The position numbers were made by a program, and so were the translations under genes. DNA of 54,038 bases, from contig JAGXRP010000067.1 of NCBI GenBank assembly GCA_018335795.1, positions 1-54,038 on the forward strand. The letters are read 5' to 3'. The notes beneath the pieces are model-generated. The model saw only the letters and a list, made by a program, of their open reading frames with translations. It ran no database searches and was not told where the DNA came from. The number at the start of each line of letters is the position of its first letter. Position 1 is the stretch's first letter. Shown in pieces: positions 1 to 54,038 of this stretch. Source of the stretch: Desulfobulbaceae bacterium (lineage in GTDB: Bacteria > Bacteroidota > Ignavibacteria > Kapaibacteriales > UBA2268).

Positions 1-164
1 ATTTTTACAATTCTCCCAGGTTTACACACTCGCTCAAAAGTCATTCCATTCTCCTCTCGTCTCCATATCTCTTGCAGCGATATGGGTTCGCCTTGCGTCC
101 ATAATGGACTTGTGTCAATCAGCAGCATTGCTACGGTTACCAAAAATAAAAATGCTCTTTTCAT
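1..164 (-). CDS. Partial secreted protein, N-terminus only
   Basis: Reading the minus strand from an ATG at 164-162 gives an open frame that runs off the left edge of the window (54 complete codons). It begins MKRAFLFLVTVAMLLIDTS and continues to a likely signal-peptidase site near residues 22-25 (LWTQG), so the product is probably exported. A GGGAGAA ribosome-binding site sits just upstream of the start (about 169-175), which supports a real gene. The visible mature part (EPISLQEIWRREENG onward) is too short to assign a family. The function is unknown; the rest lies outside the window. Confidence 0.6.
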   Translation of the reverse strand, partial: MKRAFLFLVTVAMLLIDTSPLWTQGEPISLQEIWRREENGMTFERVCKPGRIVK

Positions 165-281
165 AAAAATTCTCCCATTATAGATTTTTGTAAATATAGG
201 AAATATTTTTCATTTCCGAATATTTAAAATACACATTAAAAAGCAATAAAGTTACAAATTGGGGGTGGGAAATATTTGTTT

Positions 282-353
282 GTCATTCTGAGCGAAGCGA
301 AGAATCCATGTATTTTAAAAAATCTTGATTCTTCGCCTTCGGCTCAGAATGAC
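282..353. repeat. Imperfect palindromic dispersed repeat, copy 1
   Basis: The left arm at 282-306 (GTCATTCTGAGCGAAGCG then AAGAATC) pairs with the right arm at 327-353 with two bulged bases, around a 20-base AT-rich loop. The same element occurs in inverted orientation at 19710-19777, including the loop motif ATGTATTTTAAA. An arm position that is a G-C pair here (GAGC/GCTC) is an A-T pair in the other copy (GAAC/GTTC), so pairing is kept. This resembles small non-autonomous palindromic elements; it is not near a transposase gene in this window. Confidence 0.8.
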
Positions 354-361
354 CAATTCAT

Positions 362-406
362 CTCTTTGTGTCCTTTGGGGTCTTTCTTTACGTCCTTTGC
401 GGTTAA
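362..406. repeat. Probable dispersed repeat fragment (CTTTG/CCTTT-rich)
   Basis: The segment contains two related stretches, TTTGTGTCCTTTGGGGTC and TTTACGTCCTTTGCGGTTAA, in tandem. This type of sequence is, from memory, common as an intergenic repeat in Bacteroidota-like genomes. Only this one instance is visible in the window, so the call rests on recognition and internal similarity. Confidence 0.35.
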
Positions 407-440
407 ATTGTATTAGTTCGTCCTAAAATAATTTCGTAAT

Positions 441-520
441 ACCCCCTAACCCCCTCTTGAAAGAGGGGGGATAGGACATTTTTTTCTTTCTCCATCTACT
501 TCGGAGAGGGCCGGGGTGAG
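441..520. repeat. C-run/G-run hairpin repeat
   Basis: Bases 450-457 (CCCCCTCT) pair with 462-469 (AGAGGGGG) around a 4-base loop. The element continues to a second G-rich motif, GGAGAGGGCCGGGGTGAG, ending near 520. CCCCCTAACCCCCTC...GAGGGGG elements of this kind are widespread intergenic repeats in this group. A similar CCCCTC/GAGGGG core is found inside the metalloprotease gene at about 28906-28919. Confidence 0.6.
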
Positions 521-688
521 TTGAATTTACCTGAATAAGTAAATCTACCCTCCAATTTCGTAAAATCTTAACTCTTAAGATTAAAACCCTATGATTTAAC
601 GTCTTAATATATTGCACGTGTATTCATCATTTACTTGCACTATAAACTAAGTATATGATTGAAATAAAGATATGAAGGAATTAAAAAA

Positions 689-1951
689 ATGTTAATGGGA
701 ATTATAGATGCAGTAGTGTTCATGTTTGCAGAAATGGCACCTTACATAGTGCTGGGGCTATTTTTCGTGGGTCTGTTGAACCTATTCGTAAACAAGGAGC
801 TAATCGCTCGACAAATCGGCAAAAAGAGCTTTATGTCCAATCTGAAAGCGGCTTTGTTCGGAGTTCCTTTGCCACTTTGTTCTTGTGGGGTAATTCCGGG
901 TGCCGTTTATATGTCTAAAAGCGGAGCATCTAAAGGTGCCACGATTTCATTCTTGATTTCGACTCCACAAACAGGAATAGATAGTATAATAGCTACTTAT
1001 GGCATGATGGGACCAGTTTTTGCTGTTTTTCGTCCAATTGCCGCTCTGATAATGGGTATTTTGGGCGGTACATTCATTAATTCGATTGATAAAGATGAAC
1101 CCGAAAAGAAGAAATTTATAAATATTGAGCAATTTCAGAAGATTTCAAAACCGAATTTGAGTACAAGAATCAAAAGTACGTCGCGATATGCCTTTGTTGA
1201 ATTTTTAGATGATATTTCGGCTCAATTTGTTTTTGGTGTGATTATTGCCGGTTTGATTGCATATTTCATTCCCGATGATTTTTTTGTGGGTTCCGGTATC
1301 CAGTCAGGAATTCTCGGTATGTTGATTATGATTGCAATCGGAATTCCGATGTATATTTGTGCGACAGCATCTATTCCAATTGCTCTTAGCTTGATGATGA
1401 AGGGATTTTCGCCGGGTGTAGCATTCGTATTTTTGGCTGCAGGACCTGCTACAAATGCGGCAAGTTTTGCGATTATTTCCAAAACTCTTGGCAAAAAGAT
1501 TGCCTTTTATTATGTTGGTTCTATTGCCATACTCGCAATAGCAATGGGATACATACTTGATTGGTTTTTTTCGGTCATTGGTACGTCTTCGATTACTCAT
1601 GTTCACGAACATACCCACGGAGAGTTTTCTATTCCATACGAAATGACAATTCTCATTAGTATAATTTTTGCGGTAATGCTGGGCTTCAGCTTTTATCGAA
1701 AGTATTTTTCGAGATTTTTCAGGAATGAAAGAAATAGTAAAATGGAATCTGTAACAGGACAAACAGTTGTGGGAATAGAAGGAATGACGTGCAATCACTG
1801 CGTGGCTAATGTCAAAATCGCAATCGAGAAAGTCCCCGGTGTTGAATCCGTAGATGTAAGATTGGACGAGAATAATGCTTACATTCAAGGTACATTTGAT
1901 TTGGGTAAAATAAAAGCCGCCGTTGATGAAATTGGCTATAAAATTGTATGA
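689..1951 (+). CDS. Inner-membrane Cu/Zn efflux-type permease with C-terminal HMA domain
   Basis: Predicted 420-residue permease of the SO_0444-type Cu/Zn efflux family (permease fold formerly DUF318). Several hydrophobic segments are visible, and the family motif PLPLCSCGVIP at residues 60-70 carries paired cysteines C64 and C66 likely to bind metal in the membrane. After the last membrane segment a histidine-rich linker (HVHEHTHG) leads to a heavy-metal-associated domain at about residues 361-420 with the C368-x2-C371 site (GMTCNHC). The fused HMA probably hands a soft metal ion to the permease. A GAAGGA ribosome-binding site lies 9 bases upstream of the ATG. The exact metal is inferred from the family, not from the sequence. 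The gene may be read together with coaD, although coaD appears to have its own promoter. Confidence 0.88.
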   Translation: MLMGIIDAVVFMFAEMAPYIVLGLFFVGLLNLFVNKELIARQIGKKSFMSNLKAALFGVPLPLCSCGVIPGAVYMSKSGASKGATISFLISTPQTGIDSIIATYGMMGPVFAVFRPIAALIMGILGGTFINSIDKDEPEKKKFINIEQFQKISKPNLSTRIKSTSRYAFVEFLDDISAQFVFGVIIAGLIAYFIPDDFFVGSGIQSGILGMLIMIAIGIPMYICATASIPIALSLMMKGFSPGVAFVFLAAGPATNAASFAIISKTLGKKIAFYYVGSIAILAIAMGYILDWFFSVIGTSSITHVHEHTHGEFSIPYEMTILISIIFAVMLGFSFYRKYFSRFFRNERNSKMESVTGQTVVGIEGMTCNHCVANVKIAIEKVPGVESVDVRLDENNAYIQGTFDLGKIKAAVDEIGYKIV

Positions 1952-1978
1952 TTTATAACGGGGAAATTTAAAATATAC

Positions 1979-1986
1979 TATATTTG
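1979..1986 (+). promoter_or_regulatory. Bacteroidota-type -7 promoter box upstream of coaD
   Basis: TATATTTG matches TAnnTTTG, the -7 consensus of the primary sigma factor in Bacteroidota, and lies 22 bases before the coaD ATG. No clear -33 TTG was found at the usual distance, so this is a moderate call. Confidence 0.4.
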
Positions 1987-2008
1987 CATTTTTAAATAAT
2001 GATTTGAT

Positions 2009-2497
2009 ATGAACAAAACAGCAATTTATCCCGGAACATTTGACCCGATTACCAACGGACACGTAGATGTTATCGAACGTGCTTGTGAGATGTTCGACCA
2101 TGTACATGTTGTAATCGCCGTGAATGCTAAAAAACAGACGCTCTTTTCAGAAGAAGAGAGATTGGTCATGATAAGAGAATCCCTCAAACATGTGGCAAAT
2201 GTCTCAGTACTCGTACACCATCGACTTACTGTAGATATTGCTCGAGAAACAGGTGCAGTTGCAATCGTACGTGGTATTAGAGCAGTGTCGGACTTTGAAT
2301 ATGAATTCCAAATTGCTCTCATGAATCGTAAAATTGAACCAAATATTTATACGGTTTTTCTGACACCTCATGAAAAATATACATATTTGAATTCGAGCAT
2401 TGTGCGGGAGATGGCAAGTTATGGTGAATTTGCAGATGATTTTGTACCTCAAATTGTTGTTGATGCTTTGAAAAAAAAGTTTGCATCAAAAACTTAA
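2009..2497 (+). CDS. coaD: Pantetheine-phosphate adenylyltransferase
   Basis: CoaD catalyses ATP-dependent adenylylation of 4'-phosphopantetheine to dephospho-CoA, the penultimate step of coenzyme A synthesis, in the cytoplasm. The 162-residue length is typical. The nucleotidyltransferase signature GTFDPITNGH is at residues 9-18 (T/HxGH motif) and the second signature LNSSIVRE is near residues 126-133. The start ATG is the only one that keeps the N-terminal beta strand with the P-G-T-F-D motif. It is followed after 20 bases by a small YkoF-like gene and then hrcA on the same strand. Assignment is secure. Confidence 0.97.
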   Translation: MNKTAIYPGTFDPITNGHVDVIERACEMFDHVHVVIAVNAKKQTLFSEEERLVMIRESLKHVANVSVLVHHRLTVDIARETGAVAIVRGIRAVSDFEYEFQIALMNRKIEPNIYTVFLTPHEKYTYLNSSIVREMASYGEFADDFVPQIVVDALKKKFASKT

Positions 2498-2517
2498 ATA
2501 TAATTGGAGAAATTGAA

Positions 2518-2766
2518 ATGAAGTTGACTGTTGACATTAGCCTTTATCCGCTCAGCGAGGATTTTATCCCTTTTATAAAGGAATTCATTCTTCGCCTCAA
2601 ATCATACTCGAATTTGACAATTGCTACGAACAACATTAGCACTCAAGTATCGGGTGATTTTGAGGAAGTAATGAAAATTATCAGCACCGAAATGAAAGCA
2701 ATGTTTGAAGAACAGCGTTCAGTACTTGTTATGAAATTCTTATTGGGCGATAAACTAAATGATTGA
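2518..2766 (+). CDS. Small YkoF/thiamine-binding-like protein
   Basis: An 82-residue cytoplasmic protein. The pattern of an N-terminal beta strand (KLTVDISLYPL), a helix, a strand with the motif TQVSGDFEEVMKII, a further helix and a final strand fits the ferredoxin-like YkoF/MTH1187 superfamily, whose members bind thiamine or its hydroxymethylpyrimidine moiety. Ligand binding here is inferred from fold resemblance only. It sits between coaD (20 bases upstream) and hrcA (54 bases downstream), so co-transcription with coaD is likely and a link to cofactor metabolism is plausible. There is no signal peptide or membrane segment. Confidence 0.6.
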   Translation: MKLTVDISLYPLSEDFIPFIKEFILRLKSYSNLTIATNNISTQVSGDFEEVMKIISTEMKAMFEEQRSVLVMKFLLGDKLND

Positions 2767-2820
2767 TTTCAAGTACCTAATTCCACATAATAATATCCAT
2801 AATGATTAACGAAGGAAAAA

Positions 2821-3888
2821 TTGATAGAAAGAGATAGAATATTGAATAATGATGACCAACGGGAATTATCCGAACGAGAAAGGCAAATCCTTCATAAAAT
2901 AGTGCATTTGTACATTTTGAAAGCTTCACCGGTTGGTTCGCGATTTTTATCTAAGTATATCGAAAAGGAGATGAAATTATCGCCAGCAACAATGCGAAAT
3001 ATCATGTCCGACCTCGAAGATTTGGAATATATTAGTCATCCTCATACTTCTGCCGGAAGAATCCCCACGGATAAGGGTTATCGGTTCTACGTCAATTCGC
3101 TCCAAAGTTTCGAAAAACTCAATAGCGAAGAACTATCGGCAGTTAAGAAAACATTATCGCAAGGCGATTCGGACAATTTGCTCAAAAATGCTTCCAAAAT
3201 ACTTGGACTACTTTCCAAATACCTGGGAATTGTCAAATTTCCACACCTACGCGATTTAATAATTCAAAAAATCGAACTTATTCAACTAAGTTCCACCCGA
3301 TTGCTAGTTGTGCTTGCGTTAGAATCTAAACAAATAAGGACAGTGACGCTCGAAGCCGATTGCGAAATAGATTCGGGTGATTTGGATGCACTTTCCATTT
3401 ATATCAATGAACGATTAACAGCAAAGCCATTGAAGTTTATTCGTGATAATTTTGCAGATATTATCCGTGATTCCGATATGATAAATACGCCATTGGTTAG
3501 GCTATTCACCGAATCTATTGAAAAAATATTCGCTTCTTATCAATCAAGCGAACGAGTGCATATTGCCGGAACTCCGAATTTGCTTGATTATCCCGAATTT
3601 GAAACTCCTGAAAGATTCAAAGGAGTAATCGAATTAATCGAAGACGAAGATGTAATAATCCATCTGCTTGATAATATTGAATATAAAGATGGAGTAATTA
3701 TTAGTATTGGCGCCGAACACGAGAATATCGTCATGTCCGATTACAGTCTAATCAAATCAACCTACAAAATGGGTTCGGCGACGGGAACGATTGGATTGAT
3801 TGGTCCGAAACGCATGAATTACGGCAAAATGATTACAATTGTAAAATATGTTTCCGATTATCTATCCAAACATAACGACTACAATTAG
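2821..3888 (+). CDS. hrcA: Heat-inducible transcription repressor HrcA
   Basis: HrcA represses chaperone operons by binding the CIRCE operator and is itself tuned by GroEL. The 355-residue product has the family layout: a winged helix-turn-helix at about residues 15-85 (LSERERQILHKIVHLYI, then SPATMRNIMSDLEDLEYI and the wing motif SAGRIPTDKGYR) and the HrcA effector-binding domain to the end (IGAEHEN and SATGTIGLIGPKRMNYG motifs). The start is TTG at 2821, with GAAGGA four bases upstream; no ATG is in frame near it. Unlike the classical hrcA-grpE-dnaK-dnaJ layout, no chaperone gene is next to it, and I found no complete CIRCE upstream. Its stop is two bases from the convergent manC gene. Confidence 0.95.
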   Translation: MIERDRILNNDDQRELSERERQILHKIVHLYILKASPVGSRFLSKYIEKEMKLSPATMRNIMSDLEDLEYISHPHTSAGRIPTDKGYRFYVNSLQSFEKLNSEELSAVKKTLSQGDSDNLLKNASKILGLLSKYLGIVKFPHLRDLIIQKIELIQLSSTRLLVVLALESKQIRTVTLEADCEIDSGDLDALSIYINERLTAKPLKFIRDNFADIIRDSDMINTPLVRLFTESIEKIFASYQSSERVHIAGTPNLLDYPEFETPERFKGVIELIEDEDVIIHLLDNIEYKDGVIISIGAEHENIVMSDYSLIKSTYKMGSATGTIGLIGPKRMNYGKMITIVKYVSDYLSKHNDYN

Positions 3889-3890
3889 AC

Positions 3891-4982
3891 TCACAATAGA
3901 TGATTCATGTGCTTTCGGCGCAGAAAATCAACCATTTCCTGAACGTCCTCGGTTTCGCCTTTTTTGCATATTAAAATAGCATCATCACTATCAACTACGA
4001 CTAAGTCATCACATCCGATTATCCCTATCATTTTTCCTTGAGCCATTACGAAACAATTTTTGTTATTTATCGAAATGACATCGCCTTTGATAACGTTGTT
4101 GCTCGCATCTTTCATCGAAATTCTGTATAATTCGTCCCAATTGCCTAAATCGCTCCAATTAAACGATGATTTGACACAACGAACGTTTTCGGCTTTTTCG
4201 AGAATTCCGTAGTCAATCGAAATCGAAGGAATTTGGCGATAGATGTTCCGCAAATATTCAACATAGTTGTCCTTGCCAAACATCGGCACTAAATCTATGA
4301 ATCTTTCGTTGATTTCAGTCAAATATTTCCTGAATGCAGCCATAACGGTGCTTATCTTCCAGACGAAAATACCGCTATTCCACAAAAAATCGCCCGACTC
4401 GATAAATCTGCGAGCTGTTCCAATATCTGGTTTTTCGGCAAAAGTCAAACATTGCTTGAGCCCCGATTCGTAATATGGGTTTACACCCGGGTTGCCATTT
4501 TTGATTTGAATATACCCAAATTTGGTTTCCGGTCTCATTGGGTGAATGCCGATTGTAATAATATCGTCTGAATATTCTGCACATCCGCCGGCAATATCCA
4601 AACTGTGGTAAAATTCACCGAGATTTGAGATATTATGGTCAGATGGAAATACAAACATAATCGTATCTTCGCTATAATTTTTTTGCTTAATATAATGCGA
4701 AGATAAAGCTATCGCAGGAGCTGTATTTTTACCGAAAGGTTCATAAATTATATTTTCTTCGTTTATATTCGGGAGTTGTTCGCGTGTAATTATTCTATGC
4801 TCGTAACCGGTCACTACAAAAATATCTTCTTTCTCAAAATAATTCTCAAGCCGTTCGAAAGTGTTCTGGAGCAAAGTCCCTTCCCCAATCATATGAGTAT
4901 ATTGCTTGGGCTTTTTTTCCGTACTACGGGGCCAGAATTTAGCTCCCAAACCACCTGCTAATATCAATGCTACCTTTTTCAT
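3891..4982 (-). CDS. manC: Mannose-1-phosphate guanylyltransferase
   Basis: The enzyme makes GDP-mannose from mannose-1-phosphate and GTP, a precursor of surface polysaccharides. At 363 residues it is the short form, without the fused phosphomannose isomerase domain. Visible motifs are the nucleotidyl-transfer signature LAGGLGAKFWPRSTEKKPKQ at residues 8-27, FPSDH near residue 112, FAEKP near 180, NSGIFVWK near 203 and the LGNWDEL motif near 275. One oddity is A-K where most relatives carry T/S/E-R within the signature loop. Other sugar-phosphate nucleotidyltransferases are possible in principle, but the WPxS...PKQ pattern is specific for mannose-1-P guanylyltransferases. It converges with hrcA and has no obvious operon partner. 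Confidence 0.9.
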   Translation of the reverse strand: MKKVALILAGGLGAKFWPRSTEKKPKQYTHMIGEGTLLQNTFERLENYFEKEDIFVVTGYEHRIITREQLPNINEENIIYEPFGKNTAPAIALSSHYIKQKNYSEDTIMFVFPSDHNISNLGEFYHSLDIAGGCAEYSDDIITIGIHPMRPETKFGYIQIKNGNPGVNPYYESGLKQCLTFAEKPDIGTARRFIESGDFLWNSGIFVWKISTVMAAFRKYLTEINERFIDLVPMFGKDNYVEYLRNIYRQIPSISIDYGILEKAENVRCVKSSFNWSDLGNWDELYRISMKDASNNVIKGDVISINNKNCFVMAQGKMIGIIGCDDLVVVDSDDAILICKKGETEDVQEMVDFLRRKHMNHLL

Positions 4983-5242
4983 GTCGCTTTTCTCATTCTT
5001 TTATTCAATTCATAATGTAAAATTATGAAATAAACTTGCAATAATAAAATCATTTTTGAATTTTTGTTGAAATATATTTTTTAAAGATAATTTATGCAGC
5101 CTGAACATTAACCCAATACTGCCAAAACGTAAACAAAGCAAACAGAATATAATGAAAAATAAATAATTTTGATACTATGAATTTATTCCTTAAATTGGTA
5201 TTTGTAAATCATACATATTTTTTACTTGATAATCATTAGATT

Positions 5243-6997
5243 ATGATATCAATAATGAAAAAAGATAGTAGAGTTGATACATTACAAGTTAATTGTTTGA
5301 GCCATCAAACTTTTGAATATGCTATACTTTTGCTTATGTTGCTCCTTTTATCATCTTATTCCAAAGCAGAAACAGACACATTAAAATGGGTATTTACCGG
5401 AAATACAAGTTTATCCTCAGACTTTTATTCAATCAATTCAACTCCCGAAAACAGTATCAATCGCCGCCGCCCGACAGATTTGCACAGATTATTGTATAAT
5501 TCAAATTTGAAATACGGAATTTTTGAGTTGCCTATAACAATTGTACTATCTTCCAATCAGACAAACTTCACAACTCAAGCACCTGGAACGCAAACATTTA
5601 TGCAATATTTGCAGAATCCCATGAATATAATTAGAATTGCTCCTCGAATTGGAGACCTGAACCTTCAGTTTGGCTCATTCGTCCCGCGTTATTCCGAGCT
5701 TTCGACCGGGAATTCCAATGTTTTCGGGCTTGGGGCTGAATACACTCCAGATAATCTTGCAATTTCGGTTTTTTACGGCATATCACAACGAGGGGTCGAA
5801 TCCGATACTACTCGCGGAATTCGTGGGGCATATGAACGGCGGAGTTTGACTGCTCGATTGCATTACGGAAGCAAACGTACAGGGCTTATCGGCATAAACG
5901 TGGTAGCAGCTGAAGATATCGAAAGCTCTGTGAAATCGCCAAGTGCTGAACTGTTCCCTGAAAGAGGCTTTTTGACAACGATTAATTTCATCGTGCCATT
6001 CACAGAAAGGATATTCCTTGAAGGCGAAGTAGGTGGTTCACTTTTCACTCGAAACACTCGAGACAAGGAAATCGAAGACAATGGTTTAGAATTCTTGTCG
6101 GTTCTGACACCGATAAAGACTTCTACTCGAGCTGATGGAGCAGGAAGACTGAAATTCGGAATTGAATATGATAAGTGGGGAATAGCAGCAAATGCGCTTT
6201 ACGTGGGCGACGGATATGTGCCTATGGGATACAGATTTTTCATGTCGGACAGATTGGAATTGACTTTGATGCCGAAATTACGACTTTTCGACGGCACTAT
6301 TTTCCTTTCAGGTTCGATTGGTACACGCATTAACAATCTATCCAACACAAAATCCCAGACAAGTGAGCAATTGTTGGCATCCTTAAATTCTGCCATTCGA
6401 TTTACCGATTATCTCAGTCTCAATGCCGGATATTCAAACTTTGGATTCCGGAACAGGACTGATAATGACACGCTGAAAATTGATGTTATTTCAACCTCAT
6501 TTAATCTCTCGCCAAATTTAATTTTACGCGGACAAAAGCTTATTCATTCGATTACGCTAAGTTTTGCTTTCGACGATTACAAAGATTACAACACTTTTAC
6601 AACTGCAATCAACGAAAATTCAACTCGTAGCATAACCGGAGTTCACGTAATCAATTTCACCGAAATGCCTTTGACCACAGATTTAACGCTAATGCAACTC
6701 ACAAACGACATCAAGCCGTTCGAGCTAAGTATATACTCGATAATTGCAGGTGTAGCTTACCGTTTTTTCGACAATACGCTCAATCCATCATTGAAAATTT
6801 CATACAATAACACAAGTTACGCAGGAGCCGGCTCGGATAATTCAATCGGATTTCGGGCAAAAGTGGCTTATATATACAACAAGAGTTTGACTTTTACTGC
6901 AGAGGCATCATCTAACCAATACTCGTACGGAGAATTGCGGAGCAATGCTTCATTTGGGGAAACTTTCGTGCGGCTTATGGTTGCATCAAGATTTTAG
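5243..6997 (+). CDS. Predicted outer-membrane beta-barrel, first gene of giant-protein operon
   Basis: A 584-residue protein with an unusually long, polar N-region before a hydrophobic signal segment (residues about 27-44, ending SYSKAET). The rest consists of alternating amphipathic strands with many aromatic girdle residues, and the chain ends in ...VASRF, the terminal phenylalanine expected for BAM-inserted barrels. I cannot name a family. An alternative start is the ATG at 5255 (MKKDSRV); no good ribosome-binding site favours either. A TAnnTTTG box (TAATTTTG at 5164-5171) may be the promoter. It is followed after 27 bases by the 2828-residue coiled-coil protein gene and then by the FN3 protein gene, so it may be their outer-membrane anchor or export partner (inference). 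Confidence 0.75.
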   Translation: MISIMKKDSRVDTLQVNCLSHQTFEYAILLLMLLLLSSYSKAETDTLKWVFTGNTSLSSDFYSINSTPENSINRRRPTDLHRLLYNSNLKYGIFELPITIVLSSNQTNFTTQAPGTQTFMQYLQNPMNIIRIAPRIGDLNLQFGSFVPRYSELSTGNSNVFGLGAEYTPDNLAISVFYGISQRGVESDTTRGIRGAYERRSLTARLHYGSKRTGLIGINVVAAEDIESSVKSPSAELFPERGFLTTINFIVPFTERIFLEGEVGGSLFTRNTRDKEIEDNGLEFLSVLTPIKTSTRADGAGRLKFGIEYDKWGIAANALYVGDGYVPMGYRFFMSDRLELTLMPKLRLFDGTIFLSGSIGTRINNLSNTKSQTSEQLLASLNSAIRFTDYLSLNAGYSNFGFRNRTDNDTLKIDVISTSFNLSPNLILRGQKLIHSITLSFAFDDYKDYNTFTTAINENSTRSITGVHVINFTEMPLTTDLTLMQLTNDIKPFELSIYSIIAGVAYRFFDNTLNPSLKISYNNTSYAGAGSDNSIGFRAKVAYIYNKSLTFTAEASSNQYSYGELRSNASFGETFVRLMVASRF

Positions 6998-7024
6998 TGC
7001 TAATTTTCTAAGGGAGTTTGAATT

Positions 7025-10000
7025 ATGAGAAAATTATTATCAATTTCCTTGCTTTTATTGGCAAGCATTATCGCAAGTTCTTACGGACAATTGAACGTAC
7101 AGTTGGCTATTTCTCCCAATCCCTCGCCCTACCTGTCGGATTGGCAAGAGAGACGCGAAACGGCAACGATGATAATCACAAACTCATCTTCAGACCAATT
7201 TTTTGTAAAGTTGCATACTCGAATATATCAGGGCGGATTCTCGGACGGAGCTTTGCAAGCTCAGACGATTACCGAGAAAATGCCTGTGATGTTCATAGAG
7301 CCGGGTGTCACCGTTTTAGATGCCACAGAAATGATCCCATATGAATCAATGGAATTTTACGGACATGTAAATGAAGTTGTGATTCGAACCGGAAAATTAC
7401 CTGCAAATAATTATACTATTTGTATTCAACTTTTAGATGCTGAATTGAACGAGCCACTGACGCAAGACCAATGTCGGCAGTTTTTCATCACAGATTATCA
7501 GGGTCCGACATTGCTATTACCGGAAAATTTGAGCGAATTGAAGCCAGAATCAGTGAGCAATATAATTTTCCGATGGACTCCTGTAGTTCCGCAGCCTTTC
7601 GAGCCGGTTACATACACAATCGCAGTGTTTGAAGTATTGCCAGGGCAATCGCCCGATATGGCTTTTCAAGCAAATTTTCCGATTCTAACCAAAGAGGCAA
7701 TGAATACGAATTTTACTCTTTGGACTCCTGAGTTCGATTATCCGCAACCGGGAATGCAGTATATTTGGAGCGTTCGGGCAATTGATTCGCGTGGTAATCC
7801 ATTAGGACAGAACGACGGTTGGGCAGAGCCATTCATATTCAATGTAACGGAGCGTAGCAGCGGATTTGGTAGCAATTGTTCGTGCGAAGATATTAAGAAA
7901 GCTATTGAAACTCGAGATTGCAAATCATGCTATTCGATCGAAGTGGAAGGATTGCTGATTGATATTAATTGCGGTGTCCCGATTTACCTAACTGAGGTAA
8001 ATTCCTTTGTCACAGCTAAAAGTGATTTCCCAACTGAGTGTGGTGAGCACAGTTGGCTGCTAACGGGAACAGTATTTAAACCCAATCCTGAATATTTGAC
8101 AACTGATGCAAATGCTTCTCAATTTATTACAGAACAAATTGAAATTCCGCTCTCGAATTCAAATATTGCAAACTTTGAGAGTTTTGGGTGGGGCAAATTC
8201 GAGCTTATTCATTCAATTAATGGTCTAACTGTTTCACGATTTTCATTTTTCTCGGACGAGCCTCCAAGCGAAGAAATTCCAATTGCTAAAGGAGGTCATT
8301 CAATAAAAATTATCAGCCCGCAAGATGCTTGTATCGGCTCTGTTGTTAGTGACGTTGTTGATGGCTTGGTAACAATCACTTGGGAATCAACAGGAGAATT
8401 CGTTGATTTCGAGGTGGTAATTTTGGAAAATCCCTGCGGTAGATACCGTTATCCTGTTCCCGGAATAGAGCCACCGATAAAAGTTCCTGCTATGTCGCGT
8501 GTGCCCTACGAAGGAGAAATTGATAGTGGCGGTGAAGGTGGCGGTGGTGACGGTGTTGTTCGTGAAGTACACAAAGAAAAAGTCACTGGTCGCGAAACAC
8601 GTTCGGATTGGAGTACGACAAATTCGGTAGTTGTGCCGCTGGCCGAATTTCTTGATGGAGGGGATGCATTTATCGTACAAATTGAGGGCAATGCCACATC
8701 AACAGACGGCGAAGTTTTTTTGGTTTACTCCGAACCGATTTGTTCCAGATATCGCCCTTTGAATCCGGAAGGAATTCCCGTGGAATCTACTCCTTGTTAT
8801 CCACCGCATCACCCTGATAATGCGTGCATGCCCAAAGTCACGACTTTGCCCGGAAGCGAAATCTCGCTTGGCGTTTATGTAGAGGACAATCAATTATTCG
8901 AATATCCGCGCGCAGTGGCTATGACTGCCGATGCAGTTGATTGGGATATCGTAGAAGTGCAATGCAATCCAAATGATAAATGTCCCGAATCACGAAGCAT
9001 GGAGCAATTCGCAGTTCGTGATTTTGTAAGCCCAAATCAATACAAATGGGAACTCATCGGCAAAGGTTCGCTCAATGACCCATTCGATGTCGGGAATATT
9101 ACTCAACTAACTGATGATATAAATGATATAATCAAAAGAATTGCAGAATTGAAAGAGCGTATTGATTCGTTAAATAAAGCAAAAGATTTACGTGTTAGCA
9201 CTCTTAAAATTCAGCAAGAAAACGCCGAAAAGCAAATCACAATCACAGATAGCGCTATCAAAGTGTTGAGAGATTCGTTGATTACTATTACTCGAATATT
9301 GACTGAAAAACGAGACAGCTTGACAATCATCATAAACGAGCGGATTGCCTTGAGTGATAGGATTATTTCTAAGCGAGATTCGGTTGACGGTGTGGTTTTG
9401 GATTCCATTTCATATTATGACGAACTCCTGTTAAACAAGCCAAGTAGCTACGAACTCGGACTATACGATGAAATTGCGGACGCTCGAGATGAAGTTGATG
9501 ACGGGCATAAAGATTTGCGGCAATCTCAAACAGATCTTGCCGACGAAGCAAAGCGATTGCAGGATGAAATTATTCAGGCATCTAATGCCGTCAAGACCCA
9601 ACAAGATGTTGTCAATAATATCAACTCTCAGATAGAGGGAAATCAGCAAAGAGTAATATTCTTCGAGCGGCAGGCATATAAATTATTTGGTTCATTCGCT
9701 ACTGTTGCACGGAATTATATGCGTGAACGCGACCAATACCGCCGTTCAATGAGCAATTTCATCATTCAAAATTTTGACCAAGGAAGCGATATTCACGACA
9801 CACTATCGAATATTTTCCAATTTGCCGATAATGTAGCCGAAGACCTTATTGGCTCGACAAATCAGCAATATCGAATGACTCGACTCGCTCTATTTGATTC
9901 GCTTAATGTATCGTTTTCAAATTTAGCCGATGATAGTTGCCGTGCTAAATCTGATTCATTGCGTCGTGCTTTATGCTCCTCATCTCTTACTTTTGTTTCG

Positions 10001-13000
10001 AGTTCATATACATTATATCGCCAAGCGTTGAATTCCGCAATTGTACAGAATTTTGTTGTTGACACATCTGCGATTGACAGCATTAAAAAGTACAGGAATA
10101 TAGTTCGTTCTTTAGAGCCACAACTTAAAGCAGCCAAAATTCAGTTGGAACAAACCTTTGATGCTTATAATCAAGCATTAGAAAATGATTCGACAACAAT
10201 TGCACAAATTGTAGAAGCCCAAAAAGCCCTCAAAGACTCGATTACCGCTCGAGAACAACGATTGTCAAAGCTGGAAACAGAATTACGCGATACTGTAAGC
10301 AACCGAGAAGAGACATTTACCAATAAACGCGTCGAATTTGTTGACCGGAAAGCCTTCCACGAAGAATTGCGTCAAATGACAATTATTGATATTTCACGCT
10401 TGAGCGATACAGTCCAAGTGAAAATTTCGGATTCGACTGTCTGCATTACGGAGATAATCAAAATCCAAAGTGACAGCACCATTATCGAACGCGATATTAA
10501 AATTCAAGAAGATTTGCTCAAATCGCTTCAAGATATTCTTGCGCTCGATTCGAATGACATCAAAAAAGAAATTGATGACATGATAAGCAAACTCGAAGAC
10601 GATATCAAAGCGTTAGAAGACAAACTGAAGGCATTGAAGGACAGCTTGAACGTAAGTTTCGCCGGCACAAAAACGGCAACGGGTCCCAAAGTTTATTATA
10701 TCCCGCCACCCTTGGAAGATATAATGAAAGATAAAGCAAGATTTGAAGAGTTAAAAGATTCAGTTGCCAAAGCCGAAACAGACTTATTATTGGCAAAAGC
10801 CGAAAAAGAAGCAGGGCAAAAACAATTGGCGAGAATGCTGGAGAGAATCGGTCGCTCTTTGATTCAATACGTTAATGCTGAGGAAAAAATCAGCGAGCTG
10901 GAAGATGCTAAAAAAGAGGCTGAGGACAAACTTGGCGAAGATGATGAAGAATCCCTAGAATATGGCGAAAGATTAGACGGAATCCGCCAAACGGCTGAAT
11001 CTGCCAAGAATACATCCGAGCAAAAACTCAATGATTTGGACCCCGACAAAATTAAAAGCGAGCTTGTTGTTATCAATCAGGACATCGTGACTAAGAAAAT
11101 TGACGTTGCGGACGCACTCAATGATTTCAACGATTCCTACCTTGATTTGATAGACAAATCCTCCAATCTCGGTCAGTATCGCAAACAATTGCAAGCATTG
11201 ACAAAGCAATATGAATCAACGCTCGACCGTGCAAATGAATTAAAAACAGCACTCACTCAATCACAAAATGAAGTTGCCCGAATTCGTGCTTTGAATGATT
11301 ATGCAAGGGCTCAAGATGCAAAGGCTGATTTGGATAAAAATGAACAAGCATATAAGAAGCAACAAGATAAAATTCAGCTTTTGGTAACTGCAATTCAAGT
11401 ATTACTTCAAAATCACAATAATACGACAAATCAACAATCCGACGCCGAAGATGAATTCATGGAAAAAATCGGCAAAGTAGCCGAGAAAATGCAAGAATTG
11501 AGTGAATTATTTGATAATTATTTCGAAAAATGGAATGAATATCAGGCAGAAAAATTGCAAGTGGCGCATTGGAAAGTAACGAAAGTAAAAGCTGAAGACC
11601 TCGAAAGTAAAGTAAATGATGCCGAAGCCAAACTCAATCAGATGAAGAAAACTGACAGCCTTGATAAGCAATTCGACTTGACAAAAGTTGATGATGAATT
11701 GAGGAAATATCAAGATGCAAAATCTAATGCTGATTCGACTATTGCAGAAATTGTCAGAAAAGGAAAGGAATTGCTCGATGAATGGGATGATAATATCGAA
11801 GATGCCGAAGACAAAGTTGTTGAAAAAAAGGAAGATTTGCGGCAATTCTTATTGAATGAATTTAATACCGTTGACCTCAGAGTTCAGCTCAAAGTTACTG
11901 TAAATGATGATGTTATTGACGGATTTCGTTTCGATGATAGTGAAAAAATCAAAACGAAAGAACTAAAATATATGTCCAAACGAGAGCCGGTATTTGATAG
12001 TGAATACCCGGAAGTATCTGCTCCACCGGTTGATAAAAAAGGTGGTGAATGTTTAGTACGATATAATTTTGATAAAGACCCACCAATCACAGCAAGCGAC
12101 CCCACTTTCTTCAGAAAGGAACCACGTACAATTGCACTTGTTTACAAAAATGGCGAGCCGCTATGGGCCCAATGGCCCGTAATCGAAAATTCTGCTCCAA
12201 CGCTGTCTAAAGATATTGTTATTATGGCAGGAAATGCACAAGATACTGATGATTTCTCTATTACCTGCCGTACTGATTGCGAAACGAAACCTATAAAGGA
12301 TGGAATTGTTGAATTACCCAAATATATCTGGCGTGGCGATGGGAAATATTATCAGATTAATACTGCAAATTTGGAACATCAAGTCCTTGCTTATTGGGAG
12401 CCGCCGGATGTACCTCAACCATTTTGCGAAAAGGATTTTGAGGTTGTTAATGACTTTCGGGCTGCTCGGAAGGGACCCGATGACGATGTCTTGGACAAAA
12501 AGACTAAACCCTTGATTGTACCGGGAGTATTGATTGAAGTACCAGAAAAGTTGATTGGGTGGTCTGAAAAGAAAGATTCAATCAAAGCGAGAATCGTCAA
12601 AGGCGACCACACAGGGCTCCCGGGGGAAAAAATCGAATATTCAGTCACTCTGCTCGAGGGTCGCTCCGAAGATTACGGATTTCCTACTGATACGGTCAAA
12701 GTCGTTACAACCGATGGCGACGGTTATGCACCAATTGAATTCAACTACGGCAAAGGTTTTGCAAGATTTGAAATCAAAGTGAAATGGTTCCGAAAAGATA
12801 CATGCGAAATCAAAATAATCGAAGTGGAATCGCCACTCAAGATTCAAATGCTCCGATTTGCTTCTGGATTGAGCAAAGAGGCTTTAGATGGCGCCATGGA
12901 AATATGGGATGGTGCATCGGTGCAAGACATAGCCGCTACAATGAGCACTGATGACGAAAAGAGAATCTACGGAATTGCTGGTTTGTTCGATAATTATCCG

Positions 13001-15511
13001 AATTTTATCAACGAAGAGTATATCAATTACGAGCTTGACGACCCGAAACTCGCTGTTGACCCTGATTCTGTCGAAACTTCATTATTCGGCATTGCCGTCA
13101 CCTATGTAGATGGTGATGTCCCCGAAAATGCAAAATTGGAGTTGACTGCACGTTGCGAAGAAGTTTTCGAATTAATCGCAGACCCGTATGAAGATTCGAT
13201 GGAGTTAAATACCACAAAAGAAGACCGATTCAAAATCGGCATTGATAAGTCAATTTTTACTATTGTGATGGATGAACCATTCACAGTTGGTGAATTGATA
13301 AGCGGCACAGGAAAACTTGAAATTGCTCCGGGTGGGCTTAATCCGGCATTTTTGACTCAACTTCTGAATATAGTTTTAGTCGCTGACGAAGTCTTTGTCG
13401 AAAATGAAGGGCAAGACATTGTAGCTCAATCCGGTAGAGTAACATGGGAAGCACCGGACGGCTTATCGGCAGATTTGCCGGGTTTCAAATTTACATTAGA
13501 TTCGCTGTCTTTGCGAGCTAAGCAAGCTGCTCAAATGGGAGGAAAAATTTCAAGTTCAAGCGACAAATTGCCTCACCCCGTTGGATTCGACGCTGAATTA
13601 TATTCTGACGGTGAATTTTTCGGGAATGTATATAATTTACCGGAAATTAATGTTTCATCTTTTAGATTAAATCAAGGAACTTCTCTCGCAATTGATTGGT
13701 CGAGCACTCGTTCTGTTGCCGGATTTAGCAATGATTTCAAGGGAATCGTAATCCGAACTGCAACTTTGGAATTCCCCAATGTATTCTCTCGGGAAAATTC
13801 GCCCGATAAAATGGCTCTAATTGTGGATAATTTTGGAATTTCAAGAGAGGGTGTTCAAGGCACGATTGCCCTAAAAGGTGAAGTAACGGGAGGATTTGCA
13901 GGCTTTGAAATGAAATTGGAGCAAATTGCTCTTGAATTCGAAATGGGTAAATTAAATCCGAAAACAATCACACTCGAAGGCAATCTCACTCCACCTGCAA
14001 ACATCGTAGATGGTACAATTGCATTTAAAATCACCAAATCAGGCGATGATTGGATTGGCGAAATGACGACCAAGGGTGAAATTCTCGTTCCTTCAATCGG
14101 ATTAACCATTGCATTAAATGACGGTACAAAAGCAGGATGGAATACAGCCAAAGAGGAAGGTTCCTTGCTTGTCAACGGAATGTTTAAGTCCCGATTTACA
14201 GGGGAAATAGAGTTAGAAAATCTGAAAATTACATCCGGTGGAGAGATTGACGCCGATGCTGTCCGTGTGAAAACTGATGCAGCACTCGTTATTCGCGGCT
14301 TCAATCTCAATCTTGATGAAGTGGCTTTAGTTCGAGTTTCGGGCGAAGGCTCTACATCTCAGTATGCAATCGAAGTCTCAGGTGGATTCGGATTCCCGAG
14401 TATTCCGGTCAAGAAAATCGAAGGCAAATTAATCGTTAGCCCGGGATTGAAAATCGCAGTCGAAGTTTCTGATGCGGAAATCTCATTCGAGTATGGTCCG
14501 GTCGAATTTAGCGGGAAAGTGCAATTTGGGAATAATTATTTCAAAGGCGATTTTGATGTCGGACTTAAGCAGCCCAAATTCGGGCTTAAATGCTCTTTCA
14601 TAATTGGTACACAAGAAATTGATTCGGTTAATTTTTTCACTTATTGGTATGCAGAAATGCAACTTGCATTGGGAGCGACAGGCATTCCACTTGGAAGTAC
14701 AGGGCTTGCTATAACAAGGCTCGGTGGCGGAGTGGGCTGGAATTATGACCCGCCGGTCGGATCGCAGGAAGGGGCACCTCGTAAAACAGACGGATTTGCA
14801 TTTAAAGCCCTGATTGGCATTGGTACTGTCCCGGGTGGTAAATTCTTGAATTGTCTCTTCACGATGGTCTATACTCCTTCTAAGTTTTCGCTCGGTGGCA
14901 AGTTATGGCTGCTCGAACAAGAAGATAATATTTTCGCTGAAGGTGTTCTTAATCTATATTTTGACACTCAATCTCCAAACGCTATTGATGGTTTCGTCAA
15001 AAGTTTTGTAGGAATTCCTGATGCTGAGGGCAAAATTGTTCGATTAGACGGAAAAATTAATTACAAAATTACTCGCAGTGGTAGTATTAATATTGAGAGC
15101 GAAACACTCAATGGCGCATTATTAGATTTATTAAAAGCCGAAGGAACGATTGTAATTAACGAAAATGTTATTGATTTGAATGGACGAATATTTCTCGAAT
15201 TCTACAATGATGATATTAGCGTGGCAGGGATTTTAACATTAATTGTAGATTTCAAAGCCGAAGCATCTGGGTCGTTCAAATATTTGGTGAAACAAACGCG
15301 GCTGTTTGCAGGAGTGAAATTTGAAGGACACATTGACATCAATCTCGATACTCCATTTGGTGTTGCCGATATTTTATCTGCAAATGCTCTAGTAAATATG
15401 CAATTAGACGCTCGCCCCAATCGTATAGAAGCTCGCGGATTTGCGTTTTTCTCTTATAGTGCATGGATATACAGTGGCAATGCTAAAGTAGATTTTGGTT
15501 TTACAATTTAA
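7025..15511 (+). CDS. Giant secreted TANFOR-like/coiled-coil protein
   Basis: A 2828-residue protein with a clear signal peptide (residues 1-22, ending SSYGQ). Residues about 23-280 resemble the TANFOR-type N-terminal module of large Bacteroidota surface proteins: a strand-rich domain with SPNPSPYLSDW and LPANNYTICIQLLD, followed by an FN3-like domain ending QYIWSVRAID. A cysteine-containing segment (NCSCEDIKKAIETRDCKSCY) and a glycine-rich linker follow. Residues about 694-1612 are dominated by charged heptad-like helices (coiled coil), broken by an aromatic helical stretch at about 877-1018 and a proline-rich segment (YYIPPPLEDI) near 1222-1231. Residues 1613-2828 are beta-rich with no family I can name; the G-rich GLAITRLGGGVGWNYDPP motif near residue 2560 weakly recalls DUF6603. 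No T9SS sorting domain is seen at the C-terminus. GGGAG precedes the start; the next gene begins 15 bases after the stop. Confidence 0.85.
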   Translation: MRKLLSISLLLLASIIASSYGQLNVQLAISPNPSPYLSDWQERRETATMIITNSSSDQFFVKLHTRIYQGGFSDGALQAQTITEKMPVMFIEPGVTVLDATEMIPYESMEFYGHVNEVVIRTGKLPANNYTICIQLLDAELNEPLTQDQCRQFFITDYQGPTLLLPENLSELKPESVSNIIFRWTPVVPQPFEPVTYTIAVFEVLPGQSPDMAFQANFPILTKEAMNTNFTLWTPEFDYPQPGMQYIWSVRAIDSRGNPLGQNDGWAEPFIFNVTERSSGFGSNCSCEDIKKAIETRDCKSCYSIEVEGLLIDINCGVPIYLTEVNSFVTAKSDFPTECGEHSWLLTGTVFKPNPEYLTTDANASQFITEQIEIPLSNSNIANFESFGWGKFELIHSINGLTVSRFSFFSDEPPSEEIPIAKGGHSIKIISPQDACIGSVVSDVVDGLVTITWESTGEFVDFEVVILENPCGRYRYPVPGIEPPIKVPAMSRVPYEGEIDSGGEGGGGDGVVREVHKEKVTGRETRSDWSTTNSVVVPLAEFLDGGDAFIVQIEGNATSTDGEVFLVYSEPICSRYRPLNPEGIPVESTPCYPPHHPDNACMPKVTTLPGSEISLGVYVEDNQLFEYPRAVAMTADAVDWDIVEVQCNPNDKCPESRSMEQFAVRDFVSPNQYKWELIGKGSLNDPFDVGNITQLTDDINDIIKRIAELKERIDSLNKAKDLRVSTLKIQQENAEKQITITDSAIKVLRDSLITITRILTEKRDSLTIIINERIALSDRIISKRDSVDGVVLDSISYYDELLLNKPSSYELGLYDEIADARDEVDDGHKDLRQSQTDLADEAKRLQDEIIQASNAVKTQQDVVNNINSQIEGNQQRVIFFERQAYKLFGSFATVARNYMRERDQYRRSMSNFIIQNFDQGSDIHDTLSNIFQFADNVAEDLIGSTNQQYRMTRLALFDSLNVSFSNLADDSCRAKSDSLRRALCSSSLTFVSSSYTLYRQALNSAIVQNFVVDTSAIDSIKKYRNIVRSLEPQLKAAKIQLEQTFDAYNQALENDSTTIAQIVEAQKALKDSITAREQRLSKLETELRDTVSNREETFTNKRVEFVDRKAFHEELRQMTIIDISRLSDTVQVKISDSTVCITEIIKIQSDSTIIERDIKIQEDLLKSLQDILALDSNDIKKEIDDMISKLEDDIKALEDKLKALKDSLNVSFAGTKTATGPKVYYIPPPLEDIMKDKARFEELKDSVAKAETDLLLAKAEKEAGQKQLARMLERIGRSLIQYVNAEEKISELEDAKKEAEDKLGEDDEESLEYGERLDGIRQTAESAKNTSEQKLNDLDPDKIKSELVVINQDIVTKKIDVADALNDFNDSYLDLIDKSSNLGQYRKQLQALTKQYESTLDRANELKTALTQSQNEVARIRALNDYARAQDAKADLDKNEQAYKKQQDKIQLLVTAIQVLLQNHNNTTNQQSDAEDEFMEKIGKVAEKMQELSELFDNYFEKWNEYQAEKLQVAHWKVTKVKAEDLESKVNDAEAKLNQMKKTDSLDKQFDLTKVDDELRKYQDAKSNADSTIAEIVRKGKELLDEWDDNIEDAEDKVVEKKEDLRQFLLNEFNTVDLRVQLKVTVNDDVIDGFRFDDSEKIKTKELKYMSKREPVFDSEYPEVSAPPVDKKGGECLVRYNFDKDPPITASDPTFFRKEPRTIALVYKNGEPLWAQWPVIENSAPTLSKDIVIMAGNAQDTDDFSITCRTDCETKPIKDGIVELPKYIWRGDGKYYQINTANLEHQVLAYWEPPDVPQPFCEKDFEVVNDFRAARKGPDDDVLDKKTKPLIVPGVLIEVPEKLIGWSEKKDSIKARIVKGDHTGLPGEKIEYSVTLLEGRSEDYGFPTDTVKVVTTDGDGYAPIEFNYGKGFARFEIKVKWFRKDTCEIKIIEVESPLKIQMLRFASGLSKEALDGAMEIWDGASVQDIAATMSTDDEKRIYGIAGLFDNYPNFINEEYINYELDDPKLAVDPDSVETSLFGIAVTYVDGDVPENAKLELTARCEEVFELIADPYEDSMELNTTKEDRFKIGIDKSIFTIVMDEPFTVGELISGTGKLEIAPGGLNPAFLTQLLNIVLVADEVFVENEGQDIVAQSGRVTWEAPDGLSADLPGFKFTLDSLSLRAKQAAQMGGKISSSSDKLPHPVGFDAELYSDGEFFGNVYNLPEINVSSFRLNQGTSLAIDWSSTRSVAGFSNDFKGIVIRTATLEFPNVFSRENSPDKMALIVDNFGISREGVQGTIALKGEVTGGFAGFEMKLEQIALEFEMGKLNPKTITLEGNLTPPANIVDGTIAFKITKSGDDWIGEMTTKGEILVPSIGLTIALNDGTKAGWNTAKEEGSLLVNGMFKSRFTGEIELENLKITSGGEIDADAVRVKTDAALVIRGFNLNLDEVALVRVSGEGSTSQYAIEVSGGFGFPSIPVKKIEGKLIVSPGLKIAVEVSDAEISFEYGPVEFSGKVQFGNNYFKGDFDVGLKQPKFGLKCSFIIGTQEIDSVNFFTYWYAEMQLALGATGIPLGSTGLAITRLGGGVGWNYDPPVGSQEGAPRKTDGFAFKALIGIGTVPGGKFLNCLFTMVYTPSKFSLGGKLWLLEQEDNIFAEGVLNLYFDTQSPNAIDGFVKSFVGIPDAEGKIVRLDGKINYKITRSGSINIESETLNGALLDLLKAEGTIVINENVIDLNGRIFLEFYNDDISVAGILTLIVDFKAEASGSFKYLVKQTRLFAGVKFEGHIDINLDTPFGVADILSANALVNMQLDARPNRIEARGFAFFSYSAWIYSGNAKVDFGFTI

Positions 15512-15526
15512 ATATTTGGTGAAAAA

Positions 15527-17548
15527 ATGAAAAAGTTAATTTTAATGTTTATATTTTATTCAATTGCAATTTTTTCGCAAGACCCTGCATATTTAATTTT
15601 CAGAAATTCAGGAAATGTTTATCTTAAATGGGAATATTTGCGAGATAATAATCATGAGCATTACAATATTTATCGGCAATATGAAAATAGTGATACATGG
15701 GAACAAATAAATCCAAAACCACTTAAATTAATTACAGATATTGACGAAATTGTTTATATTGGCGGTGAATATTATGGCTCTATTTATTTATCATTAATGG
15801 GTGTCAAACGAGAAAAACGAGATATTACAAAATCGGATATCATCGCTTGGCAAAATAATGCAGAGGCTTATTCAATGTTGAACGCACTGTCGGTCACTCA
15901 GCCGTTGATTTCCGAACTAACAGGCACTTCATTTCTCGACACGCCCGAATCCCGTGCTCGAGTTCGGTATAAAATTAATTCCATCAGAGCAGCAGATGAA
16001 TTACATTATATCACAAGTGAGTTTATTGACACGAAAATTGATGATATTGTGCCCACTCCCGAGGATATTTCAATCAAACCGCTAAATAATTCCGCAAGTA
16101 TTATTTGGGCACGAAGTTTAGACGTATTGCAATCAGGGAGAGCTGTTAATTTTAATATTTATCGTGCAGATAATATTACCGGTCCATATTTAATTGTAAA
16201 TTTTGCAGATATGTTCCAAGGAGTATTAACGGGAGAAGAAGTCGAAGTTGATACAAATTATTTCAATTTTGTTGATGATAATTTAATTAACGGAAAAACA
16301 TATTATTATTATTTAACGGGAGTAAATACCTTTGGCTTTGAAAGCCAACGTACTTCGGTCTATGAAGTTGTTCCGTCGGATAATCGTGTCCCTATGGCAC
16401 CGGGAGACATTACAATTAATGAATTTGGGGGCAGACTGAAATTATCTTGGAGAAATATATCTCGTGTCAGACCAATAGGTTACGAAATATTTAAATCTAT
16501 TGGTGATACTGACAATTTCGTAAAAGTTTTTCCTACTTTAGACGCTCAATATGATGCCACAATTACAACTTGGACTGATGCTGATGTCCGTGAAGGCGAA
16601 TTCTACAGTTATTATCTCGTAGCAATAGGTCAAAGCGGGGCACGTAGTGAGACATCCGATACTCTCACTTTTATTATTGATGATTATATTCCGCCTGCTG
16701 CACCGGTCGGCGTTGTGGCAGTCGGGGATACAGGCGCTATCAAGCTAAGTTGGGAGGCTAATACCGAACATGATTTGCTCGGCTATCAAATTGAGCGCTC
16801 ATCCGATTCGAGATTTGCCACACGTTTTCTTGTAACCGACAAGCCAATTACGGGAACTGAATTTATTGACACCGTGCGTCGCGAGTCCCAAAGCGATATT
16901 GCATATTTTGTTTATGCTCTCGATAAAAGTTACAACCGTTCACTTCCATCGGAGCGTGTCATAGTGCGAGTAATTGATGTTGTGCCGCCATTGACGCCAG
17001 AAATGACAAGCATTTACGAAGAGGATGACAAATATTTCGTCAATTGGACAAAATCTCCTGATAATGACTTGAAAGCCTATCGTTTGTATCTTTCAATCGG
17101 CGATTCGAGCAGTTTTACTCTCAAAACCGAAACTACTTCCCTCTCTTTTTCTGACCGAATCAGCGAACGCAAAGAGCATTTTTTCAAAGTTGTCGCGGTA
17201 GATTTGTCCGGAAATGAATCTCTTTTTTCACGAATCAGACGGCTTCAAATTGAGGACGAAACACCACGACCACCGGATTCGGTTCAAGTAATTCAAGAAG
17301 AAAAATATGTCAATATCGAATGGAAAGCGCCTGAAGACGAGCGTGTAGTGGGATTCTTCATTCAGCGCAATTATGCCGAAAAAGGCAGCCCGATGGTTGA
17401 TTTGGCTGTCTTGAAAGCTGATAAAAGCAGATTCATGGATTGGGATGTTGATATAACTCGCGAATGTACTTATTATATCTACTCTCGCGACGAAAAATGG
17501 CGTTTGAGCAAGCCGGTAATAATAAATTTCGGTCCCAAATCAAAATAA
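15527..17548 (+). CDS. Secreted protein with tandem fibronectin type III domains
   Basis: A 673-residue protein with a signal peptide (residues 1-18, ending IFSQD). After a first strand-rich region come about five consecutive FN3-like domains at roughly residues 185-285, 290-385, 390-490, 493-580 and 583-673, recognised by repeated patterns such as KLSWEANTEHDLLGYQIER, FVNWTKSPDNDLKAYRLY and NIEWKAPEDERVVGFFIQR. FN3 arrays act as spacers or protein/carbohydrate-binding modules on the cell surface. No catalytic domain and no T9SS sorting domain are visible. It starts 15 bases after the giant coiled-coil gene and is almost certainly co-transcribed with it and with the upstream barrel gene, which suggests the three work together at the surface (inference from context). 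Confidence 0.82.
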   Translation: MKKLILMFIFYSIAIFSQDPAYLIFRNSGNVYLKWEYLRDNNHEHYNIYRQYENSDTWEQINPKPLKLITDIDEIVYIGGEYYGSIYLSLMGVKREKRDITKSDIIAWQNNAEAYSMLNALSVTQPLISELTGTSFLDTPESRARVRYKINSIRAADELHYITSEFIDTKIDDIVPTPEDISIKPLNNSASIIWARSLDVLQSGRAVNFNIYRADNITGPYLIVNFADMFQGVLTGEEVEVDTNYFNFVDDNLINGKTYYYYLTGVNTFGFESQRTSVYEVVPSDNRVPMAPGDITINEFGGRLKLSWRNISRVRPIGYEIFKSIGDTDNFVKVFPTLDAQYDATITTWTDADVREGEFYSYYLVAIGQSGARSETSDTLTFIIDDYIPPAAPVGVVAVGDTGAIKLSWEANTEHDLLGYQIERSSDSRFATRFLVTDKPITGTEFIDTVRRESQSDIAYFVYALDKSYNRSLPSERVIVRVIDVVPPLTPEMTSIYEEDDKYFVNWTKSPDNDLKAYRLYLSIGDSSSFTLKTETTSLSFSDRISERKEHFFKVVAVDLSGNESLFSRIRRLQIEDETPRPPDSVQVIQEEKYVNIEWKAPEDERVVGFFIQRNYAEKGSPMVDLAVLKADKSRFMDWDVDITRECTYYIYSRDEKWRLSKPVIINFGPKSK

Positions 17549-17637
17549 TTCACAATAAATCGCTCTTATATGGGAAATCTTTCATATATTGTGATTTGGA
17601 TAACAATATTATTTGAAAAATAAAATTGAGAATGTAA

Positions 17638-19695
17638 ATGATAGTAAATGAATTGATCGCTCCTAAGAGCATAGTGATAATTGGGGCTTCGAACGATGTT
17701 GAAAAGCCGGGTGGTAAGATACTGAAAAATATTATTGATGGCGGATTCCGAGGAAAACTATCCGCTGTCAATCCAAAAGAGGAAATCGTGCAGGGTGTGC
17801 GGTGCTTCAAGGACGTCGCTGAAATTGACAATGTCGAATTGGCGATTTTGGCTATTCCTGCCAAATTTTGCCTCCCAACTATAGAAACCCTTGCCAAATC
17901 CAAGGGTACGAAGGCTTTCATAATTTTGTCAGCCGGATTTAGCGAATTTGGCGAATCGGGCAAAAAGCTCGAACAGCAAATCGTCAAAGTGGTGGAAAGC
18001 GTTGGTGGAACTCTAATCGGACCGAATTGTATCGGTGTGATGACACCCCATTACAAAGGCGTTTTTGCCGGTTTAGTCCCACAACTCAGCAACAGAGGTT
18101 GTGACTTGGTTTCGGCTTCGGGGGCTACGATTGCTTTCATACTCGAAATGGCAGTGCCACGCGGATTGATGTTCAATAGCATCCTGTCTGTCGGCAATAG
18201 CGCTCAAATTGGTGTAGAGGAAATTCTCGAGTATTGGGACGAAACGTATGACGAAAAAACCAGTGCCAGAGTGAAGTTATTCTACCTTGAGCAAATCAAA
18301 AAGCCCGAAAAGCTATTGAAGCATTGCCGCTCTTTAATTATGAAGGGTTGCAGGATTGCTGCTATCAAAGCAGGGACGACCGAAGCCGGTTCACGTGCAG
18401 TTTCGTCGCATACAGGCGCTTTGGCTGGTTCTGATGCAGCGGTTGATGCCCTGTTCCGTAAAGCCGGAGTGGTGCGCTGTTACTCGCGTCAAGAGCTTTT
18501 CTATGTTGGCGGAGTGCTGTCCCACAAGCAATTGGAAGGTCCCAACATTGCCGTTATCACTCATGCAGGTGGCTCCGGAGTTATGTTGACTGACTCTTTA
18601 GCTAAAGGTGGCTTGAACATCCCCAAGATTGAAGGTCCGGCTGCAGATGAACTTTTAGCCCAGCTTTATCATGGCTCGTCGGTTTCAAATCCGATTGACT
18701 TCCTCGCTACAGGAACTGCTGACCAACTCGGCACAATTCTGGAATACGTCGATAGGGAGTTTGACAATATTGACGGCTCAGTCGTGATATTCGGGACTAC
18801 AGGAATGTTTGATGTGACAGGTGTTTACGATGTGCTTCACGAAAAAATGAAATGGTGCAAAAAACCGATTTACCCTTGTTTACCATCAGTCGTCCAAGCC
18901 GAAAAAGCGGTCAAGCACTTTTTGTCGCTCGGCAGAGTTGATTTCACTGACGAAGTCGCTATCGGCAATGCACTCACAAAAGTTTATCACACACCGAAAC
19001 CCGCGAAAGAATTCGATTTGCCTACAATTGACGTCGCAACTATTCGCCAAATAATCGAATCAAGCGATTCCGGCTATCTAAGCCCCGATAAAATTCAAAC
19101 CTTGCTCGATGCATCGGGGATTCCTCGCGTACCGGAAAAGCTGGCAAATACTGCCGAATTAGCCGTGCAATACGCCGAAGAATTGGGCTATCCAATTGTT
19201 ATGAAAGTTGTAGGTCCCGTGCACAAGACGGACGTCGGCGGAGTTGTACTCAATATCCGTCACCCCGACATAATTCGCAAAGAATTCGACAGGATGATTG
19301 AAATCAAAGATTGCACCAGCGTCTTGCTGCAACCGATGTTCAACGGCACTGAGCTATTCGTAGGGGCGATGAAAGAACCCGACTTCGGGCATATCATTTT
19401 GCTTGGTCTCGGCGGAATATTCATCGAAGTGCTGAAAGACGTCGCATCGGGCTTGGCTCCAATCAGCAAAGAGGAAGCCTTGAAAATGATGAGCGAACTG
19501 AAATCATACAAACTCATCGAAGGTGTGCGGAAGCGCGAAGGCGTAAACAAGGAAATCTGGGCTGATATCATTGAGCGGCTCAGTGCTTTGCTCGCAGCCG
19601 CTCCCGAAATCGTCGAGCTCGACCTGAACCCTCTATTAGGCAAATCCGACTCTGTAATCGCCGTTGACGGTAGAATCAGGATAGAAAGGGAGTGA
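17638..19695 (+). CDS. ADP-forming acetate/acyl-CoA ligase, fused subunits
   Basis: Acyl-CoA synthetase (NDP-forming) that interconverts acyl-CoA + ADP + Pi and acid + ATP + CoA, typically making ATP from acetyl-CoA during fermentation. The 685-residue chain fuses the alpha part (CoA-binding Rossmann domain from residue 1, IVIIGASNDVEKPGGK; ligase domains to about 450) with the beta ATP-grasp part (about 460-685; YPIVMKVVGPVHKTDVGGV and ELDLNPLL). The phosphohistidine that carries phosphate between sites is His258 in SSHTGALAGSD. The ATG at 17638 is the first plausible start. It lies 89 bases after the FN3 gene, so it probably has its own promoter. Substrate (acetate versus branched or aryl acids) cannot be read from the sequence. 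Confidence 0.92.
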   Translation: MIVNELIAPKSIVIIGASNDVEKPGGKILKNIIDGGFRGKLSAVNPKEEIVQGVRCFKDVAEIDNVELAILAIPAKFCLPTIETLAKSKGTKAFIILSAGFSEFGESGKKLEQQIVKVVESVGGTLIGPNCIGVMTPHYKGVFAGLVPQLSNRGCDLVSASGATIAFILEMAVPRGLMFNSILSVGNSAQIGVEEILEYWDETYDEKTSARVKLFYLEQIKKPEKLLKHCRSLIMKGCRIAAIKAGTTEAGSRAVSSHTGALAGSDAAVDALFRKAGVVRCYSRQELFYVGGVLSHKQLEGPNIAVITHAGGSGVMLTDSLAKGGLNIPKIEGPAADELLAQLYHGSSVSNPIDFLATGTADQLGTILEYVDREFDNIDGSVVIFGTTGMFDVTGVYDVLHEKMKWCKKPIYPCLPSVVQAEKAVKHFLSLGRVDFTDEVAIGNALTKVYHTPKPAKEFDLPTIDVATIRQIIESSDSGYLSPDKIQTLLDASGIPRVPEKLANTAELAVQYAEELGYPIVMKVVGPVHKTDVGGVVLNIRHPDIIRKEFDRMIEIKDCTSVLLQPMFNGTELFVGAMKEPDFGHIILLGLGGIFIEVLKDVASGLAPISKEEALKMMSELKSYKLIEGVRKREGVNKEIWADIIERLSALLAAAPEIVELDLNPLLGKSDSVIAVDGRIRIERE

Positions 19696-19709
19696 GGTGT
19701 AGAGGTTTA

Positions 19710-19777
19710 GTCATTCTGAACCGCAGGCGAAGAATCAAGTTTAAAATACATAGATTCTTCACTTCGTTCAGAATGAC
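19710..19777. repeat. Imperfect palindromic dispersed repeat, copy 2 (inverted)
   Basis: Arms at 19710-19736 and 19753-19777 surround a short loop TTTAAAATACAT. Read on the minus strand this copy matches the element at 282-353 almost base for base, with a 3-base shorter loop and substitutions in both arms that largely preserve pairing. It lies between the stop of the ADP-forming ligase gene and the promoter of the beta-helix protein gene. Confidence 0.8.
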
Positions 19778-19799
19778 ATATACTATTCAAGAAAAATCG

Positions 19800-19807
19800 T
19801 ATCTTTG
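19800..19807 (+). promoter_or_regulatory. Bacteroidota-type -7 promoter box upstream of beta-helix gene
   Basis: TATCTTTG matches TAnnTTTG and lies about 30 bases before the start chosen for the downstream gene. It overlaps the in-frame TTG at 19805, which would be a poor translation start if transcription begins near 19814. No convincing -33 element was found. Confidence 0.45.
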
Positions 19808-19837
19808 TACAAATTTTTCAAGAAAAAGGTGATGAAA

Positions 19838-21325
19838 ATGAAAAATGTTACTTTATGTGCTATTCTTCTGGTGTTTGCAATGGCGAGCGTTTTGGGTGCG
19901 AGAACCTTGAAAGTGGGCGCTTCGTATGAATTTGCAAGCTTTACCCAAGCAGCAAATCAAGCTGTCGCGGGCGATACGATTTTGTTCTTCGATAGCCCGA
20001 TTACTCAGTCGAGCTATATTTCTAACCTACGTGGTACTGCGGATTTGCCTATTGTGATCACTTCCGGCACGGGCGATTACATCTTGTTCAGCGGTGGTGG
20101 CAGTGCTTTTCAATTGTCAAATCCGACAAATTTGCATATTTCGCGATTGGCATTCGAAGGGCAAACCCAAAATGGAGTCAATATTGATGACGGTGGCAAC
20201 TTCAGCAATCCGGCTCTCAACATCACTTTTGATGATTGCAAGTGGCTCGGGATGAACGCAAGCGGCAATAATGATTGTTTGAAAATGTCTGGTGTTGTGA
20301 ATTTCACTATCACTAATTGCAACTTTGCGAATGGCTCCGCAGGTGGGAGTATCATTGATATGGTCGGGTGCCACGAAGGAATTATCGAAAATAATGTTTT
20401 CCGAAACGGTGGCTCAAATTCTATCCAAGCCAAAGGAGGTACGAAAAATATTCGAATATCTCGCAACTTATTCATTAATGGTGGTTTGCGTGCTTTGAAT
20501 ATTGGCGGTAGCACCGGAATGGAATATTTCCGTCCGCTTGATGCTCCTGCCGAATCGGAAGAAATTATAGTCTTTGCGAACATATTTTTCGGTTCACAAG
20601 CTCCTTTTGCATATGTCGGGACGCGTAATTCAAAAGTCATAAATAATACAATAATTAATCCAGAAAAATGGGTGATTAGGATTTTACGCGAAAATAATGA
20701 TGCTCAGATGGAATTTGATGCTGGGAATGAATTTTCTAATAATATTGTCTATTTGTCTAATGCGGCTGCATCTCCCTCTATAAATATTGGTCCAAATGCA
20801 TTATCCGAATCATATTCATTCCGAAATAATCTATGGTATAATCATGAAAATGTTGATTGGATATCCCCAAATGTTCCGGTTTCCGAATTAAACAGCATCC
20901 GTGGCATTGACCCACGGTTTACAAATTTGGCGGATTCTAATTTAATTCCCGAGCAAAATTCTGTAATAAAAGGGGCAGCTTACGTAAATAATTACGCTAA
21001 ATATGATTATTTCGGCAACAAATTCAGCAACCCTCCCTCGATAGGTGCTATTGAGATAGATGCAAATAGTATCGAAGAAAATAATATTTCTGCAAATATA
21101 ATAATTAGTCCAAATCCTGCTCAAAATTCAATTAATATTAATTATAATAATAATTCAAAATATTATATAGAAATAATTAATATTACCGGACAAATAGTAA
21201 TTGAGCGAAGAGAAATAATTTCCAATGAAAATATTGATATTTCACATTTGGCAAATGGAACTTATTTGGTATTAATTGAATCTGATGGCAAAAAGATTCC
21301 AAAACTTTTTATGGTTAATCGTTAA
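19838..21325 (+). CDS. Secreted right-handed beta-helix protein with T9SS sorting domain
   Basis: A 495-residue exported protein. The signal peptide is MKNVTLCAILLVFAMASVLG-ART. Residues about 25-400 show the repeating N/G-rich rungs of a parallel beta-helix (NITFDDCKWLGM, NFTITNCNFANG, GIIENNVFRNGG, NIRISRNLFING, SKVINNTIINP), the fold of pectate lyase/chondroitinase B-like enzymes and of some adhesins; I see no firm catalytic set. The last ~80 residues form a type A T9SS C-terminal domain (IIISPNPAQNSININ... ending KLFMVNR), so it should cross the outer membrane by T9SS and be attached or released. The start was chosen at 19838 because AAGGTGAT lies just upstream; the ATG at 19832 and the TTG at 19805 are alternatives. 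Confidence 0.85.
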   Translation: MKNVTLCAILLVFAMASVLGARTLKVGASYEFASFTQAANQAVAGDTILFFDSPITQSSYISNLRGTADLPIVITSGTGDYILFSGGGSAFQLSNPTNLHISRLAFEGQTQNGVNIDDGGNFSNPALNITFDDCKWLGMNASGNNDCLKMSGVVNFTITNCNFANGSAGGSIIDMVGCHEGIIENNVFRNGGSNSIQAKGGTKNIRISRNLFINGGLRALNIGGSTGMEYFRPLDAPAESEEIIVFANIFFGSQAPFAYVGTRNSKVINNTIINPEKWVIRILRENNDAQMEFDAGNEFSNNIVYLSNAAASPSINIGPNALSESYSFRNNLWYNHENVDWISPNVPVSELNSIRGIDPRFTNLADSNLIPEQNSVIKGAAYVNNYAKYDYFGNKFSNPPSIGAIEIDANSIEENNISANIIISPNPAQNSININYNNNSKYYIEIINITGQIVIERREIISNENIDISHLANGTYLVLIESDGKKIPKLFMVNR

Positions 21326-21395
21326 AAAATATTTTCATTCCTGCTGAAAATTTCGTAAATTTATGATATGATTAATATGAAATTTAGGAAAGACT

Positions 21396-23288
21396 ATGGG
21401 ACAAATTGAATTGACTGGCGATGTTTATTATCCGTCGCCGGAAACGATTGCCAATGCGAATTTGAAAGACAGAAGCGAATTCGACAAACGAGCAGAGCAA
21501 GATTACGAAGGCTTTTGGGCAGATTTCGCCAATGAATTGGATTGGTTCCAAAAGTGGGACAAAGTGATTGATGATTCCGAAAAGCCCTTCTACAAGTGGT
21601 TTACAGGCGGACGCACCAACATTTCGTATAATTGTTTGGATAGACACGTCAAGACTTACCGTCGCAACAAATTAGCGCTGATTTGGGAAGGCGAAGACGG
21701 CGAACACCGCACTATGTCCTATTTCAGGTTGCATAATGACGTTTGCCGATTTGCTAATCTGCTTAAAAGTATGGCTGTCAAAAAAGGCGACCGCGTAACG
21801 ATTTACATGGGCAGAACGCCTGAAATCATCATCGCAATGCTTGCATGTGCACGTATCGGTGCCGTGCACTCAGTTGTTTACGGTGGTTTTTCAGTCGAAT
21901 CGCTGACCGAAAGAATCGAAGACAGCCAATCTCGCGTCCTGATTGTTGCCGATGGCGCCTATCAACGCGGAAAAATCGTGAAACTCAAGGATATAGCCGA
22001 CGAAGCTTTGCAGAGAGCAGGCACAGTTGAGCATGTCATCGTCGTCAAACGCACCGGACAAGATGTTTACATGGAGCCCGGCAGAGATATGTGGTACCAC
22101 GAATTAAACAAATTGCCGATTGCCAACCAACCATGCGTAGTTGAAGAAACTTCGTCCGAAGACCCGCTTTTCATTTTATACACTTCAGGAACAACCGGCA
22201 AACCTAAAGCAATTCTGCACACTCACGGCGGATATATGGTCGGAACTTATGTAACGACGAAATATTATCTCGATGTTCAGGATGCCGATAGAATCTGGTG
22301 TACCGCCGACCCGGGCTGGATTACCGGACACAGCTATATCGTTTACGGACCATTGCTGAATGGTGCGACTATTTTTATGTACGAAGGGGCGCCATACCAT
22401 CCATACCCTAATCGCTGGTGGCAAATGATTGAAAAATACGGGATTAACATCCTTTATACTGCTCCAACGGCGATTCGCGGATTTATGCGTTTCGGAGATT
22501 CGTGGGCAAACCGCCACGACTTGTCTTCTCTGCGCATACTTGGCTCCGTTGGCGAGCCTATCAACCCCGAAGCCTGGAAATGGTACCACAGAGTTATCGG
22601 TCGTGAGCGTTGCCCTGTGATAGATACTTGGTGGCAAACGGAAACCGGAATGCACATGATTTCGCCCTTCCCTACTATGCCTTTGAAGCCCGGCTCTGGT
22701 TCATTGCCCTTCCCGGGAGTTAAAATGGAAGTCGTTGATGAGCAGGGAAATCCGGTCAAAGCAAATGAGGAAGGATATTTGATAATTAAAACGCCGTGGC
22801 CCGCTATGGTTCGCACAATATTCAACGACCCACAGCGGATGGTTGACCAATATTGGACTAAATATCCCGGGGCGTACATGACCGGCGATAGTGCCAAAAT
22901 TGACGAAGATGGCTACATCTGGGTTATCGGCAGAGTGGATGACGTAATCAAGGTTTCGGGTTATAGGCTCGGAACGGCTGAAATCGAAAGTGCCTTCGTT
23001 AGTCATCACGCCGTAGCTGAAGCAGCCGCAATAGGCGTCCCGCACGAAATCAAAGGAAATGCGATTTATGCATATATAATTTTGAAGCAAAATCTACAAC
23101 CAAGCGATGAATTAATCGAGGAATTGCGCAAACATATTGCACATGAAGTCGGTCCTATTGCCAAGCCCGAGCATATTGAATTTGTAGATAAATTACCCAA
23201 AACTCGAAGCGGTAAAATCATGCGGCGAGTGCTCAAAGCACAAGCGATGGGCGAAGACCCGGGGAATATCTCGACGCTGGAGGAGTAG
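21396..23288 (+). CDS. acsA: Acetyl-CoA synthetase (AMP-forming)
   Basis: Acs activates acetate to acetyl-CoA through an acetyl-AMP intermediate, allowing high-affinity acetate assimilation. The 630-residue protein is full length. Visible landmarks are the N-terminal ACS domain (YEGFWADFANELDWFQKWDK), the P-loop YTSGTTGKPKAILHTHGG near residues 262-279, the acetate-pocket tryptophan motif DTWWQTETGMH near residue 410, the hinge region GYIWVIGRVDDVIKVSGYRLGT and the catalytic lysine in TRSGKIMRR near residue 607, which is the usual target of acetylation control. A near-consensus -7 box (TAAATTTA, 21356-21363) lies 33 bases upstream of the start. With the ADP-forming ligase nearby the cell could both excrete and reclaim acetate. 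Confidence 0.96.
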   Translation: MGQIELTGDVYYPSPETIANANLKDRSEFDKRAEQDYEGFWADFANELDWFQKWDKVIDDSEKPFYKWFTGGRTNISYNCLDRHVKTYRRNKLALIWEGEDGEHRTMSYFRLHNDVCRFANLLKSMAVKKGDRVTIYMGRTPEIIIAMLACARIGAVHSVVYGGFSVESLTERIEDSQSRVLIVADGAYQRGKIVKLKDIADEALQRAGTVEHVIVVKRTGQDVYMEPGRDMWYHELNKLPIANQPCVVEETSSEDPLFILYTSGTTGKPKAILHTHGGYMVGTYVTTKYYLDVQDADRIWCTADPGWITGHSYIVYGPLLNGATIFMYEGAPYHPYPNRWWQMIEKYGINILYTAPTAIRGFMRFGDSWANRHDLSSLRILGSVGEPINPEAWKWYHRVIGRERCPVIDTWWQTETGMHMISPFPTMPLKPGSGSLPFPGVKMEVVDEQGNPVKANEEGYLIIKTPWPAMVRTIFNDPQRMVDQYWTKYPGAYMTGDSAKIDEDGYIWVIGRVDDVIKVSGYRLGTAEIESAFVSHHAVAEAAAIGVPHEIKGNAIYAYIILKQNLQPSDELIEELRKHIAHEVGPIAKPEHIEFVDKLPKTRSGKIMRRVLKAQAMGEDPGNISTLEE

Positions 23289-23402
23289 GAGGGAATGCAT
23301 TTTTACTTGTTTGCATCAACTATTGCAAATGAAACTTAACTAATCCTTAAGCGTCTTATAAATTGACGTCATAAATTATGATGTAAATTTTTTGGAGGAT
23401 TT

Positions 23403-24131
23403 ATGAAATGGATTTTATTTGCATTTATAGCCGCTTTCTTCGCGGTATCTTGTTCCGATACTTCTAATAACCCACAAGGCAACAGGGTTGTTTTAAGTTC
23501 AGCTATGACAAAGTCCAACGTAAGTTCGATGGTTCACAAGAGTTCTGACGCTTTTCAGAGTGCAGAGTATGCAGACTCACTCTTGATAACTGACTTTAAG
23601 ATGTTGATTTCACGTGTTAAGTTTCACGGTGGCAATACTACTTCCAACGACACAACTTTCGATGATAGCAAAAGTCTTAATTTTGTGACCGGAGCTTTTG
23701 TTGTTCGCTCGGATTCGAATAATTCAGGTGTGGTTTTTGCTGATGCGTCTTTAAAAGAAGGAACATATAACAAAATTAAGATAGAAATGCACCGACTGTC
23801 GCCTTCGGACCTTGTGAATTATCTTACCAAGCCGTACTTCAGTGATTTTACTACTTCGGACCGTCACACAATCGCTGTCAGAGGTAAGTATTACCAAAAT
23901 GGCGAAGCTCACGATTTTACATACCTTTCTAATGTTGTTATGAATTTCACTTTCAATCTCAATCCACCAGTTGCAATTGATGATACCGGTGATTACAGGT
24001 ATGAATTCGCTTTCGACCCAAAGCTTATGTTTACAGAATCTAATGGTAGTATTTTCGTACCGAGTATGTTAGATAATCGTAGTAAAATTGAAAAGAATAT
24101 AAAAGCCAGCTTCAAATTGAAAAAGAAATAA
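23403..24131 (+). CDS. Lipoprotein of unknown function
   Basis: A 242-residue predicted lipoprotein: lipobox FFAVSC places the acylated cysteine at residue 17 (AVS|C). The mature part is strand-rich, with a pattern (DSLLITDFKMLISRVKFH, FVVRSDSNNSG, LKEGTYNKIKIEMHRL) that recalls DUF4382-like cell-surface beta-sandwiches, but I would not assign it firmly. A strong GGAGG ribosome-binding site precedes the ATG. The leader region at about 23350-23383 contains imperfect direct and inverted AT-rich repeats around GACGTCATAAATTATGATGT, a possible regulator site. A rho-independent terminator follows at 24189-24221, so it is probably a single-gene unit. Confidence 0.75.
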   Translation: MKWILFAFIAAFFAVSCSDTSNNPQGNRVVLSSAMTKSNVSSMVHKSSDAFQSAEYADSLLITDFKMLISRVKFHGGNTTSNDTTFDDSKSLNFVTGAFVVRSDSNNSGVVFADASLKEGTYNKIKIEMHRLSPSDLVNYLTKPYFSDFTTSDRHTIAVRGKYYQNGEAHDFTYLSNVVMNFTFNLNPPVAIDDTGDYRYEFAFDPKLMFTESNGSIFVPSMLDNRSKIEKNIKASFKLKKK

Positions 24132-24188
24132 TTCTATAATAGATTGAAAAGAACAATCTGAAGGCTCTTTAAATAAATAAAATCATAA

Positions 24189-24221
24189 ATGTCCTATACT
24201 TAAATGTGTAGGGCATTTTTT
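24189..24221 (+). terminator. Rho-independent terminator after lipoprotein gene
   Basis: Bases 24189-24199 pair with 24206-24216 as an 11-bp stem (two G-T pairs) around a 6-base loop TTAAAT, followed by a run of T to 24221. Position and structure fit termination of the lipoprotein transcript ending at 24131. Confidence 0.8.
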
Positions 24222-24331
24222 GTATTATGGCTGAAGAAAATAATCTTGAATGCTAAGTAAATAATTTGGCAAAACTAAAATTAATTTTTATATTTGCTAT
24301 AATTGTTAATTCATATTTAGGATTCGAGCTT

Positions 24332-24946
24332 ATGCTTTCAAATACATTGTTTAAAACTATACTTATTGCAATTACAATTGCTTTATTCATCTCTTGTAGC
24401 GAAGATAAAAGCGTAAACAATGACGATGATAACAATAACGACAACACTCAAGCACTTGCCGCAAACAATACAATGCTCGTTGACGGCGAAGTTCATATTA
24501 TGGAAAAGATAAGCCAGTTTCGTCAGTCTGCTTTAGATGAGGTGTGGATTTTTGTATATGGAGATAACTTCGAGGATGAGATTACTATAAAATTTGGACT
24601 CGAAATCCCGATGGAAAGCGGCACTACAAAATTAGAATATCGTAAATATGCGCTTTTGCACGATATCAAAGAATTCAGCATTGGAATTAAGGCTTCTGAC
24701 GGTACAAATGTAAATAGTTGGGTAGATGAATCAAGTGTTGCCGGAGTTAAAACGACAGGCAACTTATATGTCAGACAAAACACGAACGGCACAAGAACAG
24801 TTTATTTCAACAACTTAACTCTTGGCGATAAGCATACTACTCCGACAATTACAAAAAAATTCAGCGGCACATTTACCTTCAGCAATAGTATAGTGCCCGA
24901 ACAATCAGCAAAACCGACGATTTATGATTTGGTTGATGACAAGTAA
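24332..24946 (+). CDS. Lipoprotein of unknown function
   Basis: A 204-residue predicted lipoprotein. The ATG at 24332 gives a compact signal sequence MLSNTLFKTILIAITIALF with lipobox FIS|C; an upstream TTG at 24266 in the same frame would add 22 residues and a second hydrophobic stretch and is less likely. After the cysteine comes a disordered D/N-rich tether (NNDDDNNNDN), then a strand-rich domain with no recognised family (GEVHIMEKISQFR, DEVWIFVYGDNFEDEITIKF, TRTVYFNNLTLGDKHTTPTI). It sits between a terminator and the CotH-like gene, so it is probably transcribed alone. Its location would be the outer or inner membrane surface; its function is unknown. Confidence 0.7.
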   Translation: MLSNTLFKTILIAITIALFISCSEDKSVNNDDDNNNDNTQALAANNTMLVDGEVHIMEKISQFRQSALDEVWIFVYGDNFEDEITIKFGLEIPMESGTTKLEYRKYALLHDIKEFSIGIKASDGTNVNSWVDESSVAGVKTTGNLYVRQNTNGTRTVYFNNLTLGDKHTTPTITKKFSGTFTFSNSIVPEQSAKPTIYDLVDDK

Positions 24947-25164
24947 ATAGGGCGCAAAATAATTTTCCATTCTTTGAGAATTCCTAACAATAACATTTTT
25001 TTGAATTCGTAAGAATAGCTATGTTAGAAGCAAAGCAAGTTTATTTTTCTATTTATATAGCCAAATTCAGATTGAGCTTGTTCCGGTTAGATATTGCAAA
25101 TCTTTTTGGAGGGTATATCTGCTAAGGTAGTACCTTATTTTGTATATATTCGGGACACGGTATC

Positions 25165-27516
25165 ATGTATACTCTTCTGAAAAAAAGCTTATTGCTGTCT
25201 TTGATTTTAACGCTCTTTTCATCAATTTCCACATACTCTCAAGCTCTTTTCATCAACGAAATTATGTCGTCAAACAATAAGTTTTACTTTGATGAAGATG
25301 GCGACGATAGCGATTGGATTGAGATTTATAATAATACTTCATCGCCAATCAATTTGATGGGATATTGCCTGTCTGACAAAGCAAAACAACTCCAACTATG
25401 GTGTTTCCCGGATACTTCAATAGCGGCATACGGGTATCTGGTGGTATTTGCATCGAGCAAAGACCGAGCAATTAAGGGAGCAGAATTGCACACAAATTTT
25501 GCAATCACAGCCGCTGGTGAAGATTTGTTCCTGACATTTGATGGCAAAATTGTTCATATGCTGCCCGCAATAGCGTTACAATCAAACCAAAGTTATGGTT
25601 TGTTTCCTGACGGCAGCAGTGAGATGTACATATTCTCGAATCCAACTCCCGGCGAAACGAACTGGTATCAAGCTCCGGTTGAAGAGCTGACATTCTCTCA
25701 TCGTGGCGGAATTTATGATAAAATATTCGCACTGACATTAGAGAGCAAGCATCCGATGAATAAAATTTATTTCACGACTGACGGAAATGACCCGACTGCA
25801 GCCTCGCTATTATATGAGGCACCTTTGATGTTGAATGCCTTTTTGCACTCCCAGAAAAATATTTCGCAAATAAAAATTTCGCCCCCTGAATTGCATAAGC
25901 CCCCTATAATAGATTCTGTACCCAAAGCGATAATAATCAAAGCTGCAGTTTTCAATTCAGAAGGTAATAGAGTCAGCGATATAGTCACTAATACCTATTT
26001 CATCAAAGCACTTGGTATTAATCATCATGATTTGCCTATTGTATCGCTTTCTGCAAACCACAAAGACTTATTCGATGAGCATGTAGGAATTTTAGTTCCG
26101 GGAGCCACCTGGGACCCAACTAATCCAATTTGGACTGGAAATTATTTGTTTAGAGGGGAAAGTTGGGAACGCGATGCATACGTAGAATTTTACGAGCCAA
26201 ATGATGTAGTTGCTATTAAACAAAATGTAGGATTGAGAACTCATGGAACATCTTCAAGACTTAAACCACAAAAGGGACTGAAAATATATGCCGGAAGTAA
26301 ATATGGATTTAGTAAATTTAATTACAAAATTTTTAATGAAAGGGAGACAAATTCATTTAATTCTTTAGTATTAAAACCTTTTTCTGCCTCTTGGGGTTTT
26401 ACAGGGGTTGAAGACTTAGTATCCAATAAAATTTTAACAGCGCTGAATGTTGATGGTGTAATGTCACGTCCTATTGTATTATATCTAAATGGGGAGTATT
26501 GGGGGATTTATTTTATCTCAGAGCGAATTGATAAAAATTATTTAGAGACTTATCATGATGCTGACCCAAATCAAGTTGATATTATTGGTACTTGGTGGGG
26601 AGATGTTCTAGATGGTGACAATGTGGATTTTTTAGATTTATATGATTTTGTTAGAAGAAATGACCTAACAGTATATGATAATTTCAAGAAAATTTCTGAA
26701 CTTCTGGACATTGATAATTTTATTGATTATCAGATTTTTCAGATTTATGTTGCAAATGTTGATTGGCCTACTAATAATTTCAGATGTTGGCGTTCAAAAT
26801 CTACCGGTAGTAAATGGCGATTTGCTTTTTATGATGGTGATGCTTGTTTGATTAGAAATACTTATGATATGTTTGAACATGCTACCGATACTTCTGTTAA
26901 GCACTACCCAACAAATGCAGAGGTAACGCTATTTTTCAGAAAATTATTGGAAAATGATGTTTTTTATAATAAATTCTTTTTGCGTTTGGAAGAAGTTTTG
27001 AATGAACATCTATACTATAACAATACTTCAGTTTATTTTAAAATTGCCAAACAATTTCTCGAGCCGGAAATTCATAAACAAATGAACCGTTTTACCATTC
27101 CTGAAAATTTCGATTATTGGTTGGGTAACATGGAAGTTCATAATCATTTCTTATCATCGAGAAGCTGTTTGATAAAATCTCAGGTTTTTGAGAAGTATGG
27201 AATTGATTTAAAACTAATCGAATGTTTGCCTGATAATGTGGAGGATGATTTGGCTTATGGGCAGAATTTTGGTATCGCTCCCAATCCATCATCAGGTAGC
27301 TTTAGAATCGAGTTCACGCCTCAACATTCAGGCAATTATGAATTTTATCTTTTGAATATGTTGGGCCAAAAGACACCTTTGGCAAATGAATATTTATATA
27401 GTGGTATTCCTCATAGGTCATATCACAGTATTGATGCGCCAACAGGAGTTTATCATTTGGTAATCCAAGGTGAGAAAGAAAATCAAGTCGAAAAAGTTCT
27501 AATAAGAAATGAATGA
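25165..27516 (+). CDS. Secreted lamin-tail / CotH-like protein with T9SS sorting domain
   Basis: A 783-residue surface protein. After a signal peptide (residues 1-26, ending STYSQA) come a lamin-tail domain (about 27-165; LFINEIMSSN, DSDWIEIYNNTSSPINLMGYCLSD), a chitobiase-C-terminal/FN3-like domain (about 170-285; KIYFTTDGNDPT) and a CotH-type domain (about 290-660; RTHGTSSRLKPQKGLKIYA, GEYWGIYFISERIDKNYL, KWRFAFYDGDACL). CotH proteins are atypical protein kinases known from Bacillus spore coats; in Bacteroidota they occur in large secreted proteins. The last ~85 residues are a T9SS sorting domain (FGIAPNPSSGSFRIEF). The kinase activity of this member is untested. From about 26140 onward the gene looks more AT-rich than its N-terminal part. 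Confidence 0.85.
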   Translation: MYTLLKKSLLLSLILTLFSSISTYSQALFINEIMSSNNKFYFDEDGDDSDWIEIYNNTSSPINLMGYCLSDKAKQLQLWCFPDTSIAAYGYLVVFASSKDRAIKGAELHTNFAITAAGEDLFLTFDGKIVHMLPAIALQSNQSYGLFPDGSSEMYIFSNPTPGETNWYQAPVEELTFSHRGGIYDKIFALTLESKHPMNKIYFTTDGNDPTAASLLYEAPLMLNAFLHSQKNISQIKISPPELHKPPIIDSVPKAIIIKAAVFNSEGNRVSDIVTNTYFIKALGINHHDLPIVSLSANHKDLFDEHVGILVPGATWDPTNPIWTGNYLFRGESWERDAYVEFYEPNDVVAIKQNVGLRTHGTSSRLKPQKGLKIYAGSKYGFSKFNYKIFNERETNSFNSLVLKPFSASWGFTGVEDLVSNKILTALNVDGVMSRPIVLYLNGEYWGIYFISERIDKNYLETYHDADPNQVDIIGTWWGDVLDGDNVDFLDLYDFVRRNDLTVYDNFKKISELLDIDNFIDYQIFQIYVANVDWPTNNFRCWRSKSTGSKWRFAFYDGDACLIRNTYDMFEHATDTSVKHYPTNAEVTLFFRKLLENDVFYNKFFLRLEEVLNEHLYYNNTSVYFKIAKQFLEPEIHKQMNRFTIPENFDYWLGNMEVHNHFLSSRSCLIKSQVFEKYGIDLKLIECLPDNVEDDLAYGQNFGIAPNPSSGSFRIEFTPQHSGNYEFYLLNMLGQKTPLANEYLYSGIPHRSYHSIDAPTGVYHLVIQGEKENQVEKVLIRNE

Positions 27517-27674
27517 GAATAACAGTTTTCGAGATTATTGTCACTCATGAACGACACCATTTGGAGCAAGCAAAAGAAATGCTCGAAACGATGCATTAGA
27601 GTTTAGTTTTATATTTTTTTACAAAATCGGTAACAAAATATACTTTTTTGTGTCTATATTTACATATACAAATG

Positions 27675-27682
27675 TAAATTTG
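27675..27682 (+). promoter_or_regulatory. Possible Bacteroidota-type -7 box upstream of metalloprotease gene
   Basis: TAAATTTG fits TAnnTTTG and lies 46 bases before the ATG. A TTTG at 27647-27650 is upstream but at a 24-base spacing, longer than usual, so the call is weak. Confidence 0.35.
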
Positions 27683-27728
27683 AGAAATGTTTTTAAAAAT
27701 TATGCTTGAATAATTTGAGAGTACTACT

Positions 27729-29006
27729 ATGAGGACAAAGATTTTTACAATTTTAGCGTATGTAGCCTTGCTTTTAACCCCTTTTTCTTTACTAGCTGAT
27801 AGCTCCCCTTCATTGTCAGGGCATGAATGTGTTGATATGGAGTCAATTTATGAGCTTTCTGAGGAAGCAAGATTATACAACATTCAATTGGAAGAATTTA
27901 CACAATGGCACATTAAAAACAATAATTCTTTACTCGAATCTAAGACAATCGTCATTCCTGTCGTATTTCATGTTTTTGGAGATGATTTCAGTGGTCATAT
28001 TGTGAACAATGAAATTATTGAGTTGGCTCTCAGAAAGGTAAATGAAGATTTCAAGGGCTTGAATGATGATTTCGATGATGTTGACGCATTATTTTTAGGA
28101 AGACGCGGTATCCTCAATATCGAATTTCGTTTAGCACGTGTCGCCCCGAATGGTGAATCCACCACAGGAGTATTATATTACGCGGACAAAGAAGGACTTG
28201 CCAAAACAGACCCGGCTATTCATGAATTTATCGAAAGCATAGCATGGGACAATTATAAATACATGAATGTTTATATATGCTCAGATTTAATTGGCGATGG
28301 AGTAACAAATAATTCCGGCTTTGCGTGGTACCCGAACAAATATATGTCCGATATGGGTATTGCTCGAGTAGTTTATAATGGCAGATATCTATATGGCAAT
28401 ATTGATAAGGAATTTGCATCAGTTTTGACCCATGAATTCGGGCATTGGTTGAATTTAATTCATACATTCCAAGATGGTTGCAAAATGCCCAATGACTATG
28501 TTGACGACACGCCTGCATGTGATAAGGCTGCTATGGGTTGCCGTGACGTAAAGAATTGCCAAGGGCTACTTATTAACGGCGAAAATTACATGGATTATAA
28601 TTCATCGTGTTATAAGATGTTCACCCAAGGTCAGGTCGCACGAATGTTGGCGGCGTTAGAATCAGAAACGCGTAAACCCCTTTGGGACAGTGAAAATCTT
28701 ATCCGTACAGGGACTGATTACACAAGCGCTGTCAATGATTTGACTTCAAATAAATATTTAGGAATTTTCCCAAATCCTGCAACAGAATATATTCAAATCA
28801 ATATTGTAAACAAGGGGTTGCAACCCCTTGTTAATAATGAGGAAATCAAAATCTTCAACACATTTGGGGAATGTGTTTCGACCACCCCGTCTGCTGGCGC
28901 ATCCACCCCTCAAGAGGGGAATTTAAGCATTGATATTTCGCATCTGCCTCGTGGCGTGTATTATATTCGCATTGGCAATCGGACGCAAATGTTTGTGAAG
29001 ATGTAG
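27729..29006 (+). CDS. Secreted M43-type (pappalysin-like) zinc metalloprotease with T9SS sorting domain
   Basis: A 425-residue exported protease. The signal peptide is at residues 1-24. The catalytic domain spans about residues 70-325 and carries the metzincin zinc motif HEFGHWLNLIHTF near residues 237-249 (HExxHxxxxxH) with a downstream ENYMDYNSSCYKMFTQGQ Met-turn region, as in M43 cytophagalysin/pappalysin proteases; paired cysteines (DGCK, PACD, GCRD, KNCQ) fit that family. The C-terminal T9SS sorting domain starts about residue 345 (LGIFPNPATEYIQIN) and ends YYIRIGNRTQMFVKM. This domain is unusual: two palindromic repeats are inserted in frame (28809-28832 and 28880-28924), adding KGLQPLVN and STTPSAGASTPQEG. 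Whether it is still recognised by the secretion system is an open question. Confidence 0.9.
   Translation: MRTKIFTILAYVALLLTPFSLLADSSPSLSGHECVDMESIYELSEEARLYNIQLEEFTQWHIKNNNSLLESKTIVIPVVFHVFGDDFSGHIVNNEIIELALRKVNEDFKGLNDDFDDVDALFLGRRGILNIEFRLARVAPNGESTTGVLYYADKEGLAKTDPAIHEFIESIAWDNYKYMNVYICSDLIGDGVTNNSGFAWYPNKYMSDMGIARVVYNGRYLYGNIDKEFASVLTHEFGHWLNLIHTFQDGCKMPNDYVDDTPACDKAAMGCRDVKNCQGLLINGENYMDYNSSCYKMFTQGQVARMLAALESETRKPLWDSENLIRTGTDYTSAVNDLTSNKYLGIFPNPATEYIQINIVNKGLQPLVNNEEIKIFNTFGECVSTTPSAGASTPQEGNLSIDISHLPRGVYYIRIGNRTQMFVKM
28809..28832. repeat. Perfect 24-bp palindrome inside a coding sequence
   Basis: AACAAGGGGTTG followed immediately by its exact reverse complement. It lies within the sorting domain of the metalloprotease and is read in frame as residues ..NKGLQPLVN... 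GGGGTTGCAACCCC palindromes of this sort are typical mobile REP-like sequences. Confidence 0.75.
28880..28924. repeat. Repeat insertion with CCCCTC/GAGGGG hairpin inside a coding sequence
   Basis: A segment ACCACCCCGTCTGCTGGC continuing to CCACCCCTCAAGAGGGGAAT, with a CCCCTC-AA-GAGGGG hairpin at 28906-28919, sits between the strands FNTFGECV and LSIDISHLP of the sorting domain. It encodes a low-complexity linker rich in S, T, P, A and G. Sequences of this form are widespread intergenic repeats in Bacteroidota-like genomes. Confidence 0.65.
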
Positions 29007-29012
29007 ATGACC

Positions 29013-29040
29013 GTAGGAGCACGGCATGCCGTGCCCTTAC
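29013..29040. repeat. REP-like palindrome GCACGGCATGCCGTGC
   Basis: A perfect 16-bp palindrome at 29019-29034 within a near-palindromic 28-bp element, GTAGGA...CCTTAC. It separates the metalloprotease stop codon from the degenerate copy of its C-terminal codons. Confidence 0.7.
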
Positions 29041-29105
29041 TAAGCATTGACATTCCCAATTTCCCTCGTGACCTGTATTACGTCTGTACCGGCAATAATC
29101 CATAA
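29040..29105 (+). pseudogene. Degenerate duplicate of the sorting-domain C-terminus
   Basis: Just after the metalloprotease stop, and in the same frame, 22 codons read LSIDIPNFPRDLYYVCTGNNP-stop. This parallels the gene's own end, LSIDISHLPRGVYYIRIGNRT. Both copies are preceded by a palindromic repeat. It looks like a tandem duplication of the last strands of the T9SS domain that is now cut off by a TAG codon. Confidence 0.65.
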
Positions 29106-29120
29106 TTCAGACAAAAATTC

Positions 29121-29984
29121 CTATCCATCCGAAGTCAATCTTTCTATGCTTTTGAGTTCATTTTGTAAGGATTTAATTTTTCGGTCGCTTAACTGAAATT
29201 TATCTAATATTTCGATATTTTCGAGCAACTGTCTGCAAACGACAATTCCATGTTCAAATAATTGCTGTTTTTGTTTGATTGTCAAATTATTCAATAATGT
29301 AATTGGAAAAATATTTTCTTCTTCGAAGACATTTTTCAATCCCCTTCCTTCGGGATAATCCCAAGCAAGTAGTTTTAAGCCACTGCATCGTGCATACTTT
29401 ATTGAATCGTCCGAAAAACGAGTATTGGTGATTACCCAACCTGAGAAGGAAAAATTCTTGTATTCGGGCATTTTTTGGCGCAATTTTATAATATCATCAA
29501 CTCTTGACCTGACGTAAAGTGGTGTTTGAATGCTGACACGCTTGCCTTGGTCGGTCGAATATTTACATTCTACGAGGCATTGGTGATTTTCGCTCGTTGC
29601 AATTACGTCCATTTCATGCGATACGCATTGTCCTTCGACTATTTGCCCGACTTTGGAATTATAACCCTGTCTTTCGAAAATAATTCCGATTATTTGCTCA
29701 AATGGAAACCCTGTCGGTCCAAGCTCAAGCATGGATTGTTTTAGCTTATATCTAATTGAAGAAAGATATTGTTTTTTCCTTAAAATCGAAAATGCTCGTT
29801 TATAAATTTGCTTTGTCGTGACTCCGTCGTAAATCCAATTTTGGATATCGTCAACTATTTCATCTTGTGTCTTGTGATTCGCACCTGCATTTTTTAGAGA
29901 ATGTCGCAATTTTATGTCCGAAAACGCCTCAATCTCACCATTTGCTTTTTTTATCAGCACTTCTGTGCTTTGCATATCTTCCAT
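29121..29984 (-). CDS. ATP-cone domain fused to a restriction-endonuclease-like domain
   Basis: A 287-residue cytoplasmic protein. Residues about 6-92 form an ATP-cone (VLIKKANGEIEAFSDIKLRHSLKNAGA ... AFSILRK), the nucleotide-sensing module best known from ribonucleotide reductase and NrdR. Residues about 93-215 contain a PD-(D/E)XK-type nuclease core: GFPFEQIIGIIFERQGY, then HEMDVIATSENHQCLVECKY with the D...ECK catalytic pattern, then SGWVITNTRFSDDSIKYA as in Mrr-type enzymes. The C-terminal ~70 residues are helical (NLTIKQKQQLFEHGI). The pairing suggests a nuclease gated by (d)ATP; the DNA substrate and biological role (repair or defence) are unknown. An alternative start is the ATG at 29975. 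It stands alone, separated from the upstream kinase gene by a palindrome. Confidence 0.8.
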   Translation of the reverse strand: MEDMQSTEVLIKKANGEIEAFSDIKLRHSLKNAGANHKTQDEIVDDIQNWIYDGVTTKQIYKRAFSILRKKQYLSSIRYKLKQSMLELGPTGFPFEQIIGIIFERQGYNSKVGQIVEGQCVSHEMDVIATSENHQCLVECKYSTDQGKRVSIQTPLYVRSRVDDIIKLRQKMPEYKNFSFSGWVITNTRFSDDSIKYARCSGLKLLAWDYPEGRGLKNVFEEENIFPITLLNNLTIKQKQQLFEHGIVVCRQLLENIEILDKFQLSDRKIKSLQNELKSIERLTSDG

Positions 29985-30007
29985 TATTATTGCTCTAAAT
30001 TTTTGTT

Positions 30008-30030
30008 CCGTCAGGTGTTACACCTGACGG
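30008..30030. repeat. Perfect palindrome between kinase and nuclease genes
   Basis: CCGTCAGGTGT and its reverse complement flank a single T. It lies 6 bases after the kinase stop codon and 23 bases before the nuclease start on the minus strand. There is no T-run after it, so it looks more like a REP element than a terminator, though it may stabilise the 3' end of the kinase message. Confidence 0.65.
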
Positions 30031-30036
30031 GAAATT

Positions 30037-32814
30037 CTACTTAATCATTTTTTTATTTGTTAAATGCTTTTGAATAATGCTCATCAAAGTATTTTTCAAA
30101 ATTGGTTTTGCGATATAATCATTGCATCCGGCTTCTAATGTTTTTTCTCTGTCTCCGGCAAGTGCATATGCTGTTTGGGCAATTATGACCACATTTTTGT
30201 TGAATTCCCGTATTAGTCGGGTAGCTTCGAGACCGTTTAGTCCGGACATTTTAATATCCATCAGAATGATGTCTAAATCAGGATTTTGACGACAGATTTC
30301 AACGGCATCATGCGCATTGTCAGCAGAGAGTATTTTCTGAGAGTGCTTCTTCATCATTTTGGAAATCAAATAGAAGGAAGTTTCATCATCTTCAACGATT
30401 AATAATTTCAAATTTGCAATTTCTTCCTTCAACGGAATTTCTTCATTCGTTGAAGGAATGGGCAATATACTTTCATTGACGGGATTATACGGAAGAGTGA
30501 AATAAAAAGTCGAACCTTTGCCTACCACGCTTTCTAAATGTATTTTCCCACCGAGCATTTCGACATATGCTTTTGTGATAGACAAACCCAATCCGGCTCC
30601 TTGGTAGGCATGTGTATCTTCGATATCTGCTTGGACGAATCTGTCAAAAATAGCTTCGTGCCTTTCTTTAGGGATTCCAATTCCGGTATCATTTACGTAG
30701 AATTCAAGTTCTGTAATATTTGGAGTCGCTTTTAATTGGCAACCGATTTCAATAGTGCCGAAATGTGAATATTTAATCGAATTTTTGACAAGATTAGTAA
30801 GTATAGCCATTAATTTTTCTTTATCTGTTTTGACATTGGCATTTTGTTCACTTAAGGAATTGTTCAAGCAACATTTCATCCCTTTGATTTCGATTTCGGG
30901 TTTGAAAAATCTGTAGGTTTCTTCCAAGCACTCGTTGATATTGGTATTTGATAATCTAATTTCCATAAGTCCGGCTTCAATTTTCGATATATCAACGATA
31001 TCATTTATAATATTGAGCATTCTTTCACCACTTTTTTCGATAATTTCGACAAATTCTCTTTGCTCTTGTCCTGTCAAATTGGGCTTTTTTAAGAGTCCTG
31101 CGAAACCAAGAATCCCATTCATTGGCGTTCTGATTTCATGGCTCATATTTGCAAGGAATGCTGATTTGAGCCTATCGCTTTCTTCGGCTCGTTCTTTGGC
31201 TTTGATTAATTCTTGCTCTGCTTTCTTGCGATTAGAAATATCTTGAAAAGCTCCCTGGATTTTAAAAATTCTACCCTTATCATCATATACGGGCACACCT
31301 ATTGCTTTTACCCAAACTTTCTTTCCTGTCGAAGTGATTATCTGCATTTCTTCATCAAATGTAATTCCTTCTTCGATGCATTTCTTGACTGATTCGGCAA
31401 TTTGTGCTCTATATTCCGGGGCATAAAAATTTACAGCATCTTCTACTTTTGGTGAATAATCAGCCGGCATTTCATGAATTTTTGCAACAACATCTGACCA
31501 ATAACAAATATTATTCTCTAAATTGACACTCCAACCGCCTAATTTTGCGTATTCGCCTGCGATGCGCATTAGTTCATGAGTTTCTTTGAATTTTTCTTCG
31601 GCAGCTTTTTGTTCAGTTATATCAGACGCGACTCCAATCAGCGCGAATGGTTTGTTATCTTTATCATGAATTATGGTGGTCGAAAGGTGAATCAAAAATT
31701 CACTACCGTCTTTTCGCCTATTCCACAATTCACCTTTCCAACCACCTTTCAATGTTGCCGGTAAAATTTCTTGAACAAGTTCTAAAGGGTTTTTGGACGA
31801 GCGGACAACAGTAATTTTATTTCCTATTAACTCATTTTCTTCATATCCGTATGTTTTCAGAAAAGATTCGTTAACGAATATCGTGTTATCTTCCAAATCT
31901 GTAATGCTTATACATTCATTAATGTTTTTTAATGCATGTACCAGAATTGTAATTTCGTTTTCTGCTTTTTTTCGGTCACTTATATCTCTGAAATTAATAA
32001 CAAGAGATTCGATACCCGGTTCGGCAAATTGATTAGTAAATGTGCTCTCAATCCAATTCCAAGTACCGTCCCTCTTTTTGAAACGATATTCAATTGTTGA
32101 AACTTTTGAAGGGTTTTCGAAAATTTCGCCGATTGCAGCAAGGACATAGGGCAAATCATCAGGATGAGTTGATTCATTTGGGTCAGGAATTAGTGTTGCA
32201 TCATCTTCATAACCGAACATTTTCAAAGCTGCCGGGCTTGCATAATTTATTTTACCGTCAAGACCTACCAATACTATTCCATCGGGAGCTTTTTCAATAA
32301 GGGTTTGATAATATTTCCCTGCACGTCTTAATGCTTCTTCGGCTCGGCTTCGTTCGGTAATATCGTTTATGGTTACATGTCTGGCAATTTTATCGTGAAA
32401 GGTAACTGTATAAGCATAGATTTCAACTTCTATTATTACGCCATTCTTCTTTAAATGTCGCCATCCACCCGATGAATTGTGAGTATCTCTTGTTTCATTA
32501 ATTTTCTTCATCAATAAATCAACATCTTCTTCAGGTCGAATGTCTTTCAAGTTCATCGAAAGAAACTCTTCACGGGAATAACCATAATGATTGATGGCAG
32601 CTTCGTTGACTTCGAGAAATTCAAGTGTATCAAGGTCATAAATCCACATTGGTTGCGGATTATGGACAAACATATATTGGTATTTATCCGAAATCCCTTC
32701 AGAAGGAGCTGAATAATCAACTTGTTCATCACTTTGACTTGAGTATATTGATTTCAGCTTGCTAATTTCACTTTGTAAGCGTTCTAACTCATTAATGAGC
32801 TCATCTTTGGTCAT
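30037..32814 (-). CDS. Multi-PAS hybrid sensor histidine kinase
   Basis: A 925-residue sensor with no membrane segments, so probably cytoplasmic. After a short coiled coil (residues 1-25) come about four PAS/PAC units at roughly 40-155, 160-285, 285-405 and 405-535 (e.g. YDLDTLEFLEVNEAAINHYGY; IESTFTNQFAEPGIESLVINFRDISDRK). The dimerisation domain carries the phosphoacceptor His559 in FLANMSHEIRTPMNGI, followed by the ATPase domain (N-box LTNLVKNSIKYS, DTGIGIPKE, GAGLGLSITKAYVE) and a C-terminal receiver domain with phosphoacceptor Asp853 (DIILMDIKMSGLNG) and YIAKPI. It should autophosphorylate and pass phosphate to its own receiver; the output partner is not in the window. The start was taken at the ATG (32814); an in-frame TTG at 32829 is the alternative. 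Confidence 0.92.
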   Translation of the reverse strand: MTKDELINELERLQSEISKLKSIYSSQSDEQVDYSAPSEGISDKYQYMFVHNPQPMWIYDLDTLEFLEVNEAAINHYGYSREEFLSMNLKDIRPEEDVDLLMKKINETRDTHNSSGGWRHLKKNGVIIEVEIYAYTVTFHDKIARHVTINDITERSRAEEALRRAGKYYQTLIEKAPDGIVLVGLDGKINYASPAALKMFGYEDDATLIPDPNESTHPDDLPYVLAAIGEIFENPSKVSTIEYRFKKRDGTWNWIESTFTNQFAEPGIESLVINFRDISDRKKAENEITILVHALKNINECISITDLEDNTIFVNESFLKTYGYEENELIGNKITVVRSSKNPLELVQEILPATLKGGWKGELWNRRKDGSEFLIHLSTTIIHDKDNKPFALIGVASDITEQKAAEEKFKETHELMRIAGEYAKLGGWSVNLENNICYWSDVVAKIHEMPADYSPKVEDAVNFYAPEYRAQIAESVKKCIEEGITFDEEMQIITSTGKKVWVKAIGVPVYDDKGRIFKIQGAFQDISNRKKAEQELIKAKERAEESDRLKSAFLANMSHEIRTPMNGILGFAGLLKKPNLTGQEQREFVEIIEKSGERMLNIINDIVDISKIEAGLMEIRLSNTNINECLEETYRFFKPEIEIKGMKCCLNNSLSEQNANVKTDKEKLMAILTNLVKNSIKYSHFGTIEIGCQLKATPNITELEFYVNDTGIGIPKERHEAIFDRFVQADIEDTHAYQGAGLGLSITKAYVEMLGGKIHLESVVGKGSTFYFTLPYNPVNESILPIPSTNEEIPLKEEIANLKLLIVEDDETSFYLISKMMKKHSQKILSADNAHDAVEICRQNPDLDIILMDIKMSGLNGLEATRLIREFNKNVVIIAQTAYALAGDREKTLEAGCNDYIAKPILKNTLMSIIQKHLTNKKMIK

Positions 32815-32869
32815 GTTTTGATAATTCAAGTGATAAAATCCAAATTGAATGAACTAAATCCATTATATA

Positions 32870-32898
32870 CAAATATACATAAATATCTGAATAAGCAA
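32870..32898 (-). promoter_or_regulatory. Bacteroidota-type promoter of the hybrid kinase gene
   Basis: Read on the minus strand, TTG (32898-32896), an 18-base spacer and TATATTTG (32877-32870) fit the -33/-7 pattern of the group. Transcription would begin near 32863, about 50 bases before the chosen start codon. Confidence 0.5.
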
Positions 32899-32952
32899 GT
32901 TTCTTTAAATAATTAACAAATCTTTGTTAATATCCTTTTGATTTTTTCACAT

Positions 32953-32988
32953 AAAGGTAAGGAATTTTTTCTCAATCTTACCTTTTTT
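32953..32988. terminator. Hairpin terminator between SDR and kinase genes
   Basis: AAAGGTAAG (32953-32961) pairs perfectly with CTTACCTTT (32977-32985) around a 15-base loop, with a T-run to 32988 on the plus strand and an A-run before the hairpin on the minus strand. The SDR/DUF2867 gene ends at 33078 on the minus strand, so the hairpin is placed to end that transcript, although the better T-run is on the other strand. Confidence 0.45.
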
Positions 32989-33077
32989 GTATAGACCTTT
33001 GGGATGAGAAAGTTGTTATATATTTACTTAGTCATAAAACAGTTAGCTACCGTATTGCATTAGTACCGGAAATCGTC

Positions 33078-34496
33078 TTACTTTGCAATATTTTTCAGCA
33101 TGCCGTTGAAAATGAACATATGAAAAGGAAGCACCAAAAACCAGTAAAATCTGCCAAGCAAACCTAATGGTCTGAAGGTTGCAGTCTGAGTCAATATATT
33201 ATCATCATCAATAATAAATTCTAACCAAGCCTCGCCCGGCAATTTCATCTCAGCATATAAGAGCAATCTTCTTTGGGATTTATCAGCTATAAGAACTCTC
33301 CAAAAATCTAATGCTTCACCCGGGAAAATATCGGTTTTGCTTTTTCGACCACGTCTCATGCCAACACCGCCCAAAATTTGGTCTATTACACCTCTGATTT
33401 CCCAAAGCCAATTGCCATAGTACCATCCGGTTTTTCCGCCGATTGCCCATATTCTGTCTATAGTTTTGCTAATATCGGCAACTACTCGTTTCCGGATATC
33501 CTTATAGCATCCGTTCATCGGTACTTCGATATAATGATGAATTCCTTTCTGGATTATACCCGTTGATTGGGCATCTTTCCAACTCGACATTACTTGATTT
33601 TGCTCTATTTTGTCGAATGCAAGTTTAATAGAAGTATCGTAATCAATTATTTTAATACCGAGCATATCCGCTAAATTATTTGGTTTGGCAATAACTTCTA
33701 TTTTCATACTGCTTACCAAATTTCTGGCTAAGGAAAATGAAGTGGCGGTTACGAAATAAAGCCAATATGAAGAAATATTCGGTGTCATTACCGGTACTAT
33801 AAAGATGTGTCTACTTAAACCACGTATTTGAGCAAATCGCAAAAGCATATCCTTATAACTAAGGATGTCAGGTCCGCCGATATCAAAACTTTTGTTATAT
33901 GTTTCCTCAACGGTTGCCACACCCATCAAAAATTCGACAACGTTTCTGATGGCAATAGGTTGACACAAAGTCTTGAGCCATTTTGGGGCTATCATTACAG
34001 GGAGCTTCTCGACCAAATCACGAATAATCTCAAATGAAGCACTGCCGGAGCCTACTACAATCCCTGCTCTCAATGTGGTCAAAGCATATGAAGAACCGGA
34101 TAGGATTTCTTCAACTTTCTTCCGTGAAGATAGATGCTTTGATAGTTCAAATTCATTAATTATTCCGCTCAGATAGATGACCTGTACTGCTTGGGTTAGC
34201 TTAATTCTCTCTCTGAAATTATAAGCACAGGTTTTCTCCATATCCTCGAAGTCTCCTGAAAGGGAGGACATGGAATGAATCATGTAATATGCGACATCAA
34301 TATCTTCAGGTATGCTAAGCAAACTTTCGGGACGGAGGAAATCGGTCTCGATGATACTAATATTACTGTCATTGTATTTGTTATTAAATCTCTTAGCGTC
34401 TCTTACACAACAAACAACGTGATGACCATTTTTTAGAAGTACCGGAAGCAATCTTTGGGCTATATACCCGGTTGCACCTGTGAGTAAGATTTTCAA
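33078..34496 (-). CDS. Atypical SDR NAD(P)-binding protein with DUF2867 domain
   Basis: A 472-residue protein. The N-terminal ~290 residues form an NmrA/atypical short-chain dehydrogenase Rossmann domain with the nucleotide loop GATGYIAQRL at residues 7-16, a YLSG motif near residue 108 and LRAGIVVGSGS near 143. The C-terminal ~170 residues match DUF2867 (WAIGGKTGWYYGNWLWEIRG, GEALDFWRVL, LPGEAWLEFII), ending in a hydrophobic segment that may touch the membrane. The same fusion exists in YbjT-like proteins; no substrate is known. The start codon is TTG at 34496, preceded at close range by a GGGAGA ribosome-binding site. A hairpin at 32953-32988 lies downstream. Confidence 0.82.
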   Translation of the reverse strand: MKILLTGATGYIAQRLLPVLLKNGHHVVCCVRDAKRFNNKYNDSNISIIETDFLRPESLLSIPEDIDVAYYMIHSMSSLSGDFEDMEKTCAYNFRERIKLTQAVQVIYLSGIINEFELSKHLSSRKKVEEILSGSSYALTTLRAGIVVGSGSASFEIIRDLVEKLPVMIAPKWLKTLCQPIAIRNVVEFLMGVATVEETYNKSFDIGGPDILSYKDMLLRFAQIRGLSRHIFIVPVMTPNISSYWLYFVTATSFSLARNLVSSMKIEVIAKPNNLADMLGIKIIDYDTSIKLAFDKIEQNQVMSSWKDAQSTGIIQKGIHHYIEVPMNGCYKDIRKRVVADISKTIDRIWAIGGKTGWYYGNWLWEIRGVIDQILGGVGMRRGRKSKTDIFPGEALDFWRVLIADKSQRRLLLYAEMKLPGEAWLEFIIDDDNILTQTATFRPLGLLGRFYWFLVLPFHMFIFNGMLKNIAK

Positions 34497-34550
34497 TATT
34501 TCTCCCTAAAAATAAGCTATCTATATAAAGGACTATTCACACAAAATGTC

Positions 34551-34583
34551 TTGTTTTGGCAGTTGTAACGACTGCCAAAACAA
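34551..34583 (-). terminator. 13-bp-stem hairpin after the hslVU operon
   Basis: TTGTTTTGGCAGT pairs perfectly with ACTGCCAAAACAA around the loop TGTAACG. It begins 10 bases after the stop of the DUF1801 gene on the minus strand. A six-T run follows on the plus strand; on the minus strand the following sequence is only weakly T-rich (GACATTTTG). It could also be a REP-like palindrome reused as a terminator. Confidence 0.55.
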
Positions 34584-34592
34584 TATTTTTTC

Positions 34593-35054
34593 TTATTTCT
34601 TTGCTTTATAGTTTGCTTCGTAAATTTCAATCCATTGTTGGGGAGTGATTTTTTGAGCGAGTTGAGCAATTAAGTCAAATGGGATTTGTTCAGGCTTTTT
34701 GAATCGAATACAGCTTTTACCCATATCCAACTTAGCTTTGCTATGTTTGGGATATTCACTTTTGAACCATTGATGTATTTCAGGCACAGCATAGATACCC
34801 ATATGATACAAGGCTATGAAGTTTTTCTGCGATGCAAAACCCACAAAGGGCAATGGCTGCTTTGGGTCGCAATGATAGCCGGGTGGGTAGAGCGTATGCG
34901 GCACATCAAAACCAGGCATATTATAACCAATTCCTTCTTCAAATCCTTCGGGCAAGTTGTCCTTCAGTACTTGTCGCAATCGAGCAATAGCTTCTTTTCT
35001 CTCTTCCGGAACCTGTGAGAGATATTCTTCGAATGTTTCAGCTTTGATTGTCAT
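34593..35054 (-). CDS. DUF1801 (YdhG-like) protein
   Basis: A 153-residue cytoplasmic protein of the DUF1801/YdhG family: FEEYLSQVPEERKEAIARLRQVLKDNLP, GYNMPGFDVPHTLYPPGYH and SKAKLDMGKSCIRFKKPEQIPFDLIAQLA are characteristic. The fold is related to SufE-like/YdeI proteins, and no biochemical function is established. It begins 5 bases after the hslU stop codon with an AGGA site overlapping that stop, so it is the third gene of an hslV-hslU operon. A link to proteolysis is only suggested by position. A hairpin terminator follows. Confidence 0.85.
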   Translation of the reverse strand: MTIKAETFEEYLSQVPEERKEAIARLRQVLKDNLPEGFEEGIGYNMPGFDVPHTLYPPGYHCDPKQPLPFVGFASQKNFIALYHMGIYAVPEIHQWFKSEYPKHSKAKLDMGKSCIRFKKPEQIPFDLIAQLAQKITPQQWIEIYEANYKAKK

Positions 35055-35059
35055 AAATC

Positions 35060-36472
35060 CTACAAAATATATTTTGAAATATCAATATTTGTGACGATTT
35101 TATCGAGTGTTGTCCGGACTTTCGCCGAATCAATATAAATTGTGCCAACTTCGATATTATCCGGAGCGTTGAACATGATGTCTTCAAGCAAGCTTGTCAT
35201 AATTGTATGCAAGCGGCGAGCACCGATATTTGTCACTTCTTCATTTACAGTCGCTGCAATAGACGCTATTTCCTTAATTGCTGAATCGTCAAATTCCAAA
35301 ATAATATCCTCGGTTGCAATTAGAGCTTTGTATTGTTTGATTAAAGCATTTTCTGGTTGTGTCAATATCTTGATAAAATCTTCCTCTGTTAAGCTTTGTA
35401 ATTCCACTCTAATTGGGAAACGTCCTTGAAGTTCAGGGACCAAATCCGATGGCTTGGAAACATGGAAAGCACCCGAAGCGATAAAGAGTATGTGGTCTGT
35501 ATGCACCTGACCATATTTGGTGTTGACCGAGCAACCCTCTACAATAGGCAATAAATCACGTTGGACGCCTTCGCGTGAAACGTCTGGTCCGCTGCCGGCT
35601 GAGGATTTAGAAGCGATTTTGTCAATTTCATCTATAAAAACGATGCCCGAATTTTCAGCCCTGCTAATAGCTTCCTTGATAACAGCTTCCATGTCAATGA
35701 GTTTCTCGGCTTCTTCTTTTTCCAAAAATGTACGAGCTTCACCGACTCTCATTTTGCGTTTTTTATTCTTTTTGGGCATGATTGAGCCAAACATGTCTTG
35801 CAAATTCATCCCCATTTCATCCATACCCATCGGACCGAGCACTTGCAAATTTGGAGTTTGGTCTACAAGGACGTCGAGTTCAATCATTCGTTCGTCCAAT
35901 ACGCCTTTTCGGAGCATACTGCGGAATTTTTCGCGAGTGCGAGCATTTTCCTCAACTTCATTTTCTGAGGCTGTGTCGAAGGAAGGCGACCTTTTGACAG
36001 GCGGAATCAGTATGTCCAATATTCGATTTTCGGCGGCAATTTGAGCGTCCTGCTTTTTGCCTGTAGTGTGTTCTTCGCGTACGATGGCTACCGAACGTTC
36101 AGCCAAATCACGAATCATAGATTCTACATCGCGTCCTACGTACCCGACTTCTGTAAATTTAGTTGCTTCGACTTTTACAAAAGGCGCATTCGATAATTTT
36201 GCCAATCTGCGTGCAATTTCGGTCTTTCCAACGCCCGTCGGACCAATCATAATGATATTGTTGGGCATAATTTCCTCTCGAATATCATCAGTAACGCTTT
36301 GGCGTCTCCATCTATTGCGTAAGGCTATAGCTACGGCTTTTTTGGCGGCGTTTTGCCCAATTATATATTTATCCAACTCCGACACAATTTGACGTGGTGT
36401 CAGTTGCGTATCTTCTTTTATTACAATTTGTTGCGTTGATTGATTTTCAGTTGCTTGAATTATTTCGTTCAT
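35060..36472 (-). CDS. hslU: HslU, ATPase subunit of the HslVU protease
   Basis: HslU (ClpY) is the AAA+ unfoldase that feeds substrates to the HslV peptidase in the cytoplasm. The 470-residue protein has the N-terminal [17 protein letters not shown] motif (residues 24-40), Walker [10 protein letters not shown] near 73-81, the pore loop in [19 protein letters not shown], an intermediate I domain at about 120-260, Walker [13 protein letters not shown] near 278, sensor motifs and the C-terminal tail SKYIL that inserts into HslV pockets. It follows hslV by 31 bases and precedes a DUF1801 gene by 5 bases. Confidence 0.97.
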
Positions 36473-36503
36473 TTTAAAAAATTATCCATTATTAGAAAAA
36501 AAA

Positions 36504-37046
36504 TTATAGCTCTTCCACATGAATGGAGAGATTAGTATAAATGCATATTTCGCCGGCAATAGTCAATGATTTTTTTACCATATCGGCAGCGGACATCGAA
36601 GTGTTATCAAGAAGTGCTCTTGCTGCGCTCAATGCGTAAGGTCCGCCTGAACCGATGGAAATGATTTTATCGTCAGGTTCGATTACGTCGCCATTGCCGC
36701 TCAACAAAAAGGCTTCAGTATTGTTCATTACAGCCATCATTGCTTCCAAACGACGTAAGAATCTGTCTGAACGCCAATCTTTAGCTAAATCAATTGAAGC
36801 ACGTTGTAAATTTCCGCGATGCGATTCCAATTTTTCTTCAAATCTTTCCAACAAAGTAAAAGCATCGGCAGTAGCTCCGGCAAAGCCTGCGAGTATAGTG
36901 CCATTGTATAGTTTGCGGATTTTGCGAGCAGAATGTTTAACAACCGTATTTCCTAAGGTTACTTGTCCGTCAGAGCCCATTGCAGCCTTACCGTCACGGA
37001 TTACTCCAAGCACGGTTGTTGCATGAAAATTATTTATTGATTCCAT
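36504..37046 (-). CDS. hslV: HslV, peptidase subunit of the HslVU protease
   Basis: HslV (ClpQ) is a proteasome-like threonine peptidase forming a double hexamer. The 180-residue precursor has a short propeptide MESINNFHA; cleavage would expose Thr10 of TTVLGV as the N-terminal nucleophile. The [10 protein letters not shown] strand, [21 protein letters not shown] (with the catalytic-region lysine and GFAG loop) and [16 protein letters not shown] are conserved. It is the first gene of the hslV-hslU-DUF1801 operon. Heat-shock control would be usual, but no CIRCE-type operator was found in the 80 bases upstream. Confidence 0.97.
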
Positions 37047-37126
37047 TTTTCAAAATATAAGTTTATAATACGTTTTAATAACGTTTATGGAGAGCTTTTG
37101 ACTTTTTTAATCTTAGGAATTATTTG

Positions 37127-38356
37127 TTAATAATCACGTTTGAAAGGTTTGAACCAAGTTTCGCCAATGCTTATATCAACGGAAATCTTTCCGAAATATT
37201 CGCGAATCAAGCCGTCTGATTGTGTGCCACGAGAACCTATTGTAAGTGCAATATCGCTGATGAATGTTCCAGCCCATGGCACTTGAAATCCTAAAGAGGC
37301 AGCCATTTCGGTAATGTCGTTGCCGTAAACAGAGTAATAATGTTGTTTGAAATAAGCGCCCAATTTGTAGGACATTCTGTCTGCGACAGGTGCACTTAGA
37401 TTTTTATTTCCAATCCGATTGATTCCTGCAGAAATGACCATACCGGATTTGTAAGTAGAATTATCCAAATTATTATAGTTGAAATTCGAGAAATCTTGAA
37501 TTGATAAATCAGCGCCAATGATAAACTTTCCTGTTTCATAGGCAATTCCAAAGCCAAAAGCGTCAGGCATCAAAACTGCATTCATACGCGAAATTGAGGT
37601 ATCAGGCAAAAGAGTTGATTCAAATACAATGTCTGTTTCAACATCAAGATTTGGTTGGTTTTCATAATAAAAGCCCAATGTAAGATTGGTGATTGGCTTG
37701 AGTGATAATCCGGCTTTATAGCCAAATCCGCTGAAAAAATCATTTCTGGAGGAAATATATGTAAAAGCATATGGGTCGCCAAAATATTCAGTTTTGCGTA
37801 AAGAAGAAACTTTCCCGAAAGTTGAAAATACAGATGCCCCAACTGAAGCATATTTTGTAATTTTTGTAGCACCTCCAAAATACAGCATCGAAATGCCGCC
37901 TTTACCTTGGTATATAGTTCTGCCATCAAGATAAATGTCATTGACAATTTCTTTTATTGGCGAAGCTATCATATAATTGATGTTACTATATGGGTGAATC
38001 CCGAAACTTGCGGCTATACCCATTCCAGTGTCAATCATAAACAACCCGCTGATTCCATTCAATGCACCGAAATTTTGATAAGAATCCTGCAAATCCGAGA
38101 ATGCCAAAGTCTGGTTAAATTTATATCCTACATTGATTCTTGTCGTCGTTACGTAAGACCACATCGCAGGATTGCGGAAATTGATTGAATTTTCTGCCGG
38201 AAAGGCAATAGATGTGCCACCAACGCCATCATATGAGGCATTTCCTGTGGTATTGATATCTCCGATTCCGAAAATGGAATAATTCATGCCACCCTGACTG
38301 AATGCGGGAGTTGCTGATAAAATCACAAACAATATAACTAATAATCTTTTGAGCAT
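37127..38356 (-). CDS. Predicted outer-membrane beta-barrel protein in the glgA unit
   Basis: A 409-residue protein with signal peptide MLKRLLVILFVILSATPAFSQ. The mature protein starts with GGMNYSIFGIGDIN..., a motif common at the N-terminus of Bacteroidota transport-like outer-membrane proteins (OMPP1/FadL-like), followed by alternating amphipathic strands (YKFNQTLAFSDL, GYKAGLSLKPITNLTLGFYYENQ, FIIGADLSIQDFSNFNYNN). A FadL-type transport role is possible but not proven. The ATG at 38356 lies 4 bases after the stop of the lipoprotein gene; an in-frame TTG at 38368 would instead overlap it by 8 bases. Either way the gene is tightly linked to the DUF4270-like lipoprotein and glgA. Confidence 0.75.
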   Translation of the reverse strand: MLKRLLVILFVILSATPAFSQGGMNYSIFGIGDINTTGNASYDGVGGTSIAFPAENSINFRNPAMWSYVTTTRINVGYKFNQTLAFSDLQDSYQNFGALNGISGLFMIDTGMGIAASFGIHPYSNINYMIASPIKEIVNDIYLDGRTIYQGKGGISMLYFGGATKITKYASVGASVFSTFGKVSSLRKTEYFGDPYAFTYISSRNDFFSGFGYKAGLSLKPITNLTLGFYYENQPNLDVETDIVFESTLLPDTSISRMNAVLMPDAFGFGIAYETGKFIIGADLSIQDFSNFNYNNLDNSTYKSGMVISAGINRIGNKNLSAPVADRMSYKLGAYFKQHYYSVYGNDITEMAASLGFQVPWAGTFISDIALTIGSRGTQSDGLIREYFGKISVDISIGETWFKPFKRDY

Positions 38357-38360
38357 TTTC

Positions 38361-39608
38361 TTATTCAAACATTGATGGATTTGTTGAGTAAATTACCTTT
38401 AGCGATGGCCGTTTTGAGACATCAGGATGGTTCAATCCATAGAAAACATATCTGTCTAATTGCCGTGCTTGGTTGTTAATCGTATGAGGCATAATCACTA
38501 ATGAGCCTTTGCCTGTGGTTCTGTTCCAATACTGAACTGCAGAAGTGAAACTCGGAAAAAAGAATGCATTAATATTCTGAGCATTTGAGCCTGTGAATTG
38601 GAAAATCGGATTCAAATAATCTTTAATAAAGTAGTTCGCTTCGATTACAGTAGTATCTAACTTTATGTTTCCCCTATATGAGAGCTCAGGAACGAAATGC
38701 AAAGTGAGTTGAGCTTTGTGAATACCCGAAAATTGTGGTACCATACTCAAATCAAACCCCAATTCAGTCCAATAATTTGCACCATTTTGCATTACAATGT
38801 AGCTTGTATCAGGCATTGGTGTATCTAAGAAAGTCATATCAACACCCGACACCAAATTCAGTTCTCTCAAACTATCGCTTCCGTCTCTATAATCAACCTT
38901 TATTAATGATGAAAAATCTGCAGTCGGGGAGTTTCCGTAAAAGCGATGAATTACATTGCATTGTTGATGTGGAACAAGTATCAATCCGTAATTAGGGATA
39001 ATTCGTTTTATTTCCTTGCCCGAATCAGGTATAAAAACATTTTCAGTCTTGAGCCATTCAATTATCAATTCCTTAGATAAATCTAATGTTACCGTTTCCA
39101 AAGAATCTTTTAAAACGATTTTACCTGACCACGAAGCCACAGGAATAGGGTCGTAGTAATTAGCAGGGATAACAAAAAGCGAATCGTATGTTGTTGTATC
39201 TTTTGCCCAACGTCTGTTTACTCTATAAATATCAAAACCAAAATAGCCGGAGTTTGAATCTCCCAAAGCATAACGATGAGGGAATAAAGTAAGCTTAAGG
39301 TTTTCGATATCTTCAATCTTGAGGTGACTTAATGTATCGGGAATAAACGCGAAACTCGTAATAACAGCGGCAGTTATACCTTTTGACTTGCCAAGAAGTA
39401 CAGCTCCATAATTGAAAAGCGGAAAATCTGCTTGAAAGACTCGTTGAGACGTAATCAATTGAGTATCAAGTGAACTAATTCCCTTAATTTGAGAAGTATC
39501 AGGCAACAGATTTATTGCAATTTGTGAGGGTTGCTCATTGCAACCCGAAAATTTTAGTGCAAAAACGACAACTAAAGCAATCAATAAAATTTTTAGGAAT
39601 TGACTCAT
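38361..39608 (-). CDS. DUF4270-like lipoprotein coupled to glgA
   Basis: A 415-residue predicted lipoprotein with lipobox KFSG|C at residue 23. The mature part is a long strand-rich domain (LIKVDYRDGSDSLRELNLVSG, AQLTLHFVPELSYRGNIK, YVFYGLNHPDVSKRPSLKVIYST) whose layout and genome position fit DUF4270, a Bacteroidota lipoprotein family often placed next to glgA. The ATG at 39608 overlaps the glgA stop codon in an ATGA arrangement, implying translational coupling, and the stop is followed almost at once by an outer-membrane barrel gene. The function is unknown; a link between surface glycans and glycogen stores has not been demonstrated. The frame stays open upstream to 39668, but that region is inside glgA. 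Confidence 0.72.
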   Translation of the reverse strand: MSQFLKILLIALVVVFALKFSGCNEQPSQIAINLLPDTSQIKGISSLDTQLITSQRVFQADFPLFNYGAVLLGKSKGITAAVITSFAFIPDTLSHLKIEDIENLKLTLFPHRYALGDSNSGYFGFDIYRVNRRWAKDTTTYDSLFVIPANYYDPIPVASWSGKIVLKDSLETVTLDLSKELIIEWLKTENVFIPDSGKEIKRIIPNYGLILVPHQQCNVIHRFYGNSPTADFSSLIKVDYRDGSDSLRELNLVSGVDMTFLDTPMPDTSYIVMQNGANYWTELGFDLSMVPQFSGIHKAQLTLHFVPELSYRGNIKLDTTVIEANYFIKDYLNPIFQFTGSNAQNINAFFFPSFTSAVQYWNRTTGKGSLVIMPHTINNQARQLDRYVFYGLNHPDVSKRPSLKVIYSTNPSMFE

Positions 39609-41083
39609 GAAAGTTCTTTGATGATAGATTTGTATATTGATTCGTATTCTAAAGCCGACGCGGTCCAAGAATAATTGGCTTTCATTCCGCGTTCGGCAAT
39701 CGTTTTGAATAATTCATTGTTAGAGTATAGTTCGACGGCGCGATTGAATGCAACTGCCAATTCCTTAGAATTATAATTTTCAAAAACTATGGCATTGCCT
39801 TCGAGCTCGTTACGGACATCTATAGCAATATCTTTCATACCGCCTGTTGCCCGGACTATTGGTATTGCTCCATAAACTATCGAATACATCAGGTTCAGTC
39901 CGCAAGGTTCATATTGCGATGGCATCAGGAAGAAATTGCAACCGGCTTCGACTTGATGAGACAAATCCTCGTTAAATTCATATCTGAGCTTAACTTTATC
40001 AGGGTATTTGTTTGAAATTTCAGTTAATTTTTCTTTCAAATCAGCATCGCCTTGACCCAGCAAAATAAACTGAATATCTTTCGAAAAGATTTCATCTGAC
40101 GCTTCGATAATCAACCCTACACCTTTTTGATAGCCGATTCGGGGTATCATTGCAAAAAGCGGAACATCTTGTTTATATTCGAGTCCGAAAATTTTACATA
40201 ACGCAATTTTGTTGCTTGTTTTGAAAGTTTCGTAATCTTTTTTGAATTTTTCTATTATTAATGAATCGCGAGCCGGATTCCATCCAACAGAATCAATGCC
40301 GTTCAAGATACCTTTGAATTTGTCGATGCGTTCTTTGAGCACTTCGTTCAACCCGTTGGAATACTTTTTGTCCATCAAAATCTCCTGAGCATATGTCGGG
40401 CTAACTGTAGTAATATAGTTAGAATATTGAATTGCGCCTTTCATTAAATTCAATTGATTTTTATGCTTAAAATTCGGCAACACACTTTTATCCAATCCTG
40501 TCTTTGCAAACTCGTGTAATCCATACACACCTTGACGATAGAAATTGTGAATCGTAAACACAGTGCCTGTATTTTTGAATTTTTCATTACCCGAAGTGCG
40601 GATTAATGCCGGAAGAAGTGCCGTTTGCCAATCGTTACAATGAATAATATCTGGGTACCAACCAAGCAAATTACAGGTTTCGACAACGCTTTTATTGAAA
40701 AAAATGAATCTTTCGGCATTATCTTGATATTCAATCCAAGTTTCAGGGTCGTGATAAACACCCGTTTTTTCTTCGAAATAGCCGATATGCGATGTAACAT
40801 ATGCTTGTACTTTTGTGCCCGGACTAACAACAGATGTGGACTTAACTGTGGTAAATTCGATTTTATCGCCTAATTCGATAGGTATATCGCGTAATCTGTT
40901 TATCTCATAAATTCGGTTTCTACGTTCGGAAATTGTACCATATTTGGGTAACATCAACCTTACATCATGTCCCATATGCCTTAGTGCAATCGGCAAAGCA
41001 TAAGATACATCGGCAATTCCGCTCTCCTTAGCAAAAGGAAAGACCTCACTCGATACGAACAGAATGTTTAGTGGTTTTGCCAT
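39605..41083 (-). CDS. glgA: Glycogen (starch) synthase, GT5 family
   Basis: GlgA extends alpha-1,4-glucan chains using ADP-glucose. The 492-residue protein has the full GT-B architecture: N-terminal domain with ILFVSSEVFPFAKESGIADV, HCNDWQTALLPALI and VFTIHNFYRQGVYG; C-terminal domain with PRIGYQKGVGLIIEA, the catalytic-region PSQYEPCGLNLMYSIVYGAIPIVR and the TGGMKD loop. The usual ADP-glucose motif K-x-G-G-L reads K19-E-S-G-I here, a conservative but notable change. A -7 box (TATTTTTG on the minus strand) lies about 42 bases upstream. It is the first gene of a three-gene unit with the DUF4270-like lipoprotein (ATGA overlap) and a barrel. Confidence 0.93.
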   Translation of the reverse strand: MAKPLNILFVSSEVFPFAKESGIADVSYALPIALRHMGHDVRLMLPKYGTISERRNRIYEINRLRDIPIELGDKIEFTTVKSTSVVSPGTKVQAYVTSHIGYFEEKTGVYHDPETWIEYQDNAERFIFFNKSVVETCNLLGWYPDIIHCNDWQTALLPALIRTSGNEKFKNTGTVFTIHNFYRQGVYGLHEFAKTGLDKSVLPNFKHKNQLNLMKGAIQYSNYITTVSPTYAQEILMDKKYSNGLNEVLKERIDKFKGILNGIDSVGWNPARDSLIIEKFKKDYETFKTSNKIALCKIFGLEYKQDVPLFAMIPRIGYQKGVGLIIEASDEIFSKDIQFILLGQGDADLKEKLTEISNKYPDKVKLRYEFNEDLSHQVEAGCNFFLMPSQYEPCGLNLMYSIVYGAIPIVRATGGMKDIAIDVRNELEGNAIVFENYNSKELAVAFNRAVELYSNNELFKTIAERGMKANYSWTASALEYESIYKSIIKELS

Positions 41084-41534
41084 TTTATCTTATTATATGT
41101 CTAATTTCAGTTTTTCCAATCTTACAAAAATACGAATAATTGCCATATATAGTATTGAAATTGTATTCCACACTAATAAAACATTGTATATATCACATTG
41201 TTAATGAGCTAAATGTCTTAACTTTATTTTAATTTTTCTACTTGTCTTTCAATGCGCATCTTTGTTTTTTTCATTCATTTTCATTTATTTTTGATAAATC
41301 TATTTGACAAAGCGAATCCGACGAGATGAAACAACTACAGAGGAAACTGAAAGACAATCTTTATCGAAATAACCAAACGCTACGAAAGATTAAAAGCCGA
41401 AGATAGGCTACAAAAGAAAAAACGAAATTGATTTAGATTTTCGCTTATGAATTTTACTTTTAGTACGTCTTAAATTCAGATGCTTTAAGTGAAGCATAAT
41501 TTTGATTTTGGCTTGACAATACAAAAAAAGATTC
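41084..41534. other. Gene-free stretch between divergent glgA and transposase-derived gene
   Basis: About 450 AT-rich bases. The left part holds the glgA promoter. From about 41298 to 41431 there are short open frames in shifting phases that look like gene debris: one frame reads SLTKRIRRDETTTEETERQ-like residues, then a different phase reads FIEITKRYERLKAEDRLQKKKRN-stop (read in two pieces, about 41364-41432). No start codon, ribosome-binding site or family supports a living gene. No terminal inverted repeats were found flanking the transposase-derived gene that follows. Confidence 0.5.
41125..41132 (-). promoter_or_regulatory. Bacteroidota-type -7 box upstream of glgA
   Basis: On the minus strand the sequence reads TTCG-TATTTTTG-TAAG, a perfect TAnnTTTG, 41 bases before the glgA ATG. 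No good -33 TTG was found. Confidence 0.45.
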
Positions 41535-42671
41535 ATGAGCGATATTATAGATTGCATTTATTGTAAGAGTGATAGGATTACCAGACACGGTAAAAGCCCT
41601 ATCGGCAAGACACGTATGAGATGTCGTGATTGTGGTAGGACTTGGGTTCTCGTTTATGACAATGAAAAAACCGATATTGGTGATTTGGCACAAGATTATC
41701 TTTTGGGAAGCACATATCGAGACTTAGCCGATATGTATAAAAGTTCACCACGACGAATCAACCAAAAACTCCGTGATTATCTTAAAGGATTCCCGCATTG
41801 GGAAAATTATATAGATTCTTTGATGAATACGCACCACCCTAAACAAATTATACTTGCCGGCAAAAGCTTTGCATGTTCGGTTAGGGGCAATGATAAAAAT
41901 ACAATGTTTTCCATATTTGCAATAGATGCTCTTTCAGGATTTGTTTTGGCTTATGATGTGGCAAACGAAGATACTTCAGTAGTTTGGGACAAAATGCTCC
42001 ACAGAATGTCTCGGCGTAATATTAAATGCGATAGTTTCATGTCTAACGGCACAGAAGCTGTTCTAAAGTCAGTAATGAAGTATTATCCAAATGCTGATAA
42101 TAAAATACTTTTTCATCGTAATTCGCGAGAAAAAGAGCTTGCTTGTTGTGTGATGAGAATACCCGTTAATTATAAACTGATGAATGAAGCAGCACGAATA
42201 ATGGTATCGCTTGATAACAAAACCGTACTTGAACAACTCGGAATCAACGATTACAGGCAGCTTATGGATTATTTTATTTCTCATCAAAATGAATTTACCG
42301 AAAAATTGCGTCAAAAGTTGGAAACCAAGCCAATTCACAAAAATGATGCTTTGATTGTAAAATTTCAAGAACGGTTCGACAAATTCTACATGCTGAAAGA
42401 AGACCCGGAGCCAATTATTAATGCTTGGATAGCAAATACCATGCTTTATAAAAATGGATATACATATAATAGTTTTACTTTATATTCACAAAAATTGATT
42501 GAAATGGATCTTAAGCATTACGCTACCGGTGTAATTCCTAATGGGTCCAGTAATTTTAGAGACGAAGGCGAATCCAAAAATTTCCTACTTGATATTGCCG
42601 TTAGGGCTTTAGAATTACCTGTTTTGACTCATGATTGTGGTTTACTTTACGAAAATTGTTTTTTGATGTAA
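41535..42671 (+). CDS. Transposase-derived protein with apparently substituted catalytic residues
   Basis: A 378-residue intact protein. An IS1-type zinc ribbon at the N-terminus has cysteines C7, C10, C30 and C33 with the RHGKSPIGKTRMRC motif, then a helix-turn-helix-like region (residues 48-85). From residue 104 it follows the RNase H core of MULE/mutator-like DDE transposases: IILAGKSFACSV, FAIDALSGFVLAYDVANED, then SFMSNGTEAVLKSVMKYYPNADNKILFH. In active relatives the first and second of these strands end in catalytic aspartates (LDGK, SDG); here the positions are A108 and N171, and the expected C in the C-x2-H motif is lost. A glutamate in DEGESKNF (about 344-346) could be the third position. 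It is probably unable to transpose but may still bind DNA; alternatively it is a young dead copy. It precedes a sensor-kinase-like gene by 191 bases. Confidence 0.65.
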   Translation: MSDIIDCIYCKSDRITRHGKSPIGKTRMRCRDCGRTWVLVYDNEKTDIGDLAQDYLLGSTYRDLADMYKSSPRRINQKLRDYLKGFPHWENYIDSLMNTHHPKQIILAGKSFACSVRGNDKNTMFSIFAIDALSGFVLAYDVANEDTSVVWDKMLHRMSRRNIKCDSFMSNGTEAVLKSVMKYYPNADNKILFHRNSREKELACCVMRIPVNYKLMNEAARIMVSLDNKTVLEQLGINDYRQLMDYFISHQNEFTEKLRQKLETKPIHKNDALIVKFQERFDKFYMLKEDPEPIINAWIANTMLYKNGYTYNSFTLYSQKLIEMDLKHYATGVIPNGSSNFRDEGESKNFLLDIAVRALELPVLTHDCGLLYENCFLM

Positions 42672-42722
42672 CCTCTCATTATACTAAACGTATCGATGTG
42701 TGCTTATTCATTCCACTAAATC

Positions 42723-42772
42723 GAAAGCAAATGTGTTTTGTTAATTTAAAATAATATTCAAAATTTGCTTTC
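42723..42772. repeat. 10-bp inverted repeat between transposase-derived and sensor genes
   Basis: GAAAGCAAAT at 42723-42732 and its exact reverse complement ATTTGCTTTC at 42763-42772, separated by 30 AT-rich bases. It lies 52 bases after the first gene and 90 bases before the second. It could be an operator, a weak terminator stem or an element end. Confidence 0.5.
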
Positions 42773-42862
42773 TTAACTATTTACTTGCATTGTAAGAAAA
42801 AATTTCGTACTTTACCTAATATATTAATTGTGAAAAAATAATATTAAAATGAGAAAAAAATA

Positions 42863-44593
42863 ATGAAAATTTCGGAAAATGACTTGCTGGATTTTTTGCC
42901 ATTTGGCGTAGCTCTAATCCAAAAGGATTTGAAATTGCGACTTGCCAACAATAAGTTCACAGAGCTTACCGGCATGCTACAAGATGCAAGTTTGAGAACA
43001 TCAGATTCGAGATTTGCAAATGCAGATGTGATTCTAAACATCAAGAGAGTTTTTGAGACAGGCGAGGAGTCTGTTCAATATGTTTCCGGTGGACCTCACG
43101 AAATCAGAACAGACCACAATGTCGCGACTTTCATTCCCCTTTTCAGCAGTAACGGTGATATCAAAGAAGTCCTATGTATTTTTCATAGTAGTACAGAATC
43201 AGGACATTGGCAGAAAGAATTCAATATTTTGTTCGAAAAAGTGCCTTGTTATATTTCGATAGTTGATAAAAATTTAAAAGTACTCCGTGCTAATGAAAGA
43301 TACCGAGATACATTTGGGGAAAGTCACAGCATTTTTAACACAGAGCAATCCAAAAAACGTGGCTATGAGTATATGACATCGCCAACAGTTCTTGCTTTTA
43401 CAGAAGGTATGGAGCAAATTGGTGCTCAAGTCGGGATGACCAAATCCGGTGAGAAAGCCCATTTGATGATTTCGACAATTCCAATAGCCAAGAATTCCGA
43501 AGGCGTTTCTCATGTGATGGAAATAGCCGCTGATATCACTGAATTGAACCAACTTCAAGAACAATTGCATCACGCACATGACTTTTATTCAGATTTGATT
43601 GAAAGTTCAGCCGATGGTATTGTAGCTTTAACCCACAGAGGTAAAGTTCAGATTTTCAATGCTGCCGCTCGAAACTTGCTGAAATGGGAAATACCCCGCA
43701 AGCCCGGAATACCCAAAATTCAAGAATTAATGCCTAAGGAATTCTTTGAAGATTATAAGGAGGATGGAAGTATAATCAACAACAGAGAATTTACTCTCAT
43801 TGCCAATGATGGTACCGAAGTTCCTGTCAGAATCAATGCTTTCATTATACATACAAAGAAAAGTGTTATGGGGCGAGTAGCATTTATTCAGGATTTACGT
43901 CAAATCAAAGAACTCGAACGTGAAAAGATGATGTTGGAACAAGATGCTGTTTCGACCACATTCCTTTCATTGGAAAGCAATATTGATTTGTTGCTCAAGG
44001 AACAAAACAGATATTTAAACGATTACGAAAATCTTCGCCACTCAGCACCAAAGGAAGTACTCGACAAAGCTTGGGCTAATTTACGCAGTAAATTCAATAT
44101 CAAAAACAAAATAATAGATATATTTGTAACGATTGCCAAAGGCTACCAAATCAAGTTACAAATTCAGAATATTAACAAAATCATAGAAGAAGTATATACC
44201 GAATTCAAAGATATTGCATCATCGCAAAACGTTACAATCAATCTTAATTTTTCAGGAAACTTTGAAAAAGTAAAGACCGACAAATACGCACTGTATTCCT
44301 TATTGCAAATTCTCATTTCCAATGGAATTGATGCAGCGTCTGTTTCCGGAAAAAACGGTAGACTTGAACTTGCAGTTGGAATTGACAAAGAGAAACTCTT
44401 AATCGAAATCGTTGACAACGGTTCGGTAATCCCCAAAGAATCCTTAGAAAATTATTTCAAAATTAAGGAGAGCCGCGAAACTCGTTTGGGATTATTAACT
44501 GCTTCGATGATTACGGAATTGCTAAAAGGGAAAATCATTGCCCAATCAAGCACACAAATAGGCAACTCATTCAGAGTTGAATTGCCCATTTAG
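42863..44593 (+). CDS. PAS sensor protein with degenerate histidine-kinase ATPase domain
   Basis: A 576-residue cytoplasmic protein. Three PAS-like domains are visible at about residues 5-115, 120-235 (YISIVDKNLKVLRANERYRDTFG) and 240-355 (DLIESSADGIVALTHRGKVQIFNAAARNLL). A helical segment follows (LEREKMMLEQDAVSTTFLSLESNIDLL), where a kinase would carry the H-box, but no histidine in an H-E/D-x-x context is present. The C-terminal HATPase-like domain (about 430-576) keeps the N-box asparagine in LISNGIDAAS, but the G1 box reads DNGSVIPKES instead of DxGxGI. It may be a signalling protein without autokinase activity, or one that acts on another protein. It could be co-regulated with the upstream transposase-derived gene, but its own leader region is 191 bases long. 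Confidence 0.75.
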   Translation: MKISENDLLDFLPFGVALIQKDLKLRLANNKFTELTGMLQDASLRTSDSRFANADVILNIKRVFETGEESVQYVSGGPHEIRTDHNVATFIPLFSSNGDIKEVLCIFHSSTESGHWQKEFNILFEKVPCYISIVDKNLKVLRANERYRDTFGESHSIFNTEQSKKRGYEYMTSPTVLAFTEGMEQIGAQVGMTKSGEKAHLMISTIPIAKNSEGVSHVMEIAADITELNQLQEQLHHAHDFYSDLIESSADGIVALTHRGKVQIFNAAARNLLKWEIPRKPGIPKIQELMPKEFFEDYKEDGSIINNREFTLIANDGTEVPVRINAFIIHTKKSVMGRVAFIQDLRQIKELEREKMMLEQDAVSTTFLSLESNIDLLLKEQNRYLNDYENLRHSAPKEVLDKAWANLRSKFNIKNKIIDIFVTIAKGYQIKLQIQNINKIIEEVYTEFKDIASSQNVTINLNFSGNFEKVKTDKYALYSLLQILISNGIDAASVSGKNGRLELAVGIDKEKLLIEIVDNGSVIPKESLENYFKIKESRETRLGLLTASMITELLKGKIIAQSSTQIGNSFRVELPI

Positions 44594-44609
44594 GCGAATT
44601 TATTTAGGA

Positions 44610-46160
44610 TTACGGTTGGTCTATGAACAGTGGAGCGTCAGGACCAACCGGCAAACCTAAGAGAATCCACAAAATCATAAATATAGACCAAACTATAAAG
44701 AACACAAAAGTATAAGGTAACATCACCGATACAATTGTGCCTATCCCTGCTTTTTTATCATATTTGGCAAAAAATGCAACTATCAATGCAAAATACGACA
44801 TCATTGGCGAAATAATGTTTGAGACACTATCGCCAACGCGGTAAGCTGCTTGAACAAACTCCGGTGAATATCCTAAAAGCATAAACATAGGAATGAAAAT
44901 TGGTGCCATCAGTGCCCATTTAGCCGATGCACTACCCATTACAAGGTTCATTACCGACGTGAGAGCGATAAATGCTAAAATGAGCGGTATCGGTCCCAAT
45001 CCTGACGATTGTAATACGAGCGCCCCTTCGACCGCAAATATCTTACCGAGATTAGTCCAATTGAAATAAGCTACGAATTGAGCAGCAAAAAAAGTAAGTA
45101 CAATGTATAGCCCGAGAGTTTCCATTGATTTACCCATACCACGCATTACATCCGAATCGCTTTTTATTGTTTTTGCACCAATTCCGTAGGAAATACCTGC
45201 AAATGATGCACCAAGAAAAATAAATGCGACTATACCACGCATAAATGGTGAACGTAATACGCTCCGAACTCCGGTCTCAGGGTCAATATCTCCACGTAGA
45301 AAACCATCTTCGGGAACAACTCCTATGGCTAAAATAGCGGCAAAAATAACTGATGCAATAATAGCATAATTCAGCCCTTTTTTCTCGCTTTGCGTTAATT
45401 TCCTTAATTCCTCTTTTTCAGTCGAACCCTCATAATCTCCTAATCTCGGCATAACAATTTTCTCTGTTACCCAGGTGCCTGCAAGTGCAATTAATGGCAC
45501 TGAAGCTACTAAAAAATAATAATTTGATGCGGGATTGACAGTATAACTTGGGTCAATTATTCGAGCCGCTTCCTCAGATAGTCCTGCTAAAAGTGGGTCT
45601 ATTGTGCCTAATAACAGATTGGCACTATAACCACCGGAAACACCTGCAAAAGCCGCTGCAATCCCACCAATTGGATGTCTGCCAATTGCATGAAATATGA
45701 TTCCACCCAATGGAACAAGTAATACATATCCGACTTCGCTTGCAGTATTTGAAATAATGCCTGCGAGAATAATTACAAAAGTCAATAATTTGCGTGGAGA
45801 AGAAAGTACAAGCAATCTTAATGAAGTTCCTATCAAGCCGGAACTCTCGGCGATGCCGATTCCTAACATTGCTACTAATACTGTACCAAGTGGAGCAAAG
45901 GACGTGAAATTCGTCACCATTTTGGTAATTATCATGTGGATACCCTGCTCGGACAATAGATTGACAGGTTCTATTAATTCCCCTGTACTTGGATGATTTG
46001 CGTTAAAGCCAATCAAAGAGGCGAGCCATGACATAATAACGACTGCAATAGCCAAAAGTGCAAATAAAGTAGCTGGATGCGGGAGAGCGTTGCCTAATTT
46101 TTCGACAATTAATAAAAAATTACCGATAAAATCTCGTTTTGTACCTTCTTTTTTAGTCAT
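44610..46160 (-). CDS. AbgT-family transporter
   Basis: A 516-residue inner-membrane protein with about a dozen hydrophobic segments. It belongs to the AbgT family (p-aminobenzoyl-glutamate importer of E. coli; MtrF-type drug/sulfonamide exporters), recognised by [20 protein letters not shown] near the N-terminus, [68 protein letters not shown] and [22 protein letters not shown] near the C-terminus. Whether it imports folate breakdown products or exports inhibitors cannot be told. It converges with the PAS sensor gene (16-base gap) and is transcribed alone. Confidence 0.93.
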
Positions 46161-46239
46161 TCGTTTTTACTATTTATTGAAAAATCAAACTAAAAGAGAC
46201 AAAAAGAGTTTTAAATTATTTTCTTAGCTTCGACAAAAT

Positions 46240-47277
46240 TTATTTATGTACTTGGGGTAATCTGAGGTAATTGACGTCACCCGTAACTTCCAAACCGGCG
46301 TATTTTGCTACATCGGAAAATATTAATTCCGAATTTCTGCCTTTGAATTTATATAATTCAAGTTCTATTTCGGAGTTTAAAGATTCAGTAACTCGTTCGA
46401 GCATTTGTTTTTCGTAAGGGGCTTTGAGCAATCCACCGGCAGCTCTTTTGACTTTGACATTTAGGACATATTTGCTGTCATAAACTCGGAAATTAACCAT
46501 TTCAGCATTAATTTCCAAATGCTCAAGTTTAGCACCCGTATATGAAGCAAACTTGTATAATTTATCATTTAAGTGAAATCCCATCAACAAACCTTTGAAA
46601 GAACCTATTATCCATGGGACTCTTGCTATTGAAGCCATAAATGAAGCACCCTTATGTTTGAAGTGATTGCTTTGCATCCAAACGTAAGCAGAAGGGAATG
46701 ATCTGCCCCAATCCTTTTCGATATAGCCCTTGCCTCGAGCAAGAATATACACTTTATCGTTGACTAAGAGCTTCCCTTCAATTTTGTGATTCATGCTCAA
46801 TACACCGTGATTGCACTCCATCGTTGGCACAAATCCGTACCAACCCATAGCACCCGGCGAAAATGTTGTGACTGGCCAAGGAGTTAAGTCGCCCAATTTG
46901 ATATGTCCATAGGTTAATGAATCGTCTCGGCGAATATCAATGAAAATTTCACGATTATTGAAAATACAATCTCCAATTTGTACTTCAAAAGGTTTTTGAA
47001 ATGCTCGGAACTCGTTTATATCGAATCTGAAATAAGTAGTTTGGTTGCTTTTGCCATCAATAAATTGAATAAATGCGTGCTCTTTGGATTTGTCTTTGGA
47101 CTTGAAAACTCCCGGGATTATGGAGACAATGCTTTCACCATTGTAACTAACATTTTTGTAATACCAGCCCTCGAAGAATGTTCCTCGTTTGTTTGAACCA
47201 TGGTAAAGTTCAGGGTTCCATATTTTGTTCAAAAATGACATCGGGTTTTTCAAATGTTTATAAACAGATTTATACAT
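46240..47277 (-). CDS. Tocopherol-cyclase-like protein
   Basis: A 345-residue protein resembling the tocopherol cyclase family (Tocopherol_cycl), with NPELYHGSNKRGTFFEGWYYK near residues 21-41, SPGAMGWYGFVPTMECNHGVLSMNH in the middle and GYIEKDWGRSFPSAYVWMQSNHF near residues 185-207. In plants and cyanobacteria the enzyme closes the chromanol ring of vitamin E; in non-photosynthetic bacteria the substrate of relatives is unknown, so a different lipid or quinone is possible. No signal peptide is seen. A second start, ATG at 47241 (MSFLNKIWNPELYHG), is possible and neither start has a good ribosome-binding site. It stands alone, divergent from the aspartokinase unit. Confidence 0.8.
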   Translation of the reverse strand: MYKSVYKHLKNPMSFLNKIWNPELYHGSNKRGTFFEGWYYKNVSYNGESIVSIIPGVFKSKDKSKEHAFIQFIDGKSNQTTYFRFDINEFRAFQKPFEVQIGDCIFNNREIFIDIRRDDSLTYGHIKLGDLTPWPVTTFSPGAMGWYGFVPTMECNHGVLSMNHKIEGKLLVNDKVYILARGKGYIEKDWGRSFPSAYVWMQSNHFKHKGASFMASIARVPWIIGSFKGLLMGFHLNDKLYKFASYTGAKLEHLEINAEMVNFRVYDSKYVLNVKVKRAAGGLLKAPYEKQMLERVTESLNSEIELELYKFKGRNSELIFSDVAKYAGLEVTGDVNYLRLPQVHK

Positions 47278-47370
47278 ACATTATTGCATGATAATTTTGC
47301 CAAATGGCACTAATTTTTGAACTATAATGCTTATTTTTACATTATAAATATCAACAAATTCTGAAAAAAA

Positions 47371-47967
47371 TTGACCGATTTACAAATACATGAAATATGC
47401 AACAAACTTGTAGCGCAAGATGGCTTAGTCATTTTGCCCGAAGTTTTGTTCGATTCTGCATCTCAAGCTCAGGCAAAAATTGTCATGGATTATTTGCCCA
47501 AATCCACATTGATTAATCTTCCACATCGCGAAATCGAGTTTTTTGAATGGCTCAAATTAGCGGATAGACCTGTTTGGGATGATTTATGGGAAGATGAAGC
47601 AATCTCGCCCTACGTTGTAAGCATTGCTTTTTTGCCGTTCTTGATTGATGCTGATTATCGTGGTTTCCCAATATGCGATTTGACCAAATGCGATAATTAC
47701 TACTTTACCGCAGACCATATGGTGGACGATGAATCCAAGCTCTTGGTAGAATCGTCGAAAACATTGTTCTTAGAAAAAAAGCAAATGAGTTTGGCTCAAA
47801 TACTTGCATTGCAAATTTCAGTCAGCCCAATTGACATCTGGCACTTCGCTTTTAAGAGCAAAATAACTGTCGAAAGTGCCAAAAAAGCAGTTGCTGAACT
47901 TGTTGCCGATGGCGTACTTGTGCATTTGCGAAGTGCCGAGCACCTAACATCATTCATTGATATCTAA
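47371..47967 (+). CDS. Unknown protein coupled to aspartokinase
   Basis: A 198-residue cytoplasmic protein that I do not recognise. It starts with TTG at 47371 and ends one base before the aspartokinase ATG, so the two are almost certainly translated from one message. The N-terminal half has VILPEVLFDSASQAQAKIVMDYLP and a W/D/E-rich stretch (LADRPVWDDLWEDEA); the middle has CDLTKCDNYYFTADHM; the C-terminal ~60 residues (ISVSPIDIWHFAFKSKITVESAKKAVAELVADG) could be a winged-helix-like module. Nothing identifies an enzyme. A regulatory role towards amino-acid synthesis is only a guess from its neighbour. Confidence 0.7.
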   Translation: MTDLQIHEICNKLVAQDGLVILPEVLFDSASQAQAKIVMDYLPKSTLINLPHREIEFFEWLKLADRPVWDDLWEDEAISPYVVSIAFLPFLIDADYRGFPICDLTKCDNYYFTADHMVDDESKLLVESSKTLFLEKKQMSLAQILALQISVSPIDIWHFAFKSKITVESAKKAVAELVADGVLVHLRSAEHLTSFIDI

Positions 47968-47968
47968 T

Positions 47969-49339
47969 ATGCCTAAAATCCTTAAATTCGGTGGCACTTC
48001 AGTTGCAACGGCATTTGCGATTAAACAGATTATTTCAATTATCAAATCATCGCCCAAAGGTACGGTCGCGATATTTTCAGCATTTGCAAAAGTAACCGAT
48101 TTGATTAGCGAAGCAGCTGAAATTGCATTGACAAATCTTGTAAAATCACAAGAATTAGTTTATCGAATCGAAATGCGTTCTTTTGGTTTGATAGAGGAAA
48201 TGATTTCGAATCCGGATTATATCCGTGAAGCTGAGGCTCTTGTCACAATTCATCTGAATGAACTAAATGAATTATTGGAAAGTATAAATTTCCTGAAAGA
48301 ATGTCATGGTTCCGCTATTGATTCGGCTCTTGCTAAGGGAGAATTGATTTCTTCGGCTGTAATTCATTTTGCCCTTCTTGATTCCGGTATTAAATCATAT
48401 CTTGCAGATTCGCGAAATTTTATGATAACCGATAGTAATTACTGCCAAGCAAATCCGCAATTCAATTTAATAACCGAGAAGATTAAAACTGAACTCGTTG
48501 AGCCAATGACTTTCGGTGATTATCATGTAGCTGTCTCGCAAGGTTTTATCGGTCGAAGCACAAATTTGAAAACCACTACCTTGGGCAGAGGTGGGTCGGA
48601 TTTTTCGGCATCAATAATTGGTGCTTGTATGGCGAAAAACGGTTATGAAATTGATTCGATTGATATATATACTGACGTAGATGGAGTTATGAGTGCCGAC
48701 CCGAAATTAGTCTCAAATGCAAGGAGTATTGATAGATTATCAGTCAATGAAATACTCGAAATGTCATATTTTGGAGCAAAAGTTCTTCATCCAAAGACAA
48801 TTTTACCTGCTTTGGAAGCTCAAATTCCTGTAAACGTAATGAATACGATGAATAGCGAATTCTTGGGTACTAACATTATAAACAACAATGTAGATTCAAA
48901 ATCTGCGATTCATTCCGTCATCAATTTAAAAGACTTATATATTTTCAGGATTTCGTCAGACGACGCCAAAACCTGTATGAATGAAATCAATAGTCTTTCC
49001 TTGAGAATTATGGCGACAAATTCAACCATTATTTATAGTTCTGTAATCGCATATAATGGGATAATAATTGCAATGGTGCCCGACAATACTAATTTATTGG
49101 TATTGCATTCAAACGGCAAAACCCCCGAGCCGATTTTTGGGTGTGTACTCACGGGAGAAAATTTAAGAATTGATAGCGAAATAATGTCAATTTCAAAGAT
49201 GTTTGAACTTGGTTTCCATATTCCGAAAGTAGATTACTACCAAAGTCCAACTGACAATTCGATTATTATCACATCCGATGTTTCTTTAGATTTGCAACGG
49301 ATTCATGATGAATTGATTATTCGGTCAACTGCTCAATAA
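47969..49339 (+). CDS. lysC: Aspartate kinase
   Basis: Aspartokinase phosphorylates aspartate, the committed step to lysine, threonine, methionine and diaminopimelate. The 456-residue protein has the kinase signature KFGGTSVA at residues 5-12, SAFAKVTDLI, KGELISSAV, the TLGRGGSDFSAS loop and the Asp-binding TDVDGVMSADPK motif, then LSVNEILEMSYFGAKVLHPKTILPA. The C-terminal ~150 residues are in the place of ACT regulatory domains but are divergent. The ATG at 47969 is preferred over an in-frame TTG at 47957, which lies inside the previous gene. The end overlaps the convergent mnmA gene by 23 bases. Confidence 0.93.
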   Translation: MPKILKFGGTSVATAFAIKQIISIIKSSPKGTVAIFSAFAKVTDLISEAAEIALTNLVKSQELVYRIEMRSFGLIEEMISNPDYIREAEALVTIHLNELNELLESINFLKECHGSAIDSALAKGELISSAVIHFALLDSGIKSYLADSRNFMITDSNYCQANPQFNLITEKIKTELVEPMTFGDYHVAVSQGFIGRSTNLKTTTLGRGGSDFSASIIGACMAKNGYEIDSIDIYTDVDGVMSADPKLVSNARSIDRLSVNEILEMSYFGAKVLHPKTILPALEAQIPVNVMNTMNSEFLGTNIINNNVDSKSAIHSVINLKDLYIFRISSDDAKTCMNEINSLSLRIMATNSTIIYSSVIAYNGIIIAMVPDNTNLLVLHSNGKTPEPIFGCVLTGENLRIDSEIMSISKMFELGFHIPKVDYYQSPTDNSIIITSDVSLDLQRIHDELIIRSTAQ

Positions 49340-50384
49340 CACCACCACCCAGGCAATAGCCCTTCTCATAAAAAATCGCAAATTGTCCGGTGGCAATCCC
49401 TTGGTCGGGTTCGTCCAATTCTACAAATGCACGATTATCGGGTAAAAGTTGAATTTTGCAATTATATTTCTGTGCTCCATGCCTAATTTTTACTTGCAAA
49501 GAATCAGCCTTGGGTGCTTCTGTAATCCAATTCAAATTATAAACTGCAAATTTGTCGTGAGAAGTCTTGTTGGTTTGGCTATCTTTGGAAATATAAACAA
49601 TATTTTGCTCGATGTCCTTTTTGACAACATACCAAGGACCACCACTTAAGCCCAAACCTGTCCTTTGACCGATAGTATGAAACCAAAATCCCTTGTGTTT
49701 GCCAATAGTTTTGCCACTTTCAATTTGGACAATATCACCGATTTGCTCACCGAGATGAAATTTAATGAAATCATTATACTTAATTTTCCCCAAGAAACAA
49801 ATCCCTTGTGAATCCTTGCGTTGCGAATTGGGCAAATCAAAATCCTTTGCTAATTGCCTTATCTGAGCCTTATTATACGGTCCGAGTGGAAAAACAATTT
49901 TTGAAAGTTGAGATTGGTCTAAATAAGTCAAAAAGTATGTCTGACACTTCACAGGGTCTGGCGATTCCTTCAAATAGAACAATCCGTCAACTTCTTCGAT
50001 TGAGGCATAATGTCCCGAGGCAACTTTATCGAATTTCTTGAGCAAATCAATTTTAGAGAAAAATTGACCAAATTTAATATGACGATTGCACATTATGTCC
50101 GGGCTTGGAGTTCTTCCGGCTTTCAGCTCAGTAATCGTATATTCGACAACAGTATTGAGGTATTCCTGTTGCATATTTACAATTTCGAGCGGCACTCCGG
50201 CAGCATCGCAAACCTTTCGAGCATAATCCAAATCCTCTTCCCAAGGACAATCACCCAAAAAAGCAAGCTCTTCCTCGAGCCAGATTTTGAGATAAAACGC
50301 CGTCAATTCATGCCCTTGTTCTTTCAGTAAATTTAATGCAACTGAGCTGTCAACTCCTCCTGATAACAAAACTGCAATTTTCAT
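49317..50384 (-). CDS. mnmA: tRNA-specific 2-thiouridylase MnmA
   Basis: MnmA adds sulfur to C2 of the wobble uridine in tRNAs for Lys, Glu and Gln. The 355-residue protein has the PP-loop SGGVDSS at residues 8-14, catalytic Cys99 in PSPDIMCNRHIKFG and the persulfide-carrying Cys196 in DSQGICFLGK, then the tRNA-binding beta-barrel domain (GFWFHTIGQRTGLGLSGGPWYVV; YCLGGGVIE at the end). The N-terminal part differs from E. coli MnmA (FYLKIWLEEELAFLGDCPWEEDLDYARKVC), closer to a variant seen in some other phyla. The last 23 bases overlap the end of lysC on the other strand. Confidence 0.94.
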   Translation of the reverse strand: MKIAVLLSGGVDSSVALNLLKEQGHELTAFYLKIWLEEELAFLGDCPWEEDLDYARKVCDAAGVPLEIVNMQQEYLNTVVEYTITELKAGRTPSPDIMCNRHIKFGQFFSKIDLLKKFDKVASGHYASIEEVDGLFYLKESPDPVKCQTYFLTYLDQSQLSKIVFPLGPYNKAQIRQLAKDFDLPNSQRKDSQGICFLGKIKYNDFIKFHLGEQIGDIVQIESGKTIGKHKGFWFHTIGQRTGLGLSGGPWYVVKKDIEQNIVYISKDSQTNKTSHDKFAVYNLNWITEAPKADSLQVKIRHGAQKYNCKIQLLPDNRAFVELDEPDQGIATGQFAIFYEKGYCLGGGVIEQLTE

Positions 50385-50481
50385 ATTATCTATTATGCCC
50401 TATTACGTCTATATTTTGAATGATTTTAGTTGATTTAATACGAAAATCAACAATTATTATTAACTATTGTGGCGTATTTTC

Positions 50482-50512
50482 TTGAAAATATTGTAATAAT
50501 AAGTTATTTTTG
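50482..50512 (+). promoter_or_regulatory. Bacteroidota-type promoter of the M28 peptidase operon
   Basis: TTG at 50482-50484, a 20-base spacer and TATTTTTG at 50505-50512 fit the -33/-7 consensus (TTTG / TAnnTTTG). The start codon is 32 bases further on. This is the best-formed promoter of this type seen in the window. Confidence 0.55.
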
Positions 50513-50544
50513 AAAGAGTTAATTAAAAATATGTTAGGTACGAT

Positions 50545-52398
50545 ATGAAAACGAATATTTTATACAGATTTCTTCTTCACGCAATAGTTTTTATTATAGG
50601 GTTCAATTACTCCTTGAAAAGTCTTGAAGTCCAATCTGCTTCAAAAGATAAACTCCGTGACCACGTTAAGTTTTTGGCTGGTGACCAATTGAAGGGCAGG
50701 TCCCCTGGCACTCCCGAAATGAAGCTTGCCGAAGAATACATAGAAAATCAATTCCGTGCAGCTGGTTTGAAAATGTTCAAAGATTCTTTTAAACAAGGAT
50801 TGGACATTGTCATTGGAAAAGAACTCGGCGACAGCAATATAGTAATAGTTGAAACTACTATCATTCGTCCGGGTATTCCTAAAGAGCGTTCTCCGCGAGT
50901 TGCTCAACCATGGACAGTAGGGCAGGATTTCATGCCTCTTGCTTATAGCCAAAATACTAGGGTTAAATCTGAAGTGACATTCGTTGGTTTCGGTATCTCT
51001 GCTCCCGACCTTAAATATGATGATTATGAAGGCATTGATGTTAAGGGCAAAATTGTCGTTTTGCTTAATGAAACACCCGATGGAGAAAAACCCGACTCAG
51101 AATTCAACAACTATCGTAGTTTGCGTTATAAATTATCCAACGCAAAAAGCAAAGGGGCAATTGGAGTAATAATGGTGCGGATCCAAGGCGATTCGATGAA
51201 TGTATTCGAACGATTGAATTTCGAGAATATTGGAAGTGAAGCCGGAATAGTCGCTATTCAAGCATGGAGACAAACTTTATCAAAATTATTTACCAAAGAG
51301 CATCCGCTTCAATTACTCGAAAACACTATCATGAAAAATAAAAAGCCAATGAGTATGCATTTGCCCAATACTGAAGTCACTTTACAAACCGATTTGAAAG
51401 ATTTGAAAGCTCCAACATATAATATCGTTGGATTTGTAAAGGGAACTGACAGCAAATTAGCTGAGCAATATGTCGTTATTGGGGCGCATTATGACCATCT
51501 CGGTTATGGCGGTCCGACCTCGCAATACCGTGGAAAGCGCCAAATGATTCACAACGGTGCTGACGATAATGCTTCCGGAGTAGCCGGTTTAATCGAATTA
51601 GCTCATTATTTCGCTGCTAATCCCACGAGCCGTTCATTGATATTTGTAGCTTTTACAGGTGAAGAAACAGGTCTCGTGGGTTCACGTTATTTTACTCAAA
51701 ACTCATTTATTGGAATGGAAAATATTGTCGGAATGGTTAATTTGGACATGATTGGAAGATTACGAGCAGACGAATTGACCGTATTTGGTACGGCTACATC
51801 GCCTAGTTTTGCTTCTGTCATTGATTCGCTCGAACCATTGAACAAATTCAAACTTATTCGGGCAAGTGATGCTTACGGACCAAGCGACCATGCAAGTTTC
51901 TATTCTAATGATAAGCCCGTGATGATGTTCTTCACAGGATTACACGAAGATTATCACAAGCCGAGCGACACTTGGAACAAACTTAACTACGAAGGTTCGG
52001 CGCTCGTAGTTGATTTCATTCGCCAGTTCACTCAAGCAATCGCTGATTACCCCGCACATTTGGAATTCACAGCCGTTACAACGGTATCGAATAATCATCA
52101 ACCAAGACGTGAAAGTGGTTATGCAGATGTTTGGTTTGGTATTATTCCCGATTTCGAGGAAAGTCCGCTTGGTTGCAAAATCGGTGGTGCAAGTCCCGGC
52201 AGTCCCGCAGATAAAGCAGGTTTGCTTAAAAATGATATTATCACGGAAATTGAAGGCACAAGCATCAAAAATTTGCACGATTTCATGTACAAAATCCGCG
52301 AATTCAAAGCCGGAGACGTGCTCAAAGTGAAAATTCTCCGCGGTGAAGAAAAAACTGAAATGATGTATGATGTGACCTTGACTGCAAAAAATAAATAA
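50545..52398 (+). CDS. Exported M28 zinc peptidase with PA and PDZ domains
   Basis: A 617-residue exported peptidase. A signal peptide (about 1-25) is followed by a PA-type insert domain (about 95-275; VTFVGFGISAPDLKYDDYEGIDVKGKIVVLL) and the M28 catalytic domain (about 285-500). Zinc ligands and catalytic residues are visible: His315 in GAHYDH, the bridging aspartate in GADDNASG (about 340), the E-E pair in FTGEETGLVGS, the Asp of NLDMIGR and the His of EDYHKPSDTW. A C-terminal PDZ domain (about 525-610; GGASPGSPADKAGLLKNDIITEIEG) may position substrates. It likely acts as a periplasmic or surface aminopeptidase. It is first in an operon: the next start codon overlaps its stop by one base. 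Confidence 0.93.
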   Translation: MKTNILYRFLLHAIVFIIGFNYSLKSLEVQSASKDKLRDHVKFLAGDQLKGRSPGTPEMKLAEEYIENQFRAAGLKMFKDSFKQGLDIVIGKELGDSNIVIVETTIIRPGIPKERSPRVAQPWTVGQDFMPLAYSQNTRVKSEVTFVGFGISAPDLKYDDYEGIDVKGKIVVLLNETPDGEKPDSEFNNYRSLRYKLSNAKSKGAIGVIMVRIQGDSMNVFERLNFENIGSEAGIVAIQAWRQTLSKLFTKEHPLQLLENTIMKNKKPMSMHLPNTEVTLQTDLKDLKAPTYNIVGFVKGTDSKLAEQYVVIGAHYDHLGYGGPTSQYRGKRQMIHNGADDNASGVAGLIELAHYFAANPTSRSLIFVAFTGEETGLVGSRYFTQNSFIGMENIVGMVNLDMIGRLRADELTVFGTATSPSFASVIDSLEPLNKFKLIRASDAYGPSDHASFYSNDKPVMMFFTGLHEDYHKPSDTWNKLNYEGSALVVDFIRQFTQAIADYPAHLEFTAVTTVSNNHQPRRESGYADVWFGIIPDFEESPLGCKIGGASPGSPADKAGLLKNDIITEIEGTSIKNLHDFMYKIREFKAGDVLKVKILRGEEKTEMMYDVTLTAKNK

Positions 52399-53246
52399 TG
52401 ATTCAGTTAGTTAATCGCAGAATTTTCAATAGTAGTGGAAATTTAATAAGTGCTGACTTCCGATTCGACGACGAAATGAAGTCTTCCGTGCCTGTTGTAG
52501 TCTTTTCACATGGATTCAAATCATTCAAAGATTGGGGTTTTATTCCTTATGTTTGTGAGCAATTTGCACAAAGTGGCTTTATTGCCGTCAATTTCGATTT
52601 TTCATTCAATGGCATTTCCGACCCCGTTGCTATGCGGTACGACGAAGCAATGTTTTCACAAAATACTGTTTCGCAAGAAATCGCAGATTTGAACACAGTC
52701 CTGGATTTTTTATATAAGGAATTGAAAAATACTGTTACCCCATTCCCTACTTGGAATGGAATGATTTACCTTGCCGGACATTCTTTAGGTGGTGCTGTAT
52801 CATTGTTCACAGCTTCAAAGCGGAATGATATCGCAGGAGTTGTTACTTGGGCGGCAGTTTCGCAAATCAATCGAAATACCGAGCGCCAAAAGAAAATCTG
52901 GAAAGAGCAAGGATTTGCCGAAGTGAAAATTCAACAAACTGGACAAATTCTAAAGCTGAATTATTCATACCTTTTGGATAAGGATACAAATTTTTCGCAA
53001 AATGCTGTTCTTGATGCTTGCAAATCAATTCAATGCCCGGTACTTGTATTGCACGGTCGGATTGATATTACAGTCAAACTTGCCGAAGCTTACGAAATTT
53101 ATGACGCTGTGAAACATATCAATAATTCCGAAATAAACGTCATTGAACATACGGGTCATACATTTGGTGCAAGACACCCCTTGGAAGAACCTGCGAGAGA
53201 ATTGATTGAAGCAACAAGTAAAACAATAGAATTTTTTAAATTATGA
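52398..53246 (+). CDS. Alpha/beta hydrolase
   Basis: A 282-residue cytoplasmic alpha/beta-hydrolase-fold protein, dienelactone-hydrolase/acylaminoacyl-peptidase-like. The nucleophile elbow GHSLGG places Ser129; the acid is probably the Asp in VLHGRIDITV and the base the His in IEHTGHTFGARHP; the oxyanion-hole region is FSHGFKSFKDW. The substrate is unknown. The ATG overlaps the stop of the M28 peptidase gene (TAATG) and its own stop overlaps the next start (ATGA), so it is translated within a coupled operon. It could act on peptides or esters released by the peptidase, but that is inference. Confidence 0.88.
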   Translation: MIQLVNRRIFNSSGNLISADFRFDDEMKSSVPVVVFSHGFKSFKDWGFIPYVCEQFAQSGFIAVNFDFSFNGISDPVAMRYDEAMFSQNTVSQEIADLNTVLDFLYKELKNTVTPFPTWNGMIYLAGHSLGGAVSLFTASKRNDIAGVVTWAAVSQINRNTERQKKIWKEQGFAEVKIQQTGQILKLNYSYLLDKDTNFSQNAVLDACKSIQCPVLVLHGRIDITVKLAEAYEIYDAVKHINNSEINVIEHTGHTFGARHPLEEPARELIEATSKTIEFFKL

Positions 53247-53713
53247 AAATATGTAATCTAATTCTGCTACTAATTATACTGACATTTGCCGGATGCGAAA
53301 TATTTGTCATAGGGCATAAAATTGAAGTATTGCCTACGGTGAATTTGACGCAAGAATCGGCATTGGGAGCTGTGTATCTTTTCAAAGCAGAGTTAGATAG
53401 CAATAACATTCCGGCGGCATCGCAGATTTTGGCGCACAAAGACGGCAGCATGATGAGTGCCATCGAGCGCTACGAGAACTATTTCACAGTTGCGAGATTG
53501 AAAAGAATGCTCTATATGCGTCAAGTTACTGCTGTAGAAGTTGACACGCTTCAATCCAGAAAATTCCTTTGTAATATCGAATATGATTACATGAAACTCG
53601 TGGGCTACCAAACCGCTCAAATTGCTGACCGATGGTACATTACGGAATATAGCCCAATGGATGTAATAATTGAACCCCTTGACTACAGCAAATTTCAAAC
53701 TAAAACGAAATAA
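53243..53713 (+). CDS. Small lipoprotein of unknown function
   Basis: A 156-residue predicted lipoprotein with lipobox TFAG|C at residue 18. The mature part (LTQESALGAVYLFKAELDSNNIPAASQILAHKDG, then FLCNIEYDYMKLVGYQTAQIADRWYITEY) has the alpha+beta pattern of small NTF2-like or DUF4878-type domains, but I do not assign a family. The start overlaps the hydrolase stop in an ATGA arrangement; the thiolase gene begins 15 bases after its stop. It is part of the M28 peptidase operon. Confidence 0.78.
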   Translation: MKICNLILLLIILTFAGCEIFVIGHKIEVLPTVNLTQESALGAVYLFKAELDSNNIPAASQILAHKDGSMMSAIERYENYFTVARLKRMLYMRQVTAVEVDTLQSRKFLCNIEYDYMKLVGYQTAQIADRWYITEYSPMDVIIEPLDYSKFQTKTK

Positions 53714-53728
53714 TCTTAGAGGCACAAG

Positions 53729-54038
53729 ATGAAAACTGCATATATATGCGACGCAATTCGCACACCCATAGGCAAACACGGCGGCACACTTGCTTCCGTT
53801 CGACCTGATGATATGGCTGCACTAACAATAAGAGAATTAATCAAACGCAACCCGCAAATTGACCCGGCACGAATAGACGACGTGATTTTGGGTAATGCCA
53901 ACCAAGCGGGCGAAGACAATCGCGATGTAGCTCGTATGGCGCTGCTGCTTGCGGGATTGCCCTGGTCTGTACCGGGCGAAACCGTCAACAGACTATGCGC
54001 CTCGGGAATGTCTGCCGTAATCCAAGCATCAAGAGCAA
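53729..54038 (+). CDS. Thiolase, partial (3-oxoadipyl-CoA thiolase-like)
   Basis: The first 103 residues of a thiolase, cut by the window end. MKTAYICDAIRTPIGKHGG, NQAGEDNRDVARMALLLAG and NRLCASGMSAVIQASRA are typical of the thiolase N-terminal domain, with Cys90 as the acyl-accepting nucleophile. The NQAGEDNR and VNRLC motifs are closest, from memory, to PcaF/PaaJ 3-oxoadipyl-CoA thiolases; acetyl-CoA acetyltransferase is the alternative. A GAGG site lies 6 bases before the ATG. It appears to be the fourth gene of the peptidase/hydrolase/lipoprotein operon; the metabolic link is not obvious from this part. Confidence 0.88.
   Translation, partial: MKTAYICDAIRTPIGKHGGTLASVRPDDMAALTIRELIKRNPQIDPARIDDVILGNANQAGEDNRDVARMALLLAGLPWSVPGETVNRLCASGMSAVIQASRA

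What the first reader, a model, noticed from the sequence alone, without database searches (positions are those of the whole stretch)
5243..17548. Three-gene surface locus: outer-membrane barrel, 2828-residue coiled-coil protein, FN3-array protein
The genes are separated by 27 and 15 bases and together occupy over 12 kb, a large investment. The barrel could anchor or export the giant protein; the giant protein combines a TANFOR-like N-terminus, about 900 mostly coiled-coil residues and a 1200-residue beta-rich C-terminus; the FN3 protein could be a partner or cap. None of the three shows a T9SS sorting domain, although T9SS cargo is encoded nearby, so they may use another route or stay periplasmic. 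I know of no named system with this composition. Possible roles are adhesion, a stalk or filament, or cell-cell contact.
Basis: partly seen in the sequence, partly recalled or inferred. Interest (0 to 1): 0.75.

Follow-up and report, generated by a model that had tools for sequence, protein, structure and literature searches.

The report
Paired outer-membrane barrel and giant protein
Three neighbouring genes encode a wide outer-membrane pore, a giant protein whose front end resembles that of a family of bacterial competition toxins, and a helper protein; the pore and the front end travel together across a whole bacterial phylum, which points to a missing exit door or anchor for these giant proteins.

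Summary
The three ORFs are real and the gene order is conserved. The window is probably from Kapabacteria (Bacteroidota). The giant's N-terminal ~280 residues belong to the TANFOR family (profile comparison 99.9%, E 5e-32), the delivery end of polymorphic toxins described in 2020, whose route through the outer membrane is unknown. The upstream gene encodes a predicted 26-strand barrel closest in fold to MtrB. Barrel and TANFOR are coupled: 68 of the 71 genomes with either have both (119 searched). In a phylum sample outside the order, all 49 genomes with a strong barrel hit have TANFOR; none of 192 TANFOR-less genomes has one. Eight TANFOR-barrel fusion ORFs exist, linked pairs co-diversify (r 0.88; 15 of 15 within-genome swaps favour the real partner), and a named strain has barrel, TANFOR-WHH nuclease and SUKH immunity in a row. 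The FN3 gene is a frequent third member. The window's giant has no recognised toxin: it carries ~870 coiled-coil-like residues and a beta-rich end remotely like DUF6603. Most likely the barrel docks the TANFOR domain and exports or anchors the giant; that step is inferred. T9SS export with barrel anchoring is the main rival. No paper found describes the barrel; supplements were not readable.

The parts
5243..6997 (+). 584-aa outer-membrane beta-barrel, partner of the TANFOR protein (26 strand elements predicted, MtrB-like fold; signal peptide in the first ~45 residues, by eye)
   Evidence: ORF; AF2; fold match; family alignment A2; co-occurrence; fusions
7025..15511 (+). 2828-aa giant protein
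   Evidence: ORF; long relatives in other families
7025..7087 (+). signal peptide of the giant (residues 1-21)
   Evidence: by inspection of the sequence
7088..7864 (+). TANFOR-type N-terminal domain (residues 22-280; Cys133 and Cys150 invariant in 41 aligned domains)
   Evidence: alignment A8; hhalign with four TIGR02542-hit domains E 5e-32; TIGR02542 16.7 bits for this domain alone, below the cut-off of 67
7865..9094 (+). residues 281-690, region of unknown fold
   Evidence: composition; no Pfam match there
9095..11704 (+). residues 691-1560, helical, coiled-coil-like segment
   Evidence: Pro+Gly 2.6% and period 3.45-3.60 in five of six windows; weak matches to coiled-coil parts of SMC and Rad50 models
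11705..15508 (+). residues 1561-2828, beta-rich C-terminal region shared with relatives in other families
   Evidence: alignment A6 (window plus six relatives)
14282..15508 (+). residues 2420-2828, remote resemblance to DUF6603 (PF20248)
   Evidence: hhalign prob 57, E 1e-4; score 51.2 against at most 35.1 in 30 block-shuffled controls
15527..17548 (+). 673-aa FN3-array protein, frequent third member of the module
   Evidence: ORF; A3; Pfam on relatives; neighbour counts

Best explanation
The locus is a two-partner outer-membrane module with a helper gene. The giant is exported by Sec (inferred from its signal peptide). Its N-terminal TANFOR domain docks into or under the wide 26-strand barrel encoded just upstream. 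The barrel then serves as its exit and anchor, much as MtrB holds MtrA in a 'stalled' export (PMC7198977), so that the C-terminal payload is displayed on or released from the surface. The payload varies: a nuclease toxin in some Bacteroidota, and in this window a ~870-residue helical segment plus a beta-rich DUF6603-like end. The FN3 protein is a surface or periplasmic companion. Shown here: conserved order, phylum-wide co-occurrence, natural fusions, co-diversification, predicted barrel fold. Inferred: physical docking, surface location, export through the barrel rather than by T9SS.
For: Co-occurrence in 68 of 71 genomes with either, of 119 including the window's own. In a phylum sample outside the order, 49 of 49 genomes with a strong barrel hit have TANFOR and 0 of 192 TANFOR-less genomes have a strong barrel. 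Of 70 strong barrel hits there, 48 lie within 1.5 kb of TANFOR on the same strand, 16 more within 20 kb, 6 neither (five of the 70 barrels are themselves fused to TANFOR). Eight single ORFs carry TANFOR then barrel, two of them with only the second half of TANFOR; this order puts TANFOR on the periplasmic side or in the lumen (inference from barrel topology). 57 linked pairs: r 0.884; matched partners beat swapped ones in 15 of 15 within-genome tests. The minimal pair is barrel plus a TANFOR-only protein of 277 or 289 aa (L061, L158), so the N-domain is the constant part and the C-terminus the payload. Emticicia oligotrophica pEMTOL03 has barrel, a TANFOR-profile protein ending in a WHH nuclease, and SUKH-1 in a row: such a toxin would have to leave the cell. 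Fold closest to MtrB, a 26-strand sheath around another protein (Z 20.7, next 16.7; first again in a second model from a different but overlapping alignment, Z 16.9, next 14.1). No T9SS sorting domain at E <= 0.01 in the 20 giants and 26 FN3 proteins scanned.
Against: The read-through fusion model could not show docking (pLDDT 75.6, pTM 0.65, coordinates not readable). In 10 of 39 same-order loci no barrel lies within two ORFs of TANFOR; those ten genomes have it elsewhere. SprA is above cut-off in 117 of 119 genomes, so T9SS is nearly always available. Jana et al. report T9SS cargo beside TANFOR genes, and the same is seen here: the protein upstream of TANFOR in L077 has SprB repeats and a Por_Secre_tail, with the barrel about 10 kb off. 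The Emticicia TANFOR protein contains a SprB repeat, and a 945-aa FN3 protein of L154, which was not among the 26 scanned, has a Por_Secre_tail match below cut-off. Co-diversification also follows from simple linkage. No immunity gene or toxin domain was found in the window. The genome searches score only a few first-look candidates per genome (2, up to 11, 8, 4), so absences are not certain. A shared fold shows no function.
Confidence: 0.45

Rival explanations
1. T9SS exports the giant by a non-canonical signal and the barrel only anchors it afterwards, as SprF and PorP-like barrels hold type B cargo.
For: SprA in 117 of 119 relatives. Jana et al. found T9SS in more than 95% of TANFOR genomes and T9SS cargo enriched next to TANFOR genes; L077 shows such a neighbour here. 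PorP-like barrels bind type B cargo, and two type B substrates need their cognate shuttle for secretion (abstracts).
Against: No sorting domain in the 20 giants scanned against Pfam. SprA occurs also in the genomes of the 119 that lack barrel and TANFOR, so it does not explain their joint distribution. The barrel has no Pfam match to a PorP/SprF family.
Confidence: 0.28
2. The giant stays in the periplasm, tethered to the barrel as a long spacer or scaffold between outer membrane and cell wall or inner membrane.
For: The three proteins show only Sec signals (by eye). In the natural fusions TANFOR lies N-terminal to the barrel, on the periplasmic side or in the lumen. The window's giant has a long helical segment and no recognised toxin.
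Against: Payloads such as the WHH nuclease with SUKH-1 immunity and the RCC1 and eCIS_core/DUF4157 domains make more sense outside the cell. TANFOR open frames of up to about 6400 codons are very large for the periplasm.
Confidence: 0.12
3. The barrel is a conduit or uptake channel and the TANFOR protein is its plug or regulator, not a passenger.
For: MtrB-like fold. A second class of loci pairs a TANFOR-only protein with a larger barrel next to a FecR-domain protein and a CHASE2-cyclase, which looks like signalling or transport. The fusions resemble an N-terminal plug.
Against: Length and payload variety of the TANFOR partners; no CXXCH motif in the three window proteins; toxin-immunity arrangement in Emticicia.
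Confidence: 0.08

Closest known systems
TANFOR polymorphic toxins of Bacteroidetes (Jana, Salomon, Bosis 2020, PMC7073777; TIGR02542)
   Same: N-terminal TANFOR domain with Sec signal on a large protein with a changeable C-terminus; Fn3 proteins as frequent neighbours
   Different: The window's giant has no recognisable toxin and no immunity gene; the barrel is not mentioned in the paper's main text (0 occurrences of 'barrel'); this lineage scores far below the TIGR02542 cut-off
CDI / two-partner secretion (CdiB-CdiA-CdiI, type Vb; recalled, from no call)
   Same: Gene order barrel, giant protein with N-terminal recognition domain and C-terminal toxin, then immunity, as in Emticicia pEMTOL03
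   Different: 26 strand elements, no room for POTRA domains, unrelated N-terminal domain; no TPS or haemagglutinin domain found in the giants scanned
MtrAB porin-cytochrome sheath (PMC7198977, passages)
   Same: Best fold match of the barrel; MtrB is a 26-strand barrel that holds a second protein in a stalled export
   Different: No sequence match to an MtrB/PioB family in Pfam, no heme motifs in the partner
PorP/SprF-like barrels with type B T9SS cargo (PMC9143113, PMC12618676; abstracts)
   Same: Cognate barrel often encoded next to a large surface protein that it binds
   Different: Different barrel family by sequence, no type B sorting domain found on the giant
DUF6603 proteins (PF20248)
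   Same: Beta-rich segment with a similar GG-G-N motif, resembling residues 2420-2828
   Different: Resemblance only in profile comparison (57%), no Pfam hit; true DUF6603 proteins in G060 and G068 lie on other contigs than the giant

Membership tests
TANFOR polymorphic toxin class | N-terminal TANFOR domain | tested here: met
   Profile of 41 N-domains against 4 domains from three genomes that are themselves TIGR02542 hits at E 2e-8 to 7e-6: 99.9%, E 5e-32, 263 columns. 14 of the 41 match TIGR02542 at E <= 0.01 (best 1.8e-13) and no other NCBIfam family. The curated cut-off of 67 bits is not reached: window domain 16.7 bits, whole giant 12.6; none of 296 genomes passed it.
TANFOR polymorphic toxin class | Sec signal peptide | tested here: inconclusive
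   Present by inspection; no signal-peptide predictor was available.
TANFOR polymorphic toxin class | C-terminal toxin domain | tested here: not met
   No Pfam or NCBIfam toxin match in the window's giant; its C-terminus is shared by six relatives rather than polymorphic. So it is a TANFOR-family protein, not shown to be a toxin.
TANFOR polymorphic toxin class | immunity gene downstream | tested here: not met
   Directly downstream are the FN3 protein and a CoA-ligase-type protein.
T9SS substrate | type A or B C-terminal sorting domain | tested here: not met
   None in the three window proteins, nor at E <= 0.01 in 20 giants and 26 FN3 proteins.
MtrB/PioB | sequence family (Pfam) | tested here: not met
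   The only Pfam match at E <= 0.5 is PF13505 at 14.1 bits, below its cut-off.
MtrB/PioB | wide barrel fold | tested here: met
   Z 20.7, rmsd 4.7, 458 residues aligned to 6r2q_B, next entry Z 16.7; 26 strand elements. Predicted structure only.
MtrB/PioB | multiheme cytochrome partner | tested here: not met
   No CXXCH in the three proteins.
Type Vb two-partner secretion | 16-strand barrel with POTRA domains (recalled) | tested here: not met
   26 strand elements; first strand starts at residue 50, just after the signal region.
Type Vb two-partner secretion | N-terminal TPS domain on the giant (recalled) | tested here: not met
   No such Pfam match in the window or among the 21 families found in 20 giants.
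DUF6603 | PF20248 above its curated cut-off | tested here: not met
   No hit in G000 at E <= 10; remote profile resemblance only.
Chaperone-usher | usher barrel with chaperone gene | tested here: inconclusive
   FimD and PapC are among the fold matches (Z 14.6-15.0) but below MtrB; no usher Pfam match; no chaperone among the neighbours scanned.

The most novel reading that the evidence does not exclude
An undescribed two-partner outer-membrane export and display system of Bacteroidota: an MtrB-like 26-strand barrel that recognises the TANFOR domain and moves or anchors giant payloads, toxins among them, independently of T9SS. It would resemble contact-dependent inhibition systems but be built from unrelated parts; the Kapabacteria version would carry a non-toxic rod-and-beta payload.
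Probability: 0.4. Interest if true: 0.9.

Novelty: new variant of a known kind. Interest (0 to 1): 0.75.

Why it matters
How TANFOR toxins cross the outer membrane was left open in 2020, with T9SS as the guess. A dedicated barrel that co-occurs, co-diversifies and is sometimes fused with TANFOR gives that question a concrete gene to delete, in named strains such as Emticicia oligotrophica DSM 17448. It would also give a handle on many very large, unannotated Bacteroidota proteins.

Tried and rejected
Phage or mobile origin of the window's barrel: tblastn in the phage collection gave no match. The plasmid matches found, with the TANFOR domain (2 records) and with the barrel of L155 (4 records), were all in Bacteroidota.

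Barrel as a T9SS PorP/SprF, MtrB/PioB or type Vb protein by sequence: no Pfam or PDB-sequence match.

Docking of barrel and TANFOR by an artificial read-through fusion: two folded parts but no readable interface; inconclusive. pTM 0.65 gives no support for a confident relative placement.

T9SS presence as a discriminator: SprA is nearly universal in the order, so it decides nothing.

TIGR02542 as a probe: 8 of 296 genomes, none over cut-off; too narrow. The first 500 residues of the Emticicia TANFOR protein, the first 400 of the Runella one and the first 500 of L040 give no NCBIfam match at E <= 0.01; they count as TANFOR only by my own profile (Emticicia E 2e-27).

Sigma-70 promoters and terminators: 10 terminator-like sites against 11.8 expected, promoters 49 against 36.0; nothing usable for operon limits.

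Literature: TANFOR domain, 1 paper; DUF6603, 0 papers; TANFOR whole word, 3 papers, one on the domain, one on smartphone sales, one with a single mention that I did not read; barrel, FN3, coiled-coil and related terms, 1 irrelevant paper; polymorphic toxin with T9SS and related terms, 178 papers of which I saw a 20-row listing; Kapabacteria with secretion system, 4 papers, listing only; MtrB and 26-stranded, 88 papers of which I saw a 10-row listing; GfcD (PMC11494523), abstract only and set aside. The claim that the barrel is not in print rests on these searches and on PMC7073777, of which I read parts 1 and 2 of 6, section 9 and a term search; its supplements were not available.

Counting caveats: my longest-ORF picker missed the barrel next to L164 (present), so the counts are lower bounds. 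The distance test left out TANFOR hits weaker than about 1e-21, so fused partners with weaker matches were not counted. The co-diversification test used 57 linked loci that I chose; partial, duplicate or reversed-order ones (for example L042, L052, L146, L151) were left out. The number of same-order genomes in the phylum sample (25) was counted from the listing.
Full report
What is there. The window holds three + strand ORFs, 584, 2828 and 673 aa, at 5243-6997, 7025-15511 and 15527-17548, with 27 and 15 bases between them. Upstream lie hrcA and, on the other strand, a gene whose product I read by eye as a mannose-1-phosphate guanylyltransferase; downstream lies a CoA-ligase-type gene. The nearest named record is the MAG 'Ignavibacteriae bacterium HGW-Ignavibacteriae-1' (93% identical over the giant's C-terminal part), and a 'Candidatus Kapaibacterium' MAG is among the seven loci found (39%), so the host is probably a Kapabacteria-type member of Bacteroidota; this rests on record titles. 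The same assembly (G000) has a second copy of the set on another contig: barrel of 632 aa, TANFOR protein of 1666 aa, FN3 protein of 726 aa (L032).

The giant. Its first ~280 residues are the part shared with most relatives. Searching 119 genomes (the own one included) with the whole giant finds it in 69; most matches cover only this N-domain, while six genomes outside the genus carry long matches to the rest (G060, G063, G064, G068, G076, G100). A profile of 41 such N-domains aligns with four domains from three other genomes, themselves TIGR02542 (TANFOR) hits at E 2e-8 to 7e-6, with 99.9% probability and E 5e-32 over 263 columns. Of the 41 N-domains, 14 match TIGR02542 directly at E <= 0.01, the best at 1.8e-13, and no other NCBIfam family matches. 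The window's own domain reaches only 16.7 bits, and in 296 genomes of the phylum no hit passed the curated cut-off of 67, so the curated model is much narrower than the family. Residues 691-1560 are helical and coiled-coil-like. The C-terminal half aligns to the end with six relatives from other families, so here it is not a polymorphic tail; its last ~400 residues resemble DUF6603 remotely (57%, E 1e-4; score 51.2 against at most 35.1 in 30 block-shuffled controls, 23.6 reversed, and 18.5 to 23.5 against three unrelated alignments). I treat that as a lead.

The barrel. AlphaFold2 on a 27-row alignment gives pLDDT 84.6 and 26 strand elements, one of only 4 residues. Against the PDB the best match is MtrB, the 26-strand sheath around the cytochrome MtrA (Z 20.7, rmsd 4.7, 458 aligned; the next entry has Z 16.7). 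A second model, from a different but overlapping alignment of 21 rows, again puts MtrB first (Z 16.9 against 14.1). No sequence family in Pfam or the PDB matches above threshold. The Mtr paper describes assembly as a 'stalled' export of MtrA by MtrB (passages, PMC7198977). That is the physical picture I borrow; it is an analogy.

Coupling. Of 119 genomes, 69 have the giant's N-domain, 70 the barrel and 68 both; G093 has only the first, G038 and G086 only the second (shared ancestry makes the Fisher value of 1e-29 optimistic). In a phylum sample of 296 genomes (25 of them in the window's own order, counted from the listing), among the 271 outside the order 49 have a strong barrel hit (E <= about 5e-41) and all 49 have TANFOR; none of the 192 TANFOR-less genomes has a strong barrel. 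With weak hits counted, the table is 69 both, 10 TANFOR only, 41 barrel only, 151 neither; the weak hits include a different family of 800-930 aa barrels. Of the 70 strong barrel hits outside the order, 48 have TANFOR within 1.5 kb on the same strand (45 with TANFOR downstream), 16 within 20 kb and 6 have none near; TANFOR hits weaker than about 1e-21 were left out of that test. The searches score only a few first-look candidates per genome (2, up to 11, 8, 4), so single absences are uncertain.

Natural fusions. In eight loci, from eight genomes, one ORF contains TANFOR and then the barrel (L173-L180); in L178 and L180 the TANFOR match covers only its second half. One (L179, G020) is in the window's own family. 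With both barrel ends on the periplasmic side (general knowledge of outer-membrane barrels), the TANFOR domain of a fusion should sit in the periplasm or in the lumen. An artificial fusion of the window's barrel and N-domain, folded with 21 rows, gave no readable interface.

Co-diversification. For 57 linked pairs (all 57 loci that I chose for the test gave a pair), barrel and TANFOR distances correlate at r 0.884, reached by 0 of 2000 permutations. In nine genomes with two or three linked pairs, the real partner fits better than the swapped one in 15 of 15 comparisons; nine of these come from three genomes of one genus, and in G222 and G140 the margin is only 0.01. Linkage alone could give this too.

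Third gene. An FN3-type protein lies within two ORFs of TANFOR in 29 of 39 same-order loci and 13 of 20 loci from other orders or classes; the barrel in 29 of 39 and 17 of 20; both in 22 and 13 (loci were picked from search hits, so these are not random samples, and one of the 40 same-order loci had no TANFOR ORF). In the ten same-order loci without a nearby barrel, the genome has one elsewhere. Jana et al. list Fn3 (COG3401) among the domains enriched next to TANFOR genes. The FN3 protein is therefore a frequent but dispensable partner.

Payloads. The part behind the TANFOR domain varies: nothing (proteins of 277, 289 and 286 aa in L061, L158 and L053, the first two next to a barrel), an eCIS_core/DUF4157 domain in L040 (42.7 bits, cut-off 22; L039 has a similar HELTH motif by eye), RCC1 repeats in L066, CarboxypepD_reg domains (5 of 20 giants), and in Emticicia oligotrophica DSM 17448 plasmid pEMTOL03 a WHH nuclease (42.5 bits, cut-off 25.1) followed by a SUKH-1 immunity gene, with the barrel directly upstream. 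That Emticicia protein is TANFOR by my profile (E 2e-27) but gives no NCBIfam match in its first 500 residues. Its architecture, WHH with SUKH-1, is of the published kind. The window's giant shows no toxin and no immunity gene.

How it most likely works. Sec brings the giant to the periplasm; the TANFOR domain docks at the barrel; the barrel lets the payload out and keeps the N-domain as an anchor, or releases it. The pairing is well supported; docking is likely; the direction and location of the payload are inferred. T9SS is available in 117 of 119 relatives and could do the export, with the barrel as anchor, as for type B cargo and PorP-like barrels (abstracts of PMC9143113 and PMC12618676). 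Signs of T9SS around some TANFOR genes are real: SprB repeats and a sorting domain on the protein upstream of TANFOR in L077, a SprB repeat inside the Emticicia protein, and a sub-threshold Por_Secre_tail on a 945-aa FN3 protein in L154.

What is known. The TANFOR toxin class is published (PMC7073777; parts 1 and 2 of 6, section 9 and a term search read), with the export route left open. I found no description of the barrel in the searches listed under Tried and rejected, but I could not read that paper's supplements.

Noticed in passing
L181, L182, L183, L191; Pfam for L182 and L191 only: A second class of loci: a TANFOR-only protein of 356-407 aa, a 232-249 aa protein (FecR domain where scanned), an 815-906 aa barrel weakly related to this one, and, in L182 and L191, a CHASE2-guanylate-cyclase protein; in L182 an M50 peptidase on the other side. 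L192 has the same neighbours but no TANFOR call. It looks like an envelope signalling or transport operon.
   Followed up: partly
L033:14230-16770 and L033:6175-14226; L039 and L038: In G060 two TANFOR proteins stand in a row between barrel and FN3 gene, the window-type giant second; G068 may be the same, split over two contigs.
   Followed up: no
L215:13881-24397: Emticicia oligotrophica plasmid pEMTOL03 carries barrel, TANFOR-profile WHH nuclease protein and SUKH-1 immunity gene in a row; the barrel is annotated as a hypothetical protein.
   Followed up: yes
L217:13729-15281: Bergeyella porcorum plasmid pQD2021 has barrel matches in two short ORFs among many small ORFs, so the gene looks broken; left as it is.
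   Followed up: no
L150 (JAGFIZ010000062.1): A contig titled Bradyrhizobiaceae MAG carries a window-type giant; the title or the binning is probably wrong.
   Followed up: no
window 19805-21325, 25165-27516, 27729-29006: T9SS cargo genes nearby: a beta-helix protein, a CotH-kinase/lamin-tail protein and an M43 peptidase with Por_Secre_tail (the CotH one below the cut-off).
   Followed up: no
window 30037-32829 (-): Multi-PAS hybrid histidine kinase with a receiver domain.
   Followed up: no
G060:C64 and G068:C93, C108: True DUF6603 proteins (open frames of 1177-1689 aa) in two genomes that also carry the window-type giant.
   Followed up: partly
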